Of a stretch of DNA of 64,000 nt, positions 1-64,000 are shown piece by piece. The first letter of the stretch is position 1, and each line of letters begins with the position of its first letter. The DNA comes from Mytilus galloprovincialis (lineage: Eukaryota > Mollusca > Bivalvia > Mytilida > Mytilidae). Below the pieces are notes generated by a model. That model searched no databases. It worked only from the letters and a program-made list of their open reading frames with translations, and was not told where the DNA came from. The translations under genes were made by a program, and so were the position numbers. The DNA lies in contig NC_134850.1 of assembly GCF_965363235.1 (NCBI RefSeq), forward strand, positions 40,048,602 to 40,112,601, written 5' to 3'.

Positions 1-1105
1 AAGGTCACATTCAAGTATTTATATTTCAAATTGGCGAATATGTTTCTTCTACAAATTTGTTTCTTTAAAAACGCGAATCGTAAACTAAAGTGTGTACATA
101 ATTAACATCAATGTACAAATAACTAGTATATTGTCTGTAAAAATTGAAAAATGAATTTCTGGGGAGGGGAGACGTGCATTTTGATTGTTGATTTTGTTAA
201 TAGACAAATATTTATTTAGAAGAATGAAGAAGAAGAATTCCTCTAAATAACTATTAGTCTTTTAACAAAATCAAGAACCAAAATGCACGTCTCCCCTCCA
301 CAGAAATGTATTTCTAAATTAAGGAGACGTGCATTTTGGTTGTTGATTTTGTCAATAGACAAATATTTATTTAGAAAAACGAAGAAGAAGAAGAATCCCT
401 CTAAATAACCATTAGTCTATTAACAAAATCAAGAACCAAAATGCACGTCTCCCCTTCACAGGAATGTATTTCTAAATTTTGGAGACGTCACGGAATTTTG
501 GTTGTTGATTTTGTTAATAAACAAATATGTATTTATTAGAACGAAGAAGAAGAAGAATCCCTCTAAATAACTATTAGTCTTTTAACAAAATCAAGAACCA
601 AAATGCACGTCTCCCCTCCACAGAAATGTATTTTTAAATTAAGGAGACGTGCATTTTGGTTGTTGATTTTGTCAATAGACAAATATTTATTTAGAAAAAC
701 GAAGAAGAAGAAGAATCCCTCTAAATAACCATTAGTCTATTAACAAAATCAAGAACCAAAATGCACGTCTCCCCTCCACAGGAATGTATTTCTAAATTTT
801 GGAGACGTCACGGAATTTTGGTTGTTGATTTTGTTAATAAACAAATATGTATTTATTAGAACGAAGAAGAAGAAGAATCCCTCTAAATAACTATTAGTCT
901 ATTAACAAAATCAAGAACCATAATGCACGTCTCCTCCCCCCCCCCCCCAAAAAAAAAACAGAAATGTATTTTTAAATTTTGACAAAAAGCATACCAGTAA
1001 TTTGCACATCGTGGTTAATTATGTACACACTTTATTTGACGATTCGCGTTCTTCATAAACAAATTTTAAGAAGCAACTTATCCATAAATTCTTGAATGTG
1101 ACCTT
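1..1105. repeat. Fold-back element: inverted arms around five tandem hairpin units
   Basis: The left arm (1-106, possibly cut by the window edge) is the reverse complement of the right arm (1014-1105): AAGGTCACATTCAAG at 1-15 matches CTTGAATGTGACCTT at 1091-1105, and the arms stay similar along their length, ending in GTGTGTACATAATTAAC at 90-106. Between them lie five hairpin units (about 161-300, 322-455, 481-617, 642-774, 801-939). Each has arms of about 40 bp (GGAGACGTGCATTTTGG ... CCAAAATGCACGTCTCC) around a loop rich in GAAGAAGAAG. Units 2+3 and 4+5 repeat as a 320-bp pair. No coding sequence is seen. It is probably a non-autonomous DNA element of fold-back type; the superfamily is unknown. 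Confidence 0.8.
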
Positions 1106-2173
1106 TATTTTCCGATTTGTTAGTTTTCAGATTGCATTTTTTTTCAGTAAAAAATGAGAATTTACCTTCAAGAGAAACCATTATAAAAAGAATTTGGATA
1201 TCTAATGAATCAAGAGTACGTTTCGTGAACACACTCCTTTTAAAGCAGTGAAAAATAACAGGATTGGGGGGAAATATGTGAATTCAATAAAGAAAAAAAT
1301 CATACTTAATTCAGTAAAAACAGACATGTTGATTCTAACAAAAAGCCGTATTGTTCTTTCGAAACAATATCTTAAACCCTGAAAGACATTCCCAGATCGT
1401 ATATTCCTATGTCTCTGCATTCCCTTTTGCAGTAATTTACATACAGTAGTCAGTAAGCAAACTTTAGCGAGCATACAACATGACAGTATCCTTCTTCTCC
1501 TCCTGGTGTTGTTCACATTCAGCAGAAAAAAGTAAAAAAATGAATAATATATAACAGTAAAAAGCATTGTTCGATTAATCGTTCTGGGCTAGAAACAGTC
1601 AAATCTCTCACAAAATTAAGATTTATAGATTTTCTATTAAATAAATTCTTTAATATGATACGCTAGATTTAGAAAAACAGTTTTCATTGAAGGTAAAGTT
1701 GTGGTTTGTTTCACATTTCAGTTTTTACACAATATCACACATTCTTAATAGTTAAATTGCAGTATTTTGCATAAGTTCGACTAAACACCATAGACTGTTA
1801 TAACTATAAAAAAAACCAACAAGATAGTTTTACTTAGTATTTACAAAAATGTTTTCTTAGCAAAGAGGAGAGTTTTCTAGTAATCAAAAATATTGAAATT
1901 GGGGATTAACATTTGTATATATGTTTTCTTCTAAGACTTCTAAAAGTTTCGCGACAAGAAAAAAATGTGATTCCAAACTTAAAGTGAGATGCTACTAGTT
2001 ACCAGAACGATTTCAACAGGTTTGAACATCAATTAGGAACATATATATTAGATATACTGTTCCCAGCATCAATGTAACATTGAGAATAGCCATTTAAATT
2101 AAAAAAAAAAAACATGTATAAGATAATAGAAAAAAATAAACAAATACAATGTATGAATAAAAAAATAACAACA
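1106..2173. other. No gene seen
   Basis: AT-rich sequence with short open frames of low-complexity composition only. I see no splice-flanked coding segment, RNA gene or clear repeat here. Confidence 0.5.
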
Positions 2174-2713
2174 AAACCTTCTGATCTGGCACCTTTGATT
2201 ACTTAACTGTTTGTTGATTTTTAACAAAACTGTGTTGATCGGTCTACTAAATTAAAAAGTACAATTTCTAAACATTTAAAAATGTTGTTATAAATGAGAA
2301 AAAAAAATCTATTGATTTTTTTTGTAAACAGAGCATTATGGTTAAATAGAAAATGAGTTTGAAAGACGTGTGTACAGATACTTTTTCAATTGAATGGTGA
2401 CCAGATAGAAGCAAGGTCATAAAAGTAACAAAAATAATAAAATAATAAAAACAATACATAAAAAACAACAAAACCTCCTGATCTGGCACCTTTTGTGATT
2501 GTATACAAAAGTGTGTGGGCATTTTCACTTCTTAATTAAATGTTTTTATTTCTAAGATTCAAAATGCAGTTGTAACAATGAAGAACAAAAATTAACTTAA
2601 AATCTATTGATATCTAGTTTGAGTGTAATGGTAAAATAACAAATGATTTTGAAAGAAGTATGTGCAAAAACATTTTTAAATTGATGGTGACCAGATGGGA
2701 GCAAGGTAAAAAA
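2174..2713. repeat. Diverged tandem duplication, about 295 bp per copy
   Basis: Copy 1 (2174-2420) and copy 2 (2468-2713) share CTGATCTGGCACCTTT, then AAATCTATTGAT, then ATGGTGACCAGAT followed by GAAGCAAGGT or GGAGCAAGGT. Small gaps and many substitutions separate them, so the duplication is not recent. The open frames inside are not conserved between copies. Confidence 0.65.
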
Positions 2714-2879
2714 TTAAGTGCTGATTTCAGTTCTCACTCTTTCCCCTTCCACTTAAAATTTACACAAAACAAACAAAAACAACAATAAACTTTGTTGAAG
2801 CTAATTTAAATTGTGATCACTCAACTGAGTTCTGAAATCAACAACTTCATGCAAAATCTAAAAAATCTATGTTTTTGTA

Positions 2880-2990
2880 TTTTTTTTATTGTATTTTTAA
2901 TACATTTTTCTTTTTTTTTTTTTTTTACATTTTTTCATTTTTTTTTTTTTTTCTATTTCTTTTTTATTTATTTATTTCTTTTTTTTGCAA
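2880..2990. repeat. Poly-T-rich low-complexity tract
   Basis: Runs of T of up to about 15, broken by single C or A bases. The 81-residue phenylalanine-rich frame over it is an artefact of the tract. Confidence 0.8.
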
Positions 2991-3329
2991 TTTTCTATAT
3001 GCTTAAGTTCAATCAGAACCAATCAGTCCATATACTCGAATCAAAACTCCTTGGCTAGCACAAGCAGTTGCTATTGGGATTAGCATGTGTAATTATGGCA
3101 AGCACAAGCATGTATAAATCATGAATTATCAAATTTTGATATTAACTGAGAAGTAGTTATATCCAGAGCATATGGTGTTTGAAAGCACAAATATTTAAGG
3201 GCCCAATTGTGTGTTTAACATTAATATTAGTCAGTCCCTTTCTTTTATCATCTTTTAGACTTACTTTTAAATTTTTATTGTCTTTTGATTTCTATTATTA
3301 AGGTAAAAATCAATTAACAGTATCATAAA

Positions 3330-3460
3330 TGGCACAAAAGCATACATGTTATAGCACAAACAAGTAGTAGCATAAATACGTATAACACAAACAAGTAAAA
3401 GCACAAACAATTAGTAACACAAACAAGAAATAGCACAAACAAATAAAAGCACGAAAGGTA
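3330..3460. repeat. Degenerate short tandem repeat AGCACAAACAAGTA
   Basis: About eight loosely spaced copies of AGCACAAACAAGTA-like units (some with AACACAAACAAG) with a period near 16. It lies in the 3' flank of the gene that ends at 3632. Confidence 0.6.
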
Positions 3461-3611
3461 AAAACAAGTTCGGTTACATTTAAATCACACACATATAATT
3501 ACAATCCGATGGTATTCTTATAACTCAAATTATGCACTTGCTTGATATTGATCTTATATTACTTTTTGGAACCATAAGTATTATTGCAACAACGTATTAT
3601 AGCAGTATTCA

Positions 3612-3617
3612 TTTATT
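3612..3617 (-). promoter_or_regulatory. Candidate polyadenylation signal AATAAA
   Basis: TTTATT on the plus strand reads AATAAA on the minus strand, 15 bases past the stop codon of the proline-rich protein gene. The spacing suits a short 3' UTR, though such hexamers are frequent in AT-rich DNA. Confidence 0.4.
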
Positions 3618-3631
3618 TACTATTTTTCCAT

Positions 3632-4312
3632 CTAATAAAGCCTCTTCCTTTGGCGTGGAGGAAGTGTCTTTCTGTCCCCACCTTTCTGTTGTGACTGTCC
3701 GCGAATGTTCCTCTCAGATCCACATCGTTGAGTCACAGAAGGAGGAGTTGGCATGTAGTTTAATACTTCAGGTCCCAAACCAAGCTGTGTATTGGGATGT
3801 GGAAATATATCCATTTGCTCCAGTTTAACAGTAGTTTTACGCTTATAATAGAATGGGCCATCTTCTTTTGGTACTGTTGGCATATGTGGTTGATCTTCAC
3901 GTTGTACGGTTGGTGGCTGTGGCATAAAAGCATGTCTCACCCCACGTGGGCCAGGTGGTGGGCGTGGCATATGCATGCGCTCTTCATTACGTGACATAGA
4001 TGGTGGGCGTGGCATATATGCATGTTCTTGTCCTTCTCCACATGACATAGGTAGTGGACGTGGTACCAGAGCCCCTTTAATGTGTGGTTCTGGTGATGAA
4101 GAAAGATGAGTTCCCTCTCCATGTGGCATAGTTGGTGGTCCAGCGTATAATGGACTAGTTCTACGTGATGGTGGCATAGTTGGTGGTCCAGCGTGTAAAG
4201 GACTAGCTCTTCGTGATGGTGGCATAGGTATGTTCAATGGGCTGTCATTTCGGTTATATGATATAACACTGAGTTCAGATGGTGATAATATTCTCTCAGT
4301 TGATACATGGTC
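3632..4312 (-). CDS. Proline-rich protein gene, terminal coding exon 3
   Basis: Acceptor TTTTTTTAG directly before 4312. Encodes residues 154-379 (start DHVSTERILSPSE) with the Met-Pro-Arg repeats and the basic tail, ending at the stop 3634-3632. The repeats are imperfect, as in a slowly expanding disordered region. Confidence 0.75.
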   Translation of the reverse strand, partial: DHVSTERILSPSELSVISYNRNDSPLNIPMPPSRRASPLHAGPPTMPPSRRTSPLYAGPPTMPHGEGTHLSSSPEPHIKGALVPRPLPMSCGEGQEHAYMPRPPSMSRNEERMHMPRPPPGPRGVRHAFMPQPPTVQREDQPHMPTVPKEDGPFYYKRKTTVKLEQMDIFPHPNTQLGLGPEVLNYMPTPPSVTQRCGSERNIRGQSQQKGGDRKTLPPRQRKRLY

Positions 4313-5227
4313 CTAAAAAAAGCAATTTGTTTATTCGTTTTAGTTATACTTGTCATTTCCATTGGATTCGGGGGAGAAACTTCATTTTTTGCAAACCATG
4401 AAATTTTAAATCGGATTTAAAATTAACCAACCAACTAATGATTAGAATATGTTAAATAAAAAAAATATTGAATTAAATTGTCTAGTATTTCACGTACCTC
4501 TCTGTGCATTCTAGTGCAAGGTCTGTTATCTAAATCATCCTCAAGCTTAACTATTTCCTTTGGAACTACTTTTATTTGGAGCTGGTGCCTAGCAGCAATT
4601 TTAATTTTATCTTCAACATCAGGAAAGTGGAAACCAGGCTTCATCTGGTATATATCCAAGTAGGAGGTGCCATCAGTTATAGGCTTAGGCTCTGGTGCAT
4701 ATGGGTTTACACCTCTCACTAAAACAATAAAGATGTACAGTTTAGAAAAACATAATACATAGACTGGTTAACATATTTTGAACACGGTAAGGTATACGGT
4801 ATCTATTTGGTTTGAATTCGTAAACACCAGCACTTCCTTACATGCTAGTTTTTTGTTGTTCCATGATTCATAGTTGTCTCATTAACAACCATACCAAGTT
4901 TCCTCTTTAAAACTGCTTCTTCAACAGATTTACCTCCTCCCAGTGCTCTTTAAAAAGACTTTGGTCCGTTCCTTTTTTAATGTACTTACTTTTAGTATTA
5001 CCAGTATTGGCATCTGGTAATTTTGGCAAGAAATTGTTGAGGTTTACATCAATGAGGTTAGCTGGCTTTCCATTTTTGTTACGTGGCATCACTCTGTTTA
5101 CAGGATATTCCACTTTCTGTCCACCGAGTCCATTTCTAATAGCTCCACGGTTAAGAAGATGGCGCTGTGGCTTTTTATCTGTCTTCTGTACATTGACATA
5201 CACCGGCGGCTTGTTAGGCTTGGTCAT
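3632..5227 (-). CDS. Unrecognised basic proline-rich protein, 379 aa, three coding exons
   Basis: Join 5227-4990, 4718-4498, 4312-3632 (238, 221 and 681 bp; total 1140 bp, 379 residues plus stop). Introns of 271 and 185 bp start GTAAGT and GTACGT, end in AG after a T-rich run, and keep the frame. Residues 1-80 are basic and polar. Residues 81-153 contain YAPEPKPITDGTSYLDIYQ and look globular. From about 183 to 300 the protein is Pro/Met/Arg-rich with repeats such as MPPSRRASPLHAGPPT / MPPSRRTSPLYAGPPT and MPRPPSM / MPRPPPG. The C-terminus is strongly basic (PPRQRKRLY). No signal peptide or membrane segment is visible. I do not recognise the family; the composition suggests an intrinsically disordered scaffold or nucleic-acid-associated protein, which is inference only. 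The exon structure is well supported and the function is unknown. Confidence 0.75.
4498..4718 (-). CDS. Proline-rich protein gene, coding exon 2
   Basis: Acceptor TTATTGTTTTAG at 4719-4730; the split codon A|TG gives Met80. Encodes residues 80-153, the least disordered part of the protein (YLDIYQMKPGFHFPDVEDK, then a basic stretch). Donor GTACGT begins at 4497, phase 0. Confidence 0.75.
4990..5227 (-). CDS. Proline-rich protein gene, coding exon 1
   Basis: Starts at ATG 5227-5225 and encodes residues 1-79 plus one base (phase 1), starting MTKPNKPPVYVNVQKT. CTTTATTTCTGTAG sits immediately before the ATG, a good splice acceptor, so the transcript probably has an upstream 5' UTR exon that I could not place. 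Donor GTAAGT begins at 4989. Confidence 0.75.
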
Positions 5228-5454
5228 CTACAGAAATAAAGAACACAGTTATATCTTGAGTTGATGGACCGTTACAGAATATTTGTTGCACAGATGACAA
5301 CGCATAGATCTATGCTCTGTGACATACTGAATTAGACTCATCACCCTGGTTTGTATGGTGCAGGACCTGCTTACATTTTTTGGACCACCTGAGGTCACCC
5401 CTGGTACGTAGTTGATGGGGTTCGTGTTGCGAAGATGTGTTTTGAATACTGTGG

Positions 5455-5625
5455 TTATAAAAAAGAAGATGTGGTATGATTGTCAATGAGACAACTATCC
5501 ACAAAAGACCAAAATGACACAGACATTAACAACTATAGGTCACCGTACGGACTTCAACAATGAGCAAAGCTTGTCTGTTAATCCTTTTTTTTAAATGCCC
5601 TTGTCAGTTTATTATCGACAAATGA
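5455..5625. repeat. Dispersed repeat H (GATGTGGTATGATTG family)
   Basis: GATGTGGTATGATTGTCAATG, then CAACTATAGGTCACCGTACGG and CTTCAACAATGAGCAAAGC, match 30000-30120 and, more loosely, 34400-34500 and 57745-57850 (opposite strand). It lies about 230 bp upstream of the proline-rich protein's first coding exon. The longest copy (30000-30340) continues into sequence that is the reverse complement of the retroelement 3' tail at 10800-10880, so H probably derives from such a tail. Confidence 0.7.
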
Positions 5626-7160
5626 GTTTGAATGTTCCTTTGGTATCTATCGTCTCTCTTTTGTAATGTATTTTTTGGCCTCAGTGAATATCAGTTTTTC
5701 TAAAGTCAATAAAACCACACATTTACCTCATCAAAAGACAGTAATTGTATAATACATATTTTAGAGAAATACTGGATGAGATATCTTGTAACCTTGTATA
5801 GTTCATAAGATATCTAATACTAGTATATTTTTAATATGCAGTATATTTTAGAGAAATACTTGATGAAATATCTTGTTAAGATATCTTTAATCTTAATTAG
5901 TTAGTAAAATATCGGTATATTATTAACTTTATAAGATGTATTTTACGAATTTCCGGATATTAAAAGGCGCGTGTACGGACTTTCCTGCACTGAGATGTGG
6001 ATCTGATATTTGTGATAATAATGCACTGTGTTCGGCTCTTTGCGCAGATCTTCTAAATGACAACAAGGCGCTTGTACGGCCTTCTACGTATATCTTATAA
6101 ATGACAGTTGAATAACAAGAGATATACCACAGTTATATATACTGATTTGGTTTTGTACTACTTTTCTTTCCTTCTTTATATATCACAGGATAAATATATT
6201 TTAATTTGAGATTTTAGTTTTTTTTTTAGACAAGTACACATTTGTTCAGAAACTATAACGTTCAAACTACCTTAGGCATGCTTTGATATTAAAAATGATG
6301 ATCAGAATGCTTTTACCTGTTAGCGTCTTTTTCACTATTGTTTCCCTATTCAAAATTTTCGTCTTAGTGTATAAAGAATGAAGCTTGAAATAGACGTACT
6401 AAGTACCTTTATTTTGTTAACGTGAAGCGTCTTAATTTCTGTTTCATATACATACATTTTAATCGACATTTTTAAAGAAGTTTCAATTTTTTTACGTTCC
6501 TCAACATATAAATGGTTTTGAAACAAATCATCTTTGAATATTTGGTAATTTCTCATAATGTACCGTACTGGAACATCGAAAAAATGCGCTTCACTATTGT
6601 TGATGACGCGACGTTAAATAACAATCAATCTATCTATTGTCGACGTCACAGTAGAATCTGAGTGTGGGTCGCCGTGAAATATTCTATGTAAATCGGATAT
6701 TTTGATATGAATCTTTTTTTTTGCAATTTTTAATTCATAGTTTTCTATATTCCATGTATACTCTTTAAAAATAACTCATATTTGTTTTTAAAAACCCATC
6801 ATAAGATAGGCTGATGTGACACGATGCCGCTGAAACTGAAGACTACAATGAAATAGTAGTAAAACAGATGTTTCTGATTCCTTTATAAAATGTTCAGGTG
6901 TCAGTATTTGAATGCAACATAAAATCATTTCTATTGGTACATACGTTCATATTCCATTAACAATAAAAAAAAAAAAAAAAAAAAGTTTAAAACTTTATCG
7001 TTTCTTGAACTGATTTGTACAGTGAAGTTCCTGCCGATAGTTGGAATTTAATATTTTGCAGACTTTAACACCGAAAAAAAAAACAAAATATGACAAAGAT
7101 GTAAAAACTTACATTTCTAGAGCTCTTGGCTGTAGGAAATACCAATATCTTCCGACAAAT
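5626..7160. other. No gene seen
   Basis: AT-rich. Two related stretches (about 5755-5800 and 5845-5895) share TATTTTAGAGAAATACT, a small local duplication. A 22-base A run ends near 6984. Nothing coding is supported. Confidence 0.45.
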
Positions 7161-7164
7161 GTTT

Positions 7165-7350
7165 TGATTTTCTCAGCTGCTATCCGCAACTTGGAGGGCT
7201 ACGGAATGCTGTGGCGTTACCAAGGTTCCAACAATGGAATGCCGTCAAGGTATGATTGGACACAGCACAGCCGCTATGGACTGAAGGGGTGTTACCAACG
7301 ACACAGCAATGGGATGCCATCCGGATGAGACTGCAGCGCATGCACATGCA
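7165..7350. other. Isolated GC-richer patch, unexplained
   Basis: The patch stands out from its AT-rich surroundings and has an internal near-duplication: GTTACCAAGGTTCCAACAATGGAATGCCGTC against GTTACCAACG and CAGCAATGGGATGCCATC about 75 bp later. Open frames exist on both strands, but none has good splice flanks or a known motif. It may be a fragment of a repeat or a decayed exon. Confidence 0.35.
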
Positions 7351-7854
7351 GTTCTGAAACATATCATCTAAAACTGTTACATTATAAAAAAAATACGAAC
7401 AAAGAATATACAAATATCGCATCTCATAATAAAAATATGTCCTTAAAATGTAGAAAGTTAAACTTATAATACAGATGTTATTAATATTTTCACTTCAACT
7501 TCTTTTTTTTTATACTACCAGAGATCGGTAACTTTTCTATATTTGGTCATGCTCCCATAAAAAATATCCGAGATATCCCTTTATTTGTTAAACTACTTAT
7601 TCGTGTACTGCCTTTTATCTTGATTCAACATATTTTCACATTTGTTTTAAATAATCGAAGAAAAATATTTTTTTTCAAAAATGCATAGTTTATGGACAAT
7701 CAATTGAAAGATAAATATAAAGAATGACAGAAATAACACAATATACTGGACAACAGACCACTCCAACCAGCAAATTCCACGGATCTGAAAAATTAACTGA
7801 CAAACAAAAACAAAGACAAACAAAACAACACAAATATGTTTAAAGTCTTTAAAA

Positions 7855-8070
7855 TTGAGAATGGAAATGGGGAATGTGTCAAAGAGACAACAACCCGACC
7901 ATAGAAAAAACAACAGCAGAAGGTCACCAACAGGTCTTCAATGTAGCGAGAAATTCCCGCACCCAGGGGCGTCCCTCAGCTGGCCCCTAAACAAATATAT
8001 ACTAGTTCAGTGATAATGAACGACGGCATACTAATTTCCAAATTGTACACAAAAAACTAAAATTAAAATA
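7855..8070 (-). repeat. Dispersed repeat G (retroelement 3' tail), minus-strand copy
   Basis: GAATGGAAATGGGGAATGTG, GAGACAACAACCCGACCATAG, GGTCACCAACAGGTCTTCAAT and CTAATTTCCAAATTGTACAC are the reverse complement of 10905-11115, which follows the reverse transcriptase fragment. Shorter copies lie at 20060-20105, 25015-25160, 28165-28245 and 48850-48955. Confidence 0.75.
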
Positions 8071-8766
8071 ATTGCACGGTTGGTCTTTATAGGGACTTTG
8101 TAACGACTTTGACTGACTTTGCGGTCCTCGACCGGTCTGTCGGACTTTGCGATGATAGGGTTTAAAATTATCTTAACTGGCTATTAACAATGCAACGGTC
8201 TTTAAAGGTCTAGCCAGTTGTCGTAAGGGATGATGATGATAAAATTGTCAACTGGCTTTGTTTTGGCTTTGTCGCCATATGATACAACAAATGGAAGTGT
8301 GTACCAACGTTGTCTAATATGATAGCCCTTGCACGGTCGGTCAAACGAAACTTGGATGTGAATTATTCGTGTTTATAAATTAAATAATAAGTTTTTTTTT
8401 AAAAATGGTATTCAAAATTAAATAGCATTGCAAAATTATCGCAAATATCACATAAATAATGCAACTCGATGTCAGTCTTGCTTGATATATAAATATTCAA
8501 GAGTATGAATTAAATGCAGAGGGATTTTATTGTCAACATGGTCAATCAAATTAATAAGAAGCCTGAAATTATTCTTGGTACAGGCATTTTCAAATGTAGA
8601 AAATGTTTTATAGCGCTATAACCCTCCATACCTATAACATTTGAAAAGGGAATGATTTTAAATTGCAGTTATCCTCCTTTGCCCATATGTTACATGTACT
8701 GTCCTGTCATATGAAAACTTATTATTTGGATTAAAATAAACCTAGACCATCGTTTGTTGTATTAGA
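8071..8766. other. No gene seen
   Basis: About 8090-8290 has repeated short words (ACTTTG, GGTCTTTA, AACTGGC) in no regular array. No coding segment or RNA gene is supported. Confidence 0.4.
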
Positions 8767-8960
8767 TGGGGGGGGGGGGGGGGCAAGGGGTTTAGCTGTT
8801 ATGCTGTTATGGGGCATTTTAATTCTTTGTTATCTGTTATTCTGAAAATATATTTGCTGTTAGCTGTCATTGTCTTATTCTTTGTTAGCTGTTATTGGGC
8901 TTTTAGTTTTTTTTGTTATCTGTTATTGTGATTATGTATTTGCTGTTAACTGTTATCGAA
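8767..8960. repeat. G-run followed by TTGTTATCTGTTATT-like tandem repeats
   Basis: A run of 15 or more G and GCAAGGGG is followed by degenerate units of the type TTCTTTGTTATCTGTTATT to about 8960. A related segment at 11625-11695 has the same orientation and ends in a C-run (CCCCCCTTGCCCCCCCCC at about 11701-11719) that is the inverse of the G-run. Confidence 0.55.
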
Positions 8961-9739
8961 AATTGAAATGTTAGCATTTTTTGACAGCCACGAACGAACA
9001 TGTTAAATTAGAACTATTCTTAATATGACAAAAAGGAAAACATATGGCCAGGAATATCTGACAAGGATCTCAATTAAAGACTAAGTCCTTACAACCAGTT
9101 AACCTTTTATATTATATGGTACATAGACTCAGCTCTTTTCATAGCAGAACCAAATACATTGTACAATGAAAGTTCCCACCATGTACTGGGTTCAGAAGCT
9201 GCACATAACTCTTTACAAACAAAGATTTATTTCGTCTTCAAGCCATCGTTCCACTACTAAACTATGTACTCTACTTATTAGTAAAAACAAATCAAAAACC
9301 TGATAACAAATTGTTCAAGTAAGGCCTTTGAAAATAGTGGAATAAATTACTTTTGGAGTGTCAAAATTGGTTCGAGGTACTTGATAAATTGCATGCTTAT
9401 AATTGGGGCTTTTGATTTTTCTACCCTATATACAACTTTGCCCCATAGTCTTATTCAGAAAAAAAATCACACACCTCATTAAATGGGCATTTAAAAAAGT
9501 CAGAATGGAAATATATATATTCAAACTCTTTTAGGTCATTTTTTAGTAGCAACAAACACAAGATCTATGTCAATTGGACCTACTTTGATACCGTAACTGC
9601 CCTTGAATTTTTACTAGATATCTTTTTTGTCTCTTTGACATATTCCTCAATTTATTACTCACTATTTAAATTACAAGCATGTGTGAGTTTCTATAACTGT
9701 ACAGAAAAAAAATGCTGAAAAAAAGTATGCTTTAACAAA

Positions 9740-11560
9740 TAAACAGCTACGCCATGAGCGCATGATACGCCCGTCACCTTTTTGAAATATTCAATAACTT
9801 CTCAATGTCATATCAGATATTTATAAAAATCAGTCAATATATATCATGTATATAATCAATACACCAAAGTTTCATGAGAACTGCTGAAAACATTTTTGAG
9901 TTATTGTCCGAAAACTGGAAAATACCATCTGTTTTAATGAATCAACAACCCCTTAACTGAATAACATAAAAATCGGGAAAAAAATAAAAATCGAAAGGTT
10001 GCTTACAACAATAGATATAAACAATTCAGCAAAGTTTCATGAGAAATGCTGAATTGTTCCCTTGTCACCATCTTACGGTGTTTCTCAACTTGTACGATTC
10101 GCTCGTGTATGTAACAATGTTTTAGATTTTAACGAGAGAAATTTATGTATTACTGAAAAAATATTACACCAGGGTTTTCGATATCACAAACTAGTCAAAA
10201 CATTTACTAAATTTTATCATCGGTATAAAGACATCATTCGTAAATATAGCTCAACATGCAGACTTCTAATACGTTCAGGTATTTCACATCCAATTTTTTA
10301 TGGAAATATTCTTTATAAAGCACAAAGGTGTCAGTATTCACCTCATAAACTTACAAAACCTTTGAATAGACTTATTAAGAAGGGATATAATTACGATACT
10401 GTTGTCAAGTCATTAAAGATTGCATATTTTGGCGTTAATATTGAGTCACTGATAAGGTCTTTGCATCGGAACTAAACACATTTATTTTAAAAACAGTTGT
10501 TGGCATGACACGGGTTATGTTCTTCTCATATATGTTATGATGGTATGATACTAAACCCCTAACGGGAAGGATTGTGCCTGATGTTCATATGATGAAATCA
10601 TAATCTTTCAGTCAGTGTAATTGAAGTCTGGAGCTGGCATGTCAGTTAACTGCTAGTAGTCTGTTGTTATTTATGTATTATTGTCATTTTGTTTATTTTC
10701 TTTGGTTGCATCTTCTGACATCAGACTCGGACTTCTCTTGAACTTAATTTTAATGTGCGTATTGTTAGGCGTTTACTTTTCTACATTGGTTAGAGGTATA
10801 GGGGGAGGGTTGAGATCTCACAAACATGTTTAACCCCGCCGCATTTTTGCGCCTGTCCCAAGTCAGGAGCCTCTGGCCTTTGTTAGTCTTGTATTATTTT
10901 AATTTTAGTTTCTTGTGTACAATTTGGAAATTAGTATGGCGTTCATTATCACTGGACTAGTATATATTTGTTTAGGGGCCAGCTGAAGGACGCCTCCGGG
11001 TGCGGGAATTTTTCGCTACATTGAAGACCTGTTGGTGACCCTCTGCTGTTGTTTTTTATTTGGTCGGGTTGTTGTCTCTTTGGCACATTCCCCACTTCCA
11101 TTCTCAATTTTATGAAAACGTTTTTGTGTTAATGCCCGAAAACTAGAAAATCCCCCTTTTAATTAATAAAACCCCTTAACTCGGAAGCGTAAAATCTAAA
11201 ATTTATAAAAATTGAAAGGGAGCTCATGTCAATAGATCTAAACAATTCACCAAAATTCCTTGCAAGTTTGTGAAAGGATTTTTGAGATATTATCAGAAAA
11301 CTGAAAAAAAACACCATTTTTATTGAATAAAACCCCATTACTCAGAAACTTAAAATCTAAAATTTATAAACAAAACGATAGGGAGATCACGTCAATAGAT
11401 ATAAACAATTTCCCAAAGTTTTATGTAAATTGGTTAAAGAGTGTTTGAGTTAGTGTCCGACATGTTGACAACTGACGGACAAGAATATACCAATTACATA
11501 TCTAGATACATAATTCTAAAAACCATGTTCATAGCTAATGGAATTTATTACAAAGGATTA
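9740..11560. repeat. Pearl-like element I with tandem core, split by a retroelement insertion
   Basis: The head AACAGCTACGCCATGAGCGC lies near 9740; a reverse-complement copy of this head lies at 26940-26995. A tandem core follows, with units containing CAAAGTTTCATGAGAACTGC, GTCCGAAAACTGGAAAA and CCCCTTAACT (9860-10052, resuming 11113-11480). The reading between the two halves is broken by 10053-11112. No microsatellite or hairpin end is clear on the right side. Confidence 0.6.
10053..11112 (+). mobile_element. 5'-truncated retroelement fragment: C-terminal RT ORF plus 3' tail
   Basis: About 10062-10475 encodes 137 residues to a stop, including SYGVSQLVRFARVCNNVLDF, GFRYHKLVKTF and KPLNRLIKKGYNYDTVVKSL. 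This resembles the C-terminal region, beyond the catalytic domain, of invertebrate reverse transcriptases I would place nearest the Penelope-like group; the assignment is from memory and tentative. A non-coding tail to 11112 follows, with ACCCCGCCGCATTTTTGCGCC, AGTCAGGAGCCTCTGGCC and the repeat G segment. The abrupt 5' end and intact 3' tail fit truncated target-primed insertion. It sits inside repeat I. Confidence 0.6.
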
Positions 11561-11719
11561 TACCCGTAATAAGAAATACTGGATTTGTCAAGGACTCGAA
11601 TTATTTTAATATCTCATTTACTGTTATCTGTTTTTGTCCATTTTAATTCCTTGTTATCTGTTATAAGCCTAATCAATTTGCTGTTTTGCTGTTATTGGGA
11701 CCCCCCTTGCCCCCCCCCC

Positions 11720-14140
11720 TTCTTAGATTGAGAGAGAAAAGTACATTTCGAGTTTTTCTGTCATCCGAAATTATGGAATACGGTACAAGATTTTTGAACG
11801 ATACACATCTCAATATCGGTCTAAATTACAATAATAATTCAATTTCTAAACTTAAAACTTTTTCAAATTTATCTGACGAAATGAAAATTGTTTAGATTCT
11901 ATCATCTGAAGATTTGTTTGCTACTTCAAACTTATCTAAATTTTTGCACTCCTTTTTTGAAAAACGAAAGAAACTCTTAGAAAATATCAATGTAGTTTAA
12001 AAAATTAGAAAGAAGAAAAATATGATAAAATCGACGAGGAGTTGACTGCCATAGACCTAGAACTATAAAATAATGTAATTTCTCCAGGTCACAGTGGCTT
12101 CCAAAATGACTTTAATTTGTTATGTCAATAACATGGTTTATAAGTATGTTACTTGTTTGGATGTGTATTCATGTTTTTTAGTTTAAATGTGCTTTTTAAA
12201 ATCATTCTAATCATTCTACTTATTTACTGTGCTTTATATTGTTTTTCATTTGATTATATAAAAATTTAAAAAATTAACAAAATACATCTGAAAAGTGACA
12301 TTTTTGGGCATATTTGATAGATTTTTTTTATATTTAAGCTTGAATTGGAGCGTTTTTAATGACTAAAGCAGTTAAAATCTTTCACATAAACTAATTGAAT
12401 CAACTGAAATATACACTTATGTGTTTAAAAAGTGTCCAAAATCTTTCGTCAGACGAACCTGAAATTTGAGGCCAAAATCGGCCCTTACCGGACCTACTCC
12501 GTTGTTTGATGTGTACCGATTAACATTTTAATCTAATAAAAATGGTTTCAGTAGCTTTCAGTAGCTGCGAGTACTTGTGGTTCAATTATTATATTATTTT
12601 GTGTGCTAAGTGTTGTGTTGTTACACAACTGTACCACCATTAAAGGAGGAAAGAGGAGGTATGTGGAGCACAAAAAAAAAAACACGTTTATCCCTATCAC
12701 GAGTGCCCAAAACCAGTGGTTGTCGATGGTTGCTATCTGTCATATTTGTTTTTGTTTAAAGATTTATTTTAAATCAGGCCGAAGGACTTCATTTTTTTAA
12801 TCGTATACATTTTTATAGCTACTATTCGTTAAGGTTTTTGCTTGTAATTGAAGATCATACTTTGACTAGCAATTGTCCACATCTTGTTCCATTCTAGTGA
12901 GTTTTTACGAGTCATGTATGTAAAACAAGTCTAGATCGTTTTTCTATCCAGTCGAAATGTATTTAAGCCAGTTTATATATTAAGATAGATATTACAGACA
13001 CCAGCAGTTAGATCATCTAATCTCGAATATATATAACTGAAATAAACCAGTCAAACGTTTATTGTCGTTATAAACGTTGCTTTACCCTAAGCACCTTTTA
13101 AAACTGTTTTAGTAAGCATATTATATAGAAAATCATCAATTTAAGGGCATCTTGAATAAGACTATTTTAATAAGATTTTTCATCTAACATTGGACGGAAG
13201 ATGTTGCCCTTCCATATAATATATTTAAGTTACGATTATTTGAAAACGCTTATTAAACAGCTAAATGAATGCAAAGAGTAATGATAGGTCTCAAATCCGA
13301 CTGAATACAATTATCTTCCCAATTTTATTGATTCTATTACGGTTGTATCAAATATGAAAAAAAATCACCAGCACCAGCACCGTATCAGGACCAATTTGCA
13401 CGACAATGACAGGACCCACCAGTACAGAATCAAGAAATGGCTAAACTGATAAAATGCACAATTTTAAGAAATTGCACAGGTTTTTCACAAAACAATTTTG
13501 TCGTGTGGATCTGGGTATAGCTAAGGAGCATTTTGTTTTATTTTTTTCAGTTCTAGATTGTCTAAAAATGAGCACTTTTGTCATACGCTTACTGAAACAG
13601 TTTAGAGGATCATATTTTTAACTGTTTGCCTATAACCCCATAAGAAACTAACTTAAAAACTGTTTCCTTCCATTTTTTATGCGAAACGTCAAAAATCATT
13701 TTTTCAATGATCACAAGCAACAGTCAGGACCGATTCACCAGCACAGAACGTCGCGGGACTATCTTACCCACTGTAATACGGGTAAAATTTGAGTAAAACA
13801 TATTACACCATTACAGTTATCGTTCCTTTATATTTTCAAATCTAAAATTTTAAAATATTCAAAATTAAAGTGTTTTAAAATCAATTGAAATGAAAAAATC
13901 TAAAGAATGACCAATAATCAATATAAAATGAAAGCAAACTAATAAAGATTTCTTTAAAAAAAAGTTTAAATGCAAGATATGTTTTTTTAAATACCAATAG
14001 GGACATCATTTCCATTGAGATAAAACGTTTCTATTTAGAATGACGATAGATTGTGCCCTAACCTAATGAAGTTTACTGAAGGTAAGGGTGCCGACTTTTC
14101 CAAGATACTGGTAGGCAGTACTGGTCTCCCCGAAGGACTG
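11720..14140. other. No gene seen
   Basis: AT-rich with short frames only. CACCAGCACCAGCACC at about 13368-13383 and a similar GATTCACCAGCACAGAACG near 13732 are the only locally repeated motifs. No tRNA, rRNA or coding exon is supported. Confidence 0.45.
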
Positions 14141-14259
14141 TGTTAATTCATATCCATATCGGTAAAGAACCAATACTGCCGTAGCCTACCACTATATTTA
14201 TAGAGCATTTTCTGATGGGTTTGAAGTAGCCCAGAAGAATTTATTTTGGAAAGGTAAAA

Positions 14260-14517
14260 TGCTCTCTTTCTATCTCTCTCTCCCTCTTTCTCTTTCTTTC
14301 GTTCTTTTCTCTTTCTTCTAACTTTCCATCTAGCTCTTTCTCTTTTTTCCTTTTCTTTCTTTAGAGAGTGTGAGTGAGTGGGTGAGAGGGACAGGGTGAG
14401 AGAGAGAGAGAGAGAGTGAGAGAGAGAGAGTGAGAGAGTGAGAGAGAGAGAGAGAGAGAGAGTGAGAGAGTGAGAGAGAGAGAGAGAGTGAGAGAGTGAG
14501 AGAGAGAGAGAGAGTGA

Positions 14518-14561
<44 letters not shown>

Positions 14562-14833
14562 GAGAGTGAGAGAGAGAGAGTGAGAGAGAGAGAGAGAGAG
14601 AGATGTGAGAAAGAGAGAATGTGTGAGAGTGAGAGAGACAAGGTGTGAGAGTGTGAGTGAGAGAGACAAGGTGTGAGAGTGTGAGTGAGAGAGACTGTGT
14701 GAGTGAAAGAATGTGTGTGCGAGAGAATGTGTGTACGAGAGAGAGAATGTGTGTGTGTGTGACAGAGAATGTGTGTGAGAGAGAATGTGTGTGTGTGTGT
14801 GTGAGAGAGACAATGTGAGAGGGTGTGTGTGCG

Positions 14834-14874
<41 letters not shown>

Positions 14875-15050
14875 ATGTGTGTGTGTGTGAGAGAGACAGA
14901 GTAGAGACAGAGTGAGTGTGAGAATGAGAGAGAGACCATGAGAGTGAGTGAGTGAGAAAGTGAATGTGCAATAGTAGAGAGTGACTGTGAGAAACTGAAT
15001 GCACGAAAGGGAGTGAAAAAATGATTGCGCGAAAGTGAGAAAGACGAAAT
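14260..15050. repeat. CT tract followed by long GA/GT microsatellite
   Basis: Positions 14260-14357 are pyrimidine-rich (CTCTTTCT type). 14358-15050 is (GA)n broken by GT, grading into (GT)n-rich segments around 14700-14900. The three long Ser/Leu/His open frames on the minus strand only reflect the dinucleotide repeat. Confidence 0.95.
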
Positions 15051-15084
15051 TTTGATCCTCAATGCTCTTCAACTTCGTACTTTA

Positions 15085-15190
15085 TTTGGCCTTTTTAACG
15101 TTTTTGGATTCGAGCGTCACTGAGGAGTCTTTGGTAGACGAAACGCGCGTCTGGCGTATATACTAAATTTAGTCCTGGTATCTATGATGA
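15085..15190. repeat. Dispersed molluscan repeat with GAAACGCGCGTCTGGCGTA
   Basis: Contains GATTCGAGCGTCACTGAGGA, GTAGACGAAACGCGCGTCTG and CTGGTATCTATGATGAG. I know this motif as very common in mytilid sequences; only one copy is seen in this window. Confidence 0.55.
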
Positions 15191-15274
15191 GTTTATTTAA
15201 TACAAATACAAATTTTCTTCTACTTCGTTACGTGGGTTTAATTTCAAATACACTTTCAGACGTACCAAAAAAAA

Positions 15275-16095
15275 AAAAAAAAAAACGGGTGTACCTCAAG
15301 GATCCGTTTTAGGACCAGTGTTGTTTTTAATTTTTATAAATAATCTTCCTTTGTCTAATCCGTATCATAACACCGATGTATTTGCCGATGATTGCACCAT
15401 ATTAGTCAAGTTGCATCAGTCAAAAACATAATACGGTTTTACAAGATATTTTTCCCTGGTGTCATGACAATAAAATGGCCGTAAATGTATCTAAAACGAA
15501 AGCTATATGTATTGGCTCTAAACAGAATCTTTCAGTTACATCAAATGAAAACATTAATCTTGCTATAAATGGACAACAAATGAAAGAAAGTACATGTGAA
15601 AAGGTTCTAGGTATTTTATTGATGCATCTCTATCTTGGTCTTCTCATATTCATTATATATAATAAAAAAAGGTAACTCTTACTCTTAGCTTTTCTAAAAA
15701 GGTTAAAGAAATATTTAAATCACAAAGCTAGACAAATGTTCTATAACGCTTATGTTTCACCTCACTTAGATTATTGTTGTTAAATATGTGTAAACTGTAA
15801 TAACTTTCTATTAGATAGTTTACTAAAACTGCAAAAGAGGGCAGCAAGAATATTTTTAGACGCCCCTGATTACACCAAACCTTCAAGCAAATTATTTCAC
15901 GAATGTAACATTGTGCCAATTACACAAAGAATACATGATCATAAATCATAACTGATTTATAAGGCAAAACATGGCTTAGCTCAAGAATATATGTCCAGTC
16001 TTATTTTATCAGCTTCTGCAAACCAAAAATACAATACAAGATTTATGCCCTCAGATAATTTCATAATTCCAAAACCAGAAATTCCTAATTAAATT
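15275..16095 (+). mobile_element. Decayed LINE reverse transcriptase fragment
   Basis: A 19-base A run precedes frames that encode GVPQGSVLGPVLF (about 15285-15330), FADD in VFADDCTILVK (15380-15415) and then MAVNVSKTKAICIGSK (from 15475), the palm motifs and the following region of non-LTR (jockey/CR1/RTE-like) reverse transcriptases. KVLGI at about 15601 is the usual next motif. Beyond it the frame is interrupted several times, and weak homology runs to about 16090. No endonuclease domain is present, so this is a 5'-truncated pseudogene copy. Confidence 0.8.
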
Positions 16096-16099
16096 AAAA

Positions 16100-16982
16100 A
16101 AATCAAATACAGTATTAGAATTTAAATATAACTACAAATCAATGTACTTTTAACCATGATATGTGTACTGTAATGCCATATAATAAAGTTCAAATGGAGT
16201 GGAGGTGAGCCATTACTGGCAACCGTGTGGCCATATTTTATTCTGTTATGAATTTTAAAGCTGCTTAAATGGACTACGTTCTATTTTTTATTTCGCTAAA
16301 ATGGCAAATTTTAATATCATACAAACGCCTCATCCTCTGATAGTCTCTTAAAATGTTATCTCATATTGGAGCACAGCTGGTGCTTCAGAAAAATTTCCAC
16401 ATCACCTGATTTCAATTAACTACTGATGTAGGATATCTGTGACAAAATATATATGTTTTATAGTCCCAGAGGATAACAAATATACACATAGTCTCGATAA
16501 ACACTTATCTCCTCAACTACAGTACGTTTTACTCTAATTAAAATAACTACGCATATATGTATGGTAAATTTAGGAGCTTGTAATTGCGTGCAAGGAATAA
16601 TTCAAATGCTCATTAAAGTAGCTTGCGTCATAAAAAATTTCGCATCATATGTTCCATACCTCTATAGAAACTTACAGATGCTAATGCTTATTCAACAGGT
16701 CAATTAATAATCTATCGCGCATGTATATGAAAGGTGGCCATAGAAAGAACAGATGTATTTCGAATAACATCCAGTGTTCCGAAAGAGTACGGACATCGTC
16801 CAATATATTTACGCAATCAATAGCAACATTACTTGAAATAAAAAAATGTTAAAAGTGAGACTTAGTAATTAAATGATTAGGAGATAAAAAAAATAATATG
16901 TAAACATCGTTTATAACATTAACAGGAATATATTTTATGAGTTTTGAACAGCGGTATACTACTGTTGCCTTTATATATGGAG
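16100..16982. other. No gene seen
   Basis: AT-rich. GTGGAGGTGAGCCATTACTGGC at 16200-16221 is the only distinctive word. No coding exon, RNA gene or array is supported. Confidence 0.4.
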
Positions 16983-16985
16983 TAA

Positions 16986-17277
16986 GGGAGCTACCATTTG
17001 ATTTTTATGGGGGGGGGCTAGGATGAAAAATTTTGTCCTGCATTTTTTTTTTAGCTGTAATCTCTGTCCTGCCTTTTTATTTTTCACTCTGTTTGGTCCT
17101 GCTTTTTTTTTTTTTTTAGTTTATCCTGACTTTTTTTTTTACCTAAATTGTCGTCCTGACTTTTTTTTTTGGCAATTGTCTCATCCTGCCTTTTTTTTTT
17201 TTACTCAAAACTCCTGTCCTGCCTATTTTTTTCAAATTTCATCCTAGCCCCCCCATAAAAATCAAATGGTAGCTCCC
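16986..17277. mobile_element. TIR element with TAA target duplication (Harbinger-like MITE), copy 1
   Basis: The ends GGGAGCTACCATTTG and CAAATGGTAGCTCCC begin inverted repeats of about 40 bp that include ATTTTTATGGGGGGG and CTAGGATGAAA. The element is flanked by TAA (16983-16985 and 17278-17280). The inside is built of TCCTGCC/TCCTGAC followed by T-runs of 8-15. It is a 292-bp partner of 33263-33543. TWA 3-bp duplications and GGG ends fit the PIF/Harbinger superfamily. No transposase is present, and the Phe-rich frame inside is spurious. Confidence 0.8.
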
Positions 17278-17633
17278 TAATTATGTCGACAACCTATCAA
17301 TGTTGAAGTAGGGAATGGTCCTAATAATCGATTATGTATCGATTCCAATCCACTGTCGATACATGCACCCTGGATAACGAAAACAACTGTTATATCTTGA
17401 TAGTTACTGTGATTGGGTCACATGTAAGAACAAAGTATGAGCTGGTACAGAGACATATATACACAGAGATTGGCAACTCCGTGAAATCCCGTAAAAGATC
17501 GCGGCCCGGGATGAGATTCTCGTCGATAAATATTAGAACATGTAATCTAGTCAGGGATGAATAACCTCGATAGATAATCAAGAAAAGCAATGGGAAAATT
17601 ATTTCAGATCATATTATAATTTCTTTTCTAAAA

Positions 17634-18749
17634 AAACAAGAGTGCACACGCTGAAATGTCTCGCCTTCTATACTAATCATTGATATTATGTTGATAGTCC
17701 TAAGTATAAAGCTAAGCTTTAATACAACTGTCACATAAACTTAACATTAACCAAGATAACTAAACAAAGACCAAGGAACCTTGAAAATGAGGTCAAGGTC
17801 AGATGAACCATGCCAGGCAGACATGTACAGCTAACAATGCTTCTATACAACATATATAGTTGACTTATTACTTGTAGTTTAAGAAAAATAGACCAAAACA
17901 CAAAAACTTAACACTGTGCAATGAACCGTGAAAATGAGGTCACGGTCAAATAAAACTTGCGCGACTGACATAAAGATCATAAAATATTTCCATACACCAA
18001 ATATAGATGACCTATGGCATATAGTATTAGATAAAAAGACCAAAACTCAAAAACTTAACTTTGACCACTGAACCATGAAAATGAGGTCAAGGTCACATGA
18101 CATCTGCCCGCTAGATAGGTACACCTTACAATCATTCCATACAACAAATATAGTAGACCTATTGCATATAGTATGAGAAAAACAGACCAAAACACAAAAA
18201 TTTAACTATAACCACTGAACCATAAAAATGAGGTCAAGGTCAGATGACACCTGCCAGTTGGACATGTACACCTTACAGTCCTTCCATACACCGAATATAC
18301 TAGCCCTATTGCTTGTAGTATCTGAGATATGGACTTGACCACCAAAACTTAACCTTGTTCACTGATCCATGAAATGAGGTCGAGGTCAAGTGAAAACTGT
18401 CTGACAGACATGAGGACCTGTCAAGGAACGCACATATCAAATATAGTTACCCTATTACTTATAATAAGAGAGAATTCAACATTACAAAAAATCTGAACTT
18501 TTTTTTTCAAGTGGTCACTGAACCATGAAAATGAGGTCAAGGACATTGGACATGTGACTGACGGAAATTTCGTAACATGAGGCATCTATATACAAAGTAT
18601 GAAGCATCCAGGTCTTCCACCTTCTAAAATATAAAGCTTTTAAGAAGTTAGCTAACACCGCCGCCGCCGCCGTAGCCGCCGCCGCCGCCGCCGCCGGATC
18701 ACTATCCCTATGTCGAGCTTTCTGCAACAAAAGTTGCAGGCTCGACAAA
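17634..18749. repeat. Pearl-like element A, apparently complete
   Basis: The head ACAAGAGTGCACACGCTGAAA TGTCTCGCC starts near 17636. About six tandem core units of 120-130 bp follow, each with GACCAAAACACAAAAACTTA, GAACCATGAAAATGAGGTCA and TCCATACACCAAATATAG. Then comes a (CCG)n microsatellite at 18657-18695 and a terminal hairpin at 18711-18747 (stems TGTCGAGC/GCTCGACA and CTGCAAC/GTTGCAG) followed by AAAA. A second copy without the hairpin end spans 35125-38395. The Ala-rich frame on the minus strand comes from the CCG tract. Confidence 0.75.
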
Positions 18750-18759
18750 AACTACTTGA

Positions 18760-21170
18760 AATCGTTATATTCATTTTTATGTATTTATTGAGAAAAATAT
18801 TTTTTTCTGCATTTCATATAATTTAAAAATTCAAATCTGGTAATGATCAATTGTTATTACAAGAAACTTTTCTTTACCGCATATCTTTGCAATAGTTTGC
18901 TCCTTAATTACACAGTGAAATTATGTGTGTCCGATTTTCCGGTAATTAGTCCCAATTAGAGTTGTGACTGTTGATTCACAGGTGTGCGATAACGCAATTT
19001 ATTGCCCTCCGATCACCTGAATTTTGCCGGAGGTGAAGTTCTATATGGATTATTACTTGGTAATTGTTTTTAAAACTAAACAAATTCTGACATATTATTT
19101 TAACCATGACCAGAACTTTATTTTAACAGAAGCACTGGCCAATACTATATAGTATTCAATCAGGAAAACAAAAAGTCTTTTAACATGTCAAAAAAAGAAA
19201 TGAAGCAACTTTTTCATATATACAAAATATGTAGCCAGTAGAATTTTGTATCGTGAGAAACTGATTTTATATCTGTTTTAATTTAATTTTAATTTTTAAT
19301 TGTCTATTTGACCTAGAATAAAATTATTTATGGAACCTTTGCATAAATTTGATTTTCCTAAATGCACGTACATTATAGTGTTGTCGAAATCACAATTTTT
19401 GCTGCCATGAAATATTGAATATGAATCTGTCATTATTTGTAGTTTTTTTAAAGACTTAATATCACAGACTCTGATTAAAAACAATTTGTATCAGAAGTAC
19501 ATAAAAATGCCCTGCTGAACTGTAGAATTTTAATGTTTTGTTTCATAGATCACCGGAGTACTACAACATTCTTATCTTTACTCTTTCCTATCGGGTAGTG
19601 AAACTTGAGTTTGAAATAAGAAAGATTTAAAATTGTGCACAAGTTTTATCTGATCTTTTGTGGGTTTATGTTGTTCAAGGTAATTTTCGGTGCAGTTATT
19701 TTCTTTTCATTTGTTATTTTTTCCTCTGTGTTACACGACCATGTACTTTTTGTATTGCCCCTTGACATCTCCTGCTTCTGTTTAAACCTTTTCCACCAAT
19801 ATCTTTTATTTAAAACAGATGTCATCTGTTTTAAATAAAATAGTCTCATTCCCGGAATTTGTTATACAGTAATTCATTTTAATATCAGCTTTTTTATAAG
19901 CATATAAACTGCTTGGTCTCTTCACACAACTTATGTTTAGGACGGAATGCATCAATAGGTACATACATGTACCAGGTTATGGATATATAAGTACATGTTA
20001 TGTGCTTTTGACCTTCACAAGAATTCTTAAACATTCATAGATGTGCAAAGAATATTGTTGTCGTTGGGTTGTTGTCTCAATGACATATACCTCACATTTC
20101 TGTTTAGTCATAGCATCTGTGCCTTTTCAATTTATTGCAGAAAATATTAGCATAAACATTTTTTCAAAACAGGAGAGGTGAAATAGTGATCACAGAATGA
20201 GGACATGTAAAACTGAAACAGATAAATATAAATAAGCACCATTGACAATTTGTTAAAGGACTGAAACAAACATAGATGGTGACCAATGTGAGCGACTAGT
20301 GTACAGTAGTAGAGTGAACATTTCTTGCTTCTTTTTCTACACATTTTGTCATTTCATGTAAACAATTAAATATGTTACTTTCCATGGAGAGGAAGGAATT
20401 TGTGAAACGAAATATTTTGCTATTTAGTACTGTCAAGATATATCACAGGGGTGTTGTAAGATAAATGAACAGTTTCTCTTTTTTTACATTATGCTACCTT
20501 TATGCTACAAGGGTAGCATTGTCCATTCTCATGATGTACAAAGATATTATAGAGTGGCCTTCCAATGATAGTCATACATGTAAATCATTGTCTCATTAGC
20601 AATCATACTACATCACCATATTGTTATACATGTACATGTACATGTACATGTATACTTTGTAAACATAAAGAAGACAAATGAAGTTGAACACAAGATATTT
20701 ATTTGCTTTTTTATCCATCTGCACAACTGCCACTGTATTACTTCTGCTTCAAATTCAATAGATTGAATGCAGAGTCTTGTATTTGTTTTTAGTTCAATGG
20801 TCTCGCCATCAATTGCACAAAAATCGCATACACATGTACATCAAGTTTGGCATATGAACTACAATAGTATGGTGTTTTTACAGTCAGGATAAGCACATGT
20901 AATTTTCTCTCTTACAAAACCATTGTTAAGTATCACATTGATAGCAGTAATCAGTCCACTACATGATAGTGGCGTCACATTTGGATAAAGTCATCACTAA
21001 TAGTTGTTCCTGTTTGCCAGGGAGTCTTATTTTCAATCAGAAAGACTTGGGAGTCCTACATTCATGTATGATATTATATCTCTTGTATACTGCACTGTTA
21101 GGTAAATTTGATCAACATCTTTGTTCTTTTATAACATGCAGGATCCTGTTAAAAAAAAAAAAAGCTGTCA
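18760..21170. other. No gene seen; small palindrome and TACATG repeat
   Basis: AT-rich. It holds a perfect palindrome at 19804-19840, a fragment of repeat G at 20060-20105 and a (TACATG)n run near 20629-20650. Overlapping 67-residue frames on both strands at 19635-19849 have no recognised motif and look like repeat sequence. Confidence 0.45.
19804..19840. repeat. Perfect 18-bp palindrome with one-base centre
   Basis: TTTTATTTAAAACAGATG, then T, then CATCTGTTTTAAATAAAA. As RNA it would form a tight hairpin, and its AATAAA on both strands is notable. No neighbouring gene makes a terminator role likely. Confidence 0.7.
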
Positions 21171-21179
21171 GATACTGAA

Positions 21180-21770
21180 TGTAAATATATATATAAAATT
21201 GTAAATGTCATCAAAGTGGTGGAAATAATGAAAAAAAACAATTTTTATACACAAATCCAGTGTCTTGTGAAATTAAATCATGTGATGGGTACAATTTTTC
21301 TCTAAAGATGGACAAGTTTATAAACTGTAGCCACGGACAGGGGTCTGTCTGTATATTGAAGAATATTAAAATGACCGACAGCTATAATACTGTTTTTAAT
21401 TGTAAATTGCATCACAGTTGGTGAAAATATGAAAAATACAACTTGTGTACACATATCCAGTATGCCATAGCAATGTTATTCAGGTTATTGGTACATTTAT
21501 TCTCTAAAGATTGACAAGCTTATAATCTGTAGCCATTTACAGGGGTCTCTTTAAAAATTGAATAAAATGAACAAGGCCAACACCTAAAATACTGATTTTT
21601 AGTGGTAAATTGCATCAAAGTGGTTGAAAATATGAAAAAAAACAACCTATATACACAAATCCAGTATGTCATAGGAAAGTAATGCATGTGCTGGGTACAA
21701 TAATTCTCTGAAGATGGAAAAGTCTATAAAGTGTAAACAGACAGGGGTCTGTCTTGATATTGAAGCAAAA
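21180..21770. repeat. ~205-bp satellite, left half (three units)
   Basis: Units recur every 201-202 bp (GTAAATGTCATCAAAG at 21201, GTAAATTGCATC at 21402 and 21604). Shared words are CATCAAAGTGG, ACAGGGGTCTGTC and TGATATTGAAGCAAAA. The third unit is much closer to the units at 30678-31310 than the first two are. The array stops within a unit at 21770, where the 8.9-kb segment begins. Confidence 0.85.
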
Positions 21771-21787
21771 GGGGCAGTCCCGATGTT

Positions 21788-21975
21788 CCGACACCCCGTT
21801 AGTCCGACACCCCATTGGTCCGACACCCCACTAGTCCGACACCCCGTTAGTCCGACACCCCACTGGTCCGACACCCCATTGGTCCGACACCCCACTAGTC
21901 CGACACCCCGTTAGTCCGACACCCCACTAGTCCGACACCTCATTGGTCTGACACACTAATAGTCCGATAATACAA
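21788..21975. repeat. 16-bp iterated subterminal array, left
   Basis: About eleven units CCGACACCCC plus a six-base tail that alternates GTTAGT, ATTGGT, ACTAGT and ACTGGT. The last two units decay toward CCGATAATACAATTAATCCC. The frames VSPTPHWSD (plus) and GLTGCRTSGVSDQW (minus) only reflect the 16-bp period. Confidence 0.9.
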
Positions 21976-22914
21976 TTAATCCCGACCAATAGTAGTAAGC
22001 TGATACACAGAAACTTTTTTATTTGTGAACCTAAGGTTAGACCAGTTTTTAGAGAGCAATCAGGGACACATCGATAGTACTATTATGTAAATGATTATCT
22101 TTACGAGGAACAACACAGGATAACTTGCATACCGAAACTGTGAACACACACTTTCCACATCAATTCACTTGTCAATTAACTCGCTATCCGAACGGAATTG
22201 CTTATCCCTCACCACTCAGTGGGCGAACTGGTGACAAAATATTACCTCCCCTGTAAACAGTGCGCTCTTCTGACTAGAGGTAATCGGTAAAGAAAAACGG
22301 ACGACGCTGTAATTGTTTAGCTTGTTAAAAATGAGCTAGCACAAACGAACTTAGATGTGTCAACATAATGTGAATATGATTACGAATCAGGTAAAATATT
22401 TATTGTTAAGTTTATCACCTCATTGTATCATCATATGATAGGTAAATGCGTGAATTTTTGATTTTCAGTGTCGTTAGGGTTCAAACTTGTAATCATGCCA
22501 TCCTTTTATTATTTTTTTTAAATACTATCCAATGGTCGGAACACCTTGATTTTCTCCTAATTTGTAAAGTTGATTATGTTGCATGATATATATTTTTATC
22601 GGTGGAAAAAATTGATATGCAGCAAAGATTGGCAGTTTTTAATTTGTGTTGCTATGTGAAATAAAGGGAAGTAAATTAAAGTAAAAGAAGGCGCGCTTTT
22701 TCAAATAGTAAACAATTTAATTCAGATGCATAGTATTTTGTCAAATGATAAAGAATATCCTAGAAACTTGCTAGAAATTCATCTAATTTATAAAAGATAT
22801 ACAACATGACATACTGAAATCTGAAAAGGGGTAAAACCACCATACCTTGAACAAATTCAGTAAAAAAAAAAAAAGGGGGGGGGTTTATATATATATTTAT
22901 ATAATAGATTTTAT
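21976..22914. other. Left interior of the 8.9-kb element, no gene seen
   Basis: Sequence not repeated elsewhere in the window, possibly belonging to the element proper. A T/A-rich run and GGGGGGG lie at 22862-22884. Confidence 0.4.
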
Positions 22915-23465
22915 TTATTTGTTGTCGACAGCCAAAAGATGATTTGACATGCAACTAACTACTTTTTCAATTTCCTTGTAAAGTAAAATTGGCTTTTTTG
23001 GGGGTCTCTGTTCATTGTGGTCTAATATTTTCAGGTTCTCTTTGGATTGCCAAATAATATTATAATCATCTAATTGAATGTTCAAATTATTTTGCAGCGA
23101 TGGTCTGTATGGAAGGAAGACTGTCATAAACCCCAACAGTTCCGGATGGCCCTTTTAACTAATTGCTTAACATCAATAGCGATGTAAGATTCAAGTGTTT
23201 GATTTAGCACAAGTTTAGCCAGGTTTTCCTTGTAATTGTGGCAGAAAAAACACTAGACAGTGTCTGGCATTGAAAGGATATCAAACGGATGTTTTATGGA
23301 ATGATTCTCGTACATATGGCAATCATATGCATAGGAATGTGGAGCTAGTCTCTTTCATGCAGCAATTTTTAATTTCCAATATAAACTCCGAAAAGACGAG
23401 AGCATAGAAATGTATACATTCTTTGTGAATAAAATCATTCCAAAACATAATTGTGTCATTAGTGT
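22915..23465 (-). pseudogene. Decayed protein-coding-looking segment, unidentified
   Basis: The minus strand reads as protein-like sequence in more than one frame. A 73-residue stretch at 23136-22915 includes RPSLQNNLNIQLDDYNIIW and PKKPILLYKEIEKVVSCMSN. Further protein-like stretches lie between about 23140 and 23465, interrupted more than once. Amino-acid composition is far less biased than in neighbouring spurious frames. I do not recognise the family. It may be a remnant of the element's own gene or a captured host exon. Confidence 0.35.
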
Positions 23466-23928
23466 TGCATTATTTATCAGTAGAGATAATCAGATTCCAG
23501 TAATATTGCCCAACTGAAGGTTTTTGTTGGTAATGTTTTGTAAATCTTAGTTGTTTTGACAAGCTGGGCTGTGCAGGTTGCCCGGCTGCCCCTTTCAGTG
23601 TGAGACAATATTTTGTTTATTGTAAACAAAATCACTGATTCAAGACTGGACCGGGCCCCTTTTAGGCAGTTAGTGCGAACCCCTTAGGTTTCAACCATTA
23701 CATGCAATACGGGGGGAGGGGGAAGATTTTTTTTACCGAGTCAAACATTTTTCCTAATAATAATACATTGAGATTTAACATATACTTTGCTATATGTAGT
23801 GTTTATATTAAAGTATTGCCAACAAAATTCATTAAATTTGGGATCATAATATTGTTTAAGAAAAACCCTTACCCCCTCCCCTGTACATCATAAAATTGCA
23901 TAATCTTCTGTAACACATTATAAGAATT

Positions 23929-24071
23929 CGAAGGTTCATATCATTTACAATATCATTCAAAAATTTTCTGGGATTTTTTTTTTACTATCAACGTTGAACC
24001 TCGAGGTTACACACATTGTAGTAAAAAAAATCCAATAAAAACGTTGAATGTAAATGATATGCACCTTTAAA
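23929..24071. mobile_element. MITE with long inverted arms
   Basis: AAGGTTCATATCATTTACA at the left is the reverse complement of TGTAAATGATATGCACCTT at the right. The arms continue inward with a shared GGATTTTTTTT/AAAAAAAATCC, and ACGTTGAAC and its inverse lie near the centre. It is about 143 bp and has no coding capacity. Confidence 0.65.
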
Positions 24072-25014
24072 ATCTTATATTGTAGGACTCATGTTGTTCA
24101 AACATAATGTGTTGATCAATTATGTGATGATGATTTTGATAAAACTTCACATTAGGTAATCTTTCACGTATATTGATTACATTATATCGAGTTGTCCCAA
24201 CGATATACTTGTCGGTGTGCTCGATCATACGAATTTACCGACATTCATATAGACAAAATGACACAACTTTGAAAAATTCTTGTGACGAAACTACATTTCG
24301 GAACACGTTAAAAATTAGATACTCAGAAAGCTACATTATTAAGGTTTGATATATATTTTTTTCAAAAAAAAAGAAAAATATGCAGTCAAATCTGGCAGTG
24401 TTTTACACACCCCTATGTTGAACAATAGGTTGTTCAATTAACAGCATGTTTGGCAATAAAAAAAATCATATATTAACAAATTTAGCTTTAACATATACTT
24501 TATTTATAGTGGTTGTATAAAAGTTAGATAATGGTTTTGTGTTTTAAGAGATATTCATCCCTATGCATATCGGTTTTTATGCGTAAATTGTCTCTCCTGT
24601 TTTTAGACCTTTTCTGTCTCTTTCATAAGAAGAGTGACTTTTCTATTGTTCTAGTGTCACTGGAAATCCCACTGCACTCCTTTGCGGGAGATGCAAACAA
24701 CAATCTTTAACTTCAACTCATTTATTGGTAAATGATTTGATTCTATATTGTTGATTTAAGATATACATTCATTGGTTAGTTTGACCGAAACCGAAAACTG
24801 TGAGTTCTTTCCGTATTTATTTGATTGTTTATTGTTTGTACTATTATATAGATCTATTGTATTTGAAATAAAAGTGAACACAAATTCAATAATTTTGCGA
24901 CTTAGATCAAGGGGTACCCCTAGAGTAACTATATCAAAGGCAACACAAAAATCGGCCAATAAGTATATAAGAAAAAAGGACAATACAAATGTTCAAGTAA
25001 AACAATCCCTATAC
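24072..25014. other. No gene seen
   Basis: AT-rich interior of the 8.9-kb element. Overlapping frames on both strands at 24756-25026 have no recognised motif. Confidence 0.4.
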
Positions 25015-25160
25015 ATTTTTGTTTAGGGCCAACTGAAACACGCCTCCGGGTGCGGGAGTTTCTCGCTGCATTGAAGACCCATAAGTGGCCTTCAGCTGTT
25101 GTTTGTTCTTTGGTCTGATTGGTGTCTCTTTGACACATTCCCCATTTCCATGCTTAATTT
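25015..25160 (+). repeat. Dispersed repeat G, partial copy
   Basis: GTTTAGGGCCAACTGAAACAC, GCCTCCGGGTGCGGGAGTTTC and TTGACACATTCCCCATTTCCA match 10970-11100. The upstream reverse transcriptase part is absent. Confidence 0.75.
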
Positions 25161-25439
25161 GACTATTAAGAAAAATAAAAGTTGTTCAAAACAAAAACTC
25201 GCACTCACAACCTGAAATGTAACTAGGTGATCTTGAAGGATATAAACAACACTTCAAAGAAAAACTCATCAGAAGATCGTTATATTCTTACTTGTTACCG
25301 GTATTCGATTGTGCAAATGTAGTTTCACGGAACCAAGAAAAAAAAACACGTACACGTATATTATTACAAAAAGCATCTAGCTAGGCAAGGTATCAAAATA
25401 TCAGCAAAATAAATGCAGGTTCAAATATTGAAAGTAATG

Positions 25440-25740
25440 TTATGGCAGTTCTGTGTTTGTTTTTATACATCCGTCAAAATTTGACTGGACGTATTATGGT
25501 ATACAAATGTCCGTCTGTCCGTTTGTCCATCTGTCTGTCCAGCGTAAACATGTCGCATCGTAACTTGAGAACGAATCATCCAAATTTCATGAAACGTATC
25601 ATAGTTGTTTCTTATTGTGGTCAAACGATCTGTATACTTTTTGATGACAATAAGATTAAAACCTTTTGAGTTACGGGACTTTATAACTAAAACAGGGGTG
25701 TAATTTTTTGCACCACATGTCGCGCCGTTTCTCAAAAGCC
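25440..25740. repeat. Repeat with GTCCGTCTGTCCGTTTGTCC microsatellite
   Basis: CATCCGTCAAAATTTGACTGG is an imperfect hairpin (CAAAATTTG centre). A short (GTCCGTCT)n run and ATCCAAATTTCATGAAACG follow, a layout like the 5' part of pearl-like elements read in reverse. No second copy was found in the window. Confidence 0.4.
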
Positions 25741-25904
25741 ATTTATGATTATTGCTTAAAACTTAATATACTTCTTAGTTTTATTAATCTAAAGATCTCT
25801 ATACTTTTTGGTTTTGATTCAAAATTGTATTTAGAGATATTGATTTTTTTTTATATATAAAAAAAAAATGAGGGGGGGAGGGTAGAGTTATTATTTTTTT
25901 TTAT

Positions 25905-26863
25905 AAAATGTTTTGGTGATGGTGATGTGTTCGTAGATCTTACTTTACTGAATATTCTTGTTATTACAATCTTCTATAATATCTCTAATAAACTTGGCCC
26001 TTAAGTTACAGAGGAAAATCTTTTGTAAAACAAGAATGTGTCTTCAGTACACGAATGCCCCACTCGCACTATCATTTTCTATGTTCAGTGGACCGTGAAA
26101 TTGGGGTAAAATCTCTAATTTGGCACTAAAATTAGAAAGATCATATCATAGGGAACATGTGTACCAAGTTTGAAGTCGATTGGACTTCAACTTCATCAAA
26201 AACTTTAACCTGAAGCGGGACAGACGGACGAACGAACGAACGGACGAACGAACGAACGAACGGACGGACGAACGAACGGACGCACAGACCAGAAAACATA
26301 ATGCCCCTCTACTATCGTAGGTGGGGCATAAAAAATCAAATTTACCAAATTATTGAAAATTGTTAAAAATTGACTATAAAGGACAATATATTTGTGGAAC
26401 TTACATTGCTGAACATAATTGATGTTTACAGTTTATCGCTATCTTTAATAATATTCAAGATAACCAAAAACGGCAAAATTTCCTTAAAATTACCAATTCA
26501 GGGGCAGTAACCCAACAACCAGTTGTCCGATTTATCTGATAATTTCAGGGCAGATAGATCTTGACTTGATAAACAATTTTACCCCATGTCAGATTTGCTC
26601 TAAATGCTTTGGTTTCAGAGTTATAGGCCAAAATCTACATTTTACCCCTATGTTCTATTTTTAGCCATGACGCATCTTGGTGGGATGGCCGGGTCACTGG
26701 ACACATTTTTTAAACTAGATTCCCCAATGATGATTGTGGCCAAGTTTGGTTAAATTTGGCCCCGTAGTTTCAGAGGAGAAGATTTTTGTAAAAGATAACG
26801 ACGGACGACGGACGCCAAGTGATGAGAAAAGCTCACTTGGCCCTGTGGGCCAGGTGAGCTAAA
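25905..26863. repeat. Pearl-like element C, copy 1, carrying element B inside
   Basis: TTTTGGTGATGGTGATGTG and GTAGATCTTACTTTACTGAA match 31360-31400. The core resumes at 26334 with AAATTGACTATAAAGGACAA, TTTGCTCTAAATGCTTTGGTT and GATGATTGTGGCCAAGTTTGG. It ends in a (GAC)-rich microsatellite, AAGTGATGAGAAAAGCTCAC and the hairpin GCTCACTTGGCCC...GGGCCAGGTGAGC followed by TAAAA near 26863. Positions 26031-26331 are a nested insertion. Confidence 0.75.
26031..26331. repeat. Pearl-like element B, nested in element C
   Basis: The head CAAGAATGTGTCTTCAGTAC leads to ATGCCCCAC at about 26055, and the inverse GTGGGGCAT closes the element at about 26321-26329. A single core lies between, then a GACGGACGAACGAACGG microsatellite at about 26220-26285. 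The 3' hairpin has stems ATGCCCC/GGGGCAT and CTAC/GTAG and is followed by AAAAA. The flanking C-element core is interrupted exactly at these borders. Confidence 0.75.
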
Positions 26864-26939
26864 AAATGGGGGTTCTCACATGTCACGCCATATGTATGAA
26901 ACTATAATTCATGATTATTGCATAAAAATTCACACACAA

Positions 26940-26995
26940 GACAACGCGGACGTATCATGCGCTCATGGCGCAGCTGTTCATTAAACAAGTATTGC
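26940..26995. repeat. Head fragment of repeat I, inverted
   Basis: CGTATCATGCGCTCATGGCG and CAGCTG with TTCATTAAACAAG are the reverse complement of the head of the element at 9740. Confidence 0.6.
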
Positions 26996-27052
26996 TGCGC
27001 ATATATCTTCATACGCTGACGTCATCGAATGCAACATGGAGTTCTTTATCGC

Positions 27053-27270
27053 TTCATATACCGTATACTGGGTTGTTTTTGCGGGGTGTGAATTTTCGCG
27101 GATAGAATAAAATCTCCAAATTAAATCCCGCAAGTGAACATGCAAAGGTATGATAAAAGTTATGAATCCGCCAAAATAATAACTTCCAAAATATTTCGCA
27201 TGTATACCTTATTCAATGAAAATCGTGAATTGTTACACCTACGAAAATAATCCGCTAAACGGTATATTAA
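27053..27270. mobile_element. MITE with TATACCGTATA-type ends
   Basis: ATATACCGTATACTGGGTTG and, at the other end, the inverse of ATATACCGTTTAGCGGATTA; the arms continue with TTTTGCGGGGTGTG against TTTTCGTAGGTG. It has the AATTTTCGCGG-type interior also typical of the CTGTGGATTC family elsewhere in the window. It is about 218 bp and non-coding. Confidence 0.55.
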
Positions 27271-27324
27271 TATAACCAATGAAATTTCAAGATATTTGTT
27301 TTATTAGAACATACTCACCCCTTC

Positions 27325-27422
27325 TCGTCCAATGAAAAGTCAGTTTTTTGCCCTCTAATTTTCATAGTACATGGTTTTCCATGCACTATGAAATGCTATA
27401 CATGAATGACTTTTCATTGTCA
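27325..27422. repeat. Imperfect hairpin, ~95 bp
   Basis: CCAATGAAAAGTCA pairs with TGACTTTTCATTG, and inside TTTCATAGTACATGG pairs with CCATGCACTATGAAA around a four-base centre. It may be a small fold-back element. Confidence 0.55.
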
Positions 27423-28060
27423 GTTAATTATGAAAGTGAACTCTTAATAGCTGCACTAACGAAGTGTACAATCCCCTAAGACATTTTCCTTGGGAAAATA
27501 GCCTACTGATTAGAAACGAAAGAGCAAAGATTAAAATAAAAATATTTTGAATTTTGCAAAATTTCATGCATTTTTTAATGGTACACATATATAGAATACA
27601 CAAAAAAATAATAAGGATAAATATAAAAAAAACCATTGCCAGACTGCTGATATATAGCAAAGGATTGTTTTCGGAGAAACACACTACATTTAAATTTATC
27701 AATAAAAAGTAAACATATAATGTTGTATGGTCTGAATTCAAATATTCATACAGAGAGTTTCATATTTATAAAAAAAAATCAAATTTCAAAAAGGGGATTT
27801 ATATAACATTGTGTTGCTTTTTATAATAAAAAAAATCTAAAGATATATGCTATAAGTATTAAATTTTACCTGAAGCAGAAGAAAAACAATTTATCCATCA
27901 CAAACTATGTCAGTGCTATTTCATTTCATCCATTGAAATTACCATTACCTATGTATTATATTTAGTTCATTATAAAAAGTGAACTCTTATTTAGGTTTGA
28001 ATATTACAATGGGAAAGGATAGTTTTGTAAGGTCACTCGAAAGTGTGAATATGTTCTAAA
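27423..28060. other. No gene seen
   Basis: AT-rich interior of the 8.9-kb element. The 105-residue hydrophobic minus-strand frame at 27741-27424 has no recognised motif, and its composition follows base content. Confidence 0.4.
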
Positions 28061-28066
28061 TTGGTC

Positions 28067-28156
28067 AGACAATACTTGGTCATGTTTTATGAAGATTTAA
28101 GCCCTCGGCTTCGCCTTGGGCTTAAATCTTCATAAAACATGACCAAGTATTGTCTA
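28067..28156. repeat. Near-perfect 90-bp inverted repeat (hairpin)
   Basis: AGACAATACTTGGTCATGTT at the left and AACATGACCAAGTATTGTCT at the right begin arms of about 38 bp with no mismatch seen. They meet at GCCCTCGGCTTCGCCTTGGGC, itself nearly palindromic. The lack of decay suggests a young element or continued homogenisation. Confidence 0.85.
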
Positions 28157-28164
28157 ACCTATAA

Positions 28165-28245
28165 ATAAAATTGAGATTGGGAATGGGGAATATGTCAAAG
28201 AGACAATAACCCAACCAGAGAGCATACAACATTTCTTTGTCAAAA
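28165..28245 (-). repeat. Dispersed repeat G, partial copy
   Basis: ATTGGGAATGGGGAATATGTC, AAAGAGACAATAACCCAACC and CAGAGAGCATACAACA match the end of the G family (7855-7920, 48850-48910). Confidence 0.7.
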
Positions 28246-28687
28246 TGTCCAAACGTCTTGAGAAATATATATCAGTAAAAATCATGCATATCAGTCATAT
28301 CATAGTCATGATAATATAACGCATAATAGCGTTTGCAGGTACATGTACCTAGATACATGGGTCGTCTTATTGGCCATAATGCAAGCGAATGCATTACAAG
28401 AATTGTATGCATGCTCCTTATTTGCATAATATTACGGACGTACATTGTACTTAGCTTACATACAGGCATTTTCCTTTTGAAAACTATCATCAGTTGTGTT
28501 TATACCTCGTACTTTATAACATACATAGACAATATATACTGTCATTTCGTGACTATACATAATTTAACTAGATGCTCTCAAGAGCATGTGTCGGTCACCT
28601 GCATTTACTGATGCTTAGATAATCATGTAAAATAAGGTTAAAATCATAATTAATAGTATACAGTTATTTAATATGTACATGTAACTA

Positions 28688-28952
28688 TGCAATAGATCAA
28701 AATATATTTCCCGAGGTATGAAGATCAGCTCATTGTTCTATTGCCCTCAGCCGAAGATCAGGTCATTGTTCTATTGCCCTCAGCCGAAGATCAGCTCATT
28801 GTTCTATTGCCCTCAGCCGAAGATCAGCTCATTGTTCTATTGCCCTCAGCCGAAGATCAGCTCATTGTTCTATTGCCCTCAGCCAACGGCTGAGGGCAAT
28901 AGAACAATGAGCTGATCGTCATACCGAGGGAAAGATATTTTGATCTATTGCA
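28688..28952. mobile_element. Fold-back element with a 33-bp minisatellite in one arm
   Basis: TGCAATAGATCAAAATAT at 28688 is the inverse of ATATTTTGATCTATTGCA ending at 28952. The arms extend through CCCGAGGTATGA and GATCAGCTCATTGTTCTATT to GGCTGAGGGC (about 65 bp). In the left arm the 33-bp unit GAAGATCAGCTCATTG...CCCTCAGCC is repeated five times; the right arm has one. 33 is a multiple of three, so a KISSLFYCPQP frame stays open, but it is not a gene. Confidence 0.85.
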
Positions 28953-29269
28953 CTGTTACACATTCAATAACTGTTTTATTACCTAATACATACTGAGTAC
29001 CTAATAAATACATAAAAACATTTAAAAGACCCAATTTGATTGGACAACATGAATACCTTTCTACTAATCAGATTTCAGAATAAGAGGTCATAACAGGTCA
29101 GTGCTATAGACTGCACACAGGTGCAATAGAACGATAATTTCCAGTGCAATAGACCATGGAACAAAAAATGGCAGAAAAATAGCAAATAATATAGAAATAT
29201 TAATAAAACAGTAAAATACTCTTTATTAGATAAAAATATTAAATATTAGATATTGATATAATGATAAAA

Positions 29270-29697
29270 AAAAACCGGCAAAACGGTAAAATTACAAACT
29301 CAGGGGCAGCAACCTAACAACGGGTTGTCGGATTCGTCTGAAAATGTCAGGGCAGATAAATCTAAATTCAATAAACATTTTTGCCACCTGTCAGATTTGC
29401 TCTAAATGCTTTAGTTTCATAGATATAAGCCAAAAACTGCATTTTATCCCTATGTTCTATGTTTAGCCATGTCGGCCATATAGCCATGCATGTTGGTTGG
29501 CAGGCGTGGTCATCGATCGGACACATGTTTTAAACTAGATACCCTAGTGATGATTGTGGCCAAGTTTGGTTAAAATTGGGCCATTAGATTCAGAGAAGAA
29601 AGTTTTTGTTAAAGTTAACAGACGACGACGAAGACGGACGACAAACGCCAAGTGATGAGAAAAGCTTATTTGACCTTTCAAGTCAGATTGGCTAAAA
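29270..29697. repeat. Pearl-like element C, copy 2 (one core unit)
   Basis: GGCAAAACGGTAAAATTAC, AATTTGCTCTAAATGCTTTAG, GATGATTGTGGCCAAGTTTGG, then GACGACGAAGACGGACGACA and AAGTGATGAGAAAAGCTTATT. The terminal hairpin is more decayed than in other copies. It lies inside the 8.9-kb element. Confidence 0.75.
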
Positions 29698-29999
29698 CTG
29701 TACCTATATATTAGCATATGAAAGTCATATTACACGGAGTTTAATGAACAGCGTGATTATCATTGAATATAATTAAGGAGTAGTTGATAACATAAATAGA
29801 ATAATTTGAAGTAAAAGAAATCAGAAGATAGTACTGTAACAAAATCGACGTTCCTGAATTAAAGATTTTGCTAATTTTCAGGTAGGCTTCAACAAGTGGA
29901 TATATGAAACACCTTTTAGGAATTTATAAGTTAACTGCGATTGTCGATTCCCTAAAATTGTGTGATGACGTTGTTTTAATCGTGCCGATATATCTATAA

Positions 30000-30340
30000 A
30001 AAATAAGATGTGGTATGATTGCAAATGAAACATCTCTTTACACCATGACACAGAAATTTACAACTATAGGTCATCGTACCGTCTTCAACAATGAGCAAAG
30101 CCCATACCGCATAGTCAGTTTTAAAAGGCCCCGAATTGACAATGTAAAATTACAATTCAAACGAGAAAACTAACGGACTTATCTATATATAAAAAAAAAT
30201 AACGAAAAACGAATAGGTAACACATAAACAAATGACAACCACTGCATTCCAGGCTCCTGACAGGCACATACATACATAATATGGCGGGATTAAAAATATA
30301 GTGAAATCCCAACCCTCCCCCTGACCTGGGACAGTGGTAC
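30000..30340. repeat. Dispersed repeat H, longest copy
   Basis: AAGATGTGGTATGATTGCAAA, CAACTATAGGTCATCGTACC, CTTCAACAATGAGCAAAGCCC, AAAGGCCCCGAATTGACAATG, CTCCTGACAGGCACATAC and ATATGGCGGGATT. The last part is the inverse of the retroelement tail near 10810-10880. Confidence 0.75.
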
Positions 30341-30580
30341 AAATGTATAGTAGTACAACATAAGAACGAACTATACAAATAAGTTGAAAATGGCTTTACT
30401 CATCAAATGGACAAAAATACAAGTGGACGTGGCCGGGTACTTGTACATCCCAACAAGAAATGGACACTAGGAACAGATTTGTTAGCATGTTTTTGAGTGT
30501 ACTAATGCAGTTTGCAATTACGTTTTTCAGTATTTCAAGCATTTGCATAGTTATATATAATGTCATAATCTATGTTAAAA

Positions 30581-30650
30581 GTGTCGGACTAACGGGGTGT
30601 CGGACTAGTGGGGTGTCGGATTAATACGGTGTCGGACTATTGGGGTGTCG
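30581..30650. repeat. 16-bp iterated subterminal array, right (inverted)
   Basis: GTGTCGGACTAACGGG, GTGTCGGACTAGTGGG, a variant with ATTAATAC, and GTGTCGGACTATTGGG. These are about four units, the inverse of the array at 21788-21975, ending just inside the right terminus at 30668. Confidence 0.9.
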
Positions 30651-30677
30651 GAATATCGGGGCGACCCCGAAGCAAAA

Positions 30678-31315
30678 CACCATGGCCGACAGCTATAATA
30701 CTGATTTTTTTATTGTAAATTGCATCAAAGTGGTTGAAAATATGAAAAAAAACAACCTATATACAGTCAAATCCAGTATGTCATAGGAAAGTAATGCATG
30801 TGCTGGGTACAATAATTCTCTAAAGGTGGAAAAGTTTATAAAGTGTAAACAGACAGGGGTCGTCTGTCTTGATATTGAAGCAAAAAAAAAACATGGCCGA
30901 CAGCTATAATACTGATTTTTAATTGTAAATTGCATCAAAGTGGTTGAAAATATGAAAAAAACAACCTATATATACCAATCCAGTATGTCATAGGAAAGTA
31001 ATGCATGTGCTGGGTACAATAATTCTCTTAAGACGGAAAAGTTTATAAAGTGTAAACAGACAGGGGTCTGTCTTGATATTGAAGCAAAAAAAAAAAACAT
31101 GGCCGACAGCTATAATACTGATTTTTAATTGTAAATTGCATCAAAGTGGTTGAAAATATGAAAAAAACAACCTATATATACCAATCCAGTATGTCATAGG
31201 AAAGTAATGCATGTGCTGGGTACAATAATTCTCTGAAGACGGAAAAGTTTATAAAGTGTAAACAGACAGGGGTCTGTCTTGATATTGAAGCAAAAAAAAA
31301 CATGGCCGACATGTG
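30678..31315. repeat. ~205-bp satellite, right half
   Basis: Three units and a partial one (GTAAATTGCATCAAAG at 30715, 30925 and 31130; spacing 210 and 205), very similar to each other and to the last unit left of the insertion. Unit length varies mainly in the A-run after GAAGC. The 81-residue minus-strand frame is a satellite artefact. Confidence 0.9.
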
Positions 31316-31339
31316 AGTATTAAACAATGGACGCAGATG

Positions 31340-33666
31340 GATTCATGACAAAATTGTGTTTTGGTGATGGTGATGTGTTTGTAGATCTTACTTTACTAAA
31401 CATTCTTGCTGCTTACAATTACCTCTATCTATAACAGTACTTTCTGTGGAAAATGTTATTGGAAATCTTCAAATTTTAAGAAAATTGTTAAAAATTGACT
31501 ATGAAGGGCAATAACTCCTAAAGGGGTCAACTGACAATAATTTTATCCCATATCAGATTTGCTCTAAATGCTTTGGTTTTTGAGTTATAAGCCAAAAACT
31601 GCATTTTACCCTATGTTCTATTTTTAGCTGTGGCGGCCATCTTGATTTGATGGCCGGGTCACCGGACACATTTTTTAAATTATATACCCCAAAGATGATT
31701 GTGGCCAAGTTTGGATTAATTTGGCCCAGTAGTTTCAGAGGAGAAGATTTCTGTCAAAGATAACTAAGATTTACGAAAAATGGTTAAAAATTGACTATAA
31801 AGGGCAATAACTCCTAAAGGGGTCAACTGACCATTTCGGTCAAGTTGACTTATTTGTAAATCTTACTTTGCTAAACATTATTGCTGTTTACAGTTTATCT
31901 ATATCTATAATAATATTCAAGATAATAACCAAAAACAGCAAAATTTCCTTAAAATTACTGATTCAGGGGCAGTAACCCAATAACGGGTTGTGTGATTCAT
32001 CTGAAAATTTCAGGGCAGATAGATCTTGACCTGATAAACAATTTTACCCCGATATAAGATTTGCTCTAAATGCTTTGGTTTTTGAGTTATAAGCCAAAAA
32101 CCCCATTTTACCCCTATGTTCTATTTTTAGCCATGGCGGCCATCTTGGTCGGTTGGCCGGGTCACGCCACACATTTTTTAAACTAAATACCCCAATGATG
32201 ATTGTGGCCCAGCAGTTTCAGAGGAGAAGATTTTTGTAAAAGTTAACGACGACGACGGACGACGACGGACGACGGACGCAAAGTGATGGGAAAAGCTCAC
32301 TTGGCCCTTCGGGCCAGGTGAGCTAAAAATGGTTAAAAATTGACTATAAAGGGCAATAACTCCTAAAGTGGACTTATTTGTAGATCTTACTTTGCTGAAC
32401 ATTATTGTTGTTTACAGTTTATCTCTATCTATAATAATATTCAAGATAATAACCAAAAACAGCAAAATTTCCTTAAAATTACCATTTCAGGGGCAGCAAC
32501 CCAACAACGGAATGTCCGATTCATCTGAAAATTTCAGGGCAGATAGATCTTGACCTGATGAACAATTTAACTTATGTCAGATTTGCTCTAAATGCTTTGG
32601 TTTTTGAGTTATATGCCAAAAACTGCATTTTACCCCCATGTTCTATTTTTAGCCATGACGGCCATCTTGGTTGGTTGGCCGGGTCACCGGACACATTTTT
32701 TAAACTAGATACCCCAATGATGATTATGGCCACGTTTGGTTAAATTTGGCCCAGTAGTTTCAGAGGAGAAGATTTTTCTAAAAGATTACTAAGATTTACG
32801 AAAAATGGTTAAAAATTGACTATAAAGGGCAATAACTCCTAAAGTGGTCAACTGACCATTTTGGTCATGTTGACTTATTTGTAGATCTTACTTTGCTGAA
32901 CATTATTGCTGTTCACAGTTTATCTCTATCTATAATAATATTCAAGATAATAACCAAAAACAGCAAAATTTCCTTAAAATTACCAATTCAGGGGCAGCAA
33001 CCTAACAACGGGTTATCCGATTCATCTGAAAATTTCAGGGCAGATAGATCTTGACCTGATGAACAATTTTACCCCGTCAGATTTGCTCTAAATGCTTTGG
33101 TTTTTGAGTTATAAGCCAAAAACTGCATTTTACCCCTATGTTCTATTTTTAGCAATGGCGGCCATCTTGGTTGGTTGGCCGTGCCACCGGACACATTTTT
33201 TAAACTAAATACCCCAATGATGATTGTGGCCAAGTTTGGTTAAATTTGGCCCAGTAGTTTTAGGGAGCTACCATTTGATTTTTATGGGGGGGCTAGGATG
33301 AAAAATTTTGTCCTGCATTTTTTTTTAGCTGTAATCTCTGTCCTGCTTTTTTATTTTTCACTCTGTTCGGTCCTGCCTTTTTTTTTTTAGTTTATCCGGA
33401 CTTTTTTTTACCTAAATTGTTGTCCTGACTTTTTTTTTTTGCAAGTGTCTCATCCTGCCTTTTTTTTTACTCAAAACTCCTGTCCTGCCTATTTTTTTCA
33501 AATTTCATCCTAGCCCCCCCATAAAAATCAAATGGTAGCTCCCTTAGAGGAGAAGATTTTTGTAAAAGTTAACGCAGGACGACGACGACGGACGACGGAC
33601 GACGGACGCCGGACGCCAAGTGATGAGAAAAGCTCACTTGGCCTTTCGGCCAGGTGAGCTAAAAAT
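31340..33666. repeat. Pearl-like element C, long tandem array
   Basis: Core units restart at about 31776, 32325 and 32801 (AAAAATGGTTAAAAATTGAC), each with GGGCAATAACTCCTAAAG, GTAGATCTTACTTTGCTGAA, AATTTCAGGGCAGATAGATC and CGGCCATCTTGGTTGGTTGG. Internal microsatellite plus hairpin ends occur at about 32245-32326 and 33580-33666, so two or more elements are joined head to tail. The TIR element at 33263-33543 is inserted in the last unit. Short frames here are repeat artefacts. Confidence 0.85.
33263..33543. mobile_element. TIR element with TTA target duplication (Harbinger-like MITE), copy 2
   Basis: Same ends and inner TCCTGCC/T-run structure as 16986-17277, 281 bp. It is flanked by TTA at 33260-33262 and 33544-33546. 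The uninterrupted target is known from sister C units (CCCAGTAGTTTCAGAGGAGAAG), so the insertion and its 3-bp duplication can be read directly. Confidence 0.9.
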
Positions 33667-34390
33667 TGAAGCGAGGTGGTGTACTTGTCGTGATAGAATC
33701 AAAATGGCGATCTCGTTAAAGTCTCGTGAGACGCGGGTTTTGGATTAGATTTCGCTGACCACTGTTACAGTTGCCAATCTCTGTGTATATATGTCTCTGG
33801 CTGGTATGACCATTTACCATATTTTGTAACAAAGTTAAAATTTTATTTTACACTTCTGTATATGAAGTGGTGCACTTCTATACGATCGGATATAAGAATG
33901 CATCTTTACATATCAGTAGGATTTTTTCAGAACCTTTATCAAACAAAAAGTTGCAAGAACCTGGCCGATATAATTTCTATGAAAATACTAATGATTAAAC
34001 ACCTACATACTAAATATCATTTTCTGACAATTAAGAATTCAATCATGCAATTTAACATATCAACAATGCAAAAGTTTCAAAGTAATAAGACCATGACTGG
34101 GGTTGTGCACAGGGCAAAATAACATCAATCGAAATGATATCTGCAAATGCTTATACAGAATGATGCATACCAAATTTCTTTGACTTACCATTAGTGGTTC
34201 CCTTTACCCTGACGGAATTACAAACTTGAACAAATTCATAAAGCCAATGGAAATAACCACCCTGTCTCACCTCCACTACATCGTGGTGGTCAAATAAGCC
34301 ATCATAATTACAACCCATCAGTGTCGAGTTGACCAAATATCGAACCATTCTGCTCAGTAGTATTTGAGAAAAACGTTGATGAAAATGTTC
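33667..34390. other. No confirmed gene; one candidate exon at 34189-34348
   Basis: A 30-base stretch near 33766-33796 (AGTTGCCAATCTCTGTGTAT then ATATGTCTCTG) is the inverse of 17448-17478. The candidate exon is listed separately. The rest is AT-rich with no motif. Confidence 0.4.
34189..34348 (-). CDS. Candidate orphan exon, unidentified
   Basis: The minus strand is open and protein-like (GCNYDGLFDHHDVVEVRQGG, then YFHWLYEFVQVCNSVRVKG) and ends at GTAAGT (donor at 34188). Upstream, CTACTGAGCAG just before 34338 could be an acceptor but lacks a strong pyrimidine tract. Trp/His/Cys content is higher than chance frames here. No partner exon was found, and a dispersed repeat with coding-like composition is an equally good explanation. 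Confidence 0.25.
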
Positions 34391-34790
34391 AATATAAAAA
34401 TAAGGAGATGTGATATGATGGCCAATGAGTCCAAATGACGTGGATGTTAGAAACTATGGCGCACCATATGCCCTTCAACAATGAGCAAAACAAATAGTGG
34501 ATAAAATAGACAGAAAAGTACCAGACATGATAACATGTACAGACAGCAACTAATTGAAACCAATGAATTACATATATACATATAAGAAGATGTGGTTTGA
34601 AAGCCAATGAAACAACTCTCCATCCAAGTCATACTTTGTGAATGAAAAAAAAAAACATTATATGTCTTCTACACAGAGCCTGGGCACACATTGAACAGCA
34701 AGCTATAAAGGGCCCCAAAAATGACTAGTGTAAAGCCACTGAAACGGGAAAACCAAGGGTCTATTCTGTATAATAAATGAGAATGAGAAA
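34391..34790. repeat. Dispersed repeat H, two adjoining partial copies
   Basis: GATGTGATATGATGGCCAATG with CTTCAACAATGAGCAAAAC (34405-34490), then GATGTGGTTTGAAAGCCAATG and AGGGCCCCAAAAATGACTAG (34588-34730), follow the order of the 30000-30340 copy. Confidence 0.6.
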
Positions 34791-35124
34791 CACTTCAATA
34801 AACGACAACTACTGAACATCAGGTTCTTACTCCTGTGGCCAATCTTTTAATTGGTTATCAAAAGTACCAGGATTATAATTTAGTTTTAACCATATATATG
34901 CAAAAAGAGATCATGATAAGTTCATTCATTATATTAATATGTTTAAATATCAGAAAATAGAAACAGGTGTCTGAAATATCTCATAGTTTAACTAATCACT
35001 TACAATTTGAAGGCTAAAAAATGAAGAGATTTTATTCAGCAGTTTCTTACAAAAGTCTTAATTGACAAACTAAGGGATATGCAATGATATGATAATTGCA
35101 ATATATAGCCCCACTACTTAGTTA
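34791..35124. other. No gene seen
   Basis: AT-rich spacer between repeats. No motif recognised. Confidence 0.4.
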
Positions 35125-35336
35125 TGGTATTAACAATGAGATTAAGGTCAGATGAACTATGCCCAGACAGACACTTACACCTTACAATCAATCTATGCAT
35201 CAAATATAGTTGAATTATTGCAAACATGGAGTATCGAATAAATAAACTTAGCCATGAAAATTTAACATTGACCAATGAACAATAATGAGGTCAAGGTAAG
35301 ATGATACTGACCAGACAGATATATACACCTTACAAT

Positions 35337-35420
35337 CACAGTCACTTGTCTCAGAAAAAAAATTTCTATATATCTTATTATAACACAATAGGAAATTTTT
35401 TTCTGAGACAAGTGCCTGTG
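35337..35420. mobile_element. 84-bp hAT-type MITE with 8-bp target duplication
   Basis: The arms CACAGTCACTTGTCTCAG and the inverse of CACAGGCACTTGTCTCAG enclose an A/T-rich centre. CTTACAAT flanks both sides (35329-35336, 35421-35428). The sister sequence ACCTTACAATCATTCCATAC in the intact element A (18128-18147) shows the empty target. The 8-bp duplication and CA...TG ends suggest the hAT superfamily. Confidence 0.85.
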
Positions 35421-35476
35421 CTTACAATCATTCAATACCCCAAATATAGATGACCTATTGCTTATAGTTTAAGAAA

Positions 35477-37836
35477 ACTAGATGTGTCAAAGCGACACGA
35501 ATGGCCCCGTCTCCAAAAGTTGAAATATCTGCAATTTCAATAACACATGTGCACACAAACATGATGGTAGTCTGACATATAAATCAAAGAGCTGAATTGC
35601 TCTGAGGGGAAAGACGGCCCTTGTTTCTTTTTTGTTTTTGTTTGGAGGGGGTATCTTTTGAAAGTCTTCATATGAAGAATGAAAAAAAGAACAGCTAGAA
35701 CACGTAGAAAGGTTGACAATACTGAAATCAATTGTTGTTTAATGTCATTTCGTTTCCTTAGTTTAGGATTCAATTTTGACCAATGGAAGAGATCTGCATC
35801 TTCTAAATCTAAACATTCGATTAAAGTTGATAGTTAATTATGTAAAATTCAACTGAATTCTGTCATTTAACAACAACTACAATATTTTCTGAAATCTTAA
35901 TTGTGTACCACTGAACTGCAGGCTAGGCCATTTTCCAGTTTGTTTGACAGTACTCTAAGATTTTTAACTTTTCTTAAGAAAGTTATGACTGAAAAATCTA
36001 TTCAGTTTTAAATTTTCATTGATAAAGTTCCCAATACAACTTTCATCACAGGGATTCAGGTACTAACAAATTACATTAGATGTATGTTTCATTATGATAC
36101 TTTATTCTGATTGGCTAACTGCACATCACGTGTTATTCCGTAAGCAATTGCATTGCTCAATAAAACTTTTCATTCATGATAACACGTGGTCCCACAATAA
36201 AGTGCACAGGTGAATTAAATAAAACAATAATAAAATTCGTGTTTTCATGATCATTGCTAAAAATGTAATTATAAGTATTGAATGCTTCTTTTTGTAACTT
36301 CATAGGGTTGTAAAATGTACTTCGGTCAACGATTTTACACCCCAATGAAGTTACAAAAAGAAGCATTCAATTCTTAAATAAAAACAATATGATTGATGTA
36401 AACTGTGTGAAGCTTGTTTCCAGATCCTACATTTTGAAATATTTGTAAATTTCATGAATAATTAGGTTTAAACTATAAAATGCAACATTTTCTTTTTACC
36501 ATTACAATGATTTATTTGTTGGTACACACAATTTAGTTTAAATGGAAGACTACTAATCATATACTATCTAAATGTCACATTTTAAGTTTTATTTTAGTGG
36601 ATAGTTACTTATCAATTGAGGTGCTCCTGAATTGGAGGAAGATTCACAAAACAGAATTTTACAGAAAAAATGAAAAAATCGTTTCTCTCCCCAATCTCAT
36701 GTATCTCCACGGACTTTGTTTACTTTGAAAGTTGTTGATCTACAAATTAAAGTATTGCATGTAGATGTTTGAATCATCTACAGCAAACATAATTATGTTT
36801 AAATTTAACAAATACCAATTTATAATTAGTGCACGAAATCTGAGAATGATTTAAATAACCAGTGAAGGATATCACCGCTTCTCCGTAGTGTGGCATTCCA
36901 ACAATGACGTCACTATAAAATATAATGTAGGTTGGATATATTTAGAATATCTCGTCATACTGATTTTTCCGGATTGTAAAAGAAACGTAAAAAGTGTAAA
37001 GGAGAGCTCAAAATGTGATAATTTCGTTAGAAACAGAAGGGAAATGTGTAAAAAAAAGTGTTTAAAGTCAATCTATTCATTTGTGTGTCTCCTTGTCATC
37101 AATCTCAGTAAGATTTGTTGGGTGTTTTCCACACTATAAAAACAAAATGAATGATGTGAGGGAATGTCACTCTGGTCAACCCCATAGGGATTTGACGGCT
37201 TGAAGACGTCTTTCCCCAAAAATCAGCTCAAAATCTGGAGGCGTATAGAAAAATGTCCGTATAACTGTTTTTTTCAACAATTTTCAAAGTCGTTAACCCT
37301 TAATTTTAGAGAAAAAAATAGCGGAGCGGAACGAAACTTAAACTTGATCTGTAACTCATCATGGTTAGCTCACATACCAACAATCAGCCCAATATTTGAC
37401 AGAAAAAGGTCTGTATAACTGTGATTTTCAAAAATTTAACAAAGTGCAAAGCCTGAAATTACACCAAAAATTAGCCGAGCAGAATGAAACTTAAACTTGA
37501 TCTGTAACTCATCATGAGTAAATCACAAACCAAAAAAAAATACAGCCCCATATCTGAAAGTGTTTAGAAAAAAAGTCTATATAACTGTGATTTTCAACAA
37601 TTTATCAAAGTCCAAAGCCTGTAATTTTGGCAAAAATTAGCAGAGCGGAATGAAACTTAAACTTGATCTGTAACTCATCATGGAGAACTTACATTCCATA
37701 GACCAGCCCAATATCTGAAGCGGTTTTGAAAAAAACTCCGTATAATTGTTTGTTGCGGAATGACGGAATGACGGAAATACGGAATTTTGGACAAGGGTAA
37801 AACTATATGTCCCCGACCACTTAGTGGCGGGGCCAT
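35477..37836. repeat. Pearl-like element D, nested in element A
   Basis: The head CTAGATGTGTCAAAGCGACAC is followed by ATGGCCCCG (about 35501). Its inverse CGGGGCCAT (about 37828-37835) closes the element after the hairpin CCCCGACCAC/GTGGCGGGG. The last ~600 bp hold about four core units of ~150 bp (GAACGAAACTTAAACTTGAT, CTGTAACTCATCATGG, GTATAACTGT). The middle (35800-37150) is unique and includes a hairpin at 36277-36373. Insertion was between A residues of the host (T-T on the other strand). Confidence 0.75.
36277..36373. repeat. 97-bp hairpin inside element D
   Basis: TTGAATGCTTCTTTTTGTAA pairs exactly with TTACAAAAAGAAGCATTCAA. The stem extends with CTTCAT/ATGAAG and TGTAAAAT/ATTTTACA around ACTTCGGTCAACG. 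It is probably a separate small fold-back insertion. Confidence 0.75.
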
Positions 37837-39540
37837 AAAAAGACAAAAACACAAAAACTTAAACACTCAGCAATGAATCAGAAAAATGAGGTCAAGGTCA
37901 AATAGACTGAAATATACATTGTAAAATATTTCCATACACCTATAAATGAAAATGGTGTCAAGGTCAAATGACACCTGCCAGTTGGGCATGTACTTCTGAC
38001 AAATATTCCATACTACAAGTATAGTAGACCTATAGCTTATAGTATCAGATATATAGACAGTAGCTTGATCACAAAAACTTTACCGGTACCTTGTTCACTG
38101 ATCCATGAAATGAGATCCAGGTCAGATTAAAACTGTTGGACAGGCATAAGAACCTAGCATGGTATGCACATATTAAATATAGATATCCTATTACTCATAG
38201 TCATAATAAGAGAGATATTAACATTACAAAAAATCTTTTTTTTTCAAGTAGTCACTGAACCATGAAAACGAGGTCAAGGACAATGGACATATAGCAGACA
38301 GAAACGTCATAACATAAGGCATCTTTATACAAAGTATGAAGAATCCAGGTCTTCCACTTTCTAAAATTTAAAGCTTTTAAGAAGTTAGTTAAATTTAATT
38401 TTGCATTCAGTGTAATCTGGGGTTAAAATAGTAAAGACTTGAGAAAAGTGAAACAGAAACATTTGTTGGACAAATCGATGTAAGTCGAGATCGATAATAA
38501 GAAACAAAACAACTTTGCAACAGATATTTTAATCAAATTCTATTTACATAATGTTTCTGGCAACAGCCTGATAAATAGATACAAATCATTTATTTAAAAC
38601 AATTCAAATACACATTCCCGTCAATCCTTATCCTACAACAAGACATTTTACCTGCTTTCTTTTTTTCTTTCCAAGTAGTCAATTCTTTTCAAATTGTTAC
38701 AAAAACTGTTGGAAAAAGTGGCTGTTGAAAGCAAAAATTAGCAATTGCTCAGTCTACGCTTTGATGATTTTAAGTAAGATTCAATCCAATAGGGCAGTTC
38801 CATATGACAAGTGGTTTCAACACATAACAATCTCTAAACAGCTAAAGTGACAATCAGAACAGGCCTACCTTCTCCATAAAAAGACTTAAGATGAGTCATC
38901 ACCCCTGAATTCCATACAAAACATGGGTCTCCATAACATTTATATAGTCCTGAATAAAATCACACATGACCTGAACTAGTTCAAGTGATACCTGACAGCG
39001 GCTTACTAAGTTATAATCCTGGTTTCTTTTGATAACTATTTTACCCCTTAACCTAATGAATTTAATTACATCATTAATGTTAAACAATTACCATTCCTTG
39101 AGTACAAAGCACATAAACCCACAAAATTTCATCAGGAACTAAATTCAAATTTTACAAATAATTCTTCAAAAGGTATGACCTTACGAATTAAAAATCCAAG
39201 GAATGATGGCTTTTTCTTTTAACAATTAAAATTAACATGCATGAGTAACTAATGGTATTGTAATTCCTGTGAAGCGTTGAGTTTTCAATCCAAATAAAAA
39301 GAGAGGATTTTGTTAGCAAAATAAAATGTCAGAAAAAAGAAGAAAAAATGGATATGCCAGTAGTGAAAAATACTGTGGGAATAACAGCAAAATCTCCCTG
39401 TAAATCAGAAATCAGGTTCAACAACCTTATTATATTATTTGCGGCTTCATCATTATTAATGGGATGCCAATTTTCAAGGATTTCATCATCATTGGTTAAC
39501 CACTAATTAAGATGTACAACTAAGAAGAAATGTTCTATAA

Positions 39541-39646
39541 GCTTGTATGCAAACTCTGGAAAATCCACGAAATGAAATATCCTCAAAGATATGATTTTTC
39601 ATCAATCCACAAAAATTGGTATCCACATAAATAAATGAATCCACAG
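39541..39646. mobile_element. CTGTGGATTC MITE, truncated inverted copy
   Basis: GTATGCAAACTCTGG, AATCCACAAAAATTGGTATCC and AAATGAATCCACAG are the inverse of the left half of the copy at 41558-41765. The other terminus is missing. Confidence 0.65.
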
Positions 39647-41557
39647 CATTAAATAAACTTGAAATAAAATTCTGTTATGGTTCCATTAATCATCAGACAA
39701 GACTTATTCAAGGAATTAAATTCTAAAATCCAGTGTAGAATCCAAAACCTTAGAAGTTTTTAGATTTTATACAATGTAAGAAAACGACTTCACACTTAAA
39801 AATTCTGACGGTCTCTTAAATCCAGTACGCTATTTCAATCTTCAAGTCTCTCACACCAAATAATCTTAAACAAAACTCATTTCTTTTCAATACACCTTAC
39901 ATATCATCTCTTAGATGTGAATATATAAAATACAAAATTCCCATGATAAAATATAATAACTACAATGGAAATTAAGATATGCAGCACTAAAATATATCAT
40001 GAACCATATATACAAAATTAATTAGGACAAGGTCTACCATAACACATATTCATTTGATGATTGTAAGTGTAAGGGAACTGCAAAGTAAATTTGTAATACT
40101 TGTATCTTATATTATTAAATAAACAAATTACATAAGCTATGCAAAAAAAACCAAACATATTGATTTATTATGAGCGAGGAAGGGGGGTGGGGAGAAAAAA
40201 ACTACAAGGCTTTTATAAAAAAGACAATATATGAGGAACTTGCCAAATGGGGTAAGTATCAAATATGAGAAAATGTTTTCAATTATTTTCAAAAAAAAAC
40301 ATTTTCATGTCAAAACTTTCATAAATAAATAAAGTATAATATTCTACACTGATTAAGACTGTTATTCCGAACTGAACCACTCAAATAACTTTGAGTTCAC
40401 AAAATCTGTATGTAAAACTATTCTAAACAAGTTTTAAAATGATCACCTTTTTTTGGTGTCTTCTTCAGACAACTATAAATCATTCTTAACAGTGCAAATT
40501 AGTTTTCTTGTAAAAAAAAAAGCAAAGAAAACAACAAAGATCAACAAACAGCACAAAAATACAGATGTCTATGATAGCATGTCAAACATACAGGACTTTA
40601 GAAGACACATTGTTAAAGTTTTATAATGGAGCCTATGGTGAATCTACATAATTCCAAAAGTAAAAAGCTACAAGTTTTGTGGCAGTGGCAAGACTAAATA
40701 ATAAATAATAAGCACAATTTCAACACAAAACATGAAATCACAAAACATCTAAATACCCTATAAGAAAACACTTTTAATGCAAAATGAAATTTCATATTAG
40801 TTATATAATAACATGTTTCTGAGGTAAAAGGCGTCATTGTAATATTTTTTTAATCTTTTTAAAACCTTGAAAACCTCATCCAATTACACTCAAAACTCAT
40901 ACAAGTGTATATTTTTTTCGTCCATATGGTCAGGTCAATTTAAACTACCTTGAGCTCCATACATTAATATAATAAACAAACAAAGTTAAGGTAAAACAGC
41001 TTGCTTCAAGTGACTTTACCTGAAATACACTGAGTTCAATCTTAGTGATTCTAGTTTATAAATTATTCCAATTTTAAGAAACATCCTTCATTTAATAATT
41101 TCAAAATGCAACTGACAATTTGCAAGATTTTTTCACACTTGTATGGTTTAGGTATTAACCACATCTCTATCACAATATTTATTAGCCTCCTATTATCAAG
41201 CAAAATGCCCAAGATGAGTTAGCTAGTGAACATGATGAAATTGTAAGCCATGTAAAACTGTAATACAAGTATATCTGATTATTCAATAAAATACACAATA
41301 AAAACTGTAATTACTTTATGTACAATGTGTTAACCTTGGCAGTAACAAACATTTGTTAGTGTTTTTCTTCCTTTTTTGGAACTAAAGCGTTATAAACCCA
41401 TAAAATAACATATTTGGTGACAAAAATTGCTATCACAGAAAGGCTTATGTAATTATGACATACTGGCACATTAAGAATTATACAAACCAAAATAAATTAC
41501 TTAGGGATAAACTATCAATCATATTCCAGTCTTCAAGGACCACTCTTCGTGTAGATA

Positions 41558-41765
41558 CTGTGGATTCATTTATTTTTTGTGGGTACCAATTTTCGTGGAT
41601 TGAGGAATGCCCATATTTTCAGGATATTTGAGTTCATGGTTTTGCCAAAGTCTGCATACAAACCTATAGAAAATTTGCAATTCTTTGAACATTTAAATTT
41701 GTGGCACACATGTTACCGCGAAATCCACGAAAATTGATATCAAACGAATATAAATGAATCCCCAG
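41558..41765. mobile_element. CTGTGGATTC MITE, full copy (TA flanks)
   Basis: The left end CTGTGGATTCATTTATTTTT, then GTGGGTACCAATTTTCGTGG; the right end is the inverse (CCACGAAAATTGATATC ... AATGAATCCCCAG). TA lies on each side, as expected for Tc1/mariner-type MITEs. It is 208 bp and non-coding. Confidence 0.8.
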
Positions 41766-42404
41766 TAATGTAATATTTTTAAAAATTAACATTTTTTATT
41801 CCAGTATAAAAATTCAAATTAGTTTCAACTCATTTCATAAGTATAGCTCTCAACAAGGGTTGATATTGACTATCTGAATATTAGAGGGATTTTTACATAC
41901 TTTGGAAAATAAATGATAAATACAGTAGTATGGGTTTACACAAAGAAATAAAAATCTTCTTTTACAAACACTAGGTGTACCTAATCAAACAAAATCTGGA
42001 AAATAAAGTGCTATGCTTCTCTCACAGTGATAAAAAATGCCTTGGAAACTTAAGGAATAGTTTTTAATTAAAATCACATTTACCATTTTAACGACATTTT
42101 TAAAGTAAGGGAGAGAAAAATAAATGTAAAGAGCTCCACATGTGTAAAACTTTTACACTGCTTTTACAGAGGTATCTAAGGTTTGTTCACAAAATTATAA
42201 GACATATAATATTTCAAAATATTGAAATGCAATTTGTATGCATTAAATGATAATTTGACTTTTCAAATCTTAAGTAGTTTGTATTTACAAAGAGAAAAGT
42301 TTCAGTCTATAATCCATAATTTTAAGAATAAAAAATTGCTGACAACCAAGACTCAGAAGATAAATTTTGAGAGCTCATTGTCAATTAAATTAACTAACTA
42401 ACAA

Positions 42405-42505
42405 AAAAAATAAAAAAAACAAAAAATAAGAAAAAAAATATGAAAAAAAAAGAAAAAAAAAAACCAAAGAAAAAAACAAAAGAAAAAAAAAAAAAAAAAA
42501 AAATT
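42405..42505. repeat. A-rich low-complexity tract
   Basis: Runs of A broken by single bases. The Phe-rich minus-strand frame over it is spurious. Confidence 0.85.
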
Positions 42506-42722
42506 AACTAACTTTGCAAAAGCGTAAGCTTTAGTGAAACTGTAGCTTGAATACCTTTGTGACTTATACCCTTTTATGCAATATTCGAGAAAGCACAATA
42601 TATAAACTACATTTGGCAAAGTATATAAAATTCTATTGTTTTTAATGTAAAACCCTCAACCACTGAAATGAAACACATCATTCAATAAAGATATACAATT
42701 GTTAAGTGCACAACAATTCTTA

Positions 42723-42989
42723 CAGCTGATTGCATTGAGTGTGTAGGTAAAGGTAATATCTTTGGTTAGCTTGCTTGCTAGCTGAACTGTGAAATCATTA
42801 TTAAGTAAGGTATACTACCCTCCTTTCAAAGTTACCTAGTGCTAAAGACAGATAGATTGGTTATCTGTCGGACTAGTCTACTATTAAAGAAGGGTAGTTT
42901 ACCTTACAGAATAATGACTTCATGGTTAAGCTAGCAAGAAAGCTAACCAAAGATATTACCTTTACCTGCACACTCAATACAATCCGCTG
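42723..42989. mobile_element. 267-bp MITE with ~110-bp arms (TA flanks)
   Basis: CAGCTGATTGCATTGAGTGT at the left pairs with ACACTCAATACAATCCGCTG at the right. The arms continue through GGTAAAGGTAATATCTTTGG, TTAGCTTGCTTGCTAGCT and AAGGTATACTACCC with few mismatches. TA flanks both ends. Confidence 0.85.
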
Positions 42990-43265
42990 TAAATCATTTA
43001 TTTTTTTACTCCCACTATGTGTTCCTCATCAAACTAAATCTGTGCCAATAGCATTTCTTTATAATTGATACTGACAACTCTATACCAATAGGATATACTT
43101 ATATCTACTTTTATGCATAATACATAAGTAAGCTAAGCATTCTCTACATAGTAGAGTTAACTAAAATATAATACATCTTTTAACTTTGTAATGATTGTAC
43201 ATACAGATGTATAAATGAATTGTGCTTTTACAATAGGAAATCATTCATCATTTCATGTGTTAACC

Positions 43266-43420
43266 AATTCGCCGTTTCAGAATCTAATGCATTCTGGGTA
43301 ATATTTACAAAAGTGTACACCAAAACAATTGAAATTCAATCAATGTCGTGACATCATTTTCATTTTGGGGCACGAACAATAAAATTACCCATAATCCTTT
43401 AGATTCTGAAACAGCCAATT
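43266..43420. mobile_element. 155-bp MITE, GTTTCAGAATCTAA family
   Basis: AATTCGCCGTTTCAGAATCT, then AATGCATTCTGGGTAAT, pair with ATTACCCATAATCCTTTAGA and TTCTGAAACAGCCAATT at the other end. The centre is unrelated and non-coding. Confidence 0.8.
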
Positions 43421-44753
43421 CCTATTCAACAGTTAAGGTTTAATTTTACCAAAACCTATAAAAAAGTATCAAAATCAATGCTGTTTAGCTCATAATAAGA
43501 TTCCAATAGAATTGACGATCAGCCTTAGAAAACTCATGAATAATTTTTTTGTGCTAAATGTAAACACTGGCCTTTAAAAAATGGCATATTTTTTTTTCAA
43601 TTTAAATGCACATAAAACAGTAAGAATAAAGAAAATGATGATTTCTGAAAACTGTCAGACAGTTTCAATACCTGCCACCAAAATGTAAATGACCGAAAGA
43701 AAATTGTCTGAATTACAAAGTTGGGGCAAGGTTTGATAATTTCTGTCTGACACCTTACTTTATAGAATTTTTTTTATGACATGTGCATATACAGGTGATA
43801 AACATATACTACCAAATTTACGATAAATAAAGTGTTTTAAACAATATTTCATACACTAGGTCAGTTTATTCAATTGTATTGTGGAGGTTCCTTGTGTACC
43901 ATTTAGATTTTTTTCTTCTTAAAATCCATAAATGAGTTGTGTTAATTAATAAAACAACTAATACTACATGAATGAAATTATCTTCAATATTACAATACTA
44001 AAACATTTCAAATTAAAGCACACGTAGAGTGAAATAAAATGAGTGTGAACTGAATGCACATAATTCATGAGGTGATATATAACTTATGAATGAAAGACTA
44101 CTTGACCAATGAAAATCCATTATAATGTTACAAAACTATTTGCATAAATCTCAATATCAATACTGCACAAAGAATGAATTGGACTGTATTGAGTTTTTTG
44201 ATATTTTTTAACTGTAAAATAGAATTAGAATTAAATAGAAACACTGAAATAAGAAAATTTAACTAATGTGATGTCATGCTTGCTTAATTTGACTTAATAA
44301 ATCTGTATGAAATCTATCTTATTCTTTGAGCCTATTAAATTTGTACTTTGACTGTTTCCAAACAACAATCTAGCATTTCACTGGTTTATCCATTTCCTAA
44401 CAAGCTAACAATGACATCCACATTTTCCAACCATCAAATTTTGCAATGGTTATAACAAAACGGTAGCAAAAATTTAACTTTCCTATAGTCAATTTACCTA
44501 AGCCATACTTAAGCAAGTTACTCCCAATTTTTCTCAAAATCAAACATTAACAGATACCATCTCTTTAGGTATTGCATTTGAAACATTGACATTCTTTTGT
44601 GATTTTTTTTTTTTAAGTTATAAAATAACTATGGCAGAGAATTGTTTATATAAAGGAAAGAAGAGAAATGCCCATGATGTGTAGCAGATAACAACCAATG
44701 AAATATTTTGAAAATATGCTACCTTTAAAGAAGCAAATGCTTTCTTTAGTTTT

Positions 44754-44759
44754 TTATTT
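44754..44759 (-). promoter_or_regulatory. Candidate MIB2 polyadenylation signal
   Basis: TTTATT on plus is AATAAA on minus, about 93 bases past the MIB2 stop codon. Other AATAAA hexamers occur further downstream in this AT-rich region, so the site used is uncertain. Confidence 0.3.
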
Positions 44760-44851
44760 TATAGAAATTGAAAAATAAATACTAGAGTATTTGTATATAA
44801 AACTTAATACAGTCCAAGAAATTCGCTCTCTGAAAGACTTCAGCCAAATAA

Positions 44852-45090
44852 TCATGCATATAATGGAATCTTTTTAGTAATAGGTTTACGACACATATGA
44901 CATGTTCGTAATGAATCCCCACAGATATTACACACAGTGTGTCCACATAAAAATGCCATGTTGCGTTTCCGTTCCATACAAATAGAACAAAGAAAGTTCT
45001 CCTCCATTTCTTGGAGTTTCTTCTGCAGTAAGTTTGACTCCATGACTCCAGCAGCAGGGTGTTCTCTAGTCGCTGTTACTTCTGAACCAT
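44852..45090 (-). CDS. MIB2: MIB2 exon 17: C-terminal RING finger and stop
   Basis: Residues 844-922. A helix [14 protein letters not shown] leads to the RING with C878, C881, C892, H894, C897, C900, C907 and C910 ([31 protein letters not shown]). The last RING is the catalytic E2-binding one in the family. The stop is at 44854-44852. Confidence 0.97.
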
Positions 45091-48000
45091 CTAAAAATAG
45101 ATATGACGAAATTTTTAAAAAATCTTGAAAACTAAATAGATTAGATGAATTTTTCTGTTGAAAAGTATTATATAAATTGATACAGATGAATAAGGAAGGG
45201 TAGTTTCCTGTTGCAATAAATGAAATTTGATCAACATTTTTTTACAGTATACTACTATTGGGTTTATTTACATATGTGTGTAGAAAAATTAATGACCCTT
45301 CTGCAATTTATCAGTAGAGAATTTGACGATAGTACATGATGTGCTAATATTGAGTTGGCAGCTCATCTTTTTTTTTGCACACGATGATGGGAGTTTTTAA
45401 CAACCTTTACTGGCTATACAGGCCTCGCACCATCTTTAAAAATATCTTTGCACACAGTTATTCATATCCCAATGCACATTCCATTCTGATCTAGTTTTGC
45501 TACATCAGTAATTTAAAATGTTTGTGTATAACAAGTGTTTGCAAGTCACACATTAGCTTCAATTGTTTATGGTTAGCTTTTGTAAAACATAACTTCAGAC
45601 ATACAACATGCTACATGGTTAGAATTCACATAAATATCTATTCTAAAACATACCTGGACAAGTTTTACTATCTATATTTTCTTTACATGATATACATTTT
45701 CTCATCTTCTGACAGCAGTCAAAACAGGTTATAACATGTCCACATGGTGAAAATTTGATACATGCCATGTTTTCTGAACACACCATACATTCTTGTACTA
45801 GAGATTCTTTCTCTGATGATGTTTGTGGGTCTGATTTACTGGCCCTGAAAAAAATACCTCAAATATACGAAAAATACTGGTGCATTTGTATACTGCCCTC
45901 GAAATCAATAACTCAATTGTAAAAAAAAAGTATCAATTGTTGAATTTGATCATCTCAAGTGTGAAATGAAATACTGTGCATTCATTTATTTTCGTGGGTA
46001 TCAATTTTCGTGGATAGAGAAAAAAAGACGTTTCGTGGTATACGTAAATTCGTGGATTGCTGATTACAACACCAAAAAATTAGATACGTAATTCGTGGAT
46101 TTCCTTTTGATTTAGGAGATCAAATAACCTCCTTGGTTTGATCAATAATAAAACAAAACAAAAAAGAAGGAATTCATTGAATTGTCAAAATCCTCGCTTG
46201 GTCATTCTAGGTTAAAGTGCTCATTGATAACTTCGATTACAATAATGGACAGAGACAACTAATTAATTGTTTGTTTTACAATTTATAAATTCTTGTCTGA
46301 ATTCTTTAAGGCATTCAAAACTTTATGATTGAAAGCTCATTTCCCTAATCACGATATAATAAACAGTGATATAAGTATAAGGTGTGAAAAAAAAAGGTTC
46401 CTGTCATAAACAATATTACCTACGGGCAATATCTCCGTACTTAATCCTATTGATTTTTAATCACTGGTAAACCAAACTATGACACAGTAATTAACAACTT
46501 GCAGTTTTAATCAATTTTAAAAAGTATATTATCACTGATATTCGATAAATTTATTATAGATTTAATCAAATACTTGTATCATCTTTCAATAAAAAACACG
46601 TGTTATGTTACAATGTTTATCGCTAGTCAACACTATACTAGAACTGCCTAACATAACCGGAAATAAACATCCGACTCTCTACACATTTCTCGGGATTATT
46701 CTTCGTTGAATTCTTAAATTTGTGGTTCGCTGTGACCCACGAAACCCACGAAAATTGGTATACCACGAATAAAAATGAATCCACAGTACTAGAACTTGAA
46801 GGTAAAATATATAAGAAGTTGTATGACAGTTTTGATGGTAATTATAAGCAAGAAGACCTGATTATTTTTGCTGTCAAATTTTCTCTATCTATAGGTGTTT
46901 TCAAAATAAAAGACAAAACTTTTATTTTACCCTCAATGTTCTATTTTCACCTATATTCCTTGGCATGCAGAATCACCAGACAAAATTTTCAAACTTAATA
47001 CTCCATTCATGATTGTGTCCATGTTTAGGTTCAAAATTGGTCTAGCAGTTTCATAGAAGATTTTGTAAAAGTTAACAGAGAACTGATATAATAGCTCACT
47101 TGACCCTTCTATATCTTTATGTAATGTAAAAGTCATGAACAACTTTTTACAAAAAAATTATGAAATATCTATTATGAATATATTATCATCACTTACATTT
47201 ATTCGACTTAAAAATCCCTTTCTTATAATTATGAAAGTTTGGATTAATTTGGCCTAGAAGTTTCAGAGAAGATTTTTGTAAAAGTTTACAGAGGGAATCA
47301 AACACAAAGTGATGAGAAAGCTAACTTAGCCTTTCAGGCAAGGTCAGCTAAAAAAATATCTCCCATTTGGACCCCTTGCTGTTTGAAAACAAGTATGAAC
47401 TGCAACATATTTTGATATTATTCTGAAATTTGTGTGTCCCTGTATACTTACTGTGCTGTAGTAAACTGTTTGATCATTTCTTCTACCTTAGGATCACCAC
47501 AAACTTCTAGTGGGGTTTTACCCTGGTTGTTTTTATGCGTAAGACTGGCACCTTGTTGGGCAAGATAACAAGCAATAGCAGCACCCATCTGATCTTCATC
47601 GTCTGCCATCCCAAGCTGATTACATATCTGTTGAAACAAAACAGTACATATCTATAGAAACAAGACAAAATAGTACATATCTATAGAAACAAGACAAAAT
47701 AAGACAAAAATAGTGGTCTTCATTACAGTCTTATACATGTTGTCACAATGTAAACATAACTTGTATAATATGGGAGCAACTATACATGTTGACTTTAGTT
47801 TTTGTATCATTAAGTTGCTGTTACAGACATTTCCCTTACTTATACCCTGAATCAAGTTCTGATTCATAGACTTTTTTCATACAAATTTGCTGTTTGTCTT
47901 GCATCTGAGAGCGACACAAAAAAACCAAAAAGATGAAGTGGATAAATCCAACAAGTTTTCATAGTTTGTTCTTTGATGAGCTAATTTATCACTGTCCCAG

Positions 48001-51000
48001 GTAAGGGGAGGTTTGAGCTCCCACAAATATGTTTAACCTGGCAAAATTTTGTATGTACCTGTCCCAAATCAGGGAACTGTAAATCAGTTGTTGTTATTTA
48101 AAGCTAAAATCATTTTTTCTATTGGTATGTAATAAATCAGGTCTTACTTTTCCCATTTAAATTGTTTTTTTCTCATTTGTCACTTCAGTGCCTTTTATAC
48201 TTGCTATATATGCAGTAAGGGTTTTGCTTATTGTTGAATGCTGAACTGTTATTACTACAACCATACCACATCATCTGATTCTTATACAAAATCTAAGTAA
48301 ACCCTAGGGGCAATCAAACAAAGATTTGTATCATCTTTATATTGAACAACTTACAGCTTCTAACATTGGTGTTGGCTCTCTCTCCTGAGGTACAGACTGT
48401 CTCATGAGAGCTACATGTAAACATGTGTCTCCATCCTCATCTTTGACATTTATATCAGCACCTCTGGTTACAAGTAGTTCAATGATAGAAGTATGACCTT
48501 GGGATACAGCCAGTAGTAGGGGTGTTTGTTGTCTGTTGTTTCTGATCTCAATATCAGCTTGGCCCTTGAAAATAAACAACAATAAATTCATTTGTTCAAA
48601 TTGTATGTCAGTATATCTATGTGAATTTGAATTCTCTGTTTGTATATGTCTAACTAAATTCTGTAGTGTGTAACTTTCTTTAAATCTTAATCTTAAGCCA
48701 TTATGTACATCTAAATTTGTCGCTGTGTTTTTTTTCCCACTCTATTTACAAATGTCAACCTAAAAATAATGCCATGATGTCCATTTATGTTCAATGCTTG
48801 TATGTCCATTGAAATTCTATGGTAGTATGGTTATTCATGAATTATATAATTGAGAATGGAAATGGGGAATGTGCCAAAGAGACAACAACCCGACCATAGA
48901 GCAGACAACAGCAGAAGGTCACCAACAGGTCTTCAATGCAACAAGAAATTCATTTGCCATTTTCTACAGTAGAATTTGTTTTCCATGATCTATGTTTGTA
49001 TGGCTTTTCATGTTCTATGGAAGGTTATTACCTATGCTTGTATGTTTTTTCCTGTTTTATTGTAGTACTGTGAATTCATTTATTTTTGTGGGTACCAATT
49101 TTCGTGGATTGAAGAAATATTGTATTTTCATAAATTTTTACCAAAGTCTTCATACTAGACTAACAAGAATTTGTACTTCGTTGAACATTTAAATTTGTGG
49201 TTCACCTCAAACCATGAAATCCACAAAAATAAATAAATCCACAGTATGTTTTTTTCATGTTCTATGGTAGTATGTCTATACATGTTGTATGGTACTATGT
49301 CTATACATGTTGTATGGTACTATGTCTATGCATGTTGTATGGTACGATGTCTATGCATGTTTTATGGTACTATGTCTATGCATGTTGTATGGTACTATGT
49401 CTATACATGTTGTATGGTACTATGTCTATGCATGTTGTATGGTACTATGTCTATGCATGTTGTATGGTACTATGTCTATGCATGTTGTATGGTACTATGT
49501 CTATGCATGTTGTATGGTACTATGTCTATGCATGTTGTATGGTACTATGTCTATGCATGTTGTATGGTACTATGTCTATGCATGTTGTATGGTACTATGT
49601 CTATGCATGTTGTATGGTACTATGTCTATGCATGTTGTATGGTACTATGTCTATACATGTTCTATGGTACTATGTCTATACATGTTGTATGGTACTATGT
49701 CTATACATGTTGTATGGTTATGTTCTATGGTAGTCTGTAAATGGTCTATGCCATTAAGGTAGTATATTTATCAATGGCCTAAGGTAGTATGTCTGTTTGT
49801 AATATATGTTAAGCCCTGGTCTATGCTTGAATGTTTATTCATGTTTTATGTTAGCATGCTTACTTGAGTCAGCAGTACATTAGTGACATCCTTATGTCCA
49901 TTAAGACCAGCTAAATGTACAGCTGAGAATCCATCATCTTTTTTTATGTCTACAATCTGTCTACACTTCAATAATATCTTCTCTGTAGCACTGCATAAAT
50001 ATATTAACAATGTTATATTCACCTTTTTTGTTTGATCTTACAGTAAAAGAAAGGGAAAATATTTTATCATTTTTTTACTTTCAATTTAAAATAATCATTG
50101 TACCTATTGATATATTCATAACAAAAGTGTAAACTTGCTGTGGAGAAAATATACAATGTACTCTTTTTATTCTACTTTTAGAACCCTTAGTAAAAATGTG
50201 GTATAAAATAAGATCTATTTCAACTTGTAACTTTTATATGACTCAACTTAAATAAAACTCTAGGAAATAAAAGCAACAGTTGAAGTGAGACAGAGGTATA
50301 CATGTCTCTCTTAGAAGATAAATTATATATGCTATAAATTTCCTCTGTATGTGCAAAACAAAACATTAGAACTATAATATATAATATAACTTACAAGCTG
50401 TTTCCTTTAAGGGCAGCATGGTGAAGCACATTGAATCCTCTTTTATTCCGTAGTGTAAAGTCTATTCCATTATAGCAGACTAGCATATCAATAATCTGTC
50501 TGTTCTCTTTACCAATAGCATCATGGAGACATGTATCTCCATAGGAGTCCTGCAATTTTTATTTTTTTTTAATCTATTTTGATTAAAGTTTGTATGATAT
50601 CAATCATTGTCAATAGATATATTTACACTTGTATGCAAATTTCACACAGTTTCCTGTAAACTTTGACATCACAATTCAAAACATTTGACCTCAAACTCAA
50701 AAAGTGATTGTTTCTTGATGTCAGAAGGTTATTCAGAGTGGATATAAGGTCATTTGGAGACAAAATTCAGCTGAATACCAAAAGTGTAAATTTATTTATT
50801 CAAAGACACATTACAATCTATGAAAAAGTAACAGTTCAAATATAAAGCAATACAAGGGATCCTTAAAACAGAGTATTCCTTCATAACCCATCATAATTCT
50901 ACTGTCTTCTTGTGGACAAAAATATCATCTTTATCTTAACTCTTGAAGAAACACATTTCTGTGATTTTCTCACTGTTATAATCCTCAGTAATTTAGTCTG

Positions 51001-54000
51001 TAAACGGTTGACAAGGATCAGTAATTAGTTAAAACTTAGATTTTGACATTAAATACCGCATCCTCCTCTCATTGGGAATAAATAAGCCATTTTGAAAAAA
51101 AACCAGGTGCTCCGCAGGGCGCAGCTTTATACGACCGCAGAGGTCGAACCCTGAACAGTTGGGGCAAGTATGGACAAAACATTCAAGCGTGATACAGCTC
51201 TGAATTTGGATTGTGATCAAATTTTTGACATTACATGGTTTTTTTTTACACAAAACAAATGTCAAGATTTTACAAATCAATTAAAGATTTCTTCTTCAAA
51301 CTTTTTAAATCTAAAATTAAATAGTTGACACAGCATAGGTTTCTGACACAGAATGAATGTATGAATGTGGTCTAATGAACTTAAAAGTTTTTTTTTGCCT
51401 TTGAGCAATTCACTATGCTGTTGAATATTAATCCTCTCAAAAAAATGTTTGAAGAAATTTTCTTTTTATTTATGAAAACTGAAATGAGAAAAATTTAACC
51501 CCCCCCCTTTTTTTTCTTCACATCCCCGTTTCCCTTTTTCCAAAACTGATATCAATTCAAATTTCTAATGGAGTTTGCAACAATAACTACTCTTTTAAAT
51601 ACATCATAAAATATTAAAATGTAAAATAAAGTGCTTGTTATCACTGAATGGTAAAGATTGGTTGGTAGTAAAAGTGAATATACATTGTTTATTGTATAAA
51701 ACAATAAAAAAAACTTCATCAGCAACATTTTATATTGGCAAATTTCCAATGAAGTTATTTACATAAAGTTATTGGCAAATAAAAATAGAAAATGACATCA
51801 TAGTCATGTCTGGCAAATGTCCAACATACATTATCTAAAAACATTTTAGATAAGATAAGGAAAAAAAGCTTTATCAGCAACATTTTATATTGGCAAATTT
51901 CCAATGAAGTTATTTACATAAAGTTGTTGGCAAATAAAAATAGAAAATGACATCATAGTCATGTCTGGCAAATTTCCAACATATATTATCAACTACTATT
52001 CTATACAAAGAAAGATAACTCCAATTGAAAATTAATTGCTATTGCACAATATTGTGCAATTAGATATTTCTTGCTATTGTGCAATACTGTGCAATTGAAA
52101 ATTTCTTGCTATTGCACAATACTTGATATGGAATCCTGATTTGGACCAACTTGAAAACTGGGCCCATAATCAAAAATCAAGGTACATGTTTAGATAAAGC
52201 ATATCAAATAAGCCCAAGAATTTAATTTTTGTTAAAATCAAACTTAGTTTAATTTTGGACCCTTTGGACCTTAATGTAGACCAATTTGAAAACTGGACCA
52301 AAAATTAAGAATCTACATACACAGTTAGATTTGGCATATCAAAGAACCCATTTATTCAATTTTTGATGAAATCAAACAAAGTTTAATTTTGGACCCCCAT
52401 TTGGACCAACTTGAAAACTAGGCCAATAATTAAAAATCTAAGTACATTTTTAAATTCAGCATATCAAAGAACCCCAAGGATTCAATTTTTGTTAAAATCA
52501 AACTAAGTTTAATTTTGGACCCTTTGGACCTTAATGTAGACCAATTTGAAAACGGGACCAAAAATCAAGAATCTACATACATAGTTAGATTCGGCATATC
52601 AAAGAACCCCAATTATTCAATTTTTTATGAAATCACACAAAGTTCAATTTTGGACCCTTTGGGCCCCTTATTCCTAAACTGTTGGGACCAAAACTCCCAA
52701 AATCAAACCCAACCTTCCTTTTATGGTCATAAACCTTGTGTTTAAATTTCATAGATTTCTATTTACTTATACTAAAGTTATGGTGCAAAAACCAAAAATA
52801 ATGCTTATTTGGGCCCCTTTTTGGCCCCTAATTCATAAACTGTTGTGACCTCAACTCCAAAAATCAATCCCAACCTTCCTTTTGTGGTCATAAACCTTGT
52901 GTTTAAATTTCATTGATTTCTATTTACTTATACTAAAGTTATTGTGCGAAAAACCAAGAATAATGCTTATTTGGGCCCTTTTTGGCCCCTAATTCCTAAA
53001 ATGTTGGGACCAAAACTCCCAAAATCAATCCCAACCTTCCTCTGTGGTCATAAACCTTGTGTTAAAATTTCATTGATTTCTATTCACTTTTACTAAAGTT
53101 AGAGTGCGAAAACTAAAAGTATTCGGACGACGATGACGACGACGACGACGCCAACGTGATAGCAATATACGACCAAAAAATTAAAATTTTTGCGGTCGTA
53201 TAATAAAAAGCATCACTTATTTTTTTTACACAACTGACTAATCGTTATGTCCATCAATCAACTTAATTTGAACTAATAATAAGATTATAGAAATCATCTG
53301 ATAACACAACACTTATAGTACATGCCAAACTTACCTGTATATTTACATTACACTTATATCGCAGTAATATTTTGGCACACTCTAAATGCTGTTTGTTCAC
53401 AGCAACATGCAACGAACTGCACCCTCCATTATTTAGGGAATTGATCTGAGCTCCTTTCCTCAATAACATTTCCATAATTTCAGCTTGGTAACTGTAAAAA
53501 TAAATTGTCTCAATAAATTCTTCAACTCGTGGTCAATATGTCACTGAAGACTTATTTTTTAAAAGTTTGTAAGGGTTCTGCTGAACCCAGTGTCTCTCTA
53601 CTTTTGCAGTTAATCGCAGGCTCAACAAAAACGAGGAAAAAAAATAATAAAATATTCCCCTCGAAACTATCTTTAGATTGTACGAAGCTTCTGTCCAAAA
53701 ATGTTAAAAATCCAAATAGTTTATGAATCTAATGGTCAGAGTACACAGTTATTGTCTTTTGATTTTTTTTGTCCACCAATATAGTTCTTAGTGTGGACAG
53801 TGTGTTACTTGCCAATTTTTTGAATATCCCGTCCAAATTTATTTCTTCATGTTTTATGCCTCATATAGCAAGTAGGGGAGTGAAATGACATAGTAAAAAA
53901 ATGTGGGTCAAAATTTTATAATTAAAGTAGTGATTTGGTACAGCTGAAAAAGGTTAAAAATTAGCACTTGGAAGCTGTCAAAAGATTCCAAGACCCCCTT

Positions 54001-57000
54001 AATATAAAGTTGTCCATATTTTGAGTTAGAGCTAATGAAATTTCTATAATTTTGATATAGTAGTACAACACATTGTAAAAATATTATTGAGAAAGCGCAT
54101 GTGGGATTTTTTTAATTTTCATTTAGTGTCTGAAAGAAATGCACTACGAAATAACAGTGTTCTCGGACCTAATAAATGTTTTAAAAACTTTAACTCCAGA
54201 CTGTATGTAATGTTAACTAGAAGAAAAACTAAGTCCATTTACAAGTAAAATATGGAAAATCACATTCCAAATTTTAACAAATTTTCTTTTAGATACTATG
54301 TTTTGATCATAAACAAGGTTCTGTCCAAGTAGGTACAAAAAGTCCAGGATAGTTTAAGAAAGTTATTTAATTTTTAAAAACTTTAGCCACCGAGTGTATG
54401 TTATGTGTCCTGGCAGAAAAACTAAGTCCATTTATAAGTAAAACACGGAAAAAAATGATGATTTTTTTTTTTTAATAAATTTACATCTGGATACTATCTT
54501 TTGATTATAAGCAAGCTTCTGTCTGAGTTTGGTAGAAATCCAGGATAGTTTAAGAAAGTTATTAAAATTTCAAAAACCACAGAGTGAATATTTGTGGCCG
54601 CCGCCGACTACTACGACAGAATGTAGGATCGTTATGTCTTGCTTATTCAACAAAAGTCAAAGGCTCGACAAAAAGTCTTTAGTAAACATAATAGTCTTAT
54701 GGCATCTGATTCTCAATAAACTTCTCAAAATTATTGTAATGGGCTGCTGGTACATATACACCAATTTTCACTTTGTATCCCATTGATGAAAAACTTTCTC
54801 TAGTAATTTTTTAACACAGCAACAAAAAAAATTTTTTGCGGACATATAAAAATCACACATCAGAACAGATAAACTGGCTTGTTCTAAAATTTATCCTTAT
54901 TTCTGTATTTATGAAAAACAATCACATCAAGATGCATTTGTTATGTTTGATACTTAAATTTCAAAAACTGTTTGTAAAGTTTTTATAATAGTGCAATCTG
55001 CTAGGGGACGAAAATCTGCATGAATGAGTTGATAACCATTAATAGGTCAATGGAAAATACAAATGTTCATATCAAATAGTTACCCAAAAGCTGAGTAATG
55101 AAGAGCTGTGTCTCCATCGTCATCTTGAAGTTCAAGGTTAGCCCCAGCATCCAACAATATCTGTACAATATCTTTATGTCCTTGATGACAGGCCACCTGT
55201 AAGGCTGTTTTTCCTGCACTCTTTAGGTCTACCTGTAAATTGTAGTTTCATAACATTTGGTGGAGGCAAATTTAAGTTAGACAACATTATATATAAATTT
55301 TGTGATTTTTCCATTTATAAAGGGGCACAACTCTAGAACAGTAAGAGTGAGGCTAACAAAATTCAAACTTGATCTGTATTTTGTGGTAATAAGCATTGTG
55401 TATAAGTTTAATAACATTTGATAGAGGCAAACTTAAGTTAGAGAACAGAAACCAATTTTAGAACGTACGGACAGATGGACAAGTGTAAAACTTCATGCCC
55501 CCTTTGCTACGTCAGGGGCACATACATTTAACTCAGTATTGTATATCTTTTTGTATTTTGACTAACCTTGAATTTGCATTCTATTTTTGTTCTTAAACTT
55601 ACAAACCATGTCAAAAGATTAGCTTTGAAGAAAATTGTAAGTCTCATTTTTTGCCATTCATCTGAAAATTTCTCAAGTCAGACTGCATAACCAAATATAC
55701 ACTTATTAATGATACTCTATATTTCAAAGGCTACTAGAATTAATACTAGTACAAGTGTTAAAGTTTAAATAAGGATTTACATATGATAGCTTTCAGAAGT
55801 TAGTGGACTACATAAAATACTACAATTAGATCATGACGACTTACTTTATCTGGGTGTTTTGTGACAATATCTTTGACAATATCTGTATGTCCTTGAGCTG
55901 ATTCTCTGACAAGTCTATCAGGACCAGTCTCTATTGAAAGTGATGGCTCCTTCAAATGGTCAAGAAGTGTTTGCATTGAGGCTGCAATAAATTTAAGACA
56001 TGTATATTTCAGGTAATACAGTACAAATTTTTTAGCCAACTTTTAACTATTATAATAAACATCCATGAAATCTTACATTTATTTCTTTAAAATTTGATTG
56101 TTGACTTTTTTGTTGTATATAAATTTAAATAAGATTATAATTAGGTTATTTTGTTTCTCCCTTCTAAAAGGCATCTTTTTTGATAGATTCAGAAACATAC
56201 ATAATTAGAAAATTCTATTAATAAAATTAATCAGAAATGGCAAAAATATAAGTTTTAAAAACATTTTTGATGAGTTAACTTTTTGTTTACATTACACAAT
56301 AGACTATTCTACAAGTTTGTACACTGCTTTTTAAGATGAAAACCACTACTAACTACTATGTTCTCTATCAGGAAATCGATCAGTGTTATTAACATCTGGC
56401 TCTTGTGAAGGTACAGTACAGCAGATAGGGTTTAATGTATATGTGTTCCCATTGACAGTTACTCTCAGATCACCATCAGGGTAAATTGATATAACTCTTC
56501 CCTGTTTTCCTAAAATCTGCAAAAATACAAATTTCATGTCATTAAGAAATTACTTTCATATACAAAATGTTTTCCTGTTATGTTGTTACAGCACTTTACC
56601 ACAGAAAAACTGGTTGCACACAACACAATTTATACACTGACCACATCTATAGTTTATGTTTTGCTATTGTAAACCTACTAAATTATTTGGGTACCACGAT
56701 CTCCCTAGGATTACAAAACAAATTAATATCCAAATGACAAATTGATTTGTCCCCAAAACATGAGTTTGCATGGTGTTATACTGCTTAAACTTGTATATTA
56801 TAAGGTCTGAGACGTTTTAGTCGTAAATACTCAATAAAAATACAAGTTGTCTTCAAGAAATTGATTGGTATGCAATTTTTTTTAAAGATGTCTACCTTTT
56901 GAATAATTGCGTCCGTCATATTGTTTTCAACAAGTAATTTGCATAGAACTTACAAGACATGCTTATAGATTTCCTGGAGTTAAATTGCACTTTTATTGAG

Positions 57001-60000
57001 TAAATAGACTAATATACTAAAATTATATACTTTGATATTAATTTAAGTAGTATAACACCATGTGTTGGGGACAAATCAATTTGTCCTTTGAATATTAATT
57101 AGTTCTTTGGAAATCTTGGTACCGAAACTATTTAATTAAAATTTAGTATGAGGTCACAGGTTCTGTCCAAAGATTTTCTAAAAGATTCATTGAAATCTAG
57201 TTACTGGTTAAGGTAAAGTTGTTCATAAAAAGTTAACCAACAGCCCATACACAATCACTTTACATCCCTTATTGCATCATACATGGATGGTTCCAGGTTT
57301 GCTTTTTATATTTAATAGTGTTTTCTACTTTCCCTTGAACATTTTGGTTTTAATATTTAAACAGTAATGACATTACAGGTACATAGTATATTAAGAAAGT
57401 CCTTGATTTTGGAGAGGATGAGTATCATTACTTATTACAAGGTAAATATTTAGACTTACTGCTCTCATACTCTCTGACCATTCACCATGTCCTTTCTGTT
57501 TTTCTTTGACTAGATGTATATTATGTGACACTTTCACCTGATCATTGACTCTGAATGCATGTACCTTAAGAACAAAAATAATACATAATTGTAAGACAGA
57601 CCTATGAAATGTTCCAAGTGCAAGTAAAACTTAATATAAATACTGATATTTCATAAATCATTACCTCCATCTATTGTTTTGATCCCTTATAACCAACATC
57701 AATGAAAGATTAGTAATTAATGCTGATGCAAAATATCATTAGAAAACATAGCCAAGGCTCCTTGTTGAAGGCCGTACATTGTTCTATAATGGTTTACTTT
57801 TATGAATTGTTATTTGGATGGAGAGTTGTCTCATTGGCACTCACACCACATCTTCCTATATCTATTTAACTTTAAAAAATCAATTGAAAACTATTATTTT
57901 ATTTTCTCACATCAAATTATCCATATTTCAACTTCTGTTTGCCATTATTTTTAATTCCAATGCTTTTTTAATCAGGCAAATCGAGGGAAAATTATTAAAC
58001 TGAAGCAAGCTATTTCAACTCAATTGTTAGATATTGTGCAGACCATACCTAAAGGATAATGTTTCTGATTATAAAATGCAAGTGATGGTATTTTCTTCAT
58101 ATCTAACCTTGACATTATTTTTCTGGTAAGATTTTATATAGGCTGGCTTCAATCTACGGTTTTTTACAGAAGAAAATGCCTGTAATGTTTCAAGTCAGGA
58201 ATATGACAGTTGTTATCAATTCATTGGATGTGTTTGAGCTTTTGATTTTGTCATTTAATTAGGGACTTTTTTGGAGTTCAGTATTTTTGTGATTTTCCTT
58301 TTTTGTCCACTTACCTTAGTTAATGCCCCTGCATGAAATGTCCATCTGTTAGAACATCCTTCATATTGAACTCTTACATCTCCCCTGTCAGTTATTCTAT
58401 GGACGACGCCCACTTTTCCAATATACTAAGAAAGAAATTACAAAGAATAGTTTGATCATTGTATATTTATATTTTGAAATCCAACTAAAACAGTTAAAAT
58501 TTGTAACAGGTTTTATTCACAACATAATGAGAAGTAAACAAGAATATGTCTGCAATGTGTTGTTCTAAACAGGTGTTTTTACAATTGATTCACAAAGAAA
58601 TCAATTTGAAATGTATGTTACTTTTCCTGAATATTATTGTATTTATTAACATACATCAGCCATTCTGGGATTCCATCCACCATGACCTTCTTGCATGGCC
58701 TTGAGAATTTCTGGGTCAAGGTCAACTTGAACTTTCTCACCAACTTTAAATGGACAAGCAACTCCTGACTGAGTGACAGAATCTGAAAACTCTCCTGCAA
58801 AATTGTATAGGAATAAAATAATTCAGTTTTTCTATAAATTCAGTAAAAGTTAATAACTGCCTGCAATTGGTACATGACTGACTATGAACTGTACAAACAC
58901 TGGATGTATATACCTCAACTTATCTTGACTGATTTATGAAAATACTTTATGCATCAAAAGTTTTGAACCTATTAATTTGACATCAATTATAATTTTTTTT
59001 ACCACAGGTTTTAAGCAGCCATTTACCAAACCAGATTCAAAATAATTATCTCCTTGTCACTTTAATAGAATATTCAAAATCAGCAGCAGCTTAAGACCTA
59101 GACATAGCAGTGCTCCAGCTAGAATTCAAAAGGGGCAGGGTGCCAGTGGAGGGCAGGGCAATTTTTTATGATAGGAGAAGGCACTGCTCATTTCTTTTGT
59201 CTATGTCCCTGTGTGTATCACGAGTTCACATATTTTTTTACTGTATATATTGTCAATAAAGATGTATAAGTTGTTGTTATGATTATTTATTCTATAAAAT
59301 TTGCATAAGAAAAGTCATTCATACTACATGTTCATATAACATGGCAATACACATTCATACTATTAACCAAAAGAGGCAAAATAAACTTACTATTCTCCCC
59401 ACCCCCTCTCCTTCCAAAAAGAAAGAACATAAACTAAACATTTCATAGTTTACCATACATGTACATGACAGAGTAGTTGTATTTCAAAATTTTCATCTAG
59501 AGCTTGGCCCTCAAAACTTTTTTTATTGTTTGTGTTTAGGAATATATTATTGAGTGTAGCTTCATCATGTTGATTTGTGATGAGAGTTTAACTACACACT
59601 TCCATTTTTGTAAGTTGATAGCTAGACACCATTCAAACAATTAATTTATACATATTTCTTAATTGAGAATGTATAAAACATGGATTGCCAAAAGTATGAT
59701 TATCAAAAATAAATTGCAATATATTTTTTTTTGTATGTACAAAGACAGTTAGTATCCTTAAGGTAACATTTTTATATAATTTTGTATTCAATTGGATATT
59801 TTTTCCTATTTTTAGTGCTAGATAATATTTTAGGAGCACAATTTTGTAATAAGCTTTTTCAGGGGAAGTAACTCCAAAATTAATTTCCAACATGTTTACG
59901 TCTGCTTGTCGCTCACAAGTTGAGATGGACGATGTTTCTGTGAAGGCAAAGTTGATTACTTCAATTCAATTCTAAATTCATGAAAGTCTTCATTTATACA

Positions 60001-62825
60001 CTCTTCCATTGTGACTTGGAGATCGAAAAGAAAATGCCGACACATTCATCATATTTATGACAAAAAGGTACATTGTCTTAATTAAATTACCTAGTAATTA
60101 ACACCTTTGAAGTCTTATCCACAATAATTGATTGTAATGACATGATTAACCTGTTACCTGGGGGCAATCACCAGGTGTCATATATGTAATTTAACTTCTG
60201 ATAAGAAATCGATGAAACAAAAGGCAATTTTACCAAAACGGCAGAAGGGTTTTTCAGAAAACGGCGTCAGGGCAGAAGGGCGCGGCTTAGGGCACTCAGG
60301 GCGCGGCGCCCTTCTATTTTGGGCTAACGAGACCACTGCATAGGATTTAGACTTTTTAAAACTTGAACCATTGAACTAAATGGCTGGGAAGTACTTGCAA
60401 TGTCTACTTTCAATTTAAATGTATAAATATAATTTACCTAGCACTGGCAGGTGTTCTTTATAATAATAAATGCCTTGACCAGCTGTGACATATTTTAAGT
60501 CTACTTTTCCTTTATGTCCTACTCTGTATACATTGGTTGATCCTGTCTGCCATGCCACATTTGACACACTCCGCTCCGATTCAGAATCCCATCCTCTTAT
60601 CTCAGTTATCTTTCCTATTTTTCCTTCTCCACCTATAAACAATATTAAAAGTTTAATAGCTACAAAACTTGCTAAATGATAATTGGAAATTTTACAATTA
60701 ATTTTGATTACTTTATAGTTTATTTAAATGCAAAAATAAATTATTTTCAGAATCTAGATATTGTCATAAAGATCCTGTACGCATTACATTTTTAGTGTGT
60801 ATTTAGTAATAATCAGATATTGCGGATTAATTCAAAAGTTTCTAATATGAAACAGTAATACTAATCTGTTTGTATTGTAAATCACTTAAACACTTTATGA
60901 AAAATTAATAAATTTATGGAACATGTTTATGAATACAAAATTTAGAATACAGCAAAGTATTCTAAATCTGGATTTTTGTATTTCATAAACATGTTCCATA
61001 AATTTATCAACTTTTCATAAAGTCTTTATTTAATTAACAATACAAACAGATCAGTGCTGCTGCGCTAAAATAAAAATGCATTTAGCTCCACATAGAATAA
61101 TAGGATCAGACTTACCGTCTTGATTTCCCCAGTCCCAATCTGGTCCCCGTACAACTCTTGCTCCATTAATTAATCCCTGGGCTCTCACTTTTGTACTATT
61201 CAATGTATCTTTTCTTTTTGGCATTTTCACTCTAAAATCATATGAACACAAGTACAAATAAGGTATGAATGTATGTTGTATGAAAATTTACAGCAAACAG
61301 TGGACTGAAAAATAGTCTTAGTTTTCGTTTCTTTGAAATGCTTTAATTAACCAGGAAGTGATAAGGATCAATGCTGAAATTCTGACTACTTGAACCTGTA
61401 TTGTCCGTAATTATATATATCATTAGAGGGTTAAAACTGGGTATAAATTATAAATAATGTAGTTTGCATGTTATGTACATATAAACAAACTCATATGTAG
61501 TTTTTAACACTGCAGTTTCAGTAAGTTTTTAGCATCAGGTACTCCGAGGTTGTAAAAATCCCAATACAAATTATTGTCTATGAAATCAACCTTACAATCT
61601 ATATTAGATTTTTGAAAAAGTGTTGAAACATTACAGTAATTAGCCAAAATTTGTCACACTGAGTGTGAGTTCAAACCCTTCTCGTGCAGGTGCACTTGAC
61701 TTCTATCTTAATTGACTAGCATGGTCAGTTTTCCTATTGAAAGTCAGTGGTTTTTTTTTCGGCTATCTCCAAAAAATAGCCCAAAAGCGGTGCTTAAAAG
61801 TGGCGTTAAAACACAGAACATAAAAAAAATCTTTTTTTTTTACCAATTACATACCCTCCTACAAAGAACATATCATAACTTAATTACTTACCCTTTGGAG
61901 GAAAATGTTTCAAGACGTAGAAAGGCATGACCAAGATCATGCTTGTCATTCATATAACAATCTGTACACAGGTCATAGTCTAAACACTTAGTACACTTCC
62001 ATCTCATACCAGATATACCCTGGGTCTTACAGATATCACATATAATGTTTGGATGTTTTACACCTACAATTCACAGAAAAAAATCAACATCAAAATAATT
62101 ATGATAATCAAGAGTTTAAAGTTTTAAAAAAAAAACACATAAAATTAAATTACATGAATAAATGTAAGAGTTCACACATTCCAGCAACCACAGGCATTTT
62201 TATAACTTGTAATACTTGTAATCAACATATCAGACCAGAGTTCAAAGGTAGTGACATTTTGTACAAGTAAAAGCACATCTTTAACACTCACTCTTAATTG
62301 GAAAAGCGGTTTTTAATTGTTCTGCATGTATGTGCTGTAACATTTTATTAATCTTTGATCTTTGAATATGTTTTAAATTAACAATCTTCGACTAGGAATA
62401 TAGCATGAATAAGTGAAATGATTGTGTCTACATAGTGTTAAACGCATTTAGAGTTCTGACTATTTTTTTTTTAAATTTTGATCTTGGTATATTTTAATAC
62501 ATCAATTTAATCTCGCAAATTGAGGGACCTCTGAGCAGACAACTTCAAAATTATAATTATAAATCACTTCCAAGACATCTTATCACCAAAAATTCTTACC
62601 AACTGGTGCATTATCCAGCACACGAAGGTCATATTTTCCTTGGTAACCCACTCTGTAGTTTGTACGTGATCCAGAATCCCATTGCACAACGACTGTTTTA
62701 TCAGGTGAGGTTGAACTTCCTGGCTTCCCTATCTCAACCACAGTCCCTATGTGACCTTCACCATCGTCCTGGTTCCCCCATTTCCAATCTGGTCCACGAG
62801 TCACACGCAAACCAACTTCTAGCAT
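44852..62825 (-). CDS. MIB2: E3 ubiquitin-protein ligase MIB2 (mind bomb 2), 17 coding exons, ~922 aa
   Basis: Join, in transcript order: 62825-62600, 62063-61892, 61231-61116, 60632-60438, 58794-58655, 58425-58315, 57564-57460, 56516-56354, 55981-55845, 55232-55084, 53491-53335, 50549-50395, 49990-49864, 48564-48355, 47627-47452, 45844-45654, 45090-44852. The total is 2769 bp; every intron is GT-AG and phases match. Domains: MIB/HERC2 about 4-75, ZZ finger 84-121, second MIB/HERC2 about 155-235, MIB repeat region about 240-400, ankyrin repeats about 425-760, RING 799-833, RING 878-910. Length is close to vertebrate MIB2 (about 950-1010) and the two-RING layout separates it from MIB1, which has three. 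Known family role: cytoplasmic ligase that ubiquitinates Notch ligands and promotes their endocytosis in the signal-sending cell. The ATG at 62825-62823 opens directly into the first domain, as in the family. Confidence 0.95.
45654..45844 (-). CDS. MIB2: MIB2 exon 16: first RING finger
   Basis: Residues 780-843. Zinc ligands C799, C802, C814, H816, C820 (or C823), C830 and C833 lie in [20 protein letters not shown] and [14 protein letters not shown]. The first finger is compact, as in other mind bomb proteins. Not apparent as a standalone ORF. Donor GTATGT, phase 1. Confidence 0.95.
45974..46786. mobile_element. CTGTGGATTC family element, 813 bp, MIB2 intron 15
   Basis: The left end CTGTGCATTCATTTATTTTC and TCAATTTTCGTGGATAG; the right end is the inverse (CCCACGAAAATTGGTATACC ... 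AATGAATCCACAG). TA flanks both. It is four times longer than the other copies but has no coding sequence, so it is either a longer non-autonomous form or a copy with extra sequence inserted. Confidence 0.7.
46800..47110. repeat. Old remnant of pearl-like element C
   Basis: TTTACCCTCAATGTTCTATTTT, ATGATTGTGTCCATGTTTAGG and TAGCTCACTTGACCCTTCT follow the order of element C cores with strong decay. A second remnant at 47215-47352 keeps AAGTTTGGATTAATTTGGCC and AAAGTGATGAGAAAGC. Both lie in MIB2 intron 15. Confidence 0.65.
47452..47627 (-). CDS. MIB2: MIB2 exon 15: last ankyrin unit
   Basis: Residues 722-779. [20 protein letters not shown] then [20 protein letters not shown]. Corresponds to vertebrate AAVACFLALEGADVSYTNH..GRSPLDLA. 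Donor GTAAGT, phase 2; the in-frame TAA just past it is intronic. Confidence 0.93.
48355..48564 (-). CDS. MIB2: MIB2 exon 14: ankyrin repeats
   Basis: Residues 652-721. [54 protein letters not shown] and a polar tail [10 protein letters not shown]. Acceptor TTATTTTCAAG, donor GTAAGT, phase 0 at both ends. Confidence 0.95.
48850..48955 (-). repeat. Dispersed repeat G copy, MIB2 intron 13
   Basis: TTGAGAATGGAAATGGGGAAT, AGAGACAACAACCCGACCATA, GGTCACCAACAGGTCTTCAAT: close to 7855-7950. Only the terminal ~100 bp of the tail is present. Confidence 0.8.
49068..49244. mobile_element. CTGTGGATTC MITE, 177-bp copy, MIB2 intron 13
   Basis: CTGTGAATTCATTTATTTTT with GTGGGTACCAATTTTCGTGG; the opposite end is AAATAAATAAATCCACAG. 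TA flanks. The middle matches the 41558-41765 copy (ACATTTAAATTTGTGG). Confidence 0.8.
49250..49730. repeat. 25-bp minisatellite, ~19 units, MIB2 intron 13
   Basis: The unit CATGTTGTATGGTACTATGT + CTATG is repeated with few changes (mostly CTATA/CTATG). 25 is not a multiple of three, and no unit contains a stop in any plus frame, so all three plus-strand frames stay open for about 160 codons. These are artefacts, antisense to the MIB2 transcript. Confidence 0.95.
49864..49990 (-). CDS. MIB2: MIB2 exon 13: ankyrin repeats
   Basis: Residues 609-651. [20 protein letters not shown] then [20 protein letters not shown]. Matches the vertebrate KKEDGFTALHLAALNNH segment. Not apparent as a standalone ORF. 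Donor GTAAGC. Confidence 0.93.
50395..50549 (-). CDS. MIB2: MIB2 exon 12: ankyrin repeats
   Basis: Residues 558-608. [51 protein letters not shown]. The vertebrate counterpart has SDTPLHSAI and GFTLLHHASLKG in the same places. Donor GTAAGT, phase 2. Confidence 0.94.
51104..53203. repeat. Pearl-like element E, full length, MIB2 intron 11
   Basis: The head GGTGCTCCGCAGGGCGCAGC is followed by TTTATACGACCGCAGAGGTCG. Two kinds of tandem core follow: ~130-bp units at about 52130-52640 (CAACTTGAAAACTGGGCC) and ~170-bp units at about 52640-53110 (CCTAAACTGTTGGGACCAAA, TCAATCCCAACCTTCCTTTT). Then come a (GAC)n run and the hairpin ATACGACC...GGTCGTATAA at 53167-53203. The head's TTATACGACCGC is the exact inverse of the tail's GCGGTCGTATAA. 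Positions 51270-52030 include a ~157-bp tandem duplication. Confidence 0.8.
51706..51990. repeat. ~157-bp tandem duplication
   Basis: ATCAGCAACATTTTATATTGG, CAAATTTCCAATGAAGTTATT and GACATCATAGTCATGTCTGGC occur twice with very few differences. It lies inside element E or an insertion in it. Confidence 0.8.
53335..53491 (-). CDS. MIB2: MIB2 exon 11: ankyrin repeats
   Basis: Residues 505-557. [40 protein letters not shown], then RYKCNVNIQ. Acceptor TATTTTTACAG, donor GTAAGT, phase 0. The next exon is 2.8 kb away because element E occupies the intron. Confidence 0.95.
53560..54680. repeat. Pearl-like element F, MIB2 intron 10
   Basis: The head AAGGGTTCTGCTGAACCCAG (a hairpin, GGGTTC/GAACCC) lies near 53570. 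Core units of ~170 bp contain AGAAAAACTAAGTCCATTTA and ATACTATGTTTTGATCATAA. A short GCCGCCGCC run near 54599 and the tail CAACAAAAGTCAAAGGCTCGACAAAAAG follow, related to the end of element A (GTTGCAGGCTCGACAAAAA). Confidence 0.7.
55084..55232 (-). CDS. MIB2: MIB2 exon 10: ankyrin repeats
   Basis: Residues 456-504. [40 protein letters not shown]: canonical ankyrin TALxxAxxxGHxxIVxxLL and the start of the next unit. Donor GTAACT, phase 2. Confidence 0.95.
55845..55981 (-). CDS. MIB2: MIB2 exon 9: linker and start of ankyrin region
   Basis: Residues 410-455, [20 protein letters not shown] then [20 protein letters not shown], the first, divergent ankyrin unit. Acceptor TTATTGCAG, donor GTAAGT, phase 0. 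Confidence 0.92.
56354..56516 (-). CDS. MIB2: MIB2 exon 8: second MIB repeat, C-terminal part
   Basis: Residues 356-409, [20 protein letters not shown] then [13 protein letters not shown] and a polar tail. Two donors three bases apart are possible (GTAGTT after 56357 or GTTAGT after 56354); both keep frame and differ by one serine. I chose the second because GTTAGT fits the donor consensus better. Confidence 0.85.
56683..57133. mobile_element. ~450-bp TIR element, MIB2 intron 7
   Basis: GGTACCACGATCTCC, GACAAATTGATTTGTCCCC and GGTGTTATACTGCTTAA at the left are mirrored by GGAAATCTTGGTACC, GGGGACAAATCAATTTGTCC and AAGTAGTATAACACC at the right. Arms of about 95 bp hold a smaller palindrome ACAAATTGATTTGT. 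Non-coding. Confidence 0.75.
57460..57564 (-). CDS. MIB2: MIB2 exon 7: second MIB repeat, N-terminal part
   Basis: Residues 321-355, [20 protein letters not shown] then [12 protein letters not shown]. It follows the conserved GHGEW motif. Acceptor TGTTCTTAAG, donor GTAAGT, phase 0 both sides. Confidence 0.93.
57745..57850. repeat. Dispersed repeat H, short copy, MIB2 intron 6
   Basis: CTCCTTGTTGAAGGCCGTAC, GGAGAGTTGTCTCATTGGCA and ACACCACATCTTCCTATATC are the inverse of the start of the H family (compare 34590-34625). Confidence 0.7.
58315..58425 (-). CDS. MIB2: MIB2 exon 6: first MIB repeat, C-terminal part
   Basis: Residues 284-320, [20 protein letters not shown] then [11 protein letters not shown], nearly identical to the vertebrate MIB2 segment. 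Phase 0 at both ends. It was too short to be found by an ORF length cut-off. Confidence 0.95.
58655..58794 (-). CDS. MIB2: MIB2 exon 5: first MIB repeat, N-terminal part
   Basis: Residues 237-283, [20 protein letters not shown] then [17 protein letters not shown]. The [10 protein letters not shown] word is diagnostic of mind bomb. Acceptor TTTTGCAG, donor GTATGT. The longer ATG-initiated frame seen on this strand is out of frame with the protein. Confidence 0.95.
59108..60338. mobile_element. hAT-like non-autonomous element, 1.23 kb, MIB2 intron 4
   Basis: The left end CAGTGCTCCAGCTAGAATTC and the inverse of the right end CAGTGGTCTCGTTAGCCCAA share the CAGTG start and run into GGGGCAGGGTGCC against AGGGCGCCGCGCCC. 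CATAG flanks both ends (59103-59107, 60339-60343). hAT elements usually leave 8 bp, so the 5-bp match is only partly supportive. No transposase is visible; the interior is AT-rich with a G-rich right end (60241-60315). Confidence 0.55.
60438..60632 (-). CDS. MIB2: MIB2 exon 4: rest of second MIB/HERC2 domain
   Basis: Residues 172-236. [37 protein letters not shown] and [11 protein letters not shown] align word for word with vertebrate MIB2 (RGWD..., [22 protein letters not shown]). Acceptor TTTATAG, donor GTAAAT. Confidence 0.95.
60864..61051. mobile_element. 188-bp fold-back MITE, MIB2 intron 3
   Basis: ATCTGTTTGTATTGTAAAT and its inverse at the right end (AACAATACAAACAGAT); inside, ATAAATTTATGGAACATGTT pairs with AACATGTTCCATAAATTTAT and GAATACAAAATTTAGAATAC with its partner near the centre. 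It ends 64 bp before exon 3's donor side. Confidence 0.8.
61116..61231 (-). CDS. MIB2: MIB2 exon 3: linker and start of second MIB/HERC2 domain
   Basis: Residues 133-171. A basic linker ([18 protein letters not shown]) precedes [17 protein letters not shown]. Acceptor ATTTTAG, donor GTAAGT. An ATG within the linker is internal and not the gene start. Confidence 0.92.
61232..61891. other. MIB2 intron 2
   Basis: About 61655-61700 holds GAGTGTGAGTTCAAACCCTTC, which recalls a pol III B box (GTTCAAACC) and could be part of a SINE, but no A box is clear. No other feature is seen. Confidence 0.3.
61892..62063 (-). CDS. MIB2: MIB2 exon 2: ZZ zinc finger
   Basis: Residues 76-132 plus two bases. All eight likely zinc ligands are present: C84, C87, C99, C102, C108, C111, H117, H121, in [20 protein letters not shown] and [18 protein letters not shown]. 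Acceptor AATTGTAG, donor GTAAGT. Confidence 0.95.
62600..62825 (-). CDS. MIB2: MIB2 exon 1: first MIB/HERC2 domain
   Basis: Residues 1-75 plus one base. [20 protein letters not shown] then [19 protein letters not shown] and [13 protein letters not shown] are the hallmark MIB/HERC2 words and match vertebrate MIB2 closely. Donor GTAAGA begins at 62599. GATTTTAG lies 9 bases before the ATG and could be an acceptor for a 5' UTR exon. Confidence 0.95.
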
Positions 62826-63234
62826 AGTTACTTATCTAAAATCAAAATACATTATTAAATGATGATTTAACAAAAATAAATTTACTGATTTGTATCGAGC
62901 TTGCAACTTGGTGCTACTTCTTGTCTACTCTTTGAACCCTATATTTTTAAATGGAACCACACATATACTTTTATTTGGCCTTACTGTTACATACTCGTTA
63001 AGCATGATACATTGTAAGTGCCCATACCAAGTTTCCTAGGATATTTTTGAATATATCTCCCAATTGATATGATATTCCCAGGACTTGTATTTGCTATCAT
63101 GGTATCCTTGATAGAGGGTTGCTGCTCACAAGGAAGCTATTAAACCAAGAGTTTCAAAATGTGAAGTTGAAATCATCCCTTCATAAATTTTATAGATGCC
63201 ATCACAAGTTGGTTGACCATTATGGAGACGTACA
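62826..63234. promoter_or_regulatory. 5' flank or first intron of MIB2, no site resolved
   Basis: AT-rich. No TATA box or initiator can be singled out. GATTTTAG at about 62834-62841 (minus) could be a splice acceptor, in which case the promoter lies beyond the window. Confidence 0.25.
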
Positions 63235-63811
63235 AATGTAGTTTAATTTTGTACCCTTTGGGCCCCTTATTCCTAAACTGTTGGGACCAAAACTCCCAAA
63301 ATCAATCCCAACCTTCCTTTTATGGTCATGAACACTGTGTTTAAATTTTATAGATTTCTATTTACTTATAAATACTTAAGTTATGGTGGGAAAAACAAGA
63401 AAAATGCTTATTTGGGCCCCTTTTTGGCCCCTAATTCCTAAACTGTTGAGATTTCAACTCTCAAAATCAATCCCAACCTTCCTTTTGTGTTTATGAACCT
63501 TGTGTCAAAATTTCATTGATTTCTATTAACTTATACTAAAGTTATTGAGCAAAAACCAAGAATAATGCTTATTTAGACCCTTTTTGGCCCCTAATTCCTA
63601 AAATGTTGGGACCAAAACTCCCAAAATCAATCCCAACCTTCCTTTTGTGGTCATAAACCCTGTGTTAAAATTTCATAGATTTCTATTCACTTTTACTAAA
63701 GTTAGAGTGTGAAAACTAAAAGTATTCGGACGACGACGACGATGCAGACGACGACGCCAACGTGATACCAATATACGACCAAAAAATTTTCAATTTTTGC
63801 GGTCGTATAAA
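63235..63811. repeat. Pearl-like element E, 5'-truncated copy upstream of MIB2
   Basis: It starts in the second core type (CCTTTGGGCCCCTTATTCCT), has three ~170-bp units, the GAC-rich run (63727-63757) and the hairpin end ATACGACC...GCGGTCGTATAA. It lies 400 bp upstream of the MIB2 start codon, either in the 5' flank or in a first intron. Confidence 0.85.
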
Positions 63812-64000
63812 AACAGAGAATTTTGCAATATTGATGCAAATTATTTGGTATTTTAATTGAGGACACTTGCAGGTAAATAATTCAACCTCTGTGAATCAAT
63901 ATTCATGTGACCTTAAATTTTACCCCTTAGCTAGAATTTCATTCTGCATAACTTAGCCATCTTTAGTTTTGAAAGGGAAAAAATGCCATCATTGAAAGTG

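Follow-up and report, generated by a model that had tools for sequence, protein, structure and literature searches.

Target-site duplications of 8–11 bp are given for the Mutator-like (MULE) superfamily of DNA transposons (PMC6446971). Muta1, a MULE of Aedes aegypti, is described as a type-2 foldback element with a short terminal motif of 10 bp that is an imperfect palindrome, 12-bp subterminal tandem repeats lying 3–4 bp apart, duplications of 8 or 9 bp, and many non-autonomous derivatives, most of which have only their ends in common (PMC5225508). Tm1, a Mutator/Foldback family of root-knot nematodes (Meloidogyne), is reported to have composite ends with variable numbers of 13–15 bp repeats, outer ends that generally bear different motifs (A1/A2), and duplications of 8–10 bp in 45 of 53 cases; its non-autonomous groups coexist with elements carrying a putative transposase gene, whose 496-aa FLYWCH and MULE protein was assigned to the Phantom subclass (PMC3169594). 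Muta1 and Tm1 are the closest precedents for the family described here, whose L and R ends differ in motif as A1 and A2 of Tm1 do.

The window analysed is a 64,000-nt stretch of contig NC_134850.1 of the mussel Mytilus galloprovincialis. A segment of 8898 bp at positions 21771–30668 of this window (C13:40070372–40079269 in the genome) is very probably a foldback-type member of the MULE superfamily, a DNA transposon that moves by cut and paste and is itself non-autonomous.

Ends, insertion site and composite interior

MULEs have terminal inverted repeats that are often long. In the window element the outer 27 bp of the two ends match at 23 of 27 positions, in keeping with the few mismatches that an earlier note had read from the sequence alone, and the full inverted repeat extends to 88 nt with 89% complementarity. 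Both ends also run into the same 16-bp iteration, as that note had claimed, each consisting of a 15-bp terminal motif followed by the iterated units. The left (L-type) motif, GGGGCAGTCCCGATG, occupies 21771–21785 on the forward strand and leads into ten good units and then two degenerate ones (21786–21977, forward strand); a unit of this array comprises 12 conserved bases, GTCCGACACCCC, and a more variable 4-bp linker. The right array has four good units and one degenerate unit (30574–30653, reverse strand) and is closed by the R-type motif GGGGTCGCCCCGATA (30654–30668, reverse strand). At no more than one mismatch, GTCCGACACCCC occurs 13 times in the window, always within the two ends, where 0.03 occurrences are expected. 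Across the family, the commonest L-type motif is GGGGCAGCCCCGATG, the outer 11 bp of which, GGGG-CAG-CCCC, form an imperfect palindrome. The general plan is a terminal palindrome (GGGG-TCG-CCCC or GGGG-CAG-CCCC) and then 12-bp cores with 4-bp linkers, based on 132 scored units, a count that omits loci L001–L008 (repeats of other loci) and L015 and takes in units with at least 9/16 matches to the family unit. An imperfect palindromic terminal motif with subterminal tandem repeats is the arrangement of the Muta1-style type-2 foldback element. Single-strand folding of the termini was not better than that of shuffles, and the iteration pattern had 0 matches in viral contigs.

The element is flanked on both sides by the 9-bp sequence GAAGCAAAA (21762–21770 and 30669–30677, forward strand), and the boundaries and duplication proposed in the earlier note proved exact. 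Three further units of the interrupted ~205-bp array (left part 21197–21770, right part 30669–31311) also contain GAAGCAAAA, so that this duplication is weak evidence on its own. If the flanks are joined and a single GAAGCAAAA is retained, array spacings of 208, 204 and 206 bp result, the ordinary unit that excision had been predicted to leave. The description of the surroundings as a satellite array did not hold. The array sequence gave 158 matches; among those listed (about 150), it makes up short arrays scattered over roughly two dozen loci, as counted by eye. The host of the element is a short dispersed array, not a long satellite.

Comparison with shorter copies bears out the nested repeats that had been suspected in the interior, where core sequence alternates with segments that we read as nested insertions. 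The segment at 22218–24676 is missing in L017, L020 and L026/L027, in which its two borders meet, and is present in B14 and B19, the read copies closest to the window copy, interrupted there by further inserts of their own. It is followed by core common to other family copies at 82–93% (24677–25876), and then by a segment missing in L013, L014 and L015 and only partial in B14 and B19 (25877–26859). Core common to L013, L014, L015 and L017 (26860–27303) precedes a segment whose borders abut in these same four copies (27304–28163), and core common to these and L020 (28164–28659) precedes a 571-bp segment missing in all five (28660–29230). This last segment holds an inverted repeat of 74 nt as well as five tandem units of 33 bp, and we take it for a small inverted-repeat element nested in the larger one. 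The right-hand core reaches the right array (29231–30573); within it, 29943–30486 is missing in L013, L014 and L015 and kept in L017 and L020. Two further copies on this contig have most of the nested inserts in common with the window copy, mostly at 98–99% identity, and lie in different flanks, so the window copy was probably already composite when it moved. This suggests that elements of this foldback MULE type can move with several kilobases of nested insertions.

The interior was checked for transposase by listing its open frames and by a tblastn search in which four pieces of MULE protein served as queries. At E-values up to 1, the latter detected no transposase remnant in 20 window-family loci, and the sole match, of 15 residues in L020, lies just outside the L020 element. 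At this sensitivity, the earlier impression that the element has no recognisable transposase is supported.

A dispersed family with paired L and R ends

The ends define a real transposon family, of which the window segment is one copy. At no more than one mismatch, 61 R-type and 33 L-type termini were found (reversed-pattern controls: 0); at up to three mismatches there were 190 (105 + 85), against 3 (1 + 2) in the control. Under the stricter threshold, 27 of the 33 L ends have an inward-facing R partner no more than 35 kb away, and L/L and R/R pairs within that distance both number 0. Partners are lacking for 34 of the 61 R ends at the same threshold, so many ends stand alone. The earlier note had raised the prospect that the 16-bp arrays might be single and unpaired: the L ends speak for pairing, the R ends in part against it.

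Target-site duplications were tabulated for 29 pairs, namely the 27 L/R pairs and two copies with a more strongly mismatched left end, E1 and E2. They are exact in 18 pairs (8 bp in 10, 9 bp in 8), lengths that fall within the range of the MULE superfamily; three pairs have a 9-bp duplication with one mismatch, and eight, including B14 and B19, have none. When flanks were taken from different copies, 0 of 812 combinations matched exactly at 7 bp or more, and 3 of 812 matched with one mismatch at 8–10 bp. The genome search for inverted end pairs with flanking duplications that the earlier note had recommended therefore recovers a family, and the flanking GAAGCAAAA is not explained only by the array units, as other copies have their own, different 8–9 bp duplications. 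The copies include a short one of 3.7 kb (L013) and an L/R pair 32.7 kb apart that has a perfect 9-bp duplication. A further pair, at C5:94299, shows the duplication GACAAAAT (read by eye). Two more L/R-like pairs, at C11:41830275/41833194 and C12:28910265/28917642, lie outside the duplication table.

E1 and E2 are 11.7-kb copies, and the identity of the flanks shown for them makes a single segmental duplication probable. The long open frames in them resemble a nested LTR retrotransposon, which we take to be of the BEL/Pao type, and E1 and E2 were rejected as autonomous copies on this ground. The earlier note had missed that the ends extend over 88 nt, that they define a family with strict L/R pairing, that relatives bear a transposase, and that the host array is short and dispersed.

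Transposase-bearing relatives and alternative readings

A second family in the same genome, MULE-15, has the terminus GGGGTCGTCCCGATAGTCCGACA, which differs from the window-family R end at 2 of 23 positions; its members include C12:788711 and C9:30980552. At 9 of 9 sites, a MULE transposase exon is matched 1.9–4.0 kb from this terminus, the terminus being exact at eight and having one mismatch at the other; two of the nine transposase matches are fragmentary, and two sites look like one segmental duplication. The distance check covered 21 transposase places and was repeated with 140 MULE matches. Four further MULE relatives, at C10:27850184, C5:52760176, C11:71256212 and C9:48524209, show 61–68% identity in the transposase exon. 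A 328-aa piece of MULE-15 scored over the Pfam cut-off for MULE, without FLYWCH. The MULE-15 element at C12:788711 is ~22 kb long, sits within one end of a window-family copy and has the 8-bp duplication ATTCCGAC (by eye). Its far end has diverged from the near end in the terminal motif, so that its two ends match each other less well than the near end matches the window-family R end. The enclosing 27.8-kb pair (C12:788689–816474) seemed autonomous because of the MULE domain inside it, and was rejected as a giant autonomous copy, since that domain belongs to this separate element, which lies 22 bp inside the R end with a duplication of its own.

A complete-looking relative at C11:60434.9–60440.3 kb has 16-bp GTCCGAC iterations at both ends, the 8-bp sequence GACCTATA on both sides (duplication read by eye) and an open frame of 507 aa in which FLYWCH (8.6e-11) and MULE (6.1e-10) domains are recognised. 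The Pfam scan, run on this relative rather than on the window copy, gave these two domains only and reported no PHD finger. FLYWCH together with MULE is the domain pair of Phantom-subclass transposases in Mutator; the C11 relative has it, whereas the MULE-15 piece showed MULE alone and the window copy encodes neither. MULE-15 and the C11 element resemble the window family in their GGGG-starting ends and GTCCGAC-based iterations of 15 or 16 bp, and have 8-bp duplications at the two copies examined. Unlike the window family, they carry MULE transposase sequence; the period of MULE-15 is 15 bp, and its interior has only repeat-like segments in common with the window family. Comparison of the 61 R and 33 L ends with the 140 MULE matches listed revealed no transposase-bearing copy with exact window-family ends. 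Among these ends, only two, both R, come within 15 kb of one of those matches, in each case because another MULE sits there. The MULE searches scored 150 of 324 and 150 of 302 candidates, so a transposase-bearing window-family copy could have been missed.

hAT elements have 8-bp target-site duplications and are also known with iterated subterminal motifs, and 10 of the 18 exact duplications found here are of that length. The other eight, that of the window copy included, are 9 bp long, which conflicts with a fixed 8-bp hAT duplication, and the near-identical terminus stands beside a MULE transposase match at every one of its nine sites; a non-autonomous hAT element with subterminal repeats, mobilised by a hAT transposase, is accordingly very unlikely. 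Of the two superfamilies put forward in the earlier note, the Mutator-like one is thus supported and hAT is not, because the duplications come in two lengths, as in Muta1, and the transposase at the near-identical terminus is a Pfam MULE. Helitrons and Helentrons have neither target-site duplications nor long inverted ends, and were set aside in view of the duplications and 88-nt inverted ends of the window family. Merlin elements, whose transposase is an IS1016-type DDE enzyme, have 8–9 bp duplications and GG-starting ends, and would fit the window family in these last two respects. The inverted ends of Galileo are long and internally repetitive (PMC3573991), and Rehavkus is described with 9-bp duplications and a minisatellite ahead of its 3′ inverted repeat (PMC6446971). 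That one of these superfamilies (Merlin, Rehavkus or a P/Galileo-type foldback) had arrived at such iterated ends by convergence is highly improbable, given the Pfam MULE transposase tied to the near-identical terminus and the FLYWCH and MULE domains of the C11 relative, in which the PHD finger that would place it in Rehavkus was not reported.

The GAAGCAAAA copies in neighbouring array units could make the window duplication a coincidence, and the segment a rearrangement of array units that trapped inverted GTCCGACA arrays by chance. The probability of this is close to nil, as other inverted pairs lie in other flanks with exact 8–9 bp duplications of their own, against none among the 812 mismatched flanks. 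A different history for a genuine transposon is that the window copy is the remnant of a once autonomous large element, its transposase gene overwritten by nested insertions, instead of belonging to a long-standing non-autonomous lineage. The interior does consist mostly of nested segments. However, shorter copies without those segments, such as L013, also lack a transposase match, and their common core has no long open frames, which makes it probable that the lineage was already non-autonomous when the insertions arrived, and we regard the overwritten remnant as unlikely.

Proposed mobilisation and place among known foldback elements

For the non-autonomous MULE, a MULE transposase encoded elsewhere in the genome would bind the terminal motif and the iterated cores, and would pair one L-type with one R-type end. 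The segment would then be excised and inserted at a staggered cut, the repair of which would leave the 8- or 9-bp duplication. The identity of the mobilising transposase, its binding to the iterations and current activity are inferred. The related families have the GTCCGAC core in their iterated ends in common and differ in spacing, the rest of the unit and terminal motif, and therefore offer a natural test of what the FLYWCH/MULE transposase recognises; the strict L-with-R pairing (27 versus 0) is likewise a test of end asymmetry. A wider reading is tentative and somewhat doubtful: the GTCCGAC iterations, with a period of 15 or 16 bp, may be a code common to one foldback-MULE lineage, a transposase-less branch of which tolerates nested growth and still moves, a ~9-kb composite having moved whole to several sites on one contig. 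The iterated ends might then be a shared recognition code read only L-with-R, and a single MULE enzyme could use it to move several families that differ greatly in size.

No description of the window family was found in the literature searched, including a search with the iterated motif string, whose two hits were irrelevant. It is a new family within the known Mutator/foldback group and not unprecedented; it enlarges that group, has in its own genome a relative that looks complete and carries a transposase, and leaves the general picture of transposition unchanged. Muta1, likened to it here by description, is an insect element of 3198 bp with a predicted 504-aa transposase, whereas the window copy is 8.9 kb long with none found (PMC5225508). 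Tm1, as described, has another repeat (CGATTCAGTATCCGC) and other terminal motifs than the window family, and the element sizes seen are about 1.1 and 2.5 kb (PMC3169594). The Tetris foldback of Drosophila virilis is similarly non-autonomous, with tandem repeats within inverted ends, 8–10 bp duplications and a Mutator assignment made by inference; it differs in its repeat units of about 220 bp, and its account reports that a partner transposase was not found (PMC4079207). Rehavkus resembles the window family in its duplications of 9 bp and in having a minisatellite close to one end, and differs in the PHD finger of its transposase, the C11 relative having FLYWCH (PMC6446971).

Ends and insertion site of the 8898-bp element

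The element occupies 21771–30668 of the window, with both borders lying where the earlier note had placed them. Its outermost 27 bp agree in inverted orientation at 23 of 27 positions, and the inverted repeat proved to be longer than those 27 bp, extending over 88 nt with 89% complementarity. As had been described, both ends run into 16-bp iterations, each array being preceded by a 15-bp terminal motif; the left end contains ten good and two degenerate units, and the right end four good units and one degenerate unit. At ≤1 mismatch, the 64-kb window contains 13 occurrences of the 12-mer GTCCGACACCCC, all within the two ends, against 0.03 expected from shuffles. The 9-mer GAAGCAAAA is located directly before the left end and directly after the right end. 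The concern that it might simply be array-unit sequence was a fair one, as the 9-mer is also found in three more units of the surrounding array. When the flanks are joined with a single GAAGCAAAA, the array is restored with spacings of 208, 204, and 206 bp, as a clean insertion would predict.

The interrupted ~205-bp repeat had been described as a satellite array; it is not a long satellite here, and forms short arrays at dispersed loci. The unit has 158 matches in the genome, and roughly two dozen dispersed loci were counted by eye among the matches listed. Several of these arrays open with a common degenerate partial unit and stop at a common position in the unit (about 192). Such shared borders suggest that the array is carried by another mobile element. 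Arrays carried within Helentrons are named in the title of an oyster study (PMC7492417). Elsewhere in the window, minus-strand exons at 44852–60723 resemble a Mind-bomb-type E3 ubiquitin ligase gene, with Pfam matches to a MIB_HERC2 domain (60418–60723; 6e-18), ankyrin repeats (48340–48741), and a RING finger (44852–45238), the RING exon lying about 14 kb from the element. Two further minus-strand open frames at 3632–5227, of 226 and 106 aa, are possibly exons of a gene; the first contains a tandem duplication of 48 bp, and neither has a Pfam match at E ≤0.01. A long GA/GT-rich simple-repeat tract (14363–14957) and a 25-bp minisatellite of 18.5 copies with 97% matching (49256–49718) are also present.

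A dispersed family with asymmetric ends

The 1.385-Gb genome, in which the window corresponds to C13:40048602–40112601, was searched for related ends. An iteration 25-mer gave 151 forward and 160 reverse matches (reversed control, 0), while the right terminus GGGGTCGCCCCGATATTCCGACA and the left terminus GGGGCAGCCCCGATGTTCCGACA gave 61 and 33 matches, respectively, at ≤1 mismatch (control, 0 for each). A combined terminus pattern allowing ≤3 mismatches returned 190 matches versus 3 in the control. Inverted pairing, the check proposed in the earlier note, was recovered: at ≤1 mismatch and within 35 kb, 27 of the 33 L ends form an inward-facing pair with an R end, at distances of 1.9 to 32.7 kb, and neither R/R nor L/L pairs were found among the same ends. 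At this stringency, 34 of the 61 R ends and 6 of the 33 L ends are partnerless. Four copies on C13 (14.55, 20.17, 21.05, and 40.07 Mb), namely the window copy, the two closest copies read, and a fourth pair, have the same R-end unit variant, and this clustering on one contig may reflect local transposition. The variant is, however, also present in the stretch read of a C6 pair (102743422).

Unit composition was profiled from 132 iteration units at 54 distinct ends (68 found), after those matching at fewer than 9 of 16 positions had been dropped. Positions 2–12 hardly vary (120 to 132 of 132), positions 13, 14, and 16 are more variable, and position 15 is intermediate; the unit is therefore described as a 12-bp core, GTCCGACACCCC, followed by a linker of 4 bp. 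At position 1, 80 units have G and 50 have T, the T marking the outermost unit in the ends looked at. The most frequent termini are GGGGTCGCCCCGATA and GGGGCAGCCCCGATG, a frequency arising partly by construction, as the search patterns contain that motif. An imperfect palindrome (GGGG-NNG-CCCC) makes up the outer 11 bp of each. As single strands the termini fold no better than shuffles, so the palindrome is read as a sequence feature rather than a demonstrated hairpin.

Flanks were scripted for 29 pairs, comprising the 27 L/R pairs and two with more mismatched left ends (E1 and E2). Exact duplications flank 18 of the 29, of 8 bp in ten and 9 bp in eight, and in three others (C11:58939270, E1, and E2) the duplication is of 9 bp and contains one mismatch. 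The identical flanks of E1 and E2 probably reflect one segmental duplication. No duplication was found in the remaining eight (C8:76285912, C11:50480184, C11:38657096, C62, B14, B19, A28, and L020), of which A28 has flanks with imperfect, 9-of-11 similarity. When left flanks were compared with right flanks of different copies, 0 of 812 comparisons matched exactly at ≥7 bp and 3 of 812 matched at 8–10 bp with ≤1 mismatch. By eye, a further pair at C5:94299 has GACAAAAT at both sides. At the right end of copy L014, the terminal CCCC and first two duplication bases seem by eye to have been lost between two CTG triplets, in what would resemble a deletion between short repeats; 7 bp (TTTTTTC) are left and match the left flank.

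The core of the window copy recurs at L013, L014, L015, L017, L020, and L026/L027 (73–93% identity, mostly 82–93%). Relative to shorter copies, the window copy has extra segments at about 22218–24676, 25877–26859, 27304–28163, and 28660–29230. Since the borders of each abut in at least three other copies, all four are read from sequence as putative nested insertions, in keeping with the nested-repeat interior noticed earlier. The 571-bp segment at 28660–29230, which contains 74-nt inverted arms and a tandem run of five 33-bp units (98% matches), is missing from five other family copies and looks like a small independent inverted-repeat element. Most of the core and extra segments are also held by B14 (C13:21.05 Mb, 14.6 kb) and B19 (C13:14.55 Mb, 19.0 kb), at 98–99% identity over most shared segments, 94% along one long stretch in each, and 91–93% where the alignment bridges gaps. 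Their flanks differ from those of the window copy. The composite therefore probably existed before the three copies separated. The lack of target duplications at B14 and B19 weakens the case for each as a simple insertion.

Transposase-bearing relatives and known elements

No recognisable transposase had been noted in the interior. Four MULE (Mutator-like element) protein pieces, searched against 20 window-family loci at E ≤1, gave a single match, of 15 residues in L020 and just outside its element, which is taken as chance. The genome has at least 140 matches to the Pfam MULE domain (PF10551), as counted from 150 scored candidates out of 324. Just two of the window-family ends (61 R, 33 L) have such a match within 15 kb, and both are R ends on C12. 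At C12:788711 to about 810800, a ~22-kb copy of a second family, MULE-15, has inserted into a window-family copy 22 bp inward of the R terminus; an 8-bp duplication, ATTCCGAC, and nested reverse-transcriptase-like open frames within the insert were recognised by eye. The second C12 locus has the same flank and looks like a segmental duplicate. MULE-15 has 15-bp iterated ends (such as GTCCGACACTCAATA) and a terminus, GGGGTCGTCCCGATAGTCCGACA, that agrees with the window-family R end at all but 2 of 23 positions; at its far end on C12 the terminal motif has diverged. Eight exact sites for this terminus and one with one mismatch (C12:180735) all lie 1.9–4.0 kb from a match to the MULE-15 transposase exon (9/9, two of these matches being fragments), and two other one-mismatch sites (C5:101075109 and C8:81526668) are window-family R ends. 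These results support the Mutator-like affinity, one of the two suggested previously. A third element (C11:60434.9–60440.3 kb) has inverted 16-bp GTCCGAC iterations, a 507-aa open frame containing both a FLYWCH and a MULE domain, GGGG ends, and GACCTATA flanking both by eye, and looks complete. A fourth (C7:87343–87352 kb) has 16-bp TCCGACA(G/A)CCCATTA-like iterations on either side of a MULE exon. The window family is nearest to MULE-15 in terminus and to the C7 element in iteration. On the simplest reading, a transposase of this MULE group would move the window family in trans.

The analysis confirms the inverted-end element and supports the earlier interpretation of it. The best interpretation is a non-autonomous MULE of the foldback type, representing a new family within a known kind of element. 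The literature searched contains no description of these ends, and the family may be catalogued in repeat databases such as Repbase. A bivalve survey reports MULEs in all mollusc genomes analysed there, with 39 curated MULE elements, and the word "foldback" does not occur in its main text (PMC10294476). Over 300 putative non-autonomous derivatives, 171 with perfect duplications, are described for Muta1 of Aedes aegypti, as is transposition in yeast (PMC5225508). The value of the present case lies in several related families in one genome with a common iteration core and strict end asymmetry, together with at least one complete-looking transposase-bearing relative. In root-knot nematodes, Tm1 has 13–15 bp iterations and outer-end motifs that generally differ from each other; duplications of 8–10 bp were recorded for 45 of 53 elements, and its FLYWCH/MULE protein of 496 aa was assigned to the Phantom subclass (PMC3169594). 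The L/R asymmetry of the window family is the counterpart of its A1/A2 ends.
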